Shown here piece after piece: positions 1-64,000 of a stretch of 64,000 nucleotides of DNA. The DNA is taken from assembly GCA_020055645.1 (NCBI GenBank), contig JAECZT010000009.1:186001-250000 (forward strand), read 5' to 3'. A model generated the notes under the pieces. The model was not told the DNA's origin, searched no databases, and saw only the letters and a list, made by a program, of their open reading frames with translations. This DNA is from Tomocerus qinae. Its lineage: Eukaryota; Arthropoda; Collembola; Entomobryomorpha; Tomoceridae. Both the position numbers and the translations under genes were made by a program. Each line of letters starts with the position of its first letter. Position 1 is the first letter of the stretch.

Positions 1-2586
1 AATTCCCATCATTCCTGATTTTTTCTGAGTAGGACTTTTAATTTTCTGGCAAGTTTCACACGTTTTGACATAATTTTTAATATCAACATCCATAGTAGAC
101 CAAAATGCTCTACTCTTTATTCTCTGCAAAGTTTTCCTTATTCCCATATGACCTGCTTCTGGCATGTCATGAAATAAATACATAATTTCTTGCCTCAATG
201 ATTTCGGTATAACTGGTACAACAAAATATTTAACTTCCTTTTTATCAATCTTTTTACCGCCGACTATCTCGGAGTTATTTCCTTTAACACAAACATCATC
301 TTTATCAAATTCCCATACTTGATTCAATTTTGTATTAAACGTTACTCTTTTTACATGCTTTGCCTTTTTATCCTTTAAATTACTTAAGCAACTATGAAAA
401 ACTACCATTTCCTCTTTTCCATTTTCTCCACTTTCCTCAACATGTTTCTCCAAGTCTCGAGCCTTGAATCTGTTATGTTTAATCAATTTTCTATATATGA
501 TACCATTCTCAACACAATACTCTGGTTCCGGGTTAGCTACTCCCTTCGCCATGATTGCCTTCAAAATAGCATTGCACTTTGAATCATTTCTTTGCTCTTG
601 CTTAATCTTTTTCAAAACTGGTGCTCTATACATTAAACCAAAAGCTGGAATGAACATTACTTCCGGATCATCATTAATATAATCCCTTTCATTCTTCTCG
701 GCTGGAATTGGAGCCCGTGATAACGCGTCCGCTACTACGTTCTCCGTACCTTTTATATGCTTTATGTTTTCTAAATATGGTTGTAATGCCGTAGCCCATC
801 TATGCAACTTAGAATTTCGTTCCTTATTTTTATGTAAGTACATGAGTGCTTTATTATCTGAGAGAATATGAAACTCTTCACCCCAAATGTAATCGTGAAA
901 CTTTTCCGTAGCCCATAAAATTGCTAAAAGTTCTTTTTCACATGCATGTAATTTTCTTTCTGCCGGATTTAAAGATTTACTAGCGTATGTAATTACTCTT
1001 TCTTTTCCATCAATTATCTGAGACAAAACTGCTCCCAAACCAATGTCTGAAGCATCACATTTTAAAATTAAAGGAAAATCATAATCAATACCAGTTATCG
1101 TCGCTTGATTTTCTAAACTGTTTTTCAATTCTTTGAATGCATTTTCTTGCTTAACTCCCCAAAACCAAGAATTTTGTTTTCTTAATAAATGATTTAAAGC
1201 TTCTGTTTTATCCGAATACTTTGGAATAAAATCTTGATGATAAGCACAAGTTCCCAAAAATCGTCTTAAGGAATTTACATCAGTAGGTCTCGGAAAATTT
1301 ACAATAGCTTTTACTTTATCAGGATCTGACCGAATGCCATCTTTGCTTATAATATGTCCCAAAAATTTAACTTCATTTTTAGCAAATTCACTCTTTTCTG
1401 TGTTAATAGTAAGCCCTGCGTCTTGAAGCTTTTGTAAAACAATATTTAAGTGTTTCATGTGATCAGAGAAATTTGAAGAATAAACGATAATACCATCAAC
1501 AAATACAAAGACAAAATTGCCAATTAGATCTTGGAATATGGTATTCATTAATTCTACAAAACTTTTTGGAGCATTTTTCAAACCGAAAGGCATCACAACA
1601 AATTCGTAGTGGTCTCCATCAACTGTGAAAGCAGTTTTCTCTATACTCTTTTCATCTAACAATGTTTGCCAAAATGCACCTTCTAAATCCAAAAGAGAGT
1701 ACCAATAACCCGCTGGTAACCTACGTAAAATATGTCTACCATGATGCATTGGAGTTCTATTTAATCTGGTTTTACGATTTAGTTTCTTATAATTGATTGT
1801 CATTCTCCATTTTCCATGAGGTTTTGGTGCCAATACAACATTAGAGTTATATGGTGAACGAGATTTACGAATTAAACCTTTTTCTAACAGTTTTTTGGTT
1901 TGTTCCCGAATTTCATTAGCTATATTCCTTCCTGGTCTTCTATATGGTGTATAAACAGGTTCTTCATCGTAAGTATCAATCGTATGTTTCAAAACACTAG
2001 TTCTACCTAAATTTGGATTTCGAGTGACTTTAGGATATTTATCTAACAAATGTTTCAAAGCTGTGATAATTTCCTGCTTAGTTGGTGTACTAATATTTTG
2101 AGCATCAATTGCAAATGCAAATTTCTGATTTCCCACTGGTTGAATTGAATACTTTCTGTTTTGTTCATCATCTCCAAAAGAAAACTTATCCTCATGATGC
2201 CAAACTACCATTTGAGCTGCTTTATGAAAATCTCTGCCAATTACTAAAGGAGTTATTAATTTTTCCATCACATAAAAGATATGTGAAACTTTCTTATGAC
2301 CAATTTGTATGTTCATTTCAATTTTGCCAATTGGATAAATTGTCTCACTATTTGCGCATGTCAAAGGAATTTTTCTACATTTATGAATGCTTGCTTTAAG
2401 TTTTACTGCCAATGATTTACGTATTAAAGAATAAGTTGAACCAGAATCTAAAATTGAAGGTATTATCGTTGCTGAATTATTTGAAAAAATAGAAATTGTA
2501 GGTGTCTTAGCATTTTCCTGTTTATTTACAATGGGGAGACAGTAATCAGGATATTGTTCTGGCCCCCCTTCTATTGGTTTAAAGAA
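1..2586 (-). CDS. pol: Ty3/Gypsy element A pol polyprotein, partial (protease, RT, RNase H, integrase N-terminus)
   Basis: Pol of a Ty3/Gypsy LTR element on the minus strand, running off the left edge. One frame agrees at every point checked between 2586 and 1. The aspartic protease has Asp-Ser-Gly at 2440-2448. RT follows with APKPHGKWRM, LDLEGAFWQ and MPFGLKNAP. RNase H ends in a NVVADALSR-type tether. The integrase HHCC finger (HDMPEAGH, then CETCQK) lies at about 1-170; the DDE core is outside the window. Seen directly: the RT active-site box reads Phe-Val-Asp-Gly (Asp codon 1495-1497, Gly codon 1492-1494) where the family has [YF]xDD, so the second catalytic Asp is missing and this copy should be RT-dead although its frame looks open. 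Pol is entered by a -1 shift from gag at 2577-2583. Confidence 0.9.
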
Positions 2587-4244
2587 TCATTATCTATCTG
2601 TTGATCAGAATATTCGTGATTATCCTGGACCCAATCATTATTTTGTGTATCCTGAGTTGCAAATGCTGTATTAGGTACCGTACAGTAACGCTGTATATGA
2701 TTTGGATCTCCACATGTGTAGCATTCCCTTGGTTGTCTGTTATATCTACCTTGATTATTCTGTCCTTGTGCAAAATTATTCGAAGATTGTTGTCTATTTT
2801 GCCTGTTTCCTCGCTGTTGGTAATTCCCACGGTTATTATAATTGTTATTTCTCGGAACATTCTGCAAATTATTACTTTGACCTGGTTGTGCATTTTGTTG
2901 GCTGTGATTTTGTGATTGCTCATTGTTCTGAAAATTCTGTTGATGCTGTTGGCTATTGTTATAATAATTTTGACCCTGGTTGCCATTTTCATTATTTTGA
3001 TTGCTATAATTATAATTGTAAAATGTCCTGCCTTTATATGACTGTGCACCTCTGAAATAACCACGATTAAAACCTCTTGCCCATTTCCACGTGCAAAATT
3101 TTGACCACCTCGATTAAAACCTCTTTGTCCGTTTCCTCTGTAATTATTTGAGTTTCCACGGTTTCCTTGATAACTATTGTTATTGTTCCTCATTTGCACT
3201 CCATTGTTATTAGGTAAATTGTTTTTAATTCCATTATTAGCATCACTGACTTTCAATACTTCAATAACCTCTTTAGCTCTTTCAATTAAATTATCAGGAG
3301 TCATGTCGCCAATATTTCCCAATGCCAATCTCACTCTAGGTAACATGCCTGCTAAGATTCTGCGCACTGAGTCTTCTTCAGTCTCTCGTGGAAATACTTG
3401 GTCTGACAACCTCATCATGTCCCAAACATATCAATGCTTTCTGATTCTTTCTGTGTTTTTGTTGTCAAATGCTGTTGCCTGCGCAATCTATCTTGAATCG
3501 TATCATACTTGGCTATAAATGCTTGCCTGAAATCATCCCAAGTCCATCTTTCTCTCAAATGATGTGTAAACCATGCTTTAGTCTGCTTAACTAATAACGT
3601 AGATACCATGTAAAGCCATTGCTCAGGTGCGTAATGCTGACTCATTAAATGCAATTCCAATTCATCCAAATATGTTTTTTGCTGTAGTTTCCAAAACATG
3701 GTATTGTGGAATCGGTATGTTCGGTGTTGCTCTAACTATAGGCGCAAATTGTTGTCGTTGTGGGTGTTCAACAAAATTATTTTCCTCCTGCCTTTGTCGT
3801 TGTCGTTCCTGATTTAATCTTTCTGCCTGCCTTTGCGCTAATAATCTCACGTTGATGTCCTTGATCATTATTATTAGCACGTTGATAATTATTTCCCTGC
3901 CTTTGCTGATTCTCATTATTAAAATGTCCATTGTTTATGACGCGATGTGCCTGATTATTATTTCGTCGTTGGTTGTTTGCATGATTATCGTTTGCCTCAT
4001 TTTGTACATTTTCATCCACATCAAAAATATCTTCATCAGTATCTTCATCATGCCTTTGATTCCTATCATTTCTATTTGGTTGCTCTCGCTCATTATTATT
4101 ATCCATGTTTCTTCTCCTATTAAAATTGTCAGTGCGAACTCTACGTCTAGCTCTTAATATTTCCTCTACCCTTTGGCGGTTTCGTGCTTGGAACCCTGGA
4201 TTATTTCTTCTAGCTAATCGTGCCGCTCTGCCCAAATGCAACAT
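2571..4244 (-). pseudogene. gag: Ty3/Gypsy element A gag, decayed
   Basis: Gag of element A, broken into at least four reading-frame pieces. From the start at 4244: an Arg/Asn-rich N-terminal part (4244 to about 3835), a Gln/Arg-rich piece (about 3835-3690), the structural gag core (about 3699-3415; HYAPEQWLYMVSTLL, then WTWDDFRQAFIAKY), an Asn/Gly-rich linker (about 3418-3090), and a C-terminal piece with a CCHC knuckle (CYTCGDPNHIQRYC, near 2725-2690). The frame changes lie near 3835, 3695, 3417 and 3090. The Asn/Gln-rich tracts come from AAT/CAA-like low-complexity DNA, where replication slippage is common. The last piece ends at TAG 2571-2573, overlapping pol by 16 nt. Function in an intact element: capsid and nucleocapsid. 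Confidence 0.8.
2577..2583 (-). promoter_or_regulatory. -1 ribosomal frameshift heptamer TTTAAAC, gag/pol of element A
   Basis: On the minus strand gag reads TCT TTA AAC CAA TAG. The heptamer T TTA AAC fits the X XXY YYZ slippery consensus in the gag frame. A -1 slip gives TTT AAA CCA ATA, which is exactly the open pol frame. The pol frame has a stop just upstream (TGA, 2587-2589), so entry must occur in this short overlap. The site survives although gag is decayed. A downstream stimulatory structure was not folded. Confidence 0.75.
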
Positions 4245-5240
4245 TAGCTACTTTCAATTGTTCACTGAATAAAAATAATCAAGTGTATTTTCACGTTTAA
4301 ATACAAATTATGTCGCAATATTAAAAGAATAATTGAAATCAAAAGTCTCAACTTAAAATCAAAGCTCAAAGTAAAAATAGTTTGAAATTCCCACTTAAAT
4401 CCAAAATCATTGACGGTTTACAACTTAAATGAATGCTCAACTTGACATTTATCATGTAAACTTTGCTATTTTATAACGATTTACTCGTATATTATTCTTT
4501 AGTGATTTGCTCACAAAGAATATTTTCTTCCCATGTAACGAATGTACTCGTACAATTTATAACCAGCACTATAGATTAACTCCAAGCGCGTTTAAATACT
4601 TACGCATACCATATTATGCATAAATAGTATTACCTGGAACGTCTTAACACGTCCACAATTTACTCTATACCCATAAACTCATATACATATGTCGTATACA
4701 TATGTACTATACCCATACACACTTTAAATGAAACGTCAGCACGTTCAAAATAAATTCAATGTATTCCACAGATACACAATACACAATAATATTTTCCACA
4801 TGGAACGTCTATTCACGTCCAACAATAATAATATTATATCAATGTTACCTTACACTCAAGTCCCAAGCTCAAATTTCCTTATCTAGCCACAAAAGTACCG
4901 TTAGGCTTCCTCAACGGACGATAAATGCAAATTAACTTTCGTACGTCAACTGCACAAAGAAGATAAAACACAATATACGTTAGAATTGTTCTTTGTCTTT
5001 TACACAGCATAAAATAATAAAATATTTCCCATTAGTACTGTACTTAGTTAATGTTCATCAATTAAAATCAATTTTCTCGCATAAAATGATCTCTTCGAAT
5101 AAAAATGAATGATTATGTAGTGAATTGCAATACCAAATATAGTAAACTGTATTAAGAATGTATTGTTTCCATTAAAATTAACCCTTGCATATTATTGCAC
5201 TGCTGCACATTCAATCTCGCACAGAACTCATACGTAACAG
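4245..5240 (-). other. Leader (5' untranslated region) of element A with hairpin array
   Basis: About 1 kb of AT-rich sequence between the putative primer binding site and gag, without a coding frame. It holds a run of short stem-loops. On the minus strand, four units near 4550, 4515, 4480 and 4450 read ACG-AGTACATT-CGT, GTG-AGCAAAT-CAC, ACG-AGTAAAT-CGT and ACA-TGATAAA-TGT: similar loops with compensating stem changes. Further right (4630-4930) come ACGT-n-ACGT hairpins and CCGTT-n-AACGG. Possible roles are packaging or translation control (inference). Confidence 0.55.
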
Positions 5241-5257
5241 ACTGTCACGGTGCGCCA
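5241..5257 (-). promoter_or_regulatory. Putative tRNA primer binding site of element A
   Basis: Minus strand TGGCGCACCGTGACA begins at 5257 with the TGG that pairs with a tRNA CCA end, and resembles the primer sites of 412/mdg1-type Ty3 elements. It lies immediately inside the proposed LTR and upstream of the gag leader, in the expected order. The matching tRNA was not identified. Confidence 0.55.
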
Positions 5258-5711
5258 CATATCAGATCCTTTACTGTCAGCTCTGCTCGGATGACTCTGT
5301 GGAAAGGGTTATGTGCGCATGAAATAATATGCAAACTGATACGTTACCTTTACTCGCTACCCAAGATGCAGAATCCCAAATGAAGTAATACAACAAGGTG
5401 TAGGGGAAAATAGTGTGGCCTTTACTAATTCCCAACAATATTTCACAAAACACAATTCAGTAGATTAGTACTATACAATATATCAATATTAACTGAGATC
5501 CGATTCCAATCAATTCACACAAGTAATTCCCAAATCAATAATAATCCAATCGAGCAAGCAGGGTCCACACAACCGTCCAAGTCCAAGGGCAAACAATAAG
5601 AGACCGAGGATTCCGCCCAAATCCTCCACAAACAGCTTTCGTTAACAGTTCCAATGTCACCTGCCTCTATGCGCGCGATCGTTGTACTCGTAGCCCGAGG
5701 GCCTTCTGACA
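5258..5711 (-). repeat. Putative 5' LTR of Ty3 element A
   Basis: On the minus strand this segment begins TGTCAGAAGGCCC at 5711 and ends CTGATATG next to the primer site. The start and end form an imperfect TGTCAG/CTGATA inverted pair. The partner LTR lies outside the window, so the boundaries rest only on the primer site, the terminal dinucleotide and the abrupt change to the 133-bp repeat array at about 5716. The element appears to have inserted into one unit of that array. Confidence 0.5.
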
Positions 5712-5715
5712 GTAT

Positions 5716-6535
5716 GCCCCCATATCAGCAAATTAAAACAATTGAATTAAATAAATTCCGTTGACCCTACGGAGTAATTAAATACACTGATTTCAAATAT
5801 GGCCACCGATATATCTTCTGACCATGTTCCATATATCTGACGGGGTCACTCTGACAATATATCTGTGGCCATATTTGAAATCAGCGAATTAAAATACCCC
5901 GTAGAATCAGTAGAATTTATTTAAATCAATTGTTTTATATTTGCCAATATGGGGGCGTACTCCCTTTATCGGCTGGGGTCATTCTGATGATATATTGGTG
6001 GCCATATTTGAAATTAGCGTACTTAATTACCTCGTAGGGTCAGTGGAATTCATTTATTTCAATTGTTTTATATTAGCCGATATGGGGGCATACGTCCTAT
6101 ATTGGATGGGGTCATTCAGAAGATATATCGGTGGCCATATTTGAAATCAGCGTATTTAATTATCCTGAGGGTCAACGGAATTTATTTAATTCAATTGTTT
6201 TATATTTGCCGATATGGGGGCATACCCCCTATATCGGATGTGGTCATTCTTGAGATATATTGATGGCCATATTTGAAATTAGCGTATTTAAATACCCCGC
6301 AGGGTCAACGGAATTTATTTAGTTCAATTATTTTTCATTTGCCGATTTGGGGGCAAACCCCCTATATCGGATGGGGTCATTCTTAAGATATATTGGTGGC
6401 CATATTTGAAATTAGCGTATTTAAATACCCAGCAGGGTCAACGGAATTTATTTAATTCAATTATTTTTCATTTGCCGATTTGGGGACAAACCCCCTATAT
6501 CGGATGGGGTCATTCTTAAGATATTTTGGTGGCGG
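5716..6535. repeat. 133-bp tandem array with one unit inverted
   Basis: Five direct units share GCCGATATGGGGGCATAC-like cores starting at 5943, 6076, 6208, 6341 and 6474, giving a period of 132-133 bp. Each unit holds a GGCCATATTTGAAAT block and a GGGTCAACGGAATTTATTT block. The leftmost unit (about 5716-5860) is in the opposite orientation, ending at the LTR of element A. Short open frames across the array are by-products of the repeat. Confidence 0.85.
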
Positions 6536-6629
6536 TTCCTACGGCTAAAGTTGAAACCGGATAGTTGGTTTCAAATTAATGCACAGCCCGCAGAAGAATT
6601 CTCTACGCTGTCATATATGTCATGTTTTA

Positions 6630-6659
6630 CAGAAGCTGCTAGTTTACGAGCAGCTTCTG
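6630..6659. repeat. Perfect 11-bp stem hairpin
   Basis: CAGAAGCTGCT at 6630-6640 and AGCAGCTTCTG at 6649-6659 form a perfect stem around the 8-nt loop AGTTTACG. It lies a few bases outside the left end of the 6-kb foldback element and is not part of the arm shared with the right end. Confidence 0.8.
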
Positions 6660-7854
6660 CCGGTGTCAATGGAAATTGAACCAGAATTTAACTGCATACT
6701 ATACTAGTGGTAAAACCGCACATTGCCATTCGGGCAATGCACTGTCTGCTTTGCAGTTTCTCTCGGTATAAAAAGTTAAAATATAGGCTTTCTAAGCTTC
6801 TAAAAGTGTCGACATAGGTAATTATTGCTATTAAATGTGTTAACAACACAGTTTTACTGCTTCTAGAAGTGCTAAAATAATAACATAGGGTTTTAGTGTT
6901 CCTATAAAGTGTCAACATAGGGTTTCATTGCTTTTAAAAGTGTTGACAAAGGCATTGTACCGCTTCTATTGTAAACATTTGGGAACTAGGAGTGGACACT
7001 CACACAGACATAAATACAAACTTCCGGTAATTATAATACAGTATAGATCTGTTCCGAAGCGTTCTATTTTTGAGTAAAGATCGTTATTAAGAGATTGAAA
7101 ACATTTTTAAGGATTCTGCGAGATGGATATGAGAAATGACTTTAGATATTATACACATTTACAACATAAGATCGTGCTTCTTTTGTCAAAGAATTTAAAC
7201 ATTGGAGCAGTCTCGTTTATCATTTTTGATAGTGGTTTTTTATTTTCTAAGCAATCAAAATTTGAAGAAAGGCCCCGCATTTCAAAAACAACAAAATAGT
7301 TTCACCAACATGTAGTCTATATCTCACCGCCACTTCCCAATTAACATTCCATAGGGTATCTACTGCTTTTAGAAGTAAAACCATTTATTTTTACCACTTG
7401 TGGTAATGTCAACATGGATTTACTACTTCCGGAAGTGTCAACATATGGATTAACTGCGTATAAGAATGCGAGCATAGGGTTTCTACTGCATCTAAACTAT
7501 TTGAAAAAAAAATATATCGGCCAGAAAAAATTAAACCTTTGCAATAGTACATTCAAAATAGTATTCGCTCACTAATTGTAACGACTCCAAGTTATTTTCT
7601 GAAAATCAAAATCCAGGTTAAATTGTCGTATCCATAGTAATTAAGCAAAAATTAGGAGTATAAATTATCCCGTATTAACAACATATAGCGCTAATATTAT
7701 CAACTAACTAAATGTCCAAAGTGCAATAAAAATGCTTAAATAGTGTTAAGAAATTGCCTCAATGTACAAAGTAACTGTGCAATTAGTATTAAATGCATTT
7801 TATATGGAAATGCTTTTTATATGAATTATAATTATAAGGATGGTATATAATGAA

Positions 7855-8010
7855 TTATAATTATAGGGATGCTATATAGTGAAATATAATGATATAGATG
7901 ATTCATAGTGAAATATAATTATAGGGATGCTATATAGTGAAATATAATGATATAGATGATTCATAGTGAAATATAATTATAGGGATGCTATATAGTGAAA
8001 TATAATGAAG
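7855..8010. repeat. 58-bp AT-rich tandem repeat
   Basis: About two and a half copies of a unit built from GAAATATAATTATAGGGATGC and GAAATATAATGATATAGATG. The region 7795-8750 around it is otherwise non-coding, with G-rich stretches at 8045-8120 and 8470-8500. Confidence 0.75.
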
Positions 8011-8754
8011 AGAAAGGTTCAAAAATTTTCAAAAAATTTTAATTTTTGGGGGTGGGGGGTAAAAATTTTGGGTGGGGAGGGGTTAACACGTGAGGGGAGG
8101 GATTGACATGTGTGAGGGGAGCTATAGGGATATGCTTTGCTAGGCGATATGATATGGCTTACACTGCTTATAGATACAGTGCTTGCCCAACCCTCTCCTC
8201 CTAAATAAAAAATGAATCTATTTGTCCAGTGTGTGCTCGCCAACGTAATGCACCCATCTACTCATTACCATTCCAATAGTTACAAAAATTTGCGAAGACT
8301 AGAAAAAATTTTTTCCTTGTAACTTGCTTTTATTGTCAATTTCTACAACTATGACAGGTACCTATATAAATAATTTCGAAATATACATAATCTGGTTAAA
8401 ATTTTTCTAGTTCGTAGTTATCACATAATTAAATTCTGGTTTTTCGGAAGCCTTTTGCCTTCTGATCATGCGCGAGTTTGGAGGAGGGGAGGGCTGTAGA
8501 TATAGCAGCAATGTGTGCGTAGTAATAAAGGAAGGTTGTAGGGTTGGGAGATACAGGCTATTGGGATTGGAAGAAATGCAACAATGCAGTGAATAGACCG
8601 AGGCAAGCGAGTAAATAACAGAACAGAACAAGAGATGGCAGCTGTATCATATCTCATATTCTCCTACAACATGAGAAATGTGCACTTAAGGCCTCAGTTA
8701 GAGGTGTAAGCTCTATATATTAAATTACGCAAATGTTGTACAACTGGGTTGATG

Positions 8755-9600
8755 AAAAAATTATTTTTGTTATGGGGCGGGTTATGGGTGGGGAAGTGGA
8801 GATTACGTGGAGCTAATTAAAAACTTTTTTCCATTGTGGGAGGAGGATGGGTGGGGAAGTAGAGACTACTTGGAGCTAATAAAAACTTTTTTTGCTTTGT
8901 GGGAGGGGATGGGTGGGGAAGTGGAGACTATGTGGAGCTAATAAAAAAACTTTTTTTGCTTTGTGGAAGGGGATGGGTCGGGAAGTGGAGACTATGTAGA
9001 GCTAATAAAAAAACTTTTTTTGCTTTTTGGGAGGAGAATGGGTTGGGAAGTGGAGACTAACTGGAGCTAATAAAAAACATTTTTGCTTTGTGGGAGGAGA
9101 ATGGATGAGAAAGTGGAGACTACGTGGAGCTAATAAAAAAACTTTTTCTGCTTTGTGAGAGGGGGATGGGTGATGAGGTGGACATTATGTTGAGCTAATA
9201 AAAAACCTATTTTTCCTTTATGAGAGGGGGTGGGTGAGGAAGTGGAGACTACGTGGAGCTAATAAAAAACTTTTTTTGCTTTGTGAGAGGGGAGTAGGTG
9301 GTGAGGTGGAGACTTTGTTGAGCTAATAAAAAACTTTTTTGCTTTGTGGGAGGGGGATGGATGGGGAAGTGGAGACTACGTGGAGCTAATATAAAACCTT
9401 TTTTGCTTTGAGGGAGGGGGATGGGTTGGGAAGTGGAGATTACGTGGAGCTAATAAAAAACTTTTTTTGCTTTGTGGGAGGAGAATGAGTGGGGAAGTGG
9501 AGACTACGTGGAGCTAATAAACATATTTTTTGGGTTGTGGGAGGGATTTGGGTGGGAAATGGAACTACGTGAAGTTTATATTTTTTTAGAGGAGTGGCAA
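8755..9600. repeat. 63-bp minisatellite
   Basis: About 13 degenerate units of roughly 62-64 bp: GGGAGGGGATGGGTGGGG, AAGTGGAGACTACGTGGAGC, TAATAAAAAACTTTTTTTGC. Anchor AGCTAAT positions 8811, 8874, 8936 and 9000 give the period. Units decay rightwards, with scattered remnants to about 10570. The plus strand is purine-rich, which could favour unusual DNA structure (inference). Confidence 0.85.
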
Positions 9601-11365
9601 GGATGTGGAGCTAATAAAAATATATTTTGGTCATGGAAAGGAATGTGTTGAAAAATGATTTAGAGTGAAGAAAATTGGTGGGAAGGTAAATTTGCGGGAG
9701 GGGTGTGATAGGGTGGAGACATTAACCTGAATTTAATAATATTTTTGTTTAGGGAAAAGAAAGAGTTTAAGATTTGGGCCTTAATAAAATTGTTTTTTGT
9801 TTTAGTAGAAGTGGAATGAATAGTGAAGCAGAGATATTTTAATGGGGAAAAATTGGCGAAAATTGGAGGCTAAATGAAATTTATGTTTTTTTTAAAACAA
9901 TTGCTTATTCATTTAGTCGAACAATGGAAAAGACACAATGTGTAGTTTTTGGATCCACATTAATCCTGTTCTTGGGCCAAAGTAAGAGCAATTTAAGATT
10001 GAAAAACTTTTATGGAAAGCGTGCGAGGAAAGTGATTGTGGAGAGCGAAACGGATCTGGAATATAATTTTTTGTTTTTAGTGGAGAATAGGAGGGCAGAT
10101 ATCACATGGAAAATATATGAGGCTGGTTAAATTTTTTTATTTGGGGCGAGGGAATGGAGCGGAGAGCAAAAAAATTCGTTGATCTGACTAATTTATGGAG
10201 GGTTAGGAAGTGGGGATAACATGAATATATAAACACGTTTACCGAACTAATAAAAATTTCCTTTGTGACAATTGGGTGTAAGTTGGGGCCTACATGAAAC
10301 AGATTCATTGGTAGCTGGCAGTAGCTTTGGTAAATGGCTGAGGAGATAGCATGGAGCTCATAACAAGTATTTTGTAGATTGGAGGACTTAGTAGGAAATC
10401 GAGCATACACAGAATTTTGGTCTGGGGGAGGGCATTGTGTGAGGAAGTGGTGACATCATTTAATAAGTAGAAATTACTTTTTGTTAGGGAAGTCAATGCG
10501 TTGGAAGGTGGAGATTAAGTGGAGCTTATAAAAACTATTTTGTTGGGGTGGCGGATAGGTTGGGAAGTAGGGGACTACATTAAAGATATTTATAATTGGT
10601 TAGGTAGATATGTTGCTTAGAAGTAAATGGATAATATTAATTTTTTGGTTTCCTGTTAACTTTAATCTTAATTTCTATTTTTGTGAATAAAGATTTTCGA
10701 ACAATTGATACCGTGACGAAGTCACGGGTCGCGAACGGGCTCGTATTATAGTTATAACCAGATTTATCAAGAAAAACAATAAAATTAAATTAAAGGTTAA
10801 AAACCTGGAGAATTATACGGGAAGAAAGCCAGAAAAATTCGAAAACAAGGTATAATTTAGATGCAGAGTATTAATTAAAGCTCGTAATTTTAAAATTTTC
10901 TTCAAAAAATCTTCTAGTGCGTTTACAGTTAATTTCCTTGCAACAACCCTAAAACTTGCTTAAACATTAGAATTACACTGCAGTATGTCAATAAAGTAAG
11001 TATCCATAGGAAATCCATATCCATAGTACCCAGCCATAGTAAGCCAAGTCAATATCCAACTAACAAGCAGTCAGTAACAGTCAGTATCGGGCAGTATCCG
11101 TAAATCCATAATAGGGATAAACAACTTGTAATAAATTAATAATAATATCAAACTTACTCCCAACTTGAGACTTAGAATTATAACCATAGAATAATGAAGT
11201 ACAAACTGCTATGCTGTGGAAACTGATTTCACATGGATACCCACTTCCTTGACATACTGTATTATCAACTAGACTGTAAGTGCTAATAACTGCAAATATA
11301 AATGTAAATATTGAAATAAGATGACACTGTATTTCAAGGCAAAAAACTTTTCCATATAATAAGCA
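9600..11365. other. Non-coding interior of the foldback element
   Basis: No convincing gene. It contains decayed minisatellite units to about 10570, a Helitron-end-like hairpin at 10711-10727, and a block at 10790-10920 that is the reverse complement of 11755-11890. Frames of 60-110 residues here have no recognisable motif and lie in low-complexity sequence. Confidence 0.5.
10711..10727 (+). repeat. Hairpin resembling a Helitron 3' end
   Basis: CCGTGAC-GAA-GTCACGG forms a perfect 7-bp stem, followed after 9 nt by GGCTCGTA. Canonical Helitrons end in a GC-rich hairpin followed within about 10-12 nt by CTRR. Here the position holds CTCG, one base off consensus, so this is at best a decayed end. 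No 5' TC end could be assigned. Confidence 0.35.
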
Positions 11366-12717
11366 GATAATACTAATTGCACAGTTACTTTGTACATTGT
11401 GGCAATTTCTTAACAATATTTAAGCATTTTTATTGCACTTTGGACATTTAGTTAGTTGATAATTTTAGCGCTATATGTTGTTAATACGGGATAATTTATA
11501 CTCTTAATTTTTGCTTAATTACTATGGATACGACAATTTAACCTGGATTTTGATTTTCAGAAAATAACTTGGAGTCGTTACAATTAGTGAGCCAATACTA
11601 TTTTGCATGTACTATTGCAAAGGTGTTCCCACACTAAATGGAAGCATTGACTGGCGTTCCCGTTTTCGAAAATATTTTCCATCCCCGCTTCAAGCATTAA
11701 TTGAACTACTATTGTATTTTTGTTCTCTAAACTGTTTTTTGACGACATTTGCAGGTGAATTAGCAGTAAATGCACGAGAGATTTTTTTGAAGATTACGAG
11801 CTTTAAATAATACTCTGCATCTAAATTATATCTTGTTTTCGAGTTTTTCTGGCCTTCTTTCCTTATATTTCTCTAGGTTTTTAACCTGTAATTTTATATG
11901 CAGTAGAAACCCTATGCTCGCATTCTTATACGCAGTTAATCCATATGTTGACACTTCCGGAAGTATTAAATCCATGTTTTTACTTCTAAAAGCAGTAGAA
12001 ACCCTATGGAATGTTAATTGGGAAGTGGCGGTGAGATATAGACTACATGTTGGTGAAACTATTTTGTTGTTTTTGAAATGCCGGGCCTTTCTTCAAATTT
12101 TGATTGCTTAGAAAATAAAAAACTACTATCAAAAATGATAAACGAGACTGCTCCAATGTTTAAATTTTTTGAAAAAAAGTGCACGATCTTATGTTGTAAA
12201 TGTGTATAATATCTAAAGTCATTTCTCATATCCATCTCGCAGAATCCTGAAAAATGTTTTCAATCTCTTAATACCGATCTTTACTCAAAAATAGAACGCT
12301 TCGGAACAGATCTATACTATATTATAATTACCGGAAGTTTGTATTTATGTCTGTGTGAGTGTCCACTCCCAGTTCCCAAATGTTTACAATAGAAGCGGCA
12401 CAATGCCTTTGTCAACACTTTTAAAATCAATGAAACCCTATGTTGACACTTTTAAGGAACACTAAAACCCTATGTTGGCACTTCTAAATTCAGTAAAAAC
12501 CTATTTTGGCACTTCTAGAAGCAGTAAAACTGTGTTGTTAACACATCTAATAGCAATTATTACCTATGTCGTCACTTTTAGAAGCTTAGAAAGCCTATAT
12601 TTTAACTTTTTATACCGGGAAAAACTGCAAAGCAGACAGCGCATTGCCCAAATGGCAATGTGCGGTTTTACCACTAGTATAGTATGCAGTTAAATTCTGG
12701 TTCAATTTCCATTGACA

Positions 12718-13138
12718 GGGTTCTATAGGTTAACCTACTTTCATTGGGCTACACGAATTAATGCCTTCGCATAAAAACATGAACTTGCAATTTTTTGTTA
12801 GTGCTCTTGCTTTGTTTGTTGCTCTGTTAGTGGATACGCTTAGGTGTATTGTGGCAACAAACTGGAGATGGCCTATTCTTTATTGTTGAAATATTGCTGT
12901 TACAAATAAAATCCTTTTGCCATTTAAACACATAGGAATTTCATATCCGATGCGTTCAAATATACAAAAATTAGGCTTCGCATAAATTTTTTTGAGCAAT
13001 TCTTTTTTTCCTAAGTAGCTTAAAGCATTATTCATGTGATATATAAAAATTGAGAATGGCCTATCTACCAGTCGTGAGAAATTACATTTTCTTTGTAAGA
13101 TTTCCATTTTAAAGTACCTTAAGCTATACTATATATTT
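12718..13138. other. Spacer between two DNA elements
   Basis: About 420 bp between the foldback element and the DNA transposon. It contains a 75-codon minus-strand frame (13107-12880) with a non-repetitive composition, but no motif I recognise. It could be a fragment of another element; no function is proposed. Confidence 0.4.
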
Positions 13139-15992
13139 GAGGACCCGTTTACAACAACCTGGTATCTGAAAGTGACCTCAAATAACAAATAAAAAATAAA
13201 GTGTCCACCATAGCTACAAAATTATAGTCACTTGCAAAATATGTACAGGATGTCAAAAAACTTCATTTTAATTTACATCAGTCATAAACTAATTTATGAT
13301 TTATTTACTAATTTTTGTTTTTCTAATAACATGCAAAATCTTACCCAAAGACACCAAAAAAACTGACTGCTAACAGCTGGTATAAAAAAAATGCTTTGTT
13401 AATTTGTGTTTGTGCGCTTACCATTTTCGTACAAGATACTTGCAATGATTTTGCGGTAAAAAGAGAAGTTTAAATATAGATGTAATTTCCTGACTGAAAA
13501 TTCTCAATCAAGTAATCATTCAATTAAATATATTTACCCATCAAAATATTGTGTACTTTGTGAAAGTTGTCGTTGAAATGTCATCACTGCTAAGTGCTAA
13601 TAGGTTAAATAATAGGAATTTACAGAATAAGCGCAAGTTAAATGTATTAAATTGGAAATCCGTCCGATCTAAAGTTCGAAGGAACCACGGCTTGCCATAT
13701 ATTTCCAGGACAAACGTAAACATTCCTGCTAAAGATGAACCAAATGAGGTAAGAAATTTTTATGAGGAACATTTTTTTAAACTTAACTTTTTTAACGAAG
13801 ATTTAGTATTACAAGGATGTGACTAAATGCACTTTACACTTGTAAATTTACTTTTTTAATACAGGAAGACCGATGCAACGCGAATTGCAGAAAACATGGA
13901 TGCCAGATTATGGAAGACCGATTTTATAGCATTTTTAATGAATTCTGGAATTACGGGTCATATGATGTGCAGACGTCAATCTTAACACGATTAGTTAAAA
14001 AAGTTCCAGTAGGTCGAAGAACTGTTCCCGAAAATCAAAGTAGAAGATCCTCGACTTACCGATATTATCTCCCGGACGAAGAAGGAATAGAATTCGAAGT
14101 GTGTCAACAAACATTTTTACGTGTTTTTGCAATAAACCGAAGTCGACTGGAATGCCTGCAGACAAAAATATCTTCTGGAGGACTAATGTTCTTCGACGAT
14201 CGCGGGAAACATAATAACCGGCCCACAAAACTGTCGGAAAACGTCAAGGAAGCAATTGGATCCCATATTGATATGTTTCCTACATATCTGAGTCATTATC
14301 AAAGACAGGTATCCTTACTGGTTTAATGAGCCATTTTCAACATTCTTACATTATGTGAATTATAGCCTTTACACACGAAATTAATGATTATATTACGATT
14401 TGACAGCATGGTGACCCGGAAAGAAAATATTTGAGTTCTGATCTAACCTTAACAAAAATGTTCGAATTATTTTTAGCTGCCTATGGATTAGAAGCAGAAA
14501 ATTGGTTTTGGGCCTACAAACAAGTATTCCGGGAGAAGGGGCTAAGAATAGGAAATAATAAAACTGATACTTGTTCCAAATGCGACGAATTAAAGATTAG
14601 GATTGATGCACTGTCTCTTCAGGATAACCAGGAAGACCTTATGCTAGCTTATTTAGAGCGAACAGAACATCACATAAACGCAAGTGTTGGATATGCAGAA
14701 ATGAAACTGGATATGGAACGAAGTACACAAGATTAAACGTTTGTCGTCATATTTGACATGCAAGGGGTAATTAAAAAATATTATTTGTAAAACTATTAAG
14801 CTATACGCTTTATTTAAGTCTGATTTTTTCAAAATAGGTACTATTTAGCCCTATTTTAACGAACCCGGAGTATTATTACATGCGAAAATTTGGAACACAC
14901 AATTTAGCGATTGTTAATTCACACGGCTTTGCTACAATGTGTGTTTGGCACTCTACGGAAGGGAAGAAGGGTAGTTCTGAAGTTTCCAGCTGCATCCTAA
15001 AAATATGTTACCGAAAACTTTGAACCCCTCAATTGTGAACAGCAACGAACCCTGGTAATATGGAGCGATCGTTCAACTGGACAAAATAATAAAAAATTTA
15101 TCTTGAGTTTGTTCAAGTACTTAATTGCAAATAACTACTTCTCTACGGTAAAGACAAACACTTAAATATGAATGCTTTATTTTAAATATGTATTGCTTTA
15201 TTACTAAAATTGTCTTTCATGTGTAAAGGTTTCTCAAAAATTCCTCACTACTGGACACACGTTTCTTCCGGCTGATAGACAATTTGCACTGATAGAGAAG
15301 AAAAAATTGAAATCAATTATATATTCTCCGAACGACTATTTAGCAATCATTGAAAGTGCAAATAGAGAAAAGCCTAACCGTTTGCTAAGAATGTATCGTG
15401 AAGAATTCAAAAATTTTTCCATACTAACACCATTCTTCAATAAACCCCGCTCATTAAAAGTTACCGATGTAAAATGGATTAGATTGGAGAGAGAGGTGCC
15501 TAATTCAATATTTGCAAAGTACGAAATTGACTCAACAAACTGGCAGGATCATCTGGTTACTACAAATGCACAAATGGCTGGAATTCAACTGGAGAACCTT
15601 TATCCTAACCCAGTACCCTTATCTTCAGCTTTATTAAAAGACTTGAGAACTCTTATGAGGTGGGTGCCTGTACCTCATCGTCATAACTGGGATTTTTTGG
15701 AAGGCTATCCCGAAATTGCCAACGCGGAACAAGATTAAAGCGTATTAATAATGTATTAATTAAATCACTACTACCATATATTTTCAATGATTGTTGATAA
15801 AAGTACCGTAGTATTTAAAAAATCTTTAAATAATAGAGCATGTTTGAGAGGTAGAATATTTAATTTGCTACCCTGTAGCTAATTTATGCAGAATTGTGGT
15901 AATAAAAACCTGAAAATTTTGGTTACCAATACTACGAATATTTTTCTCAAAATTTGAGTTTGCAGATACCAGGTTGTTGTAAACGGGTCCTC
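13139..15992 (+). mobile_element. DNA transposon with 30-bp TIRs and ATTT target duplication
   Basis: The left end starts GAGGACCCGTTTACAACAAC at 13139; the right end at 15992 is its reverse complement. The match is perfect over 30 bp and then fades. The 4-bp ATTT flanks both ends (13135-13138 and 15993-15996), the expected target duplication. The 2,854-bp element carries one transposase gene in five exons. A 4-bp duplication and a DDD-like residue pattern recall the Sola superfamily, but this assignment is a guess. Confidence 0.9.
13578..15738 (+). pseudogene. Five-exon transposase (DUF7869-like) with two lesions
   Basis: Exons read as 13578-13748, 13865-14308, 14407-14766, 14838-15147 and 15229-15738, joined by short introns with GT..AG borders (for example GAG|GTAAGA and AATACAG|GAA). 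The start at 13578 matches the start of the relative at 22485. Exon 2 opens with a Cys/His cluster (RCNANCRKHGC); exon 3 has TDTCSKCDELK. Candidate catalytic acids: Asp in VVIFDMQG (exon 3), Asp in IWSDRSTGQN (exon 4), Asp in ADRQFALIE (exon 5). Lesions: stop TAA at 14734-14736 just before the first Asp, and a one-base frame change near 15015 in exon 4. The protein would cut and rejoin the element's ends. The family name is from recall of conserved motifs. Confidence 0.7.
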
Positions 15993-15996
15993 ATTT

Positions 15997-16608
15997 ATGC
16001 TTGCATTGGTTATATGCAGATCTAAACCTAGATGTATAACAGTTGGCTATAGTGACTCTTCTCACTCTCACGGTACTATAACTACACAGCATAATTATTA
16101 ATATAGGACATTTTATGGTTTCCATGAATTTGATACATGAACATTTGTAGTAAACAATGACTGACTTTTGGTCATTTTTGAAAAATGTGGTAAAGTCAAC
16201 TTTTTGAAATCTATCTATATCTTCATTTGCTCAGTTAAAAAGTCTCTTTCCTATAAAAAGTTCTCTTACGTAAACAGTCTGTAGTTTCATGTAAATCGGT
16301 ATGTAAGGCGTAAAGTCTGATCCCGTCTGGATTGCTCTCTGTCCTAAAATCATAAATAAACATGGCCCATATTGGTAAAAACTGAATTAACTAGGTACAT
16401 TTTAGTTAAGTATCGTTTGAAGCATGACTTGCATATTTACAATTGTATTGAATATATTTTAAAGCTATAAGAAGTCTTCATTATTGTGGGGTATGCAAAA
16501 GCAGGATAACAAATATGAAGGATGTTAGAACTTTGGACACAGGCTCACTACGTGATAATGCTGTTGAGTTTTCCGACTTAATTGAGGAAATGTTTGACTT
16601 GACTTAAT
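15997..16608. other. Non-coding stretch left of the SWIM transposase
   Basis: About 600 bp, AT-rich, without a supported gene. It probably includes the 5' flank of the transposase pseudogene that begins at 16609, but no inverted end was found. Confidence 0.4.
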
Positions 16609-18716
16609 ATGCATGTGGAACGTGCCATGCTCGGCTCAAATTCCGTCGATTTTGGGTGTTGGCTAAATGCATTAAACAGAAGAAAGCTAAAAGAAGAGCA
16701 AAAAATTCCTGGGCGTGAGTTAATTTTTGAAGAACTACCAATATTAATTAATCCAAATGGTAGACCACTTGTAGATTCGCAAGCCTCTACCGTATATGAG
16801 GAGGATTTGGAAAGCGCTGATGAAATGTCTATGTCTGATACCGGAACTTGTAATGAGGATTCTCAATCATCAACAATTTACGAAGACTCGTCACAGTCTA
16901 CGAATTCAACTGAATCATCTCAACTGTCCTGCCATTCTCCAGAACTGCACACACAAAATATAAATATACTGAGTGTATCTTCAACCAATAACAAATGTTT
17001 CATTTGTGGCGACAAAAATGGAAGGAAGAGAATACCTAAAGATGCTATAATTGATGTGTGGATTCAAAAACGGATACTCATTCCATTAGGTAATCGATGC
17101 TGTAGAAGCCATTTGGGTGAAAATAGTAAGTTTTACGAAGAAGCAATAAAGCAAATTATTGCAACTAAAGAAAATATGAGCATTTCTTCAAAAGATATCA
17201 AACTATATTTTGATGCATTTGCCGATGAACGTTATAACTCTACTTATGCAAGAATAGATTTTAACCACGGATCTCCATTAACCGACGAAGATTATGAAAA
17301 GTTGACCGGGCTATCTAAAAATTGCTTTAATGACCTGCACATGATATTAAGTGTTCATCTAAGAGACAGCAATAACAGAAGTACAAGAAACGCTTTAGGG
17401 CTTTTTCTGGTAAAAATAAATCTCAATCGTCTCTCAATCAATCGAGTTTTTATCGTTTCTTTTTGAAATTGATAGTCAAGCAAAAGTAAGTGGAATATTT
17501 GAGTCTGTAAGAAGAGCTCTTGATCTGCATTTCGTTCCAAAATTCCTTGGGTATCATCATATCAGCAAGGAAGAATCAAAATCCCACCAAACTCAAATGG
17601 CCTCAAAACTATTTCGTATGGAGGAAGATGAATTGGCTGTGGTAATTGATGGAACCTATCTATACGTGCAAAAGTCCTCAGACCACGAATTACAGAAGTT
17701 GACGTTTTCGAGTCACAAACATAGGAATCTACTAAAGCCGATGTTAATTGCGTTTCCAAACGGCTATATTTTGTCAGCTGAATAATGACAAAAATGATGC
17801 AAATATTTTGAAAAATATTCTTAATCAACCATACGGTTTTTCTTCATTTTTCAAAGAAAATGACAAGTTGGTATTAGACCACGGGTTTCGTGACGTTATA
17901 TCAGAACTGGAATCCAAACATTATCACCCTCTTATGCCTCACCTTTTACCTAAATGGAAAAAACAGTATGAAACAAAAGATGCAAACGAATCACGTCTTG
18001 TTACAATGATAAGATGGATAATAGAATCCGTCAATGGAAGGCTGAAAAAGTTTAAGTTTTTCGATTCTGTTATTGAAGTATCGTATTTCCCCAAACTTGG
18101 TTCACTGGTCCGCATAGCATGTGCATTAATAAATGCGTATACAAAACCTTTATTTACGGAGACTGAAGTGCATGTAAGAATGGCGGAAATAGCTTTGCAG
18201 CGAATTAACAATAATAATGTCATGCAAATGAAAGTGGAACAGTTGCAATTGGAGAAAAAGCGAGTCGAGTGGTTGGAAACTGATAGTGTCAAAGACTTTC
18301 CCCGACTTAGTCATGATGATTTAAGAATGATAACACTGGGAGATTATCAGATTAATCAAGCAGCAAAGTATACTCGTCATCATCTCACTACTGACTCAAC
18401 ATACATAATTTATGTGCATAAAGATGACCATAATTTATTAAGAGCAAAGATGGAGAGCAGATTTGTTTCTGGAAAGACACATCAAGTGTGGATTCAATAT
18501 AATCCACAGACGGAAGGGCAAGAAGCAATTGAATCTTTCTATTGTAAATGTAAAGTGGGTGGAAGAGTTGTCAGTTGCTGCTGCCATGTTGCAGCTGTTA
18601 TATGGTATTTAGGATATGCCATACACAACAGAGACGTTCTTTTAAAACAGAAGTTGGGCATCGCTGATAGCATCATCAATGCAACTGATATCTCTTATGA
18701 TGAAAATGACGATTAG
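16609..18716 (+). pseudogene. DDE transposase (DDE_Tnp_4-like) with C-terminal SWIM zinc finger, frameshifted
   Basis: Three frame segments: 16609 to about 17440, about 17440 to 17785, and about 17770 to 18716. The first part has a Ser/Thr/Glu-rich stretch, a Cys-rich segment (CFICGDKNGRKR..CCRSHLG) and a helical region (LTGLSKNCFNDLHMIL). The catalytic core has Asp in VVIDGTY (17648-17650), Asp in LVLDHGFRD and Glu in RWIIESVNGR, the order expected of DDE_4 enzymes. The C-terminus carries CKCKVGGRVVSCCCH, a CxC..CxH SWIM finger. Frame changes near 17440 and 17775 inactivate it. IS4EU/ISL2EU-like relatives are possible; no terminal repeats were found, so the element's limits are unknown. Confidence 0.75.
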
Positions 18717-18994
18717 GTTAATTTGTATTAAAACATCTTGTTCAGTGAAATAATAATAGTTAGAATACACATTGAACTAATTAGACGCATTAAGAAGCAT
18801 TTACTAAATAATGTATTATATATTTCATAGTTTTAAATGTCATCCTTTGCTTGTGTTCTTATCAAAATTCCACCTTATACTATTATTCTAGTTCTGTTAT
18901 ATATATTGTTCACGCTGGTTCTTTGCTACAGTATTACTCTTTATATGAATGTGCTGTCAATATTAATGTTCTATTTGGTAGTAGCTCAGTTGTA
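18717..18994. other. AT-rich flank
   Basis: About 280 bp of AT-rich sequence after the transposase, ending in GTTGTA (18989-18994), which recurs at 27367-27372 on the far side of the next composite unit. Confidence 0.4.
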
Positions 18995-19011
18995 TAGGGC
19001 TCATCCCTTCT

Positions 19012-19200
19012 ACCCGACAACCGACGGCACAGTACCCGACAGCCGACACCACCCTACCCGACAACCAAAGCCACCGCACCCGACAACCGACGCCCCAGGA
19101 CCCGACACCCGACGACACCCCACCCGACTACAGACACCACCGGACCCGACAACCAAAACCACCCCACCCGATTACCGACGCCACCGGACCCGACAATTGA
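19012..19200. repeat. CCGACA-rich tandem repeat in left arm
   Basis: GC-rich 20-25-bp units of the type CCGACAACCGACGCCACC, mirrored in the right arm at 27165-27355. It stands out against the AT-rich surroundings and is part of the terminal arm. Confidence 0.85.
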
Positions 19201-20263
19201 ATTTACAAAAAATTTTAAAAAAATAACTCAATATTTCGGAATCTCAAAATCTTAGGGTGGACTAGTTGCATTTTGTCCGGATGACATTGGTTTTGTCAAC
19301 TGAACAAAAAAATTTCGTCCACTAGAAATAACCGTTTTGTCCGGATGAAATACATTTTATCCGGGTAAAATCACTTTTCCCATTGGACAAAAACCATTTT
19401 ATCCAATTTGTCGACACGTCCCTTTCCGGATACTGCAACTGTGACTAGGATTGTTTAATTAATGTTTAGAATAACATTTTATTTTAAAACTTAGAGGGTA
19501 GGGTACACTATACTACAGTTAATTTTTTTATCATAGAGAAATGTTTTAAGTTCAATGCATTGCATAATCCAACCCATGTCTGCCCTTTTTCATACGATTA
19601 TCAACTTATTCAGATAACCTTTAAAAAATAATCATTCATAAAAAAATGAGCTATATAACTGTTTGTTTCTTTTATTCAAGTAGGCTCTCCACACACGCCT
19701 GCATAGCAACCACTATCTAAATGCATGTTAAAAAATGTTTTACATATGGCTTTATTCCTTCCGAAGGTTAAGGCCGATTTTTAAGCGACTTTCTTTTTGC
19801 AATCCTGGACTTTCGAGGAACAAACGACGGTACCTAGATCATTGATATCGTTGGGCCTGTGTGGTTGCTATGAAGACGTGGAGAGCCTCCTTAACCATTT
19901 CTTTTATTAAACCAATTTTTATTTATTTTATTTATTACTATTTTCATGCAAAGAAATCACAAGTAAAATTTGCTGTTGTAAATTTATTTAATCGTATTTT
20001 AATTAAATTTATTTATTGTCACGTCGCCATCGTTTTATGTCCTACTCCTGAACTTTAATTCATGACATCATCCGATAACATTGGTGATTTCAATGTCCAA
20101 ATTTGAAAACAGAAACAATTGTTTTAGGAAGATACACGGGAACACAGATCATATTATGTTAACTAAGTTAATACTAATTGAGTAATTGATTAATTAGTAT
20201 CATGCTAGACTTTATCGTTCGTAAGTGAAAAAGTGTGAAAATGTCTAAATATGAGTAGTATCA

Positions 20264-22676
20264 TATATGATAGGCGGGGACGAAGAACAAGCAACCAGAA
20301 CTCAATAAAAATATATAATATTTATTTACAACATAACAACCAAATAAACAAGTTACATGTAGCCAAGAGCGTAAATTAACCCTTGAACAACTATCATCAA
20401 TCCAGAACAAGATTTAAATATGAAAGTACCTATGAATTTAAAAGCTGCAAAAAGAATTGTTGTTTCAAAGTAGGCAGATATTCAATCATTTTACGAATGT
20501 CATTCTTTTTGGCATCAGATATCGGAATCTCATTTTCGTAAGCATTGGGGATATTGTGACCAATGAGGCTTCCAACTCTGTTAATAATTCTTATATTTTG
20601 CGAATACGGGTTAAAAATATTATGATTCATCCACGGTTCTCTGGCATCATGGGACGTTTTAGTCATCAATACAGAAGGCTCATTGACTTCCATTCCGACA
20701 CAGTGGTATTGACTAACCTTAGAAGTGGTTGGATTAGGAATTAGTTCCGCTGAAACTGCTGTATTTTTGAAATTGTTAAAGCCCATTTGAACTACAGTGA
20801 ATGGGTTTGCAACTCTAGATTTCCTAATTACGTCTACCCAATCTTCTGGCGTATGGACTGTTGCGTTTTTTGACATCGTTCTATAGCCGCAAAATGGCGG
20901 TCACATGACAAAAAGAGTATGACCCGAAACCAAGAATTTTTGTCTTGCCTAATGAATAGTCAATCAAATAAATAGCTATCATTAAGAATCGAAAAATAAA
21001 AATTTCTCTGATATAAATGAAACATACTTCTGTGAAATAACCGTTGTGTAAAAAAAACTTCAATAAGCAGACGGTAGAATAATTGTTGTTCTGGCCGGAA
21101 CATCTATCCGACCATAAGCACAGCGTTCGTGTTTCTCCTTCCCTAAATTTTTTAAATTTTTGAACGTTATAATTTAATAAGCAAGATCCTATGTCAATTT
21201 GACCTCGATTTCCTTTATTTTCGCTCCAAAAGTACATTACAGAGTCATCGGTGGTAGGAGACGTTACAGCGAGGTTGTAAGACGAAAATTTTTTTAAATA
21301 GTACATCTCCTGATTACTAAGTCTTGGGGATAAAAGAATTTGCTGCATATCCAGGCACAAGACTACGAAATTTGGTTCCGCTTTAGCTCTGTGAATATCC
21401 TTCTTCATTTCTGCAAATCCACCTTCAGCAGCAACGTGATGATTTTGTAACTGTATTTCAGTTTCTCTAATTTCCTTCTCCTGGCTTGCATCATAATTAC
21501 CCAATCTTGATTTTAACTTGTCACAAACGTTACAAGTGTCCGATTTTGGCAAGCCAAAAGACAATTTTGTTGTCCGTAGGGTGTGTTTATACAAATGCTC
21601 GAAATCGCTGTAGAAATCTCCATATTTATCAACAAACATTCGGAACATCTTTGATGCATTTAAATCCGGTTGAAAGTACAACCTCTCTGGATTCCCGTTC
21701 TAAGTCAATTAATTATTTTATATGCAAAATTGGAAAGTATTGGAGAAGACCGACTATCGTTGACGGTATTGGACTTACGGCTCGGGAATAGTGAGAGAGG
21801 TAGGTAGGAAACGACTGAATATGTTCCATTATTACATATTTGTTTTCTTCCGAGTGCCTATCTCTATTCAGTTGAGATCCTCTCTGATCTTCTATCGATA
21901 AAACCCCAGCCTTTTTCTTCTTTCGTACAGTCCCTAATCTTTGTTTACCGATTGAAAATACGTTCATAAATGTTGCGGCGCAGCACGGGACCCTCATTCC
22001 ATATTGGTTAATTAGAAAGTAATAATAACTGGCTCCGCATCGGCTTATTTCAATGTCTGTGGTCCGTTTAATTGGTACTGACCATTCCATAGAGACAAAA
22101 GAATGTTCGAATGTCTGTTATAATTTTCATCTGATACTCTCCAGAAATCATCGCTTATTCTCTGTTTCTCTTGTCGTGATAACATGCATCCTATTTTATG
22201 ACATCTTTTTTCGCAAGCTTTTTCCTAGATTAGTTCATGCTACAATTATCTTTTATCTATTTCATTGCTAAGTAAATTCGACATAATTTAACGTACTGAA
22301 ATTACCAAAGGTTCCTTTACAATTTCTTCGCGAACCATTCCATTACGACTTGTGTACTCAAGGCCACAATTCCTAAGAAATTTTCTTTGGGAATCCTCAC
22401 TTGCTCCTATGTTTATTTTTCTTTTTCGACCTTCATTTAGTCGATTTATATCAGCAGTGGTGAGAACCTTCTTAACTCCAGACATGATTGGGAGAGAAGT
22501 ACAATCAAACTAATTTGGACTTGTCAAAAACGCCGAATGTTTAAAACACCTACCTGCCAAGGTTAAATATATCACCAAACTATTCAGCTTGATTTGCCAA
22601 TTTTGGTCACCATGGATAGGGGGGCATTATACATTTAGGTTCTGGTTCCTTTTTCTACGTCCCAGCCTATCATATA
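20264..22676 (-). mobile_element. Second DUF7869-type transposon, diverged TIRs
   Basis: Ends share TATATGATAGGC-GGGACG-AGAA-AAG-AACCAGAAC over about 38 bp with mismatches (left from 20264; right, as reverse complement, from 22676). No convincing target duplication: the left flank ends GTATCA and the right flank continues CGCTGTATCA. The element sits inside the 8.4-kb inverted unit and carries one minus-strand transposase gene related to that of 13578-15738. Confidence 0.65.
20430..22485 (-). pseudogene. DUF7869-like transposase, minus-strand copy, broken
   Basis: Exon-like segments from 22485: an N-terminal exon (MSGVKKVLTTADINRLNEGR) ending near 22302 at a GT, a segment from about 22100 to 21770 (HIQSFPTYLSHYSRA), then 21690-21020 and a last part 20920-20430. 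Same landmarks as the other copy: SDTCNVCDKLK; Asp in VVLCLDMQQ; Asp in LWSDRCSGQN; Asp in SCDRHFAAIE (about 20895-20915). Frame changes near the last Asp and before 20876 break it. No intron follows the DMQQ box here, unlike the copy at 13578-15738, so intron content differs between relatives. Confidence 0.65.
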
Positions 22677-24170
22677 CGCTGTATCAATGACTGGCAAATA
22701 TATACCAATTTGGACAGTTTTCCACTAAGACTTTAGGAATATTTTTTCACTACTGTCGACTAAAAATTATTGCAAATAAAGTATAGAAGTATATCAATAG
22801 ACATTTAATTAAACCAATGGTTCTTTTATTTACAGCTTTTGTTACTACAAGTGCATTTCAAAACTATAGTAAGAAAGAAATAATTTCTAGTCCAACGATA
22901 AAAAAGAAAATTATTTTTATAAATATTTTCAACTTTAAACATAATACATGGTCATCAATTATTTGATTATACTCCACCACCACAGCCCAAGTTGGAAAAA
23001 CTTCGATTCGGTTTCTTCGTTTTTGATAAGAATTGGTGAAAAAATCACAAATGCCATGCTAGTTATGATTCTGGAAATAATATTTCAAAATGAAATTCTT
23101 GCTGAACAGGAAACATTCGGAAATTTGGAAAGCGGCCTGAATTTCTGAATATTTTTAACCTTTTATTTTCAAATTTTTACCCGGTGTTTTCTAACCGATT
23201 TGAATAGTGGTGGGGGATTATATAAGTGATGACCTTGTACAATAAGGTATAACTAAATGACCAAAAATACAATTTAATTTTCAAACCAAAATGTTCAACA
23301 AATAAGTGTACATTTTTCCACCAGGCAGGTAAGTGTATATTTAATGACTAGCATAATTGCTAACACAAATTGGTATTATGGCATTCCTTTTAGTTTTCCT
23401 GACCATCAACTGTTTTATTTTTCGTTCTTTTCGCTTCATCGAAACTCTAGCTACTATTTCCAACAGAACCTGTGAAGCGAAAGGAGCAAACAATAGAACA
23501 AGAGCAGCTGGAAGGAGAAAAAATGGTCAGGAAAACTACCACCTACTTTGAAAAAACGCTCTATGGATTGTAACCAAAATGTGTTAATATTATTTGCCTA
23601 TCTATTATAAAAAACGTACTAGATTTAATTGCTACAATGTGAGTTTTTAAAATAACTTAACTTTATCACCTAACTAAGCTTAAATTAGTTAATTGTATAC
23701 ACTTACTTCCACAATCAATAATACACTTATGGAAGTATTGTTAATAAAGCCATTAGGTACCAGATGATACAAAGAAAACAACAAAATAATTGAACTATCT
23801 TTACTATTTTACAATCCTTCGCTTTATAGGAATGTATTTAATGGGGTATTTTTATTGCAGCAATATCACTTTCTAAGTTTCAAAATAAAATTTTATTCTA
23901 AACATTAATTAAACGATCCTAGTCACAGTTGTGGTATCCGGAAAGAGACGTGTCGATAAATTGGATATTTATTTACATAAGAAACAGTGAAAAGAAGGCA
24001 GTTGTACTGCTTCTGCACACTTTCATTTGAGTATTACGTCATAAATAATGTTTTTTAATATGTTAAATCAAAATTACATCAAATCAAATCTTACAGCCTT
24101 ATCTATTGTCTCATCGTAACTGTTAAAATCACTTATATTATACACATTATTTTCTGATTCTTTTGCTTGT
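22677..24170. other. Non-coding AT-rich interior with a stray arm fragment
   Basis: About 1.5 kb with no supported gene; open frames of 64-66 residues lack motifs. A fragment at about 23880-23970 repeats part of the right arm (26925-27005; CTAAACATTAATTAAAC, TATCCGGAAAG, GACGTGTCGA) in the same orientation. This suggests that an arm once ended here or was duplicated. Confidence 0.45.
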
Positions 24171-25004
24171 TCAGTTAGCAAGTAAGTAAATAACGCATTT
24201 TTCTATTATTTTAGAAACTATTGTCAGAATTGCGACAGGCCTATAGTCACTTACATCATTAGGTATCTCAATTTTATTTACCGGAATAATTTTCGATATT
24301 TTTAGGTTTTCGCTTACATAATTATCATTAATGCTATGGTTTATAATATTAAGTAGAGAGTATTGAACATTTGTACTTTGTAATAGGTACTTCATATAAG
24401 TGGGACACAGATTCAGGTAGTCATGGGACCTTGAATTTTTCTTTTTGATCATTTTCCACGCCAATTGCAGCTCGTTTACAGACACTTTGTCTATTTGAAA
24501 TGTACTGGTCACCTTAGGTAAGCTAGGGTGCATTGTTACAAGACAGGAATCAACACCGCTCTCAGGTAATGTACATACGTCTACAAAGTAGTTGTTTAAG
24601 GTTTCGGCTTGGATTTCAATTTTATTATTAGTTTTTTGCTTTCCTATTGTCACTATATTTTTGAGTGCAGCATGTACCCCTATCGTTTCTACTTGATAAT
24701 TCGTGTAATTTTTTGTGTCAATTTTAATTGCCTTCTTGAGGGTTTTATTAAAATTTGATACAATTTCTTTATTCTTTTTATTAGGGCATTTTTTATATAT
24801 TTTGTATGCTATATTACGTTTCCTTTTTAAATCACGAGTCTCCTTTGAGAGGTGTTTACGAATCCCAGTATTTTTGATTTTTATATTTTTATAGGGTGCG
24901 AATGTATTTAGTCCTAATAATATGTTATTGGCTAAACCAAGGTACTTTAAATACGACGTAACAAGGTACGCTGATAGTGGGGATTGAAATTCACTCAAAA
25001 CCAC
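24171..25004 (-). pseudogene. CR1/L2-like LINE reverse transcriptase, N-terminal part only
   Basis: Minus-strand continuation of the LINE whose endonuclease is at 25135-25947. It carries the connector (RKHLSKETRDLKRKRNIAYK, WKMIKKKNSRSHDYLNLCP) and the first RT blocks, ending at DYRPVAILTIVSKIIEK near 24190. The palm with YADD and everything downstream is absent: the sequence changes after about 24171. LINE copies normally lose their 5' end, so loss of the 3' part points to a later deletion or insertion. Confidence 0.75.
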
Positions 25005-25119
25005 TTACGGGGGAAATGTACAGGCGTCCCCATGCCATTGATGCTCTATGGCTCCTTACCTTTTGATCCCCATTAGTGGTTCTCAGAGATTTTTTAAAAA
25101 AACTATAAGCGTACCTTGT
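24961..25119. mobile_element. 159-bp MITE, TA target duplication, inside the LINE
   Basis: ACAAGGTACGCT at 24961-24972 is repeated inverted at 25108-25119, flanked on both sides by TA (24959-24960, 25120-25121). An inner pair (GTGGGGAT and ATCCCCAT) extends the inverted structure. Size, ends and TA duplication fit a Tc1/mariner-type non-autonomous element. It lies between the endonuclease and RT parts of the LINE. Confidence 0.75.
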
Positions 25120-25134
25120 TAGGTCGCCATGGTT

Positions 25135-25947
25135 TCAGCTACCTTGGGCTAAACTGTCAACTTTTACATCGAGTGTACTATTTTCGTGAATTATATTATC
25201 GCATTGATCCATAAAATCTATTACATTAGCCTTTGTCTTTTCATTTATTTTACGTACTGATATAATTTTTTTAGTTTGCTTTTGTTTAGGGAAATTAATG
25301 ATCGCATTAACTAGATCGTGGTTAGCTAGACCTTTGTCCTCAACGCTTACACTTATATTATCCTCATTGTAATTACTTATAAATAAATCTAGTATTGCAT
25401 CTCTTCTAGTAGTGGTTGTTACGAATTGCTTAAAGGAATAATTATTCAGTAGTCTATTAAATCTTAACATTAGCCCTTTTATATATTTGTCATTTAAATT
25501 AAAGTCACCCATAATAAAAATTGGCTTATTTATATCATTTAGTTCCGTTAATATCATGTCAAAGGACACAAAATCATTGTCTAATGTTTCCTTGTCATAT
25601 ATTGGGCTACGATATATACAAACTATAACACAGGACTTATTATAATTATGTTGAGCTACGATGTCAGAAAATTCGATATTATTATTTAAATTTAATAGCT
25701 CATTTTTGAATTTGTACTCTTTGTGTTTGTAGCTATTTTTTATGATAAATGAAATACCCCCATTACCTTTATACATACGGTCCTTCCTTATAATTTCGTA
25801 TCCATTAAAAACCGGAGATAGAATACCTTGTTTTAGGAATGTTTCCGTTAAACATAACACATCGTAGTTTTCGAAGCACAAGATGTCATTAACCAAGTGT
25901 AACTTATTCCGCACAGATTTTATATTCACATGAGCTATATTTAACAT
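25135..25947 (-). pseudogene. CR1/L2-like LINE endonuclease domain
   Basis: Apurinic-type endonuclease (EEP family) that would nick target DNA to prime LINE reverse transcription. Seen in order: AHVNIKSVRNK (catalytic Asn), LCLTETFL (Glu), IVCIYRSP, FIMGDFNLN (Asp/Asn), ILDLFISN, and NHD (ANHDLV) where most relatives have SDH. The frame ends in a TGA near 25132, before the MITE and the RT segment, so the ORF2 is already broken here. The reading frame itself is intact over 270 codons. Confidence 0.8.
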
Positions 25948-25992
25948 CTTGTGTGGTTTGTTTTCAATTTGAGGCAGATTTTCGGTAAATTG

Positions 25993-26346
25993 TCAGTCAT
26001 AATTTTCTTGTTGTAGGACGTCCATCGGTTGACTAAAGGTAGCAGCATTCGTCTTCTTTCTAGTCATGTCCCCGTACAAATTGAGTTTCTCCAGTTTTCC
26101 GTTGATAACGTAGTAAGTTATTCCATCTACGATTATGCTGTTTTTATTATAATCAATTTTTGGTATCATGCCGCAGTTATATGCTTCCTTTTGTTTTTCT
26201 CTGAGGAGATGTCTGGCTTTTCTGGTATTGACTGGTAAATCTTCATTAATAAAGATGCGTTCCTCTGAATTCTTAAGGTTTTGCCTCGAAGAGAATACAA
26301 GATATTTTACGTTACTAAGAATTTGATAATTTGCTTTAAAATTCAA
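25993..26346 (-). pseudogene. C-terminal part of LINE ORF1
   Basis: 117 codons in the position of ORF1, 45 bp upstream of the endonuclease. ERIFINEDLPVNTRKARHLL followed by a short basic stretch and ITYYVINGKLEKL resembles the C-terminal tail of CR1/L2-type ORF1 proteins. The preceding part is missing: sequence to the right of 26346 belongs to the inverted arm of the composite unit. Confidence 0.55.
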
Positions 26347-27544
26347 TAAAAGTGGGAGATAGTTTCTTTACGTTAAATCATTCACGATAAAATGGTTTTA
26401 TTCCAATGGGAAAAGTGATTTTATCCGGATAAGATGTATTTCATCCGGAAAAAACGGTTATTAATAGTAATAAATGAAATAAATAAAAATTGGTTTAATA
26501 AAAGAAATGGTTAAGGAGGCTCTCCACGTCTTCATAGCAACCACACGGGCCCAACGATATCAATGATCCAGGTACCGTCGTTTGTTCCTCGAAAGTCCAG
26601 GATTCCAAAAAGAAAGTCGCTTAAAAATCGGCCTTAACCTTCGGAAGGAATAAAGCCATATGTAAAACATTTTTTAACATGCATTTAGATAGTGGTTGCT
26701 ATGCAGGCGTGTTTGGAGAGCCTACTTGAATAAAAGAAACAAACAGTTATATAGCTCATTTTTTTATGAATGATTATTTTTTAAAGGTTATCTGAATAAG
26801 TTGATAATCGTATGAAAAAGGGCAGACATGGTTTAAATTATGCAATGCATTGAACCTTAAACATTTCTCAATGATAAAAAATTAACTGTAGTATAGTCTA
26901 CCCTACCCTCTAAGTTTTAAAATAAAATGTTATTCTAAACATTAATTAAACAATCCTAGTCACAGTTGCAGTATCCGGAAAGGGACGTGTCGACAAATTG
27001 GATAAATGGTTTTTGTCCAATGGGAGAAGTGATTTTATCCGGATAAAATGTATTTCATCCGGACAAAACGGTTATTCCTAGTGGACGAAATGGTTTTACT
27101 AGTCCACCCTAAGATTTTGAGATTCCGAAATATTGAGTTATTTTTTTAAAATTTTTTGTAAATTCAATTGTCGGGTCCGGTGGCGTCGGTAGTCGGGTGG
27201 GGTGGTTGTGGTTGTCGGGTCCGGTGGTGTCTGTAGTCGGGTGGGGTGTCGTCGGGTGTCGGGTCCTGGGGCGTCGGTTGTCGGGTGCGGTGGCTTTGGT
27301 TGTCGGGTAGGGTGGTGTCGGCTGTCGGGTACTGTGCCGTCGGTTGTCGGGCAGAAGGGATGAGCCGTTGTAATGAATGGCTGGTTGATCGGTAAAAGAG
27401 TATAATGTTTAATCGTTGTTTAAAAATATAATTTGCTTCTGCCCTGTTATTTATTTACATCAATTGATATCGTTTCTCATTTTCAGGAATCCAATTATAG
27501 ATACATATTACATTGAGTTTCTTGATAGGCTAGATAACTGCTAC

Positions 27545-27785
27545 ATCATCATCAGTCGTACATAGGCATTGTATTTGCCAAGTTTGGTCAATATCCGTCT
27601 TTGTGTTCGAAAGTTATCGCGGGTACGGACGGACGGACGGACGGACGGACGGACGGACAGACTGTGCAATTCTATAAGCTGCCTTATTCAGGCGAGCTAA
27701 AACCTACAGCAAGCCATAACAGAAGTTCGCCTGAGTAAAGGGGACCGTGTACAAATTTTGGTTGTTATAATAATAGAAATAAATT
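27545..27785 (+). mobile_element. GTCY-microsatellite module (HINE/DINE-like), copy 1
   Basis: Contains AAGTTATCGCGGG, eight GGAC units (27627-27658; GTCC on the other strand), TCTATAAGCTGCCTTATTC and then an imperfect long hairpin (CCTTATTCAGGCGAGCT .. AGTTCGCCTGAGTAAAGG). This order and a GTCY microsatellite are typical of Helentron-associated interspersed elements in arthropods. The family name is inferred. Confidence 0.55.
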
Positions 27786-27834
27786 TATTTTGATTATCAA
27801 AGTAAGCACTAATTCAAACTAGTTTAATATAATT

Positions 27835-28130
27835 CATAATCAATTTTGATTTTCTTTTGATTTTCATAGTCAGCATTAATCAATTTTGATTTTCTGGGGA
27901 TTTTTATAGTCAACATTAATGTACTTTGATTTTCTGTTGAATTTTATAGTCAACATTAATGTACTTTGATTTTCTGTTAATTTTTATAGTCAACATTAAT
28001 GTACTTTGATTTTCTGTTGATTTTTATAGTCAACATTAATGTACTTTGATTTTCGTTTGATTTCTAAAGTCAACGTTAATGTAATTTGATTTTCTGCTGA
28101 TTTTTATAGTTAACATTAATGTACTGACAG
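27835..28130 (-). repeat. 40-bp satellite, left block
   Basis: About seven units with CAACATTAAT at 27911, 27951, 27991, 28031 and onwards, period exactly 40 bp. It is the reverse complement of the larger block at 35330-35960, so the two lie in opposite orientation on either side of the LINE. Confidence 0.9.
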
Positions 28131-28424
28131 ATTTTATTTGATATAGGTAAATGTTTTTCCCGATGGCTTCCAAAATGCCATTTCCCTGTCTCTACATGTG
28201 GGGAATGTCAATGGCAACAAACAACTTTCAGGAAAAAAATCATTTTTGACCCTGTCAGTAGTTATATGAAAAAAACCTCTTAAAAAGGAAAGCCAAATAA
28301 CTTTTGAATCCCTGGGCGGATTTTGATGAAACTTGGTATGGAGAACCACCATAAGTATATCTCCAGAGGTATTTTGAAAGAGCAATAACGTTCCAGTTTT
28401 TCGATTTCAAAAGACCCGGCCTAC

Positions 28425-28510
28425 AGAGTTTAAAACCTACAGCAAGCCGTAACAGAAGCTCGCCTGAGTAAAGGGGACCGAGTTTGCACATTTTGGTTGT
28501 AATAATAATA
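28425..28510 (+). repeat. Module fragment, copy 2
   Basis: AAAACCTACAGCAAGCCGTA, CAGAAGCTCGCCTGAGTAAA and CACATTTTGGT repeat the end of the GTCY module at 27700-27780 without the microsatellite. The stretch 28510-29010 holds no supported gene. Confidence 0.6.
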
Positions 28511-29029
28511 GAAATACATTTATTTGAATTATTAAAGTAAAATTGATTAATATTGATTATGTACAATAATGGATTAATATTGTCTATCAAATGAAATCGT
28601 CATGCTTTGTTAAACAAAAGCACATTTAAATTTTCAATTTAATCTTTTGTTCCCTCGTTATTCGAATATGTTAACCAATAATTTGGCAATTAATACTATA
28701 TTAATCCAAGTTATATAAGAGCAGAAATTCATGTTTGACAAGCATACAGATTTATTTTGGTCTGTATTTTACAACCATTACAAATATTTCAACAAGTTTT
28801 CAACAAAAGCGGCATTATGGCAATCAACAGTAAAACCGAAGATTAAAGAACATATTTTTTCGGCTGTTATTTGCGAACCGTTAGACATATTTTGTCAACA
28901 ATCAATAGGGATCGTTACAAGCCTATAGACAACGTTTTTGCCAAATTTGGTCGAATTCCGTCAATTCCTTCCTAGATTAACCTAGATTAATTTAATTCAT
29001 AATTTAATAAAAAAACCTACAGCAAGCCG

Positions 29030-29041
29030 TAACAGAAGCTC
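29030..29041 (+). repeat. Target duplication of the LINE, left copy
   Basis: AACAGAAGCTC at 29031-29041 recurs at 35147-35157. Read together, the two flanks recreate a third copy of the module AACAGAAGCTC|GCCTGAGTAAA, so the LINE inserted in that module. Confidence 0.8.
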
Positions 29042-29557
29042 TCTGATGACGGCGCGAGTTTTGAAGGAAGCAGTAAGATAGATTTTTGCTCCACAAACTT
29101 CGTTTAAATAATTAAAAAAGTGACAATTAGGTCAAATGGAAAAGGAGACGGATGTCGGTGTGGCCAACTTGGGGACTCCCCGAAGGTAAGTGACACACCG
29201 ATTTTTCGGACTCCTCTCATAAAAGTTAAAAAAACGAGGTTAGGAAGAGAGGACCTCATGGTACTTCTCTTCCCTGTATATATTATAGCAATAGGAATGT
29301 GCGCAAGCGATATTACTTGTGATTTTGCTTGCACACATTCAAACAATATTGCTATTGTGATAAAATATGCCGACAATATTATCATTATTTTTATTAATTG
29401 TAGTAGTAGTAGTGGTAGTGGTGGTAGTAGTAGTGGTGGTAGCAGTAGTAGTAGTTTTAAGAGAAAAAAATACAGTAATGAGTGGCAAATAAAATATAAA
29501 TTTACCTTTTCTTTTTTATTTACACCATTCTGCACAAGGATGTGATGGGAGGAGGAG

Positions 29558-30640
29558 ATGTTGCAAGAGGGCCTCAGCAACCCGGGTGACCAGATGGAGG
29601 TGGTCACAGAGGAGCTGGAAAAGACCCTCTTAACAGAAGAAAGTGAAGAGGAGGAGGAAAAATCAAATCCTCCTACCTCCACCGACAATCCTGAGGTGCA
29701 GATTGCAACGATGGACACTGGGGAGGCCACAGCAGCGGCGACTCCCATTTTAACAGTAACACCGCTTGGAGGAGAAAGAAAGAAATTAAGTGGGGGTCGG
29801 AAGCGGACCCTCCGGAATGAGCGGCGCAGGGCGGCTGGCTTGCCGGCCATACCTCGCCGCTTACCTGTTGGGGCTAATCCTTCCCCCACACAACAACAAA
29901 AAATTGTGGAAGGGCCGTCAGGGGCGGGAGCACCAGGGGTGACTGTCGCCGGGAAGAAACGGGAGAGGGAAATGGACGGAGGGCCTAGCGGGGTGACTCC
30001 TCCGAATAAACAAAAGAAAGCAACAGACGGTGGAAACTCGAGAGGCACTCCTATCTGTGAACACATGGTAGTGGTCACAGATAGAGAGAACTCAGATATT
30101 TCCACCGTTTTGTTGGAGGAGTTGAAAGATTTCCTCCAGCAAAAAATGATCGAGTACCAGGGACTGGACCTAGTGGGGGCGATCCTGGGGAAACCCTGGA
30201 TTTACCTCGGGTGGGGACAGATCCCGTGTGGAACAGTAGAGGGGCAGAAATGGGTCATAGACCAAATTGGTAATTTCAGGGGCGGCTTGCTAAAGGGCTG
30301 GGAGGGGGAACCAAGATCAAATTGTGATTTTTACACAACTTGGGCCCCTAAGCCAGCTAATGCACCGAACCTGACTTTGATATTCGGAAATATCAACAAA
30401 ATGAACGCGGGGATCTGCGCCAGGGCCGCACCTTTTGACTACGCCCTGGTGGGAAAACCACGTTGGGTAAATAGGGCCCCCTCAGCGGGGGGCTATATTT
30501 ACAAAATGTGGATTGAGCAAGAGTTTTTCGATTTGCTCAAAACAGCGAATGCAGGGCAGCAAAGGGTAACTCTTCAGAGCCTCTGGATGAAACTCAACTT
30601 CAATGTTGGGGGTCTTCTTGGGGCTGTGAAGAGGAACTAA
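29558..30640 (+). CDS. LINE ORF1 protein (DUF4780-like)
   Basis: 360 residues, intact. It has an acidic N-terminus (TEESEEEEEK), a Pro/Gly/Arg-rich basic middle (RKRTLRNERRRAAG) and a folded C-terminal half from about residue 165 (MVVVTDRENSD, KPWIYLGWGQIPCGTVEGQK, WAPKPANAPN) resembling the DUF4780-type domain found in insect LINE ORF1s. No CCHC knuckle is seen. In such elements ORF1 binds the RNA and forms the transposition particle. The start at 29558 is the first in frame; the next ATG is 12 codons in. ORF2 begins 750 bp downstream. Confidence 0.75.
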   Translation: MLQEGLSNPGDQMEVVTEELEKTLLTEESEEEEEKSNPPTSTDNPEVQIATMDTGEATAAATPILTVTPLGGERKKLSGGRKRTLRNERRRAAGLPAIPRRLPVGANPSPTQQQKIVEGPSGAGAPGVTVAGKKREREMDGGPSGVTPPNKQKKATDGGNSRGTPICEHMVVVTDRENSDISTVLLEELKDFLQQKMIEYQGLDLVGAILGKPWIYLGWGQIPCGTVEGQKWVIDQIGNFRGGLLKGWEGEPRSNCDFYTTWAPKPANAPNLTLIFGNINKMNAGICARAAPFDYALVGKPRWVNRAPSAGGYIYKMWIEQEFFDLLKTANAGQQRVTLQSLWMKLNFNVGGLLGAVKRN

Positions 30641-30671
30641 CAACTAATATTAACCTAACACTAACATTTAT

Positions 30672-31412
30672 ATGAATAACTTTTTCCGAATGGCAACAGG
30701 CAGTCCATGTCATGTTGTTATGATGGATTTCAAAAGAAAATTGCTTGGGGCTGGCAATGTGAGGAAGACCATTCAATGTTTACCTCACGTCAACCTAAAG
30801 CAGACAGGCGAAAAGCCAAAAACACAAAAGCATTGTAAGCCTAATAATGTTTTTATTTACAGGAAACTGGTGAACCTTAAGCCGAATGCGGAGATCCGGA
30901 GGCGGCCAATAGGTATATACCGACTTCTAGAGATTTCGAGGAGGCTGCTGTTGGTCGTAGTCAGGAGATATCTGCCGACCACGGGGGACAGGGGACGGTG
31001 GCTCACCCTTGATTGTGGTGGACCGCTACCTGCTGCCGACGGTGTGAGGTGGAGACCGAATGACAGAGATTGGCGGCGGCGGTTTTCGAAGTTTTTAGCC
31101 ATCAAAAACTACATACGTGTGGGGCTATTAGCCCGGGTTCTTAACTTAATGCGGCGACTAAACAAGCCCCACACTATGAAACTATGCGTGCCACTACCTG
31201 GGGGAATTCGTCTTCTTGCTGGAGTAAGAACCACGAGTATGGTCCAGGACTGCGCATGCACATACGAATATTGTTTCCGAACAATCAAATCTAAACCAAG
31301 GCTACCGACGGAAGTTCAACTTCTGAGGCGGCAAACATATATTATATCCAACAAAGTAGATAGCAGACATCGGAGGTTGGTGGTAGTAGTGAAGGTTTGG
31401 GATGTCTTCTGA
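30672..31412 (+). CDS. Open frame between LINE ORF1 and ORF2, status uncertain
   Basis: A 246-codon open frame that fills the unusually long gap between ORF1 and ORF2 and overlaps the start of ORF2 by 16 nt. It is rich in Arg and Leu and has no domain I recognise. It could be a genuine extra protein, a remnant of an ORF1 C-terminus, or chance: the region is GC-rich, which lowers stop frequency. Not similar by eye to ORF1 or ORF2. Confidence 0.3.
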   Translation: MNNFFRMATGSPCHVVMMDFKRKLLGAGNVRKTIQCLPHVNLKQTGEKPKTQKHCKPNNVFIYRKLVNLKPNAEIRRRPIGIYRLLEISRRLLLVVVRRYLPTTGDRGRWLTLDCGGPLPAADGVRWRPNDRDWRRRFSKFLAIKNYIRVGLLARVLNLMRRLNKPHTMKLCVPLPGGIRLLAGVRTTSMVQDCACTYEYCFRTIKSKPRLPTEVQLLRRQTYIISNKVDSRHRRLVVVVKVWDVF

Positions 31413-32473
31413 TGATAGATAGGCCTAATAGGGGACATACCACCGACTCCGATGATGTGAATTTTCTTCAAATCAATCTACAGCATTGTCAAGCAGCCAC
31501 TTCACTTTTGTTGAGGGAAGAGCTGGGACAATCATATGCAATATTGATCCAGGAACCATATGTCTATAGGGGTGGGGTGAGGGGACTAAATCGGAAGGTA
31601 AAATTGCATGCCTTCGATGGGCCACAAAACCCACGGGCATGCATTGTCACTTCCCCTAATTTGGTTACCTGGCCACTTGTGGACTTTTGGAACAGGGACT
31701 TAATAGCCATTAAGATAAAAGTAGGGGGGCAAGATGTAGTGCTGACATCTGCCTACCTACCATATGAAGAGGCCATTCCCCCAAATCGGTTGGGCGACCT
31801 TGTCGACCACTGCACACAAAGAGGATGGCCTATTTTAATTGGCAGCGATGCCAATGCTCATAATGAAATCTGGGGAAGTTCTGACACAAATGACAGGGGA
31901 AGAGCTTTCCTAGAGTTCATTACAATAGCAAACCTCAATATTGCAAATAAGGGACACACTCCTACGTTTGTAACGACTAGACGCAAGGAAGTCATAGATG
32001 TTACGCTGGCATCGGATGAACTTGTGGACAGCATTGCGGGATGGGAAGTGGAGTTGAAAGACTCTCTCTCTGACCACAGATATATCAGATGGAGAATGAA
32101 CCTTGGCAAAAGGGTACCCATCTGCTATAGAAATCCGAGGAAAACTGACTGGGACTTGTATACCAGAGAGGCTCAGAAAAGACTGAAACTCCTGGGAACA
32201 AGCGAAATCAAAACTATTGCAGAACTGGATGGCTGTGTAGAGGACGTAACAAATGCGTTACTAATAGCCTTTTATAAGTCATGCCCAGAAAAAACAATTA
32301 CAAGAAAACATTATGTTGCATGGTGGTCTTCTGAACTAACGCGTCTGAGAAAAAAGTACCGGGGCTTACAAAGAAAGCTTTTTGGACTCGAGGGAGGAAA
32401 AACAAAAAAAAGCACTGAGATCTGCAAAACGAGACTCTTGGAGGACGTTTTGCGAATCAGTGACGGAAACTAG
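31397..32473 (+). pseudogene. LINE ORF2 part 1: endonuclease
   Basis: EEP endonuclease that nicks the insertion site. Motifs: FLQINLQHCQAA (Asn), ILIQEPYVYRG (Glu), LTSAYLPYEE, ILIGSDANAHNEIWG (Asp/Asn), VIDVTLAS and LSDHRYIRW (Asp-His). All catalytic residues are present. The frame leaves the true coding line near 32395 in an A-rich run (AAAACAAAAAAAAGC): the RT continues in another frame, which opens at 32382. The codons after about 32400 in this frame are out of frame. Confidence 0.85.
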
Positions 32474-34760
32474 AACAGCATCAAGAGTCAGTAAAATCCT
32501 CCTTAAAGACAATAGTAGGTCATTAGGACCGCTAGAGTTGGAGAATGGGACTCTAACGGAGTCAATGGATGAATCACTGCAGTTGCTGCTGAGGGCCCAC
32601 TTTTCACCAGACCCTGATTCGGAGTGGGTGGATCGGGGACATCAGTACAGCTGTAGCTCTACCATTGATAATATTGTAACAAAAGAAAATATCTCAAATG
32701 CAATTAGGACGTTTGGGCCATACAAGTCAGCAGGTGGGGATAAAATAACTCCTGCCATGATGCAGTATGTGACCAACGAACTAAGCGCGCATTTACAACG
32801 TATATTCAAAGCAAGTCTTGCTTTGGGTTACATCCCATCTATTTGGCGTACAACGAAAGTTGTGTTTTTGCCAAAACCTGGTAAATCGAGTTACCAAAAG
32901 ACAAATGCATGGAGGCCAGTCTCCCTAACATCCTTTCTACTTAAGCGTCAAGAAAGGCTGGTCGACGGAGAACTAAGAACAGGCCTCCTAATGCAGAAAA
33001 TGACCGACTGCAATCAATATGCTTACATTAAGGGCGTCTCTACCGATGCGGCACTTCATCAGTTGGTTGCTAGGATAGAGTATGCACTTAAAAGTAAGCA
33101 AATGGCTCTAGGAACCTTCCTAGATATTGAAGGGGCCTTCAGTCATGCAACGTTTAAAGCAATAACAGAGGCCCTACACAGGGAGGGAATCGATTTGTGC
33201 CTGATTCGATGGATTGAGCGCATGTTGATAGACCGCACTGTGGAGGCTAATTTTGATGGAGCTCAGCAATTCAGAGTAGTAGAACGAGGGTGCCCACAGG
33301 GGGGAGTCCTCTCACCGCTGTTGTGGAACCTTGTTATCCTGGAGTTGCTTGAGGAGCTGGAAAGACTGCAATCTGTACACAAGCAGGCCTATGCAGACGA
33401 CTTAACTACACTCCAAATTGGTTTTGACCAAAGTACTGTTAGAGACCTCTCCCAAAGGGCGCTAACAGTGACGGACAACTGGTGTAAAAGGAGATCACTG
33501 TCTATCCATCCAGATAAGATTGAAGTCATCCTTTTCACCACGAATAGAAATATAAAGATGAAGCCTCTTACACTAGGGGATAAATCTATTCCATTTAAAA
33601 CCGAAGTGAGGTATCTAGGAGTTGTCTTGGACAGTAAATTAACCTGGAAGCCCCACTGCGAATTAAAAGCCAAGCAAGCACAAGCGAAGCTATTTCAATG
33701 CAGAAGGGCCTTGGGTAAATCCTGGGGACTTTCTCCCAAAACTACAAGTTGGCTGTACACTGCTGTGGTGAGACCAGCCCTGGCCTACGGCATTGGAGTT
33801 TGGATTACTGCAGTGGATAATGGACAACGAATGAAAATACTAGGAGCAGTACAGCGCACAGCATTACTAATGACGACAGGTGCTATGCGCAGTACTCCCA
33901 CAGCGGCATTGGAATGCATTGTAGGTATTCCACCGTTGGACATCTATTTGAAAGAAATGGCAGTGTCAATATCGGCCCGATTGCGCAACACTGGGCAGTG
34001 GTTGTATTGGCAAGGTCGAGGCAGTAGTAATCGCATAAACCATGTGGATTTACTAACAAAACTCTGGGGTGAGATTCCTGGATTAGGACTTCCATGGGAA
34101 GCAATTCCAAAGGCGGGGCTGACCAGAAATCACCTTCAGACATGGACGGGGGTCGATGAGTCATTCGACGTGAAAATGATTCTGGAACCATCAGACAGGC
34201 GTGCAATATGCTATACTGATGGGTCTAGAATCAACGAACATACAGGATCGGCTGCAGTGCTCTTTCTGCCGGATGGGGTGCAAGAAATTGTACAGCCACT
34301 TGGGAGTTACAGTACTGTCTTCCAATCGGAAGTATATGCTATAATGATGGCCGTAAATGGACTAATCGACAAAGATTGGGACAATGAGGCCGTAATTTAT
34401 AGCGACTCAAGGAGTGCCATTCAAGCGCTGAGAGCAGATACCACCGTGTCTGCCTTAGTTCTTGAGTGCTCTCAAACAATAGCAAGAGCAAATGGAAACA
34501 TTACTCTGCACTGGGTACCCAGTCATAATGGTATACCAGGTAACGACCATGTCGATGAATTAGCGAAAGAAGCGGCTGGGACTACACCTTGTGGGCCTGA
34601 GCCGTTTCTGCCGCTCTCAACAAAATGTTTGAAAACAATGATTGGGAGCTGGGCCTTGGCTCAGCATTCCAAAACCTGGAAGGAGAGGAATGACTGTCGA
34701 CAGACAAAAATTTTTCTGCCCACTCCTAGGAGGGGATCAGCAAATACTGTCGAAGTCTAA
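32382..34760 (+). pseudogene. LINE ORF2 part 2: reverse transcriptase and RNase H
   Basis: True coding starts near 32400. RT blocks in order: KVVFLPKPGK, NAWRPVSLTSF, GTFLDIEGAFSH (first Asp), RGCPQGGVLSPLLW, QAYADDLT (catalytic YADD intact) and VRYLGVVLDSKLTWK. RNase H follows: CYTDGSRINEHTGSA, FQSEVYAIMMA (Glu), VIYSDSRSAIQAL (Asp) and HWVPSHNGIPGNDHVDELAK. All RNase H catalytic acids are present. The frame ends at 34760, and the C-terminal tail continues in another frame from about 34735, so one more single-base change occurred there. Confidence 0.9.
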
Positions 34761-35047
34761 AAAAGGAGTCTTTACGGGCTCTCGTACATATGGTTACAGG
34801 TCATGGTTACCTAGCAAAGCATGTAAAGAACATCAGTGGGCAGGGGTCTGCTCTTTGTCCACATTGTGGCTTAGAGGATGAGACACCGGTTCACCTGGTG
34901 GCATTTTGCCCGCGATACGCAATGGTAAGGAACTTGTATACGGGTTACTGCGTGATTCCGACTAACACACTCTCTGAGATACCCTTTTCTTCAATGCTAA
35001 GGTTCTATATCATGGCTAGTCGAAAAGAAAGGTTAACCCTACAGTAA
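34735..35047 (+). pseudogene. LINE ORF2 part 3: C-terminal zinc-finger tail
   Basis: The tail reads LKKESLRALVHMVTGHGYLA, then CPHCGLEDETPVHLVAFCP, a C-x2-C-x8-H-x4-C pattern typical of the C-terminus of RNase H-bearing LINE ORF2 proteins. It is shifted relative to the RT frame. It ends at the TAA at 35045-35047, about 100 bp before the AACAG-repeat tail. Confidence 0.75.
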
Positions 35048-35329
35048 CCTGTACCGAGGAGTTGGCAATGGGCCCGTTTTTGTGGCCTGCGCCCTGGACG
35101 GCATATCTTATCTATAGTATGTCGTTCACCTCTTATAACAGAACAGAACAGAAGCTCGCCTGAGTAAAGTTTACCGTGTACACATTTTGGTAGCGAAAAG
35201 TACTAGCACGTTACACAAAACCGAGCTTACGGATTTTGATCAAACTTTCAGAATTGAGTCTTTATATATGTATCTACGACATATGAAAATTCAGACATTG
35301 ATATTATAAGGAAACGAAGCTATATCATT

Positions 35330-35990
35330 TGATAAAATCAAAATTGATGATTGTTGACCACGAAAATCAGTCGAAAATCAAAATTGATTAATGTTGACAA
35401 TGAAAATCAACCGAAAATCAAAGTACATTAATGTTGACTATAAAAATCAATAGAAAATCAAAGTACATTAATGTTGACTATGAAAATCAACAGAAAATCA
35501 AAGCACATTAATGTTGACTATGAAAATCAACAGAAAATCAAAGTACATTAATGTTGACCATAAAAATCAACAGAAAATCAAAGTACATTAATATTGACTA
35601 TAAAATCCATAGAAAATCAAAATTGATTAATGCTGACTATGAAAATCAACAGAAAAGTAAAATTGATTAATGTTGATTAAGAAAATCAACAGAAAATCAA
35701 AACTGATTAATGTTGACTATGAAAATCAACAGAAAATCAAAGCACATTAATGTTGACTATGAAAATCAACAGAAAATCAAAGCTCATTAATGTTGACTAT
35801 GAAAATCAACAGAAAATCAAAGCACATTAATGTTAACTATGAAAATCAACAGAAAATCAAAGCACATTAATGTTGACTATGAAAATCAACAGAAAATCAA
35901 AGCACATTAATGTTGTCTATGAAAATCAACAGATATTCAACTTTGATTGATTATTAGTATTAAAATCGACAGAAAATTAAATTCGGTTAA
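35330..35990 (+). repeat. 40-bp satellite, right block
   Basis: About 16 units of AATGTTGACTATGAAAATC, AACAGAAAATCAAAGCACATT. Anchors at 35461, 35501 and 35541 show an exact 40-bp step. It is inverted relative to 27835-28130. Edge units are more diverged, the usual picture for arrays homogenised from the centre. Confidence 0.9.
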
Positions 35991-36234
35991 TAATGACTAT
36001 CAAAATTGAAAGGAAATCGAAAAATGGAAATTTGACTATCAATTTGAATATAAATGCGAAATTGATTTATTTTCGTCCTATTTTGGTTATTTTGCAGTTT
36101 TATTTACGTTATTATAAAATCTTAAATTTGGTAGAAGCAGAGTTAAATATTTTATACTATCCCCTAACAATTAATAGGAAACACAATTGAAATTTATATG
36201 GCCCATTTTCTGCTTTGACTATCAAATAAAGACA

Positions 36235-36490
36235 AAGTGAGCGCGCGGTATCTCAGCAACTTATGGACCGATTTGAACCAAAATCAATAGGGTTCGTCAC
36301 CAGTGCATAGGCATTGTTTAAGCGTAATTTGGTCAATTTCGGTCAATGCGTTCGAAAGTTATCGTGGGTCCGGACGGACGGACGGACAGACAGTACGGTT
36401 CTATAAGCTGCCTTATTCAGGCGAGCTAAAACCAACAGCAAATCAAAATACCTGATTAATGGGGACCGTGTACACATTTTGGTAGAAAAA
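36235..36490 (+). mobile_element. GTCY-microsatellite module, copy 4
   Basis: GCGCGCGGTATCTCAGC, GACCGATTTGAACC, GTTCGAAAGTTATCG, four GGAC units (36372-36387) followed by GACAGACAG, and TCTATAAGCTGCCTTATTC match copy 1 at 27545-27785 in the same orientation. Confidence 0.55.
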
Positions 36491-37143
36491 TGCTGATAAA
36501 TATATGCTATTGTTTGTTAAAATGGTAAAAAAGTTTTGAAATAAACCGCCATGGGTGAATACACCATGTGAATGATTAGCACATTGTAAAAAATAAACCG
36601 TAATAAACGCTGTAAATAAGCATCGGTAAAAGAAAATAAAAATTATCTTCGCACAGTACCTACATGATATTTCAATACGTGAACTCCACAAACGTAACTG
36701 TTTCAATGTAGTTTCATTTACGTAGTTTCGTACGTCTCATTTACGAGGATTTAAAAAAAAGATGGTGATTTTATTTTAATACTAGTGATGGATTAATAGC
36801 AATTAATTACTTTAAATGTCAAAGATCACTTCAACGTCATTGTCGAACTTGAAGCTTGTCATTGTCTCGAAAACACACACTGAAAGTTTCATTAGATTAT
36901 CACAATGGCGGAAATGCCGTAAATGCCGTAAAATCCATAATACAAGTCATAGACAGTTTGATGGTAATTTTCAACTAATGGAAGAACAAAAAATATAATT
37001 TCGATCATTTTATAATAAATGATAACGGTTATAAGTTATAAAATGAATTTTCCCTTTTCAAAGCTTTTCAGCCACTATAAGTTGCATATAATGATGTTAA
37101 TACACAATATTGATGTATAAAAGCACTTTTAGCGGGTTATTAC
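36491..37143. other. Non-coding AT-rich stretch
   Basis: About 650 bp without a supported gene or repeat. Frames of 60-87 residues have no motif. Confidence 0.4.
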
Positions 37144-37881
37144 TCACTTCCCAAATTGTCAACACCTTTTTGTCAACACCGAATTGTCAACACAATTTTG
37201 AGCCCTTTGGTCGTCAACACCTTTTTGTCAACCCTTTTAGACTTTTTGTCAACACAAGTTTTTTCGTAGGTACAAGTCTTTATTTCAGGAGCAGTAACAA
37301 CAAGAGTTCACGGCAACTTGCACGGCAGTTTGCATTAGCATTCACTCCTACAACCTAACGATTGTAAGTTTCGAGATTGTTTCGAGTGTCACTTTTGAAT
37401 TTATCGGACTTCAAAACTTAAGTCATAACATATTACACCATACTAAGTCACACTTAATGTCAAAAAATCCTCCATACAAAAGTCATGAGTGTGCCATACA
37501 AATTAATTGGCACCCGATAAATAATATCCTATTTTGGCTGGGATTGTTATGCGAATAAGGTTCCTAACAAGAAATGCCCACATGTTGTAAAGTGTACCAA
37601 ACGTTTAAAAAAAATTGTTAGCAATATATCAGAAACGTTATTTTCGGAGTGGATTTATAAGATATCTAATAAACTTTAAAAAATTGTTACAATATTTTTG
37701 TAAGATGAATAATTTTTACTTGTACATGCAATGACTGATTATCTAATGTAACTGTTTATTTTAATATTGCTGTTGACAAAATAGGACAAAATGACCTTGG
37801 TTATGTTGACAATAAAGAAAATTGGTGTTGACAAAAAATTTTTCGTGTGTTGACAAAAAGGGGTTGACAATTCGGGGGTGA
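37144..37881. mobile_element. 0.74-kb element with TTGTCAACA inverted subterminal repeats
   Basis: The left end (TCACTTCCCAAATTGTCAAC) and the right end (reverse complement TTCACCCCCGAATTGTCAAC) match with mismatches. At least six TTGTCAAC motifs lie inside the left 120 bp and the same motif recurs inverted in the right 120 bp. No coding frame is present, so it is non-autonomous. Dense subterminal copies of one motif are typical transposase binding sites of hAT- or P-like elements (family knowledge; class unassigned). Confidence 0.65.
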
Positions 37882-38317
37882 ATCATCAATTTATGTATGT
37901 AAACAGCTAAAAACTTAAAAAATAATTTACGGCAGTAAATTTACGTAAATTAAATTTACGGCATTTACGGCATGCGGCAATTTACGGCATGCGGCATCTG
38001 AAAATAATTTACGGCATGCCGACTTTATACTTTGCTCAATCCCGTCAGAAGTTATTGATGTCATACACAGACAGACAGACAGACAGACTGCAGGGGTGAT
38101 GACATAAAGCTATCGGTTACAAATCGATGCTTAATAATTTGGAGAGATTTTAATTGCTGTTTGTTGCTGTTGAATTCTTAATTTTTGGTTTCATTGTTTA
38201 AAATTAATTTTTCTTTATCTCTCATTTCTAATTATTTTATACTTTAATCATTATATTTAATATTGTCAATTTAATATATTCAAATTTTATTTTTTGTACA
38301 CTTTTATTGGTAAAATC
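37882..38317. other. Palindrome-rich spacer with GACA microsatellite
   Basis: 37915-38030 repeats TTTACGGCATGCGGCA-like words. An ACAG/GACA run at 38066-38088 (GTCT on the other strand) recalls the GTCY modules. Confidence 0.5.
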
Positions 38318-38731
38318 ATGAAAAAGGTAAACATTTACGATATTAAACCTAATCAGCATGCATCATTCCTAAGAAACTTGAAGTGCGGATTGAAAAAGGT
38401 AATATTACCTGTTGGCAATGTGTACGTTGAAGACGGTGTTTGAACCTTCGGAGAAGAATCTTTGGAAATGGTAATGAAGAATTACATGGATAAAAGTATT
38501 CTACTGCCTTTTGACATATTTTGGAAAAATGGGGGTGAGTCGTTAGGACATACGAGTGTCATTGTAATAAACCGTGGTTCAAGAAATCTAATTAAATTTC
38601 TCGCGTACGATTCTTCTGGTAAAGATGAAGAAGTGGAAACTAATAAAGCAATTGAAATGGTAGGCAGCTATTTAAATTCAGTGATTCCAGAGTCGACAAG
38701 TTTGGATGTCAAAAAAATCGGTTCAGCGTAA
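38318..38731 (+). pseudogene. Small protein with Ulp1-like His..Asp-Ser pattern, one in-frame stop
   Basis: A 138-codon frame from ATG 38318 with a single TGA at 38441-38443. The second part has LLPFDIFWKNGGESLGHTSV, then FLAYDSSGKDEE. The spacing from His (LGHTS) to Asp-Ser is like the middle of Ulp1/adenain-type cysteine peptidases, where a beta hairpin separates catalytic His and Asp. The frame stops before a Cys motif. It resembles by eye the protein at 42441-43151 (His-x-V-x-V, then Asp-Ser-x2-Lys-Asp). Function unproven. Confidence 0.4.
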
Positions 38732-39489
38732 ATAAAATTTTTTTAAAATTATTATTTACTTTCATGTTTTCTGCATGGATTTAACTTAGTGTGCTTTTTT
38801 ATTGCTTGGGTCAAAAGTAATCACCTGGGCCCCTTAGCAATGTAAATTTCAAATACAAAAATTTAGCTAGTTAGCCGTGGAAGATTGGGCCCCTCTCTTT
38901 CAAAAATAGTGAAGTGACTCATAAATATTGATATGGTGACAGTATGCATTTATTTAATTTCGAGTTGATGACTAGAATTTTTTTGTTTTACATTACACTA
39001 CATTAGAAAGTATGAAGTAGGATGGAAGGCCTTACAGTCAAGTAAGTAGGGACGAGTACGGTATCAGTTGAGGTATTATGAAATGCAGTTTGCTATAAAA
39101 TAAACCTAAATGCTCCACTCTACAGTCAACAGTCAACAGTCAAATACTGCACATATTTATCATACTTAACTCTATATTATGCTTAAAGATATCCATTATT
39201 TATTTCAAAATCAAAGTAAAAGTCAATACATCAAATGACATCAGTTCCAAAGAAAACAGAATGTGCCGAACCAATGAGCTAGTGTAAATGGGTTTGGAAA
39301 ATAGTAAATAGAAATCAAAAGGGTTAAAAACTTTCGCCACCACCACTTAATGACCACCAGTGGCAGCCAGTGAAGCACATTCTTCAGTTGTGTTGTCATA
39401 CACAAAGTTAGAGCAGACACAATTTGTAGAAATTCAAAAAATGTCCCACATGGAAGTCATCTTACATTTAATACTATGATTTCAGTCAA
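38732..39489. other. Non-coding stretch before the minisatellite
   Basis: About 750 bp with no supported gene, RNA or repeat beyond short CAACAGTCAACAGTC words near 39125. Confidence 0.4.
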
Positions 39490-41637
39490 TTTACTGCACT
39501 CACTCTAGGTCCAAAAACTCACCTGCACTCACTCACACTCACTCTAGGTTCAAAAAGTCACCTGCACTCACTCACACTCACTCCTGGTCCAAAAAGTCAC
39601 CTGCACTCACTCACACTCACTCCTGGTCCAAAAAGTCACCTGCACTCACTCACACTCACTCCTGGTCCAAAAAGCCACCTGTACTCACACTCACTCCTGG
39701 TCCAAAAACTCACCTGCACGCACTCATACTCACTCTAGGTCCAAAAACTCACCTGCACTCACTCACACTCACTCTAGGTCCAAAAAGTCACTTGGACTCA
39801 CTCACACTCCCTCTAGGTCCAAAAACTCACCTGCACTCACTCATACTCACTCCTGGTCCAAAAAGTAACCTGCACTCACTCACACTCACTCTGGGTTCAA
39901 AAAGTCACTTGCACTCACTCACACTCACTCTAGGTTCAAAAACTAACCTGCACTCACTCACACTCACTCTAGGTCCAAAAAGTCACCTGCACTCACTCAC
40001 ACTCACTCTAGGTCCAAAAACTCACCTGTACTCACTCACACTCACTCTAGGTCCAAAAAGTCATTTGCACTCACTCACACTCCCTCTAGTTCCAAAAAGT
40101 CACCTGCACTCACTCACACTCCCTCTAGGTCCAAAAAGTCACCTGCACTCACTCACACTCCCTCTAGGTCCAAAAAGTCACCTGCACTCACTCACACTCA
40201 CTCTAGGTCCAAAAACTCACCTGCACTCACTCACACTCACTCTAGGTCCAAAAAGTCACTTGCACTCACTCACACTCACTCTAGGTTCAAAAACTCCCCT
40301 GCACTCACTCACACTCACTCTAGGTCCAAAAAGTCACTTGCACTCACTCACACTCACTCTAGGTTCAAAAACTCCCCTGCACTCACTCACACTCACTCTA
40401 GGTCCAAAAACTCACCTGCACTCACTCATACTCACTCTAGGTTCAAAAAGTCACCTGCACTCACTCACACTCACTCCTGGTCCAAAAAGTCACCTGCACT
40501 CACTCACACTCACTCCTGGTCCAAAAAGTCACCTGCACTCACTCACACTCACTCCTGGTCCAAAAAGTCACCTGCACTCACTCACACTCACTCCTGGTCC
40601 AAAAGGTCACCTGTACTCACACTCACTCCTGGTCCAAAAAAGTCACCTGTACTCACACTCACTCCTGGTCCAAAAACTCACCTGCACTCACTCACACTCA
40701 CTCTAGGTCCAAAAACTCACCTGCACTCACTCACACTCACTCTAGGTTCAAAAAGTCACCTGCACTCACTCACACTCACTCCTGGTCCAAAAAGTACCTG
40801 CACTCACTCACACTCACTCCTGGTCCAAAAAGTCACCTGCACTCACTCACACTCACTCCTGGTCCAAAAAGTCACCTGTACTCACACTCACTCCTGGTCC
40901 AAAAACTCACCTGCACTCACTCACACTCACTCTAGGTCCAAAAACTCACCTGCACTCACTCACACTCACTCTAGGTCCAAAAACTCACCTGCACTCACTC
41001 AAACTCACTCTAGGTCCAAAAAGTCACTTGCACTCACTCACACTCCCTCTAGGTCCAAAAAGTCACCTCTACTCACTCACACTCACTCTAGGTCCAAAAA
41101 GTCACCTGCACTCACTCACACTCACTCCTGGTCCAAAAAGTCACCTGTACTCACACTCACTCCTGGTCCAAAAACTCACCTGCACTCACTCACACTCACT
41201 CTAGGTCCAAAAACTCACCTGTACTCACTCACACTCACTCTAGGTCCAAAAAGTCACTTGCACTCACTCACACTCCCTCTAGGTCCAAAAAGTCACCTGC
41301 ACTCACTCACACTCCCTCTAGGTCCAAAAACTCACCTGCACTCACTCACACTCACTCTAGGTCCAAAAAGTCACCTGCACTCACTCACACTCCCTCTAGG
41401 TCCAAAAACTCACCTGCACTCACTCACACACACTCTAGGTCCAAAAAGTCACCTGCACTCACTCACACTCCCTCTAGGTCCAAAAAGTCACCTGCACTCA
41501 CTCACACTCACTCTAGGTTCAAAAACTCACCTGCACTCACTCACACTCACTCTAGGTCCAAAAACTCACTTGCACTCACTCACACTCACTCTAGGTTCAA
41601 AAACTCACCTGCACTCACTCACACTCACTCTAGTAAC
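39490..41637 (+). repeat. 39-bp minisatellite, about 55 copies
   Basis: Unit CACTCACTCTAGGTCCAAAA, ACTCACCTGCACTCACTCA, 39 bp. Variants alternate GGTCC/GGTTC, CTCTAGG/CTCCTGG and AAAAACTC/AAAAAGTC. Shorter 35-bp units lacking one ACTC always carry the CTGTACTCACACTC variant (near 39680, 40610, 40645, 40875, 41146), showing higher-order duplication of blocks. Because 39 is a multiple of 3 and the unit lacks stops in one frame, long frames of 304 and 152 codons (HSLTLTLGPKSHL units) arise; these are treated as by-products. Confidence 0.9.
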
Positions 41638-42440
41638 TTACTACCGGCACCACATGGAACCTACTAACTATGTGTTTATAAGTGGAAAGATGTTGTTTCA
41701 AAATACAATGAATTGAGATGTTAACTATGCTATTTACTGAACCTTGACAACATTACTATACAACTACTACTGTTAGAGAAAGTAGTTTTATCACTATCTG
41801 TCGATAATATTCCAAAGTTTATTCAATTCGGTTCCAAATCACAGAGAAAAAATTCAACACTCCAATAGGACGATTGAAAGTCGAATGAGAACAAAATTAA
41901 ATAAAAACAAAGTTTTTCAAATCGCAATAATTATTAATGTACTTGTAGGTAACCATGATGAATATAAAATATATATAAACTGATACTTTGATTTTAATCA
42001 GCAACATAGCAATTGTTATTAAAATATTGATATTAAAATAAGAACGAAAAAAATAAAAGATGTCTATGACTTTCCATGAATTGTAAAATATAATTTACCC
42101 ACTTTCCCTAATAGGGAATAATAGGGAATGAATCCAGTATAAATAATATCTGCTTTCATGATCCGAAGGCAATTCAAAAATGTTGCTGCAGTTCAAAATT
42201 ATGCGGTATCAGAAATATAGATAGACAGACAGACACACAGCGCAATCCAATAAAAGGAATCGTAATGATTCTACAATAATTTTAATGGCTAATATTTTAT
42301 TCAATCAAGCTTTAATTGTATCAGTATTAATTAGAGGAAAAATGCTCTTTGGATGAATTGGCGGCCCTTAAAAGGGCCATTGGTTCATCTGTTAAAGATT
42401 TTGAAGTCCTTGATCGGCCCATGTCTGTTCTGAATCGTGA
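41638..42440. other. Non-coding stretch
   Basis: About 800 bp, AT-rich, with a short ATAG/ACAG microsatellite at 42217-42240. No gene seen. Confidence 0.4.
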
Positions 42441-43151
42441 CTAAATGTACCTTTTCCTTTTCACGTCGTAAAGTGACATATCTGGATGACACATTGATGG
42501 CAGAAAATGTCCATCCACTATGTCGGCGATGAAAAGGTAAGTGCACTCTTCAGACAGACAGTTTTCTTCTTCCGTTGATGGAATACATTTTACCCGTTCG
42601 ATGTTTAGCTCTTCAGCCATGCTTCGGGCAAAATCTGGAACTTTGGCTCCTTGATCTTTTGACACTGAATCCTTCACTAACATGTTGTATCTTCCATCTA
42701 TATCTTTCCAGACAACAACACACCAGCAATGTTCAAAAGCTTCCTTACTTGTACTAAGTGGTTGCCCAACAAATAACGCGACTGGTTTTTCATAACTGGA
42801 AATTAATTTTCGAACATCCCTTACAGCTTTCTTCGGGGTGGTAGTGGTCATCGGCGGCCAAATTGCTCCTTTCAGATTCGCTACCGAAGCAGAACGGTGT
42901 TTAAAAATTACCAGTCTTACGAAAAATGCTGCATTTTTGCTGATCAAGAACAGGTTGTCCTTCAAAAACGTTTCTTCGATTTTCATGCAACCTTCAAGGA
43001 ATTCCTGCCTAACGATCACTTCATCCTCAAGCCGGTGAACCATTTCCTTACCACCCCAGTGTTTATTTAATCGAATGTCTTGCACAATTAACCGGTGACG
43101 ACGACTGTCCATTGGATTGATGCCACCACCTCTCGTTACTCGTCTTTCCAT
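42441..43151 (-). CDS. Uncharacterised 236-residue protein, possibly Ulp1-like peptidase fold
   Basis: Intact single-exon frame, not recognised at family level. The N-terminal 100 residues are basic and Leu/Ile-rich. The second half shows ALFVGQPLSTSKEAFEHCWC, VVVWKDIDGRYNMLVKDSV and ENCLSEECTYLFIADIVDG. His-x-Trp, then Asp-Ser about 18 residues on, then Glu-Cys in a hydrophobic strand or helix is the His-Asp-Cys order of C48/adenain peptidases, but the Gln and the DCG box are not conserved, so this is a weak structural guess. A MITE-like element lies only about 15 bp upstream of the start and may hold or have displaced the promoter. No neighbour suggests an operon or host context. Confidence 0.5.
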   Translation of the reverse strand: MERRVTRGGGINPMDSRRHRLIVQDIRLNKHWGGKEMVHRLEDEVIVRQEFLEGCMKIEETFLKDNLFLISKNAAFFVRLVIFKHRSASVANLKGAIWPPMTTTTPKKAVRDVRKLISSYEKPVALFVGQPLSTSKEAFEHCWCVVVWKDIDGRYNMLVKDSVSKDQGAKVPDFARSMAEELNIERVKCIPSTEEENCLSEECTYLFIADIVDGHFLPSMCHPDMSLYDVKRKRYI

Positions 43152-43170
43152 TTTAACGATGACACTCAGG

Positions 43171-43713
43171 CCCCTATTTCACAATAATTACAAGTCTACA
43201 ACTACAAACTTGTAGAATTGTAGTTTGTAAACAACAAATACTTGTCATATGCGTTTCATGAAATTTTTAGGAATTTCGTTGACAAGTCACAAATACTTGT
43301 AAATTGTAGCAACACTTGTAACTGTTCACTATGGTTACATTGCAATTGTTGATCATCTAGTATTCACCTCGGGTAATTTATCTCCTATTAACTTACTAGT
43401 CACCTAGGTGACAGTTGACTGCTCAATACATTTTCAATCAAATGTGTGCCTCAGTATGGAGTTACAATGAGGCGATGGAGGTCTAGGGCACTGTAGAATT
43501 TGTAGCTACAAGTCCTACAATTTACACAAACTTGTGAAAACAAAAGATGGTAATGAAAACAATCTTTGACAATTCAATCATTACAATTGTAATTACAAGT
43601 GAATTTAATTGTAAATGTGACAAATTGTAAGTTTCTTTGTGAAACAAAAATGACACATGTTTGTCGACAACTACTTGTACTTGTAGACTTGTAATCATTG
43701 TGAAATAGGGCCC
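43171..43713. mobile_element. 0.54-kb MITE with TIRs, AGG flanks
   Basis: The left end CCCCTATTTCACAATAATTA and the right end (reverse complement GGGCCCTATTTCACAATGAT) share about 30 bp with one substitution and a length difference at the tip. AGG at 43168-43170 and 43714-43716 is a possible 3-bp target duplication. The interior is built of repeated ACAAGT/ACTTGT words and can fold on itself. No coding frame. Confidence 0.75.
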
Positions 43714-43824
43714 AGGACGCAGATTTGAATGAATGAATGAAATGAAGATGAAATGAATGCTTGTTAGAAATTCAAAATATTTATTCACCACATGACCTAC
43801 AAAATATGTTGACATAGTGATTTT

Positions 43825-45600
43825 GTCAATCATCGATAGTTCAACTAAGCCTTGTGAATACAGACTTCATACATTTATTTACAACCTTTGAAAATAAAAG
43901 ACATGCCCACTAACCATAAGAGTGCATATGTAGTTTCATATTGACTTCTGAATCGTATACAAGGATTTGACATTTCTAAATTTTTGTGTAGATAATTCAA
44001 AAGCGACCGAACCAAATTCAACCAAATTTTGCAGATAAATACTTTATATATATACTAACAATCTGTAAAAATATTGGACATGCCCATGACTATGAAGGAT
44101 GGCATTTGTAGTTTCATATAAATATATGTAAAAGTAAAATCCCAGTTTTGCACTTTTGTGCAGATAGTTCAAAAGCGATCGGACCAAATTCAACCAAATT
44201 TTGCAGATAAATACTTTATATATATACTAACAATCTGTAAAAATATTGGACATGCCCATGACTATGAAGGATGGCATTTGTAGTTTCATATAAATATATG
44301 TAAAAGTAAAATCCCAGTTTTGCACTTTTGTGCAGATAGTTCAAAAGCGATCGGACCAAATTCAACCAAATTTTGCAGATAAATACTTTATATATATACT
44401 AACAATCTGTAAAAATATTGGATATGCCCATGACTATGAAGGATGGCATTTGTAGTTTCATATAAATATATGTAAAAGTAAAATGACGGTTTTGCACTTT
44501 TGTGTAGATAATTCAAAAGCGAGCGAACCAAATTCAACCAAATTTTGCAGATAAATACTTTATATATATACTAACAATCTGTAAAAATATTGGACATGCC
44601 CATGACTATGAAGGATGGCATTTGTAGTTTCATATAAATATACGTAAATGTAAAATGACGGTTTTGCACTTTTGTGAAGATAATTCAAAAGCGAGCAAAC
44701 CAAATTAAACCAAATTTTGCAGATAAATACTTTATATATATACTAACAATGTGTAAAAATATTGGACATGCCCATGACTATGAAGGATGGCATTTGTAGT
44801 TTCATATAAATATACGTAAAAGTAAAATGACGGTTTTGCACTTTTGTGAAGATAATTCAAAAGCGAACGAACCAACTTCAACCAAATTTTGTAGATAAAT
44901 ACTTTAGATATATACTAACAATCTGTAAAAATATTGGACATGCCCATGACTATGAAGGATGGCATTTGTAGTTTCATATAAATATATGTAAAAGTAAAAT
45001 GACGGTTTAGCACTTTTGTGAAGATAATTCAAAAGCGAGCGAACCAAATTCAACCAAATTTTGTAGATAAATACTTTAGATATATACTAACAATCTGTAA
45101 AAATATTGGACATGCCCATGACTATGAAGGATGGCATTTGTAGATTCATATAAATATATGTAAAAGTAAAATGACGGTTTAGCACTTTTGTGAAGATAAT
45201 TCAAAAGCGAGCAAACCAAATTAAACCAAATTTTGTAGATAAATACTTTAGATATATACTAACAATCTGTAAAAATATTGGACATGCCCATGACTATGAA
45301 GGATGGCATTTGTAGTTTCATATAAATATATGTAAAAGTAAAATGACGGTTTAGCACTTTTGTGAAGATAATTCAAAAGCGAGCGAACCAAATTCAACCA
45401 AATTTTGTAGATAAATACTTTAGATATATACTAACAATCTGTAAAAATATTGGACATGCCCATGACTATGAAGGATGGCATTTGTAGATTCATATAAATA
45501 TATGTAAAAGTAAAATGACGGTTTTGCACTTTTGTGAAGATAATTCAAAAGCGAGCGAACCAAATTCAACCAAATTTTAAAGATAAATACTTAATATATT
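43825..45600. repeat. 172-bp satellite array, strictly phased
   Basis: TCAAAAGCGA-type anchors occur at 43997, 44169, 44341, 44513, 44685, 44857, 45029, 45201, 45373 and 45545: ten units with a step of exactly 172 bp and no indel. A diverged edge unit lies at about 43825-43996; the right side ends in a TTA/TTTA simple repeat. Units differ by few substitutions (for example TTTGCAG/TTTGTAG, GGACATG/GGATATG). Confidence 0.92.
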
Positions 45601-46583
45601 ATTATTTATTTATTTATTATTATTTATTATTTGCGATAAATAGTAAATTCTTAACTGTGATAAATATGGAATTTTTTGATACGATTATTAGCGAATTTAG
45701 ATGTGATGAATGAAATTTTTATTTGAAAAATTGATTAGTCAATTCCCATTTGGTCCACAAGTTGTGGAGATGCAGGAAAAACCCGGTTTAAAGGGAAAAC
45801 CTGCACCTAATTGACTTATTTCATAACTATAAATTACAATAGCTGATAAATTTATAAAATTTTCGCTGGGCATGTCCTCATGGTCAGCAAACAGATTGTC
45901 ATTGTCTTCAACATTGGTTTTAAAGTGAGCGTCGTCTGTGTTAAAGTGAGCGTCGTCTGTGTTACTGGCATGCAAAAGTTATCTGCTAAAGTAACTTTCA
46001 TCATTTCTATCGTTTTAATGCCATCTGTGTGAATGCGGAATTAAACAAATAATGTTTAGAGTAATTTCTTCTATGTGTTGACCAACAAACGTAAAATAAT
46101 TAGATCAAACCTTACTGCACTTTGGCTACCTTACCCACTTCCATTACCTAAAGTGCAACAATTGACTGTTTATCAGGTTAATTTATAACATAAGTAAATT
46201 ACAGTCTTTGTTCGTCACCCTATTCGGGTTGTCACACTGCCAGTAATAGGTATGGTCGTGGGTTGTCTCCTTACTGGCATTAACGAACGCACCTTACATA
46301 ACCAATGTCAATATTACCAATTGTATACCATTTCCAGAGTCCCTTACTTGGATGAACATCATTAGAGGTGAAAATTATTGAGTTATACATTTACCTTTTG
46401 TGCCAGTAAGGATAATGGTTATAATTTTTATTTAAATTAAGTTAAAAATAGGTTGTACGCTTTTCCAATGTACGCAATGTAGTTCCAATGTAGTTATGCA
46501 CGCAATCTAATGAAGGTAAGGCCCCATATCTGCAACACTTTAAAGCAAATCATTACTACGAAAGTTCGGTATTGAAAATAGTA
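45600..46583 (-). other. 3' flank of the Helentron coding region
   Basis: No supported gene. Two 21-bp direct copies of AAAGTGAGCGTCGTCTGTGTT at about 45921-45962 lie in a 78-codon minus frame of doubtful value. A 9-bp stem, TGCCAGTAA (46238-46246) with TTACTGGCA (46271-46279), could belong to the Helentron's right end; TGCCAGTAAG recurs at 46401. The true element end was not located. Confidence 0.4.
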
Positions 46584-46813
46584 TTAAAAATTTAATTGGT
46601 TAAGTAGCAACTGTCCACACAATGTGCTTTTAAGCAAAATCCGGAAAATCTGCTCTCTGAAATTATAAATCGATTGAGAGTTGACATCTGAAACATTTAA
46701 ACCACTTAAAGATTGTTCTAATAATTTTAGAAGGAAACATCCACAATCATACCCATTTAACTGAATAGGGTGGCTGAAAATTAAATTATTTTCCCAACAT
46801 TCTGGTAAAATAC
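46584..46813 (-). pseudogene. Helentron polyprotein, C-terminal Ulp1 part (left of element B)
   Basis: Minus-strand frame continuing the Helentron protein after element B. It reads across the insertion point in the same phase, because element B plus one 4-bp target copy is 12,195 bp, a multiple of three. It contains the peptidase's second half: Gln at 46761-46763, then NGYDCG with Cys at 46743-46745, followed by a helical stretch (FLLKLLEQSLSG), ending at TAA 46584-46586. In C48 peptidases this Gln forms the oxyanion hole and the Cys is the nucleophile. It is separated from its start by the LTR element and so cannot be made as one protein here. Confidence 0.8.
46810..46813. repeat. Target duplication ATAC of element B, left
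   Basis: ATAC directly precedes the 5' LTR and recurs directly after the 3' LTR (59005-59008). Four bp is normal for Ty3 integrases. Confidence 0.8.
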
Positions 46814-47363
46814 TGTCATGAATGCCCGAAATACATATAAAAAGAATTAAGTAAATTGCTAAAATCGGTTGAATAAGTAGGTAGTTACGAAAATGTAATG
46901 TAAATTCATTTGCGTTATTTAGATCAGAGTCAAGATAGGTAGGTGGTGAATTTATTTTATTTAACTCTGTGTATAGGCATAATTAGGTACTTAACGTTGG
47001 TATGTCATGATAATAATTTAAGATGCAAATAACATAATCATTTACCATTGTAAGATACAACGCATAGAAATGAGTTAGACAAAACAAAACTTTTGTAAAT
47101 AAAATGTCTCATGATCTGTATGAGTGATTACGAATGGAATGTAACAAGAACAGAGATGAAGAAATAATAAAGAGAGAGAAATGCTCCAGTTGCGTTTTAT
47201 GGAGAGCCCAGAGAAGAGATCTGCTAATATTTATTCCGACCTAATGCATATACCTAATTTTCACGAGTACTAGTCTTACGAATATTCAAGTTTTATCGGG
47301 TTACGGAGGGACCGATCCTTAATCTTCGCGTAAACAGTCAGGTTTATTACTTGGTTTATTACA
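46814..47363 (+). repeat. 5' LTR of element B
   Basis: Begins TGTCATGAATGCCCG and ends TTGGTTTATTACA, with TG..CA termini. It contains the promoter and poly-A functions of the element (family knowledge). The AATAAA-like run GTAAATAAAATGTCTC near 47095-47110 and AATAATAAAGAGAG near 47163-47176 are candidate polyadenylation signals. Confidence 0.95.
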
Positions 47364-47381
47364 TGGTGTCAGAAGTGGGAT
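47364..47381 (+). promoter_or_regulatory. Primer binding site of element B
   Basis: TGGTGTCAGAAGTGGGAT follows the 5' LTR directly; TGG pairs with the tRNA CCA end. The tRNA species was not identified. Confidence 0.85.
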
Positions 47382-47879
47382 CCCTTGAGGGTCTCTTCGG
47401 TTGAAGGACCCCTTGACGGGGAAAAAGAACTCAAAAGACAAGTAGTGAATTAAAACCTGAATGAAGTGAACTTTCAGACGAGCGAAAATCGGACGATATT
47501 AATAAGTGAAAGTCTCCAATTAATGGACATTGTTGGGGATCACTGGACAGAGGAAGTGTGCATAACAATCTCAGAATGGTAAACAAAATTATCTTCAGAA
47601 ATAAAGTAAGTGAATCCTTTTATTGTCTTCTTGAGAGAACTGAGGTAAAACAAAGTAATCTTGAATCGAAAAATTAATTATTGGAAACGTGCACACTTGG
47701 TGAATACAATTAATTTAAAGTGGCCACGCCCACCCCAAGATCCACGCCGATTTTTTTGAAAATTCGGTACTTAGAAAATTTTCGAGTAAAAAGTGAAGTA
47801 GGGGATAAGTGAGACATTATCTACTCCACGATAATTCCATCATTTCTCCTATCTTTTAATAAAAAGACAGTGGCGACCG

Positions 47880-48165
47880 ATTAAAGACAAACAATATTTA
47901 TAAGAAATTTTAGAAAAAGTGAATACCTAAGTATTAGTGAAGTTACCCGTCCACGACGGGCGAACAAAAATACAAATAAATTATTTTCTAACAGATTAAC
48001 AGAAAGTTATTAAAAAGTGAGTACCTATATACTAGTGACGTTACCCGTCCTAGTGACGGGCGGAACAAAATTTAAATAAATCAATAATTAAACAATTAAA
48101 CCAATATTTAAAGAGTTTAGTGTCTATTGACTAGTACCATTACCCGTCCGACGACGGGAGAACTC
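47880..48165 (+). repeat. Three ~98-bp leader repeats, each with a CCCGTC/GACGGG hairpin
   Basis: Hairpins CCCGTC-CAC-GACGGG (47946-47960), CCCGTC-CTAGT-GACGGG (48044-48060) and CCCGTC-CGAC-GACGGG (48143-48158) sit 98-99 bp apart, each after a TAGTGA/TAGTAC-type word plus TTA and followed by GAAC and AAATAAA-like sequence. The 6-bp stems are identical while the loops vary in length and bases and the flanks have diverged. The stretch 47382-47880 upstream is non-coding leader. Confidence 0.8.
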
Positions 48166-48245
48166 GATTTTAAAACTTTATTTAAAAAATGCTGAGAATA
48201 AATATAAAATCAATTAATAAGGAATAGACAATAATTGTTCAAAGT

Positions 48246-48671
48246 ATGAGTACGTTAAAAATTGTAAAATTAGACACTAATGCGGTGATCCCTACACGAG
48301 CAACTGAAAATTCAGTAGGTTATGACCTATATGCTACTGAGGAAGTCACCTTAAAAGCTAGTGAGACAAAAACTGTCAGGACTGGCATAGCTGCCTCTCC
48401 CCCAATAGGAACCTACATTAGGATTGCCCCCCGATCAGGCATTTCTTTATAAAAACATTTAGTAGTGGGAGCGGGAGTATGTGACCCAGACTATACTGGT
48501 GAACTTAAAGTTGTGTTCCACAACGTAGGACAAGAAATTATTATTATCTCAATTGGGCAGAAAATTGCTTAGCTAGTTTTAGAGTGCTACAAAACTCCAA
48601 AGGTAGAAATAGTGGATCAACTTAAAAACACTAGCCGTGGATCCCAAGGATTTGGATCCACTGGAAACTAA
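48246..48671 (+). pseudogene. dut: Retrotransposon-borne dUTPase, two in-frame stops
   Basis: 141 codons, the normal length of a trimeric dUTPase (dUTP to dUMP and pyrophosphate, keeping uracil out of new cDNA). All five family motifs are in order in one frame: ENSVGYDLYA (1), APRSGIS (2), GVCDPDYTGELKVV (3), GQKIA..LVLE (4) and SRGSQGFGSTG (5). Stops are TAA at 48450-48452, just after motif 2, and TAG at 48570-48572 inside motif 4. There is no frameshift. It lies between leader and gag with its own ATG, not fused to gag or pol, unlike retroviral dUTPases that sit in pol. The family-wide copies may be intact; this one should make only the first 68 residues. Confidence 0.9.
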
Positions 48672-48732
48672 TAACTTTCGATTTTGATTTTGGTGAAAAC
48701 AGTAAACACAGTAGTGCACGTAATTTACAAAA

Positions 48733-48912
48733 ATGGATTTGCCACCTGTTTGGCCATTTTGGTTATTACTGTTTTGTATGGTGAGTGTCCAGATTTTACT
48801 GGAACGTGGCCCAAATTTAGGACTCATATACTTGCAATTGTTTATGTTTGTTGTGAGTGCTATAGCAATGGTCATTACTACAATCTTGGTTATTATGAGA
48901 GCGTTAGAGTAA
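48733..48912 (+). CDS. 59-residue two-helix membrane microprotein
   Basis: Short intact frame between dUTPase and gag, ATG 48733 to TAA 48910-48912. It starts MDLPPVWPFWLLLFCMVSVQ; a short polar turn (LERGPN) separates this from a second long hydrophobic stretch (IYLQLFMFVVSAIAMVIT, then ILVIM). It ends RALE. Two membrane-spanning helices in a hairpin are predicted from the composition. Intactness next to a doubly stopped dUTPase is notable. No family is recognised; a viroporin-like or anchor role is only a guess. A longer overlapping frame (48684-48938) in another phase is less plausible. Confidence 0.5.
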   Translation: MDLPPVWPFWLLLFCMVSVQILLERGPNLGLIYLQLFMFVVSAIAMVITTILVIMRALE

Positions 48913-49024
48913 ACAATAGACTACAATCAACTACTTAAAGATACAAAATAGATGTTAAGTGATACAAGTGAAGTGTGTTTTAAGTTTTAAGACTTGAGTT
49001 CCAATTAAGACAAAAGACTTTAAT

Positions 49025-49890
49025 ATGTCAACACCAGCTAATGAAGGTGGTGGCCAGTCATCGAAGAAAGCTGCCCCAATATCGAGCAGTAAAGTCACGA
49101 AAACCAGGGGTAGGCCTAGAGGTCGTCCAACTGGGAAAAGCTTGGTCCCTCCCCAGGTAGATGAAGCTACGCATTCAGAACAGGAGGAGGAACGAGAAGA
49201 AAACCAACCAGGTACCATGGATGATACAGCATCGACCATGGCAAGCAGTAGACGGACGTCGCTGAGAAGCGCCGGCTTCTACTTCCGAAGAGACAGGGTG
49301 AGCGCTGGAGACGAGAGGAATACACGTGCTTCAGCTGAAAGAGGAGCAAGGGGAACAGATGACCAAGCAGCACAATCCACCAGTGCTGGTACAAAAGGGA
49401 ACCCCCCTAGAAATCCATTTGTTGAGGATGATACAGACGAAGAGCCCCAGAGGTCAAATGCCTCTAGCCCCATTTCAGAGAAAAGTCAAGAAGCACCGCC
49501 GCACGTTCTCGACATGGAAACGTTAGAGGCGTTGCGAAAGCAGTATCAGAAAGACACCGAAGAGTTAAAAAGAAAACAGGCTGAAGTTCAGGCCAATTTT
49601 GAGGTCGTCCTCGCTTTAAGAGACGAAATGGTAGCTGTCAGAGACCAGTTGTAGGCTGACAATGCAAAAAGTGTCATCGTTAGAAGGGCGGCAAGGGAAC
49701 CACCGCCAACTTCTACTCCAACCGGACCTCCTGACCGTGAAACAATCCGTGCCCAGCTGTTGAGACTCTTCGATACAGTCCCGGAGGTGGGCACTGGTAA
49801 CACCGGGAGACCATCTACGGCTACTGGTAACCCGGCAAGGTCAATCCCCTCTGACGGTAGGCAAAGTCGTATTGTCCTACCATATCCTTC
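49025..49890 (+). pseudogene. gag: Element B gag, N-terminal part with AT-hook-like and coiled-coil segments
   Basis: Starts at ATG 49025. Residues 25-40 read TKTRGRPRGRPTGK, a double RGRP core like an AT-hook, which in known proteins binds the minor groove of AT-rich DNA. An acidic, Ser/Arg-rich stretch follows, then a heptad-like helix (LEALRKQYQKDTEELKRKQA). A TAG at 49652-49654 interrupts the frame; it stays open beyond it to about 49885, where the reading must shift to the frame of the next segment. Together with 49872-51008 it makes one gag. Confidence 0.7.
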
Positions 49891-51008
49891 CTCGGACACC
49901 AGCTAATATTGACGAAGAAATTGGTCTACTAGCACAACAACCAGCGCCTACATTTGGAGTGAACATATTACAATCATTCCATACAATGTTCGTTGGGGAC
50001 AGCAGAGAGCCTGGAATGGCGAAAGAATTCTTACGAAAATACGAATCCATGACGTCAGCCATGACCCAAGCTGAGAAGAAGAAACATTTTGCATCAGTTC
50101 TGGGCGGAACAGCATCCATGTGGCTAGAATTGTTCATCGCAAAAATGAATGAAGAAGAGTTAGAAGATGATGGACATGGAAATATGGTTAACGGCTTCGC
50201 GAAAGTGACATGGCCAAAACTAAAAAAGGAATTCTTATTGGAGTTTTATAAAAATAATGCTCAGGCATTTATCGTGATGCAGATGCGACCGGACGAGTCG
50301 GCCTCAACATTCTTTATACGAATTACAAGCAGCCATTTAGAAGCAGGAAGCCCTCTAAGCGAAGAGATGCTGATACAACAAATCATAGAAAAACTTAACG
50401 ATTTCTATTATGAAAAAGTGGTCAACAAAAGTTTCTCGAGTCTCGACAGTTTAAAGAGGAAGTTAAACGAAATAGACGCAGGTAGACAAGCAATTAACCG
50501 AAAAAGAGCTCAAAATAGTGGAACCAAGAGGATTGCTACGATGAAATCCACGGAAGAGCCGCCGATGAAGATAGCAGCTCTTATCAAGGAATTCGGGAAA
50601 CAACTTGATGACAGGTTCTCAAAGATGCAGAAAGCGTGGACTACAAATAAAAGCAATCCACCCAGCAAGGGACAGTCACAAAATCAGACCAACTCCCAAC
50701 AGAAGTCCTATCCTCCACGCCAAGGACAAAGGAACTACTATCCCCAAAACCAAAGAGATTATTATGGTAACAGCTCTCGAGGTGGAAGAGGAGGTAGACA
50801 AAGATTCCAGAATTATGGGAATGACCCACGCGCATGCTATAAGTGTAATAATGTCGGCCATATTGCGCGTGATTGCCACCTCGACGACAATCAAGCGCCC
50901 CCTTGTAGAGGAAGAGGCGGTTACAGAGGTAGATCAAATCGGGGAGGTAGAGACAGTAACAAGCCCAAAGTTCCCCCAAAGACGGAGGGAAACCAGCAAT
51001 CGCAATGA
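49872..51008 (+). CDS. gag: Element B gag core and nucleocapsid
   Basis: 378-codon open frame; true homology starts near 49885. It contains the capsid region (FHTMFVGDSREPGMAKEFLR, WPKLKKEFLLEFYKN, SLDSLKRKLNEIDAGR), a Gln/Asn/Tyr/Arg-Gly-rich linker and one CCHC knuckle CYKCNNVGHIARDC, then an RGG-rich tail. Packages genomic RNA and forms the particle. It ends at TGA 51006-51008, which overlaps the pol-frame ATG at 51005 (ATGA). Confidence 0.85.
   Translation: MSYHILPRTPANIDEEIGLLAQQPAPTFGVNILQSFHTMFVGDSREPGMAKEFLRKYESMTSAMTQAEKKKHFASVLGGTASMWLELFIAKMNEEELEDDGHGNMVNGFAKVTWPKLKKEFLLEFYKNNAQAFIVMQMRPDESASTFFIRITSSHLEAGSPLSEEMLIQQIIEKLNDFYYEKVVNKSFSSLDSLKRKLNEIDAGRQAINRKRAQNSGTKRIATMKSTEEPPMKIAALIKEFGKQLDDRFSKMQKAWTTNKSNPPSKGQSQNQTNSQQKSYPPRQGQRNYYPQNQRDYYGNSSRGGRGGRQRFQNYGNDPRACYKCNNVGHIARDCHLDDNQAPPCRGRGGYRGRSNRGGRDSNKPKVPPKTEGNQQSQ
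50987..50993 (+). promoter_or_regulatory. -1 ribosomal frameshift heptamer GGGAAAC, gag/pol of element B
   Basis: Gag reads GAG GGA AAC CAG CAA TCG CAA TGA. G GGA AAC is an X XXY YYZ slippery heptamer in phase, 12 nt before the gag stop. The shifted frame (GGG AAA CCA GCA ATC GCA ATG AAC) is open into the protease. Termination-reinitiation at the ATGA overlap is an alternative. Confidence 0.7.
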
Positions 51009-51301
51009 ACCAAGGGGAAGGCCATTGTGATAAGAAGAGTATCCCCGCAGAGGATAATGAAATCACTGAACACATTTTAGCTTTAGGAGGTAGTGGTAAA
51101 CAATTATATTGTCCCATCATATTTGATGGAATAACGGTACAATGCATGATTGATACGGGAGCATCTACCAGTGTTATTCATAGTGGTATGCTTAGAGACC
51201 GGAGTGACATTGTGGATACTAATATTCGCATCCGTAGTGCCACTGAGAGTCCACTAGTAGTAAAAGGAAAGAAATTATTAACTAATAAAATAGAAATATA
51301 G
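51005..51301 (+). pseudogene. pol: Element B pol: aspartic protease
   Basis: Retropepsin domain: FDGITVQCMIDTGASTSVIH with the catalytic Asp-Thr-Gly near 51152-51160, then VVKGKKLLTNKIEI. The frame ends in TAG at 51299-51301; the rest of the domain (IPEGLIIGMDNLEKHGG) resumes in another frame just before 51361, so a small indel lies near 51295-51310. It releases the gag and pol products in an intact element. Confidence 0.8.
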
Positions 51302-51360
51302 AATTTTCTGAATATCTTAATGTAGTTGAAAATATCCCTGAAGGGTTAATCATAATTGGT

Positions 51361-52140
51361 ATGGATAATTTGGAGAAGCATGGAGGTTGGATTAGCTGTC
51401 GTAAACGAAGGGTTTGGTTCGAAGGTGTAGAGTTAGAAGGAAGTCCACATCCATTGCAGATAGATAATGTTATTGCGATGCTTCAGCTGATCACTGAAAA
51501 GTCCTCCCAAACTGTAAATAAGGACAATGCGTCGTCCTCTGTAAAAAGGAACATTGCTTGTAAAATATATGCTGTGAATGAGAGAGAGAACGAAAATGAC
51601 TTGAGACATTTTAAAGAGAATGACTTTGACATAAATTACGGACAAGTGAATTATCACTTGAGAGAAAAGAATGATAAGAATGTTGAGAGTAAGACCCCAG
51701 TGTTTAACACGGACGGTGTGGCACGGAAGGGCAGCAACGAAAAGAATGATGAGAATGTTGAGAGTAAGACCCCAGTGTTTAACACGGACGGTGTGGCACG
51801 GAAGGGCAGCAACGAAAAGAATGATGAGAATGTTGAGAGTAAGACCCCAGTGTTTAACACGGACGGTGTGGCACGGAAGGGCAGCAACGGAAAGAATGAT
51901 AAGAATGTTGAGAGTAAGACCCCAGTGTTCTACACGGACGGTGTTACACGGAAGGGCAGCAACGAGAGAATTGATGAGATGATTGATAAGAGACCCCGGG
52001 GCGGTTCAGGCGATGGTGAGGCAAATGTATCGCAGGCTGGTCTGGCCAACCAATCTGTTTGTGCACAGTCTCTACCGGAGCAGGAACCGGAGAATATTAT
52101 GGAAATGAATGACAATTTTGACTATGACTGTTGTATATAA
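51361..52140 (+). pseudogene. pol: Element B pol: protease end and repetitive linker
   Basis: Begins with the end of the protease (MDNLEKHGGWISC), then a Cys-poor, Asn/Glu-rich linker of about 230 residues leading to RT. It includes four near-identical 25-residue repeats. It ends in TAA 52138-52140; the RT segment continues in the same frame after it. Linker function unknown; such spacers are rare between PR and RT of Ty3 elements. Confidence 0.7.
51665..51964 (+). repeat. 75-bp in-frame tandem repeat, four copies
   Basis: Units start at 51665, 51740, 51815 and 51890 and encode KNDENVESKTPVFNTDGVAR plus KGSNE. The first three differ by one or two bases, the fourth by several. The period is a multiple of three, so the pol frame is kept. 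Confidence 0.9.
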
Positions 52141-52170
52141 CGTTGTTTAGAGACATGTCATAAAGATGAT

Positions 52171-53427
52171 TTGAATGAAGCAGAGACATGCTGCTTTGGA
52201 ATGGAATGTCCTTCTGCTAATGAAGAGACTGATTTTTGGAAAAGAGAGTATGAAAGAGAAGTTGCGTGCTTTGAAAATGGTGAATGTTATGGATATGAAA
52301 AAGAAAATGATAAAATTATTAATAGTATTTTAGAAGAAAAGCTTGACCATTATAATAAGTATGGGATAGTGAAGATAAAATATGACGTAGTGTTGTCACC
52401 ACATTCTTTTTCTTGCATCCCAATTAAATTTGAAAACATATCGAGATTGAGTTTAGATAGTTTGTTTCGACCATGGGAAGAAGTGGAAATAAATTTTGGA
52501 ATATTTATTATGCCACATCTTATTAGTTCGGAAACGGTAGCAATCATGATCTTCAACTTGGGTGATAACCCAACTAAGTTAAATAGAAACTTGAGAATCG
52601 GTTATGCAGAGCCGATGGAGAGGTCTGAAATGACTAGTGAAGAATTTGAAACTTTGTATTCACTAGAGGAAGGAGCATTTGACATTAACGCATTCGATAT
52701 TAACCCAAATGCACCTGAGAAAGATAGAGAAGAAACTAGAAAGATCATAATAGAGTATCAAGACAGATTTGCATTTACGAACTCACAATTGGGTTGTACC
52801 TCTACCATTACGCATAGCATTGACACAGGAGATCATCCCCCTGTCAGAGAGAAACTTAGGCCAAGACATTCTCAGGCTGAAAGAGAAATTATTAGGAAAC
52901 AGGTAGCAGAAATGCTTGCTTGTGGTGTTATTGAAAGGGCTTACAGCCCGTATTGTGCAAATGTTGTCTTAGCGCCAAAACCAGATGGTAGCTTAAGATT
53001 CTGTATCGATTATAGAAAACTAAAAAGTGTAACAACTTTTCATAGCTATCCAATTCCCCGCATCGATGAAGTCATTGAATCAATGGCAGGAAGTGATTCA
53101 TTTAGCCCCCTCGATGCGATATCCGGTTTTTGGCAGGTCATGATGAACAAGAAAGATGGCTCACATCTCAAAACATGTTTCATTACGGAGGATGGTAGTT
53201 TCGTTTGGACACGAATGCCATTTGGTTTGAAGAATAGTCCAATGACCTTTGCCTTGTTAGTTGATTTAATGTTTGCAGACATGCGACATTTAGTAGCATA
53301 CTACATTGACGATTTAACTTGTCACGGAAAAGATCATAAACAAAACAATGAGCGGCTGATCGTAGTTCTCAACCGATTAAGAGAACATAACGTGAAGCTT
53401 AAGGCTCAAAAGTGTAAATTTTTATAA
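52171..53427 (+). pseudogene. pol: Element B pol: reverse transcriptase
   Basis: True coding continues from the linker across the TAA at 52138. A Cys/Glu-rich region precedes RT. RT blocks: IDTGDHPPVREKLRP, VVLAPKPDGSLRFCIDYRKL, FSPLDAISGFWQV (first Asp), MPFGLKNSPMTF and YYIDDLTCHGK with the catalytic Tyr-Ile-Asp-Asp at 53302-53313. Both Asp residues are intact, in contrast to element A. The frame ends in TAA 53425-53427 and resumes in phase, so a single nonsense change separates RT from RNase H. Confidence 0.9.
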
Positions 53428-53439
53428 GAGGGAATTGAA

Positions 53440-54951
53440 ATGTTAGGTTTTGTAGTCAACGGACAGGGCGTTAAGCCTAATCCAAAAAGAGTAGAAGGCA
53501 TTAAAAACATGCCTATCCCTAATACTTTAAAGAAGTTACGATCATTCCTTGGAATGATAAACTTTTATAGAAAATTTGTCCCAAAATTGGCTTACGTAGC
53601 AAAACCTTTGTATGAACTGCTTAAGAAATCGGACAGCACATTACATTGGGCTTCCGAACAACAACGTAGCTTTGAAGAATTAAAAGATGCTTTAGTAAAA
53701 GCGACTTTATTAGAACACTTTAGGCCGGACCGTGCTATCGAGATCCATACCGACGCATGTGATTATGCTGTCGCGGGAGTATTGGTCCAGGTAGAACCCT
53801 TTGTCACAGATAAAGGTAGAACCAAGAGGAGAGAGATCTCAATCCACCATATCAGTAGAACTCTTGTAGGAAATGAGTTAAAGTGGTCGATACCAGAGAA
53901 AGAAGCGTTAGCTTTAATGTTCTCTCTGGATTGTTTCAGACCCTATGTAGCTCTGAAACCCTTCATTATTCGAACCGATCACATAGCTTTGACTTATTTA
54001 CAGAACTTAAGAGATCCCGTTAAAACAAGGATTGGAAGATGGGCTCTCAAGCTCCAAGAGTTAACATGTCAAATAGTACATCGTGCTGGAAAGCATAATG
54101 TAATTCCTGATGCATTGAGTAGAAATCCGTTTGAGAAACCGTTATCGGCTTCTCACGTGACAGACTTAATTACCTTTTGTCTGATCGATGAGGAGAGAAA
54201 TGCTTATGTAAATAAGATTCATGCCCTATCGGAGAAATTGGAAAAAGGAGAATCAGTATCTGAGGAAGAGTGCGTTTTGAACAAGGAAGATGCAATATTA
54301 TCCGCATCTGAAATCGGAATTAATTTCAGTCAGCTGCAGTTCTCTGACGAGTACTGTAGGGAAATAATTAATAATCTAGACTGTAATCCGAACTTTGTTT
54401 TGGATAAAGGTTTATTATGGTATGTAAGTAAAGGCATTAGTAAAATCGTCGTGCCCGTTGCATTGAGAGGATTAGTTCTCGAACTTTACCATGCGTCCAA
54501 ATTTGCAGGTCATTTTGGCCATCAAAAAACGCTAGCTAGGCTGAGCCAAAGATTCTTTTGGCCAGGCATGACAACTCAGGCCAAAGAATATATCGACAAG
54601 TGTCTAAAATGTAGACTACATAAAGTGCCATTAAGAAAGCGGCATGGTCTACTAAAACCCATAGATCCCACATTAGGTGGAGAAACTATGCAACCGGGAA
54701 GTTTCTGGGCCATAGATATTTTAGGACCTTACCCAGAAACAACAAATAATATGAAATACGTCATTGTGAGTACATGTATGATAACTAGATACGTAGTCTG
54801 TGGCACGTTGCAAGCTACATCAGCTACGGAAGTTGCAGAATTTTTAATCGATAGAATTATACAGTACTTCCACATACACTTCCACTTCCACATACTATAC
54901 AGTACTATACGCATTCCGAATATTATTAACGGACAATGCAACATGTTTTAG
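53440..54951 (+). pseudogene. pol: Element B pol: RT thumb, RNase H and integrase N-terminal half
   Basis: Starts MLGFVVNGQGVKPNPKRVEG (end of RT), then RNase H (EIHTDACDYAVAGVLVQ, SIPEKEALALMFSLD, IRTDHIALTYL, NVIPDALSRNPF). Integrase: HHCC finger (YHASKFAGHFGHQKT, DKCLKCRLHK) and the first catalytic Asp in FWAIDILGPYPETT. Near 54865-54905 the sequence repeats CCACATACACTTCCACTTCC-like words and the frame is lost, before the second catalytic Asp. Confidence 0.88.
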
Positions 54952-54961
54952 ATCCAAATTA

Positions 54962-55477
54962 ATGACTTGCTTAGCAGAAACTTTTCAGTTTCAGCATAAA
55001 TTCTGTCATAGTTATGTTCATAACATTATAGGTAGTGTAGAAAGAATGAATAAAACGTTAGCAGAAATGATAGGAAAGCAAATTGCAGAGTACGGAGAAT
55101 TTAGAGACTGGATAAAGATCCTTCCTAATAGCGTTATGGCATATAACTCTGCCATACATAGTTCACTTTTGGAAACTCCATCATTTTTAATGTTTGGCAG
55201 AGATCTGGAATTTCCTGTCGACGTTATGATTAACCTCCCTACCCGGTCATTGGCCGCGGACACATTCCTGGCTAGATATAAGAAAGGAATGGAGATCGCT
55301 AGAGATAATTTAGTTATCTCACAGCGACGGGCGAAGAAATACTTTGACAGGAATAGGAAAGAGCGTGTTTTGAGAGTAGGAGACGAGGTACTATACGAGG
55401 TACCTACTAGGAAAAAGGGAGAGCCAGACAAACTGCAAATAAATTACGAGGACCATACGCAATTACTCACAAACTAG
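54962..55477 (+). pseudogene. pol: Element B pol: integrase C-terminal half
   Basis: The second catalytic Asp lies in a TDNATCF-like stretch at about 54928-54948, just upstream of the first in-frame ATG. The catalytic Glu is in IGSVERMNKTLAEMIG, followed by MAYNSAIHSSLLETPSFLMF and FDRNRKERVLRVGDEVLY (GPY/F-type region). The frame ends at 55475-55477 and the tail continues in another frame at 55483. Confidence 0.85.
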
Positions 55478-55482
55478 GAGAT

Positions 55483-55845
55483 TTGACATTTGTGATAAGA
55501 TTAATTGGTGACGAAAAAGCCAAAAGTATTATAACAAGTGCTAGACTATTACATTATTACAAAGACGGTGTTGTAGTTGAAAACCCAACAGAGAAAGAGA
55601 CCCAGCCAACATTATCGGATAAAAATGTAAGTAAAACTTCTGTACATAAAGATAATGTTGATATTCCGGATATAGATACTTCTCAAAAAGGTACGGTGAC
55701 AACAGTACCTGAACAGGTAGATGTTCGTAGGTCAGCGAGAATTAGGGAAAGGAAACTAAAGCAAGTTTGTGTCATCCAGGTTCCAGAATCGATGGATGAC
55801 GGTTATGGTTATCTGTGGGCTATTGTTCACAACTCCCAGCCATAG
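55483..55845 (+). pseudogene. pol: Element B pol: C-terminal tail
   Basis: Continues the integrase C-terminus (FVIRLIGDEKAKSIITSARL, LHYYKDGVV), then an acidic/Thr-rich tail and RRSARIRERKLKQVC. The last basic segment could bind DNA or serve as a nuclear signal (inference). Ends at TAG 55843-55845. No chromodomain is recognisable. Confidence 0.65.
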
Positions 55846-55861
55846 TTGGTAGCCAGATTTC

Positions 55862-56388
55862 ATGTGTTTTAACGAGACTTTAGAAATATTATTTAATAGA
55901 TCCATAGATATAGTAAAAAGCAAAACGCTTGTTAAAATTGTACAAGTACCTATGGTACAGTGGACAGGTATCGTTATATTAGGAGGTTGGACAGGCACAA
56001 TTGGAGCCATTTTTGGTTATCATTTGGATTTAGAGCAGGTTTGGAATATAATAGAATTATTAGTAGAACACTGGCAATTTTAGGGACACTAGAAGCATTA
56101 GAAAAGGTAAATGCAGGTTTGTTTGACCTTAATCATGAGATAAGTGTTCCTGCAACTGTTAATGTCGGTCCAACAAATATTCAATTAAATACTTCTGTAC
56201 AAATTGGTCCGAAAGAAATATTTCCAAAAGGAAAATGTAAAAAATGGTTCTATGGTCCATTGCCAATCATCATTTTGATTCTTGTTAAACTTATGCTTAT
56301 TCTCATTTTGGTAATTTGTTGCAAATGTAGAAGAAAGGATAAGAGTGTTAATAATTTGACTACAGAGATGGTTACTCTGGCAATTTAA
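55862..56388 (+). pseudogene. Membrane-protein ORF at the env position of element B
   Basis: Two overlapping frames that read as one protein of about 170 residues with a frame change near 56030. Part 1 (from 55862) holds a hydrophobic Gly-rich segment (QWTGIVILGGWTGTIGAIFG). Part 2 (to 56388) ends in a strong transmembrane stretch (PLPIIILILVKLMLILILVI) followed by CCKCRRKDK and a short cytoplasmic-type tail. A C-terminal anchor with a Cys/basic border is what retroviral Env proteins show, but at under 200 residues this is far too short for an Env and no fusion peptide or cleavage site is claimed. It may be an Env remnant or a separate accessory protein. Confidence 0.5.
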
Positions 56389-57610
56389 TAAGAATATAGC
56401 ACTAGGGTTGATGGTTAAATAAATAGGTATGTGAAATCACAAAACATAACAGGTAGGAAGTCATGTTTTGTATCACACTTATTGAATAATAAATATAAAG
56501 TTTTTGGTCATCTGATATGGTAGTTATTTCACACAATTGTGCCATGTATGCATTTTGATTTATTTCGTTTTCTTATTAAGCTAAGCAAACATTTACGTCT
56601 TTACATCATTACGTCTGCACCGTTCATTTACAATTTCTGTTAGAAATCAGGCAGAGTAATAAGGCAGGAGTGCAGTTATTCATCTTGGTGTAATGACATT
56701 TTTGGTACGTATCTCTTTTATTCTCAACATTTAGAAACAACAAGTTTGGAACAATTCGTTTCATCAAAATGTGTTTTGTCCATGCTCTGTGGATTTGCCG
56801 AATCACTTGGCACTCGGTAGTTGAAACCCCATGGGGGGTACTATACGCAAAAGATGCGTGCGGTTCACGGACCTTCTTTTGTCCACCCAGATCGCTAGAC
56901 TGGGCAGGTGACCGGTAAAGACGTTATGTAAGCCGTGGGCCCTGATGGAACAGTTCACTATTTGGGTGCCAAGGGAGGAGGTTTATTCAACAGAAAACTC
57001 TAAAAGTTCGAAAATTCTGAAAACAACATACTACCGTGTAAATATTGGTACTTAATAATAAGTTACCGAAAATATAGGAGTGTAAGGGTGTTGGGTATTG
57101 CACCTAAAAAAAGAAATAATGGAAAGCGGGTAACATATTAGCATGGTATTGAATAATCATATAGATCAAGCAGGTAATGTACTAATCACCCGGGTGAATC
57201 AATTAACAACGCATTGTGAGTAAAGGTAAACAAGATGAGAAAAACAATAAATATCAATACCATGGGTCCTTGGGAACCCATGGAGTTGTCCTGACCATGT
57301 TCCGATCTCTTTATTCAACCCCTCGAAAAGATTCCAGATTGGAAGTGAGTAACCAAGCTAGTTTCAGGAAGTATGGAATAGAATAAAGCCTTCGGAACGT
57401 GGACTCGTTACCCGGTATGTGACGAGCACATCCCAGTCCCCCGTGCAGGCAACTAAATGTTAAGGGAGGTATTTTTGTAAATAACGGGACAAGAGAGTTA
57501 TAAGTGCACTAAGAACAAATCTATAACGAAAAAAGAAGTAAATGATGAAAAGGAAACGGGAAACAAACAGATAATTATGTCATAAGAACATTACTAATAT
57601 TTATTTTTTT
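56389..57610 (+). other. Non-coding 3' region of element B, structured
   Basis: About 1.2 kb, less AT-rich than the surroundings and without an open frame over 60 codons on the plus strand. A perfect 8-bp stem CCATGGGT-CCTTGGGA-ACCCATGG lies at 57260-57283, and ACCCCATGGGGGGT at 56827-56840 is near-palindromic. It could be decayed coding sequence or a structured RNA element. Confidence 0.45.
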
Positions 57611-57922
57611 TTGAATTTCCTGAAACGAGTAAATATCGAAGTCATGGAACCTCCTGAGGGAAAATCCTATTTGGGTGACGAACCTTGGTACCTTTTCCTG
57701 ATGACTGTCACAGAGTTCTATGACCACGACCGTTCTTGTGAAAAGAAAGTTCAATTTCTGGATACCATACAGGGCGGCACCCACGGAGCCTTTCCTCCAG
57801 GAAGTAGAAGCGAACACGACATTAATGGCAACCTGAAAAGGGCACATTTCTATTTTCATTTCGTGTTGGGTGCCTTGTTGCATGGGATGGATCCGTTTGC
57901 TAGCGGACCGTTCATGTGGTGA
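57611..57922 (+). CDS. 103-residue ORF near the 3' end of element B, unknown
   Basis: Open frame with mixed composition (SYLGDEPWYLFLMTVTEFYD, TIQGGTHGAFPPGSRSEHD, FHFVLGALLHGMDPF). It ends in TGA 57920-57922, about 540 bp before the 3' LTR. No domain recognised. The 5' boundary is uncertain because a T-run precedes it. Codon content looks less random than neighbouring frames, but chance cannot be excluded. The stretch 57923-58448 has no gene. Confidence 0.35.
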   Translation: MNFLKRVNIEVMEPPEGKSYLGDEPWYLFLMTVTEFYDHDRSCEKKVQFLDTIQGGTHGAFPPGSRSEHDINGNLKRAHFYFHFVLGALLHGMDPFASGPFMW

Positions 57923-58448
57923 GGTACCTCCGAGATGCTAATGGAAATAGTGTTTGGAAGTGCCAAAATATAGATATAGACATATTATCGAACAAAGTAT
58001 TGTGTATAAAATAGATTGAAAATCTTGTGTCTTTAATTTATATAATTAGCCGGCAGAAAGGTCATAATTTAGAGAGATACATCGGAAAATCTGTATAGAT
58101 TATTGGTGTCAGAGTGTTAGAATGTAAATATCTGTTATCAACTTAGTTTAATGAAATGAGGAATAGATGTCCGTCTCGGGTAAAGGTTTTTTCAAATTTT
58201 GTCTTTTCCACCTTGATTTGAGTTTTTACACCTTACCCCCAGGTAATGGCAGTAGGCGGACTAGGATAGAAAAGGTGAACTCAATAAAGTAGGTACAAGA
58301 TAATTTTCGTTCTGGGCACAAAGGTACATCTTTGTTAATTTATATAACAACACAAGTTTGTAAATAAAGACTTCCATTCGTAAGACGATTAGTTTCGGGC
58401 ATAACAAAAAATTTGAAAATTCATTCCAACAGAGTTAGTCAGAATTTT

Positions 58449-58460
58449 AAGTAGGGAGAG
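58449..58460 (+). promoter_or_regulatory. Polypurine tract of element B
   Basis: The purine-rich run AAGTAGGGAGAG ends directly at the TG of the 3' LTR, where plus-strand priming is expected. Confidence 0.75.
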
Positions 58461-59004
58461 TGTCATTAATGCCCGAAATACATATAAAAAGAATTAAGTA
58501 AATTGCTAAAATCGGTTGAATAAGTAGGTAGTTACGAAAATGTAATGTAAATTCATTTGCGTTATTTAGATCAGAGTCAAGATAGGTAGGTGGTGAATTT
58601 ATTTTATTTAACTCTGTGTATAAGCATAATTAGGTACTTAACGCTGGTATGTCATGATAATAATTTAAGATGCAAATAACATAATCATTTACCATTGTAA
58701 GATACAACGCATGAGTTAGACAAAACAAAACTTTTGTAAATAAAATGTCTCATGATCTGTATGAGTGATTACGAATGGAATGTAACAAGAACAGAGATGA
58801 AGAAATAATAAAGAGAGAGAAATGCTCCAGTTGCGTTTTATGGAGAGCCCAGAGAAGAGATCTGCTAATATTTATTCCGACCTAATGCATATACCTAATT
58901 TTCACGAGTACTAGTCTTACGAATATTCAAGTTTTATCGGGTTACGGAGGGACCGATCCTTAATCTTCGCGTAAACAGTCAGGTTTATTACTTGGTTTAT
59001 TACA
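58461..59004 (+). repeat. 3' LTR of element B
   Basis: TGTCATTAATGCCCG to TTGGTTTATTACA. Compared with the 5' LTR: T for G at base 7, GTATAAGC for GTATAGGC, ACGCTGG for ACGTTGG, and a 6-bp deletion at GCATGAGTTAG. Read on the minus strand it adds about 28 foreign codons to the Helentron frame before a stop at 58917-58919. Confidence 0.95.
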
Positions 59005-61874
59005 ATACCAAGAACGGAATGCAAAACAATTTTTAATTGGGACAAATGTTCATCAATATTAACATGACCGGGTAAAGACTCCATTACTGTTAATATAAAA
59101 GGGTCAAAATTGATTTTAATAAGGAACCAATGGTCAATGTGATTTGAATGTAGGTATATAGTGGAATTTCGTAATTTATCTATATTTCCTATTAGATAAT
59201 CAGGAAACATTTCTTCCACAGCTTGATAACACCCGTTTTGACCGCGGTAAAAGAAATAACTATCTAATATATAGTGGTTGGCAGTGTTTATGGAAGTCAA
59301 TAAGTACTTGGCATAGGCATTGATCACTAAATCGTCTAGCCACTGCCCTTCATGCAAAGTAGCTATAGATTTTCTACTGCCTACATAGTTCCCAAATTTA
59401 AAAACAATTGCGTCATACTCAACTTCTATTGGCTGTGGAATAATTTTAGTAGATTTGCTGATACTGCAGTCAGTCATCTCGATGGCATCAACCTTGACAT
59501 CAACCAAATCATTGACTGATAGTTTCTTTAGGTCATCAATCATAAGCATACTATTATCAATCACCCAGGACATCATTATAGGCTTATGATGACTGAAATA
59601 GCTTTCCGCGTACCAGTAATTCAATTCTGAGATATTACTAAAGCAAATATCAATTTGGGAATTACTATTTGTCGAATATTGGCCGATTTTACACTTCAAA
59701 TTTAGATTAAAAGCGCTCATTAACTTCACAAATTCGGAACAACAGGATTTTGTGAGGTCAATGTTAAAATCCCCAACTACTATCAACATTTGCCCAATAA
59801 AATATTTTTGTAGTATATCATTTAAGAAGGATAGGAATTCGGTGACAACAACCTTTGGCGATTTATACCCATAAAGGATATCAACTTTTTCAATAGTCAT
59901 CAAACCAAACTCAACCAACCCTCCTATAAACGATTTACTGAACATTTCTGTTTTTCTAATGGAGTGGGAAGATAAGTTATTTTTAAGCGCATAAAGCCCA
60001 TGTGGCTTCCTTACTGAACTACAGCAGTCCATTTTATTTATAAGGGAATAGTTGGGCATTGAGAATTTATCAGTATCAAGGGTCCAAGATTCACAAAAAA
60101 GCAAAGCATCCAAGTTTTGATATTGGTCGTCGACTTTGATATCATCAAAGTGACTGTTCAAACTTTGGATGTTGTGAAACAACACTGTAATCGTTGACTT
60201 TGACAATTTATCGGGTAAAGGATAGTTAAAAGCTACTCTTTTTTCCCTCAACCTATACATTTCCAATTCAACTATATCAAAACCTGAAGCAGGCATTGGA
60301 GCAGTAAATTGTCCTTCCAAATACAGTCCAGATAATTTAGTTGCTCTACTACAGGCGACATACAAAGCAGCTCTTGTTAATCCTTTTCGTAAATAGACTG
60401 CTACAGATTCATACGTTGCTCCTTGAGATTTGTGCATAGTAATAGCTTCAGCAGGTACCAAGGGAAATTGACTTCTTACAACCTGAATGTCCCGTCCTGG
60501 CCAACTCTTGATGATTTTATTTGTCGTCTTTACTGGAGTCCAGTTCCTGTCCAAAACATTGGGTATTTTGTTGTTTGCGGCTCTGCATTCTTGACCAACT
60601 TCCCTTGAATCAAATTCAATTAAAGCTATCATAGGAATTTTTTGATCATTTGTTAAATTTCCATATATGATTTGTTTTAAAATTCCTGAAGCTCCATTAA
60701 CCAATCCATCCCGCGTGTTAACATTTATTGTCATCATATATTTGGCATTAATCTTCAACAGCAATTCATAGGGCAATCCTTGGCTCTCACGAACATTTAA
60801 ATTTCGTGCACTTTCCAGAATGGCTTCTTTATCGTTTTGACCTTTTCCTTGGCATTTGTCTCTTGCAGTTGAGATTATTCCTTCAGTCACCATTTTCTCC
60901 AATACGTTTTGATTGTAAATTATGACACTTTCATTATCATAGTAAAGATGCACAGCTTCAAGAGGGATTGTTTTGGGATCTTTGATTTCTCTATCCTTGA
61001 ATAGCACAGTATCTTCTTCAAGCATTTTTCCAATCGACATCCTGTTCAAAGCGTTTGCAAACCGTAGGTCATCTTTTTGACGCATAACTTCTGAGAGTTC
61101 AAAAAGTTTGAATGGCTCCCAAAACAAATTCCCAGATATAGCCTGTAGATCTTTTAATTTATCAAATATATATTTTCCACCAACTGGCTTAAATTGATGA
61201 AAGTCGCCAACTAATAAAATACTTATGCCTCCAAATAATTTGTTATTTGTAAATATTTGTTTAAGTCTATTGTGTATTTGAATAAACATATTCAAACTTA
61301 CCATTGATACTTCATCAATGATTACTAATTTAAGGTCTCTTAATTTACAAAAAAGAGTATTGCAAAAATCATGCGTTAACTTTGGTATTTGTTTTGTAAA
61401 TTGACTTAATGGCAAACAGAATGTTTCATGTAAAGTACTTCCTTTTATATTGTACGCCGCTTTACCTGTCGGTGCGCACAATAAAATTTTTACCGTATCC
61501 GGGGTAGCTCCAGGTAGGGAATTGAGATATCGCAAAGAGGATTGTACTATTGCTTTAATCAAATGACTTTTACCAGTACCGGCACCACCTGTCACAAACT
61601 CATAAGAAGGATTTTCGTTGACCTTTAAACAGTTAAGCCTGTGGTACATGAACCTTCTTTGTTCTTTGTTCAAGGATCTCATTAAAACAACAAAGTCTTC
61701 ATTTGGTAAAACATTTGGAATATTAAATACCTTTGTCCTGTCTTTCTCATCAGTAAAATCACCATTATTATTTACCATGTTACCGCAAGGTATGTCTAGG
61801 ATTACACTTTCCATTTGGCCTTCCGTATGGTAGTCGTCTTCGCTGCTGTCGTCTTCAATATCATCCAAATCCAA
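58917..61874 (-). pseudogene. Helentron: Pif1-type helicase, EEP endonuclease and first half of a Ulp1-like peptidase
   Basis: 985-codon frame. Helicase, about residues 60-540: GGAGTGKSHL (Walker A, about 61564-61592), LVIIDEVSMV (Walker B), GDFHQFKPV, MHKSQGATY and YVACSRATKL. EEP domain, about 558-770: VLFHNIQSLNSH, LLFCESW, IVVGDFNIDL, SQIDICFSN and SHHKP where family members have SDH, so the catalytic Asp is replaced by His. C-terminal domain from about 835: QWLDDLVINAYAKYL, a DSYFFYRG box, then HIDHWFLIKI with His at 59130-59132 and MESL with Glu at 59079-59081, where C48 peptidases have Asp. The last 28 codons are LTR sequence; the native continuation is at 46584-46813. The ATG at 61874 is only a frame opening: native coding comes from the Rep segment by a shift near 61870. 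Confidence 0.88.
59005..59008. repeat. Target duplication ATAC of element B, right
   Basis: Second copy of ATAC (partner 46810-46813). Confidence 0.8.
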
Positions 61875-62812
61875 ACTTCAATATTTGCTTGCTTTTCGTA
61901 TTCGCTTCTCTTACTTTCAATCGTTTGCAAATTAAGGGTATACAGACTCTTTATGTCAACTGAAATCAACTCTTTCTTTTCATCCCTCCAAGGTAGATAT
62001 AACATTAATTGTTCCCGATAGTAATTTTCTTCATCTTGATATTTATTGTATCTTCTATATCTTATCACCTTCGGCTTCTTCCTTTTTGTGACATAGCCAG
62101 AATTATCTTGCAGTTTCAGAACTGTCGCCGTGTCCTCCTCATCTTCTGATTGTTCATTGTCATCTTCGTTATTATTCTCAAAATTCGATTCCTTACGTAC
62201 AATAGCTCGTTTGCTTTTCGAAAACATGTAATATGCCGCAAAATCAGCCAGACATAAATACTCCAAATTGGTAGGTCTTTGACAGTAATGTTCCAACAAA
62301 CCAGGAATCAGTACATCTGTAGAATCAGGACTCAACTTCTCCAATTCTTCCATTGATTTAGCGAATCTCACTCTCTGTTCTCTTTCACCAGTTGAAATGA
62401 ATGTTGTACTTCTATTGCACATGCTGAGAGGAATACATAGAATAGTATATGCAGCCTCTTGTGCCGACACCTCCGTGGAATTCAAAAAGACGCTGGCCAC
62501 CTTTCGCAGCTTCTGTTGAATGGTAGCATTACCGTACTCCACATCATCCACCACAGCTTTGAGTAATTTCGACATCCCGCGACATGATTTAGAAATATAA
62601 GACACACAGTATTTAGCACAAGCATAAGGGTCCAAAATAAACTGAATATCCATATTAGACCTCCATAAAGAAGCCATAAAGAAGAGTATTTTTAAATTGT
62701 AAGCGTTTTCGAAGACGGAATCTACATTCCGCTTTAAAAACACTGTTGGTCTTTTAATGCACATTAAATAAGTCTTTTCGTCTAATTTACAGAGGCGAAA
62801 GAAAGTCATCAT
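61870..62812 (-). pseudogene. Helentron Rep, second part (tyrosine region)
   Basis: Minus-strand frame of about 310 codons between the HUH part and the helicase. Near 62590-62630 it has DPYACAKYCVSYISK, the two-tyrosine Y2 region that cleaves and joins single-stranded DNA in rolling-circle transposition, followed by AAYTILCIPLSMCNRST. It then runs through an acidic stretch (NNNEDDNEQSEDEEDTA) to the helicase. Single-base frame changes near 62800 and 61870 separate it from its neighbours; the open frame extends to 61802 out of phase. Confidence 0.85.
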
Positions 62813-63659
62813 ATGAAATATTAATATTTTGTTTGTCTTTGTGCATTTTTGTCAATAACTCCTTTACAGTAATAGCAGTTTTAGTCAGATTTTGTCTTAT
62901 ATTTTTAGGAACATTGTCAGGTAAAGGCAGAAAAATATTAGTTTCCTTCAAAGGAAAATAAGGCATACCGAACCTACAAATTACTCCACTTTTTGTTTTC
63001 CTTTCACAAGTTGAGGTATGCTTGTGGCCTTGATGGATGACGTCGTCGACATCTGCTTGACACTGAATAAACTGATCAATAAAAGAAATACAATCTCCGT
63101 TAATTTCAGTGCCACCCATATCATTAAATTTCGGAGACCCTTCCAACCAGAATAGTCCGTGCATATGAGGTGAACCTCTATGCTGAAATTCTATTCGGTA
63201 GAAGAAGTCCTTTACCAAGTACCCAGAAAAAGCGCCACCAGGAGATAATAAAATGTACTTCTTCCATTGTCTCAAACGCCAATCAAAATATCTTGCACAA
63301 GTTATAGGATCTCTTCGGATTAAGTCCGCCTTTCTTCGGTATGGTAGGGCAGCAGCTTTCTCTTCGGTAATAACCAGTTGGTCCAAAACTAGACTGAGTA
63401 TCACTATCAGTTCAGGCCAATGCGTTTCTGCTGCAGACAAAGTTATGAAAAAAGTTGGAATACCCAATTGACGAATCATTGCCATTAAATTATTTTGTTT
63501 CTGTTCCCAGTATGCCGGAGATGATCTGATTTGCTTCAGCATTCGATATCCATCATCATGTTGTACCAAGTTGTTAACAAATTCACTCGACTTCATGTCA
63601 GCAGCTGTAATAGTACCGCACTTCTTTTTCCGAAGACAAATAGAAATTAGGTTATACAC
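62787..63659 (-). pseudogene. Helentron Rep, HUH nuclease part
   Basis: Helitron_like_N region: DDGYRMLKQIRSSPAYWEQK, FFITLSAAETHWPEL, YFDWRLRQWKKY, then the HUH motif in EFQHRGSPHMHGLFWLEG (His-Arg-Gly-Ser-Pro-His-Met-His at 63159-63182) and a Cys/His stretch (HKHTSTCERKTKSGVICRFG). The two His of HxH coordinate the metal for strand cleavage. The native protein continues upstream in phase; the ATG 63659 is only the first after an in-frame stop. Confidence 0.88.
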
Positions 63660-64000
63660 TTAATGAATTTGTAATACTTTAAAAGATTATAATAATTTTA
63701 CTGGTATACAACCCCTCCGATCAGACCTCCTAGCTTCTGATTTGGCTATCTCTCCATAGCTTGGTTTTATCTTGAATTTCCTCTTCCTTCCGCAATAAAT
63801 AGTTGGAAATGCTAGTTCCTCAGCATTCATGTCATTGATCAAGGACAAAGGTCTTTTATTTTCTCCTGGTGCGTATCTTTTTGCTTGATTTCCATTTAAT
63901 TCTTCAATATTGAATAAAAGAGTCTCGTTTCCTTCGGATTTATTTCTTCTTCTTCATTATTGTCATCTTTTTCTACATTTCCACCCTCTTTATTTGGCTT
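63660..64000 (-). pseudogene. Helentron Rep, N-terminal part, running off the edge
   Basis: In the frame of the HUH part the sequence is open from about 63930 to two TAA stops (63687-63689 and 63660-63662). It reads YAPGENKRPLSLINDMNAEE, LAFPTIYCGRKRKFKI and EIAKSEARRSDRR, the conserved N-terminal block of Helitron Rep proteins. Right of about 63930 an acidic stretch (EKDDNNEEEEINPKE) continues in another frame, indicating one more shift. The element's 5' end is outside the window. Confidence 0.8.

Follow-up and report, generated by a model that had tools for sequence, protein, structure and literature searches.

The Helentron described here encodes a Rep-Pif1-EEP protein which, judged by sequence and profile comparison, almost certainly ends in a cysteine peptidase of the C48 (Ulp1/SENP) type. 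The element was analyzed in a window of 64,000 nucleotides from Tomocerus qinae, where its minus-strand frame is split by an LTR retroelement. Nine other copies from the same genome were included, six close ones (A to F) and three of a sister family (S1 to S3). The parts of the window copy are:

63153..63554, minus strand: Helitron_like_N profile match (Rep) with the HUH-type word HRGSPHMH, a word also present in S1, F and A
61802..62851, minus strand: Rep region in a second broken frame, with the two-tyrosine word YxxxYxxK (YCVSYISK), also present in S1, F and A
61029..61673, minus strand: Pif1 helicase match (PF05970); the helicase motifs run on to about 60320
59616..59876, minus strand: Pfam-matched part of the EEP nuclease, a weak match that is stronger in relatives
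59005..59345, minus strand: initial half of the C48 domain, with QWLDD through HIDHW and MESL, interrupted by the LTR element; profile and SENP1 match
59005..59008, no strand: right copy of the target duplication ATAC, read from the sequence
46814..59004, plus strand: LTR retroelement inside the Helentron, with LTRs at 46814-47363 and 58461-59004
46810..46813, no strand: left copy of the target duplication ATAC, read from the sequence
46584..46809, minus strand: remaining half of the C48 domain with Gln and NGYDCG, together with the stop codon, assigned by profile match and phase
43968..45643, no strand: 172-bp tandem repeats, common to the close copies 3' of the ORF
36428..36500, minus strand: degenerate Helentron 3' end, TCAGG...TTGCTGTTGGTTTT; the 5' end of a second element directly adjoins

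The preliminary description had placed a Rep and a Pif1 helicase on the minus strand. Both were recovered, with E-values of 8.7e-27 (Helitron_like_N, ORF 63659-62787) and 1.8e-26 (PIF1, ORF 61877-58917), respectively, and the Rep-helicase part is spread over three overlapping frames. For the EEP nuclease the claim stood in part: the window's own match to PF14529 (E 0.0021) stayed under the cut-off, but the region aligns with the frames of relatives. Among 28 long-tailed relatives PF14529 was matched in 18 and PF03372 in 12 (E 0.01). Because the region aligns with relatives that pass the PF14529 cut-off, we regard the nuclease expected of a Helentron as present.

The words QWLDDLVINAY, HIDHW and MESL were all located in the window frame, as had been described. 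All eight other copies that reach the last motif (A to E and S1 to S3; F stops earlier) read MDSL instead, and the catalytic-acid position of the window copy is accordingly occupied by Glu in place of Asp. Furthermore, the element extends past the left edge given earlier, to the degenerate 3' end near 36428. Breaks in the Rep-helicase frame, the altered catalytic acid and a recent LTR insertion mark the window copy as a relic.

The LTR element is 12,191 bp long and cuts the Helentron frame as proposed. Its two LTRs differ by 3 substitutions and 6 gap columns, and ATAC flanks it on both sides. Insertion and target duplication together amount to 12,195 bp, indeed a multiple of three, and beyond the element the frame resumes at 46809, carries NGYDCG in phase and stops at 46584. 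When the flanks were spliced in silico, one frame of 271 codons including the terminal stop was obtained; the other two frames contained 28 and 30 stops. None of the six close copies has an LTR element at this position; in each the site is uninterrupted, with a single GTAT.

The profile search of both halves matched one C48 profile in the correct order, although the first half was weak. Alone, this half gave a non-significant E of 2.1 against Peptidase_C48 (profile positions 1-129); among solved chains it matched SENP1 (E 0.0011). The second half matched profile positions 162-206 with an E of 2.3e-4 and 21.5 bits, barely above the cut-off of 20.7, and its best solved chain reached only E 1.3. 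Matches were clearer in the other copies, with 38.3 bits for copy A (E 1.7e-9) and 33.8 bits for S1 (E 3.9e-8) against the same cut-off. The domain of copy A matched SENP2 (E 9.7e-9) and yeast Ulp1 (E 1.4e-6), and a six-copy profile matched SENP5 (E 2.4e-10). Assignment to another fold had been named as an outcome that would speak against the domain; the searches point to C48/SENP instead. For OTU or VTD, the Pfam search of S1 and A at E 0.1 gave only C48 after the EEP.

Relatives lacking the interruption, as sought by the preliminary description, are present elsewhere in the genome, and an artefact confined to the window was rejected on account of the nine other copies. It had also been considered that paralogues might end before the His box. 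In fact the frame extends across His, Asp, Gln and Cys in four of the six close copies and in all three of the sister family, and the domain is open in four of the six close copies. The DCG segment is generally carried by the copies with an empty site, except that B and F are interrupted by stops; copy B has an in-frame TGA and an altered His, the one preceding DHW. In S1 (L035:427-7020, minus strand) a single frame of 2,197 amino acids contains Helitron_like_N, PIF1 (E 2.8e-28), EEP (PF14529, E 8.3e-4, under the cut-off) and Peptidase_C48 in this order. The fusion recurs at distinct loci on contigs C1, C2, C3, C5 and C7, and the helicases of the two families are 78% identical.

A Helentron is a rolling-circle transposon bearing an endonuclease. 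The HUH Rep with two tyrosines is indicated by the Helitron_like_N match, with HRGSPHMH and YCVSYISK in all three proteins examined (S1, F and A). The subterminal inverted repeats and 3' stem-loop of a Helentron, with 5' AGCTCGCCTGA and 3' CAGGCGAGCTTCTGTTACGGCTTGC, were found in seven of the nine other copies; in S1 and S2 terminal repeats were not found at both ends. For the window copy a 5' end was not found and the 3' end is degenerate. All seven bounded copies are preceded by a T on the 5' side and show a run of T at their 3' end; T-T insertion and boundary T runs are among the Helentron criteria in the available text of PMC4067079. Domains and termini both agree with the label Helentron given earlier.

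Six of the seven copies running through His-Asp-Gln-Cys were aligned. The presumed active-site residues H, D, Q and C were invariant in all six, across both families, as were the Trp of WLDD and the Trp of HW. Between families the C48 domain showed a dN of 0.34-0.36 with a pS of 0.74-0.79 (dS being saturated), close to the EEP dN of 0.27-0.28, and the linker, over 32 codons, one of 0.85-0.89. The pN/pS of C48 was about 0.35-0.38 between families and 0.21-0.36 in five within-family pairs. The remaining pair, A and C, had a dN/dS of 0.83 (3.5 synonymous and 11.5 nonsynonymous differences), which taken alone would fit relaxed constraint. The C48 substitutions fit purifying selection.

Beyond this genome, the metagenome relative P0034 carries Rep, helicase and C48 (C48 E 7.7e-16). 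P0032, likewise a metagenome relative, has a helicase followed by the start of a C48 domain, 37.5% identical to S1 over 56 amino acids; this partial domain gave no Pfam match. In P0031 and P0027, of the same helicase clade, no C48 was recognisable up to their ends. A BLAST match to P0031 reached query residue 851, but its tail is unlike C48, and it was therefore left out of the count. The underlying helicase tree was a quick one with SH-aLRT support only, in which P0034 joined on a long branch; its use was confined to the clade uniting W, F, A and S1 with P0027, P0031 and P0032. Protein searches at E 0.01 with EEP plus the first half of C48 (0 of 3,021 candidates) and with the C48 of copy A (0 of 96) were both empty, so that either few organisms carry this lineage or its sampling is poor. 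Viral contigs scanned with three queries yielded no relative. Within the genome, the likely SENP gene was a poor match to the Helentron domain (E 0.032); a closer one (27%, E 1e-13) was a C48 ORF belonging to a different gene, possibly a transposon's. A putative descent from the host's likely SENP gene is not favoured since the match is weak.

The domain can be compared with several known systems. SENP1, SENP2, SENP5 and yeast Ulp1 match it across most of the catalytic domain, but these are cellular enzymes whereas the domain here is borne by a transposon. Polinton/Maverick elements and viruses resemble the Helentron in carrying a cysteine peptidase related to Ulp1, as far as described in the available part of PMC10175614. 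There the Ulp1-like gene lies beside capsid, polymerase and packaging genes and is not known to be fused to a Rep-helicase. Ginger1 and Mutator-like transposons also have a Ulp1 domain in a transposition protein, the C-terminus of Ginger1 bearing either OTU or Ulp1, yet they use DDE transposases and not a rolling-circle Rep-helicase; for Helitrons, the available text of the same source names OTU only (PMC2836005). Our literature search found no description of a Ulp1-type Helentron, in line with the preliminary description. The catalytic residues of C48/Ulp1 follow a different order from those of OTU and VTD. OTU is not the sole known Helentron peptidase: a 2022 study reported Helentrons with VTD deubiquitinases (PMC9741609). 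In the accessible portions of the two sources, OTU and VTD Helentrons likewise have a Rep-Pif1-EEP protein with a ubiquitin-related cysteine peptidase aboard, palindromic subterminal repeats, a 3' stem-loop and T-T insertion (PMC4067079; PMC9741609), but the C48/Ulp1 peptidase found here belongs to a different family.

We consider it probable that this Helentron makes just one protein, Rep-Pif1-EEP-C48, some 2,180 residues long, whose C-terminal peptidase would strip ubiquitin-like tags during copying. With the protein bound at its own DNA, the peptidase would take SUMO or a different ubiquitin-like tag off the transposition protein or, alternatively, off host factors in the vicinity that act in silencing or repair. 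Removal of the tag would let copying proceed, and C48 would fill the place held by OTU peptidases in related Helentrons. The domain is quite likely an active ubiquitin-like isopeptidase, and its tag might with about equal chance be SUMO or a different one. Its nearest solved relatives are the SUMO peptidases SENP1, SENP2, SENP5 and Ulp1, which argues against a deubiquitinase or NEDD8 peptidase with a job like that of OTU and VTD, for example shielding transposition proteins from degradation. In the C48/SENP family, specificity is not settled by sequence similarity alone. The rather unlikely deubiquitinase or NEDD8 alternative gains from the tailed relatives, among which, behind the helicase or the EEP, OTU occurs in 8 of 28 (E 0.01; six above the cut-off, all eight C-terminal) and USP in 3 of 28 (in two clearly C-terminal to the EEP). 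It also gains from the zebrafish Helentron VTDs, which in the available text react with ubiquitin, two of three also with NEDD8, but not with SUMO probes (PMC9741609).

A processing peptidase that cleaves the long Rep-helicase-EEP protein, comparable to adenovirus-type peptidases acting on viral precursors, would explain the terminal position in a very long multidomain protein, and such a role was weighed for OTU peptidases by Thomas et al. 2014 (PMC4067079, partial text). It is improbable here: a Gly-Gly scan of S1, F and A found no pair in the stretches that separate the helicase from the EEP and the EEP from C48, and the pairs that do occur are N-terminal or fall within or next to the Rep, helicase and EEP domains. 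Even less credible is a passenger, i.e. a captured gene piece without function. Capture is frequent in Helitrons (PMC6431247, as excerpted) and the A and C pair would suit it, but the domain is open with its active-site residues kept in two families as distant as their helicases indicate, and the pN/pS values between families and in the other five pairs stand against it. A separate C48 gene adjoining the Helentron by chance has practically no probability; it could draw on the interrupted window copy and nothing more, and is refuted by the fusion on several contigs and by the uninterrupted frame of S1. Returning to the tag-removing Rep-Pif1-EEP-C48 protein, the sequence data suggest that the Helentron may edit the host's protein-tagging system during its own copying.

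After OTU and VTD, C48 is a third unrelated ubiquitin-system peptidase in a single transposon class, and USP may be a fourth. That different enzymes were recurrently added to the same protein end suggests a need for the removal of ubiquitin-like tags, either in rolling-circle transposition or in escaping silencing. In animals, SUMO takes part in small-RNA-guided silencing according to the available text of PMC8131101 and PMC8131105, and a SUMO-peptidase-like transposon domain therefore offers a directly testable idea of counter-silencing. More speculatively, and with considerable doubt, Helentrons may have acquired ubiquitin-system peptidases of unrelated kinds (OTU, VTD, USP, Ulp1) several times over at the C-terminus of their replication protein, the Ulp1 form being a transposon-borne deSUMOylase that would locally reverse SUMO-dependent small-RNA silencing directed at the element.

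The T. qinae genome (334 Mb, 115 contigs; the window is C9:186001-250000) was searched with the first half of the C48 domain, the Ulp1/SENP-type cysteine peptidase at the C-terminal end of the Helentron protein. The search gave 13 matches including the window copy, here named W.

Other matches to the first half of the C48 domain
Close copies (91-98%): A, C1 at 89.5 Mb; B, C1 at 104.5 Mb; C, C3 at 47.7 Mb; D, C2 at 15.1 Mb; E, C3 at 51.4 Mb; F, C2 at 45.2 Mb, as two pieces
Sister copies (43-44%): S1, C7 at 866 kb; S2, C7 at 909 kb; S3, C5 at 13.4 Mb
Remnant (60%): C1 at 79.88 Mb
Different ORF (26%): locus L021

The preliminary description had proposed a Rep-helicase-EEP protein with a terminal Ulp1-like domain, cut by an LTR element, and uninterrupted copies were indeed found elsewhere in the genome. 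In all six close copies the LTR element was absent and a single GTAT was present at the insertion site. The C48 domain was open in four of them (A, C, D and E) and in all three sister copies. Copy B carried an in-frame TGA past the MDSL motif and copy F a break near HIDH. Rep, helicase, EEP and C48 are located in one frame, which comprises 2,197 codons in S1.

Pfam matches in the S1 frame
325-452: DUF6570
619-755: Helitron_like_N
1248-1457: PIF1
1847-1945: PF14529 (E 8.3e-4, under the cut-off)
2022-2174: Peptidase_C48 (E 3.9e-8)

The Helentron of the window lies in pieces on the minus strand. Since its coding region is distributed over three overlapping frames, this copy is broken in the Rep-helicase part.

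Features of the window copy
minus: Rep part (Helitron_like_N, E 8.7e-27)
61673-61029, minus: helicase part (PIF1, E 1.8e-26)
63659-62787, minus: coding frame
62851-61802, minus: coding frame
61877-58917, minus: coding frame from the helicase through the EEP-like part (PF14529, E 0.0021, under the cut-off) to the first half of the C48 domain
46814-59004: LTR element with TGT...ACA ends and ATAC on both flanks

The LTRs of the inserted element (550 and 544 bp) differ by 3 substitutions and 6 gap columns, so the insertion is recent. A 75-bp tandem repeat (51589-52038) lies within an ORF of this element. Past the element the Helentron resumes in the same phase at 46809 and stops at 46584. When the flanks were joined by script with one ATAC copy, a single frame of 271 codons including the terminal stop was obtained; the other two frames contained 28 and 30 stops. 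In the stretch separating the Helentron ORF from the 3' end of the element there is a 245-codon ORF (42441-43178, minus) without Pfam match over the cut-off.

The C48 part of copy A matched the Peptidase_C48 profile at positions 1-206 (E 1.7e-9) as well as SENP2 (9.7e-9), SENP5, SENP1 and Ulp1. When six copies (A, C, D, S1, S2 and S3, without the broken B and F and without E, which is like D) were combined into one profile, it matched SENP5 at 2.4e-10. In the window, the first half alone reached Peptidase_C48 positions 1-129 at E 2.1, which means little by itself, and matched SENP1 chains (E 0.0011). The second half matched positions 162-206 (E 2.3e-4, barely above the cut-off) and, among solved chains, one Ulp1-like chain at E 1.3. 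Both halves are collinear on one profile.

The active site of C48 peptidases consists of His, Asp, Gln and Cys, and the alignment of copy A with SENP2 is consistent with these roles. QWLDD, HW, MDSLPGH, YDCGCFLL and the preceding Gln were identical throughout the six-copy alignment. W carries Glu at the active-site Asp, the sole case in the nine copies reaching that residue.

Substitutions were analyzed without B, E, F and W. Between the families (A, C and D versus S1-S3) the dN of the C48 domain was 0.34-0.36 with saturated dS (pS 0.74-0.79). The dN/dS was 0.24 (A-D), 0.28 (C-D) and 0.83 (A-C) within the close family and 0.29, 0.36 and 0.21 for the S pairs. The EEP part had a dN of 0.27-0.28 between A, C, D and S1, and the EEP-C48 linker (32 codons) 0.85-0.89. 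The C48 domain is constrained, more strongly than this linker.

Both ends of the element were found in seven of the nine other copies (A-F and S3), which measure 10,735 to 14,720 bp. A T precedes their start, AGCTCGCCTGA, which is reverse-complementary to the left part of the stem-loop at their end, CAGGCGAGCTTCTGTTACGGCTTGC; a T run comes after this stem-loop. As features of Helentrons, the accessible text of Thomas et al. 2014 (PMC4067079) gives subterminal repeats that are palindromic, a stem-loop at the 3' end, insertion at TT, and T runs. The pair of ends was not found in S1 and S2, nor was the 5' end of the window copy. The 3' end of the window copy, near 36428, is degenerate, and the 5' end of another element adjoins it directly. 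Short elements with the same termini lie head to tail behind the Helentron 3' end in copy B (C1 at 104.5 Mb; 1,084 bp) and in the window left of 36428.

The genome contained 61 Peptidase_C48 matches, eight of them inside these Helentrons (among these S2, with no Rep match within 8 kb). With regard to the source of the domain, the likely host SENP gene (C1 at 82.98 Mb) matched the Helentron domain poorly (E 0.032). The ORF of L021 was closer (27%, E 1e-13).

Locus L021 (G000:C5:15119439-15122855)
2928-1141, minus: 595-codon ORF ending in a Peptidase_C48 match (E 4e-12)

Its part before the C48 domain possibly resembles a transposase; the Pfam scan of the locus named none. Based on these similarities, acquisition of the domain from another transposon may be likelier than from the host gene. 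Frames of 594 and 584 codons at C1:26801536 and C1:128829501 carry the same kind of C48 match as L021. Six further Peptidase_C48 matches are clustered on one small contig (G000:C21:15632-83477) in open frames of 297-336 codons.

To look for relatives in other genomes, the helicase frame was used as query: of 7,995 candidates scored, 1,143 proteins passed E 1e-10, and the best 120 of these were considered (P-numbers below). At least 60 residues past the helicase match were present in 28 of the best 120, where Pfam at E 0.01 detected OTU in 8, UCH/USP in 3 and C48 in 1. Within this set OTU was always C-terminal, past EEP in seven and past the helicase in P0078; six of the eight were above the cut-off, P0013 and P0036 under it. 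UCH/USP followed EEP in P0020 and P0044, and the match of P0062 is a terminal fragment overlapping the helicase. Two of the three, P0020 and P0062, are labelled as proteins of the boll weevil (Anthonomus grandis). For Helitrons, the accessible text of PMC9741609 names OTU and VTD, not USP.

The single C48 match belonged to P0034, a Helitron-like metagenome protein composed of Rep, helicase and C48 with no EEP match by Pfam. Another metagenome protein, P0032, contained the helicase and then the start of a C48 domain (37.5% versus S1 across 56 residues), which Pfam did not detect. A quick tree built from 115 helicase sequences placed W, F, A and S1 in one clade with P0027, P0031 and P0032 (SH-aLRT 99), and P0034 outside it. 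P0027 and P0031 had no recognisable C48 up to their ends. Protein searches with EEP plus the first C48 half (0 of 3,021 candidates) and with the C48 part of copy A (0 of 96) added none. Judged from these relatives, the domain is present in the Helentron-like class beyond one genome, and its acquisition may have happened repeatedly.

OTU Helitrons and Helentrons as well as VTD Helentrons have been published (PMC4067079, PMC9741609, PMC6431247). Known Helentrons carry OTU or VTD according to the accessible text of PMC4067079 and PMC9741609, whereas that of T. qinae carries C48/Ulp1. It shares the Ulp1 domain with Ginger1 and Mutator-like elements, for which the domain is published in PMC2836005; for Helitrons the accessible part of that paper names OTU only. 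No report of a Ulp1-type domain in a Helentron or Helitron was found in the literature covered, with Repbase, preprints and most subscription journals outside its scope.

In SENPs, the Trp residues of WLDD and HW line the Gly-Gly tunnel. Based on the conserved residues including both Trp, the C48 module would act as an isopeptidase. In S1, F and A, neither the helicase-EEP interval nor the EEP-C48 interval contained Gly-Gly, so self-cleavage at Gly-Gly is not suggested. As far as the accessible literature goes, one candidate target of the module would be SUMO-dependent transposon silencing.
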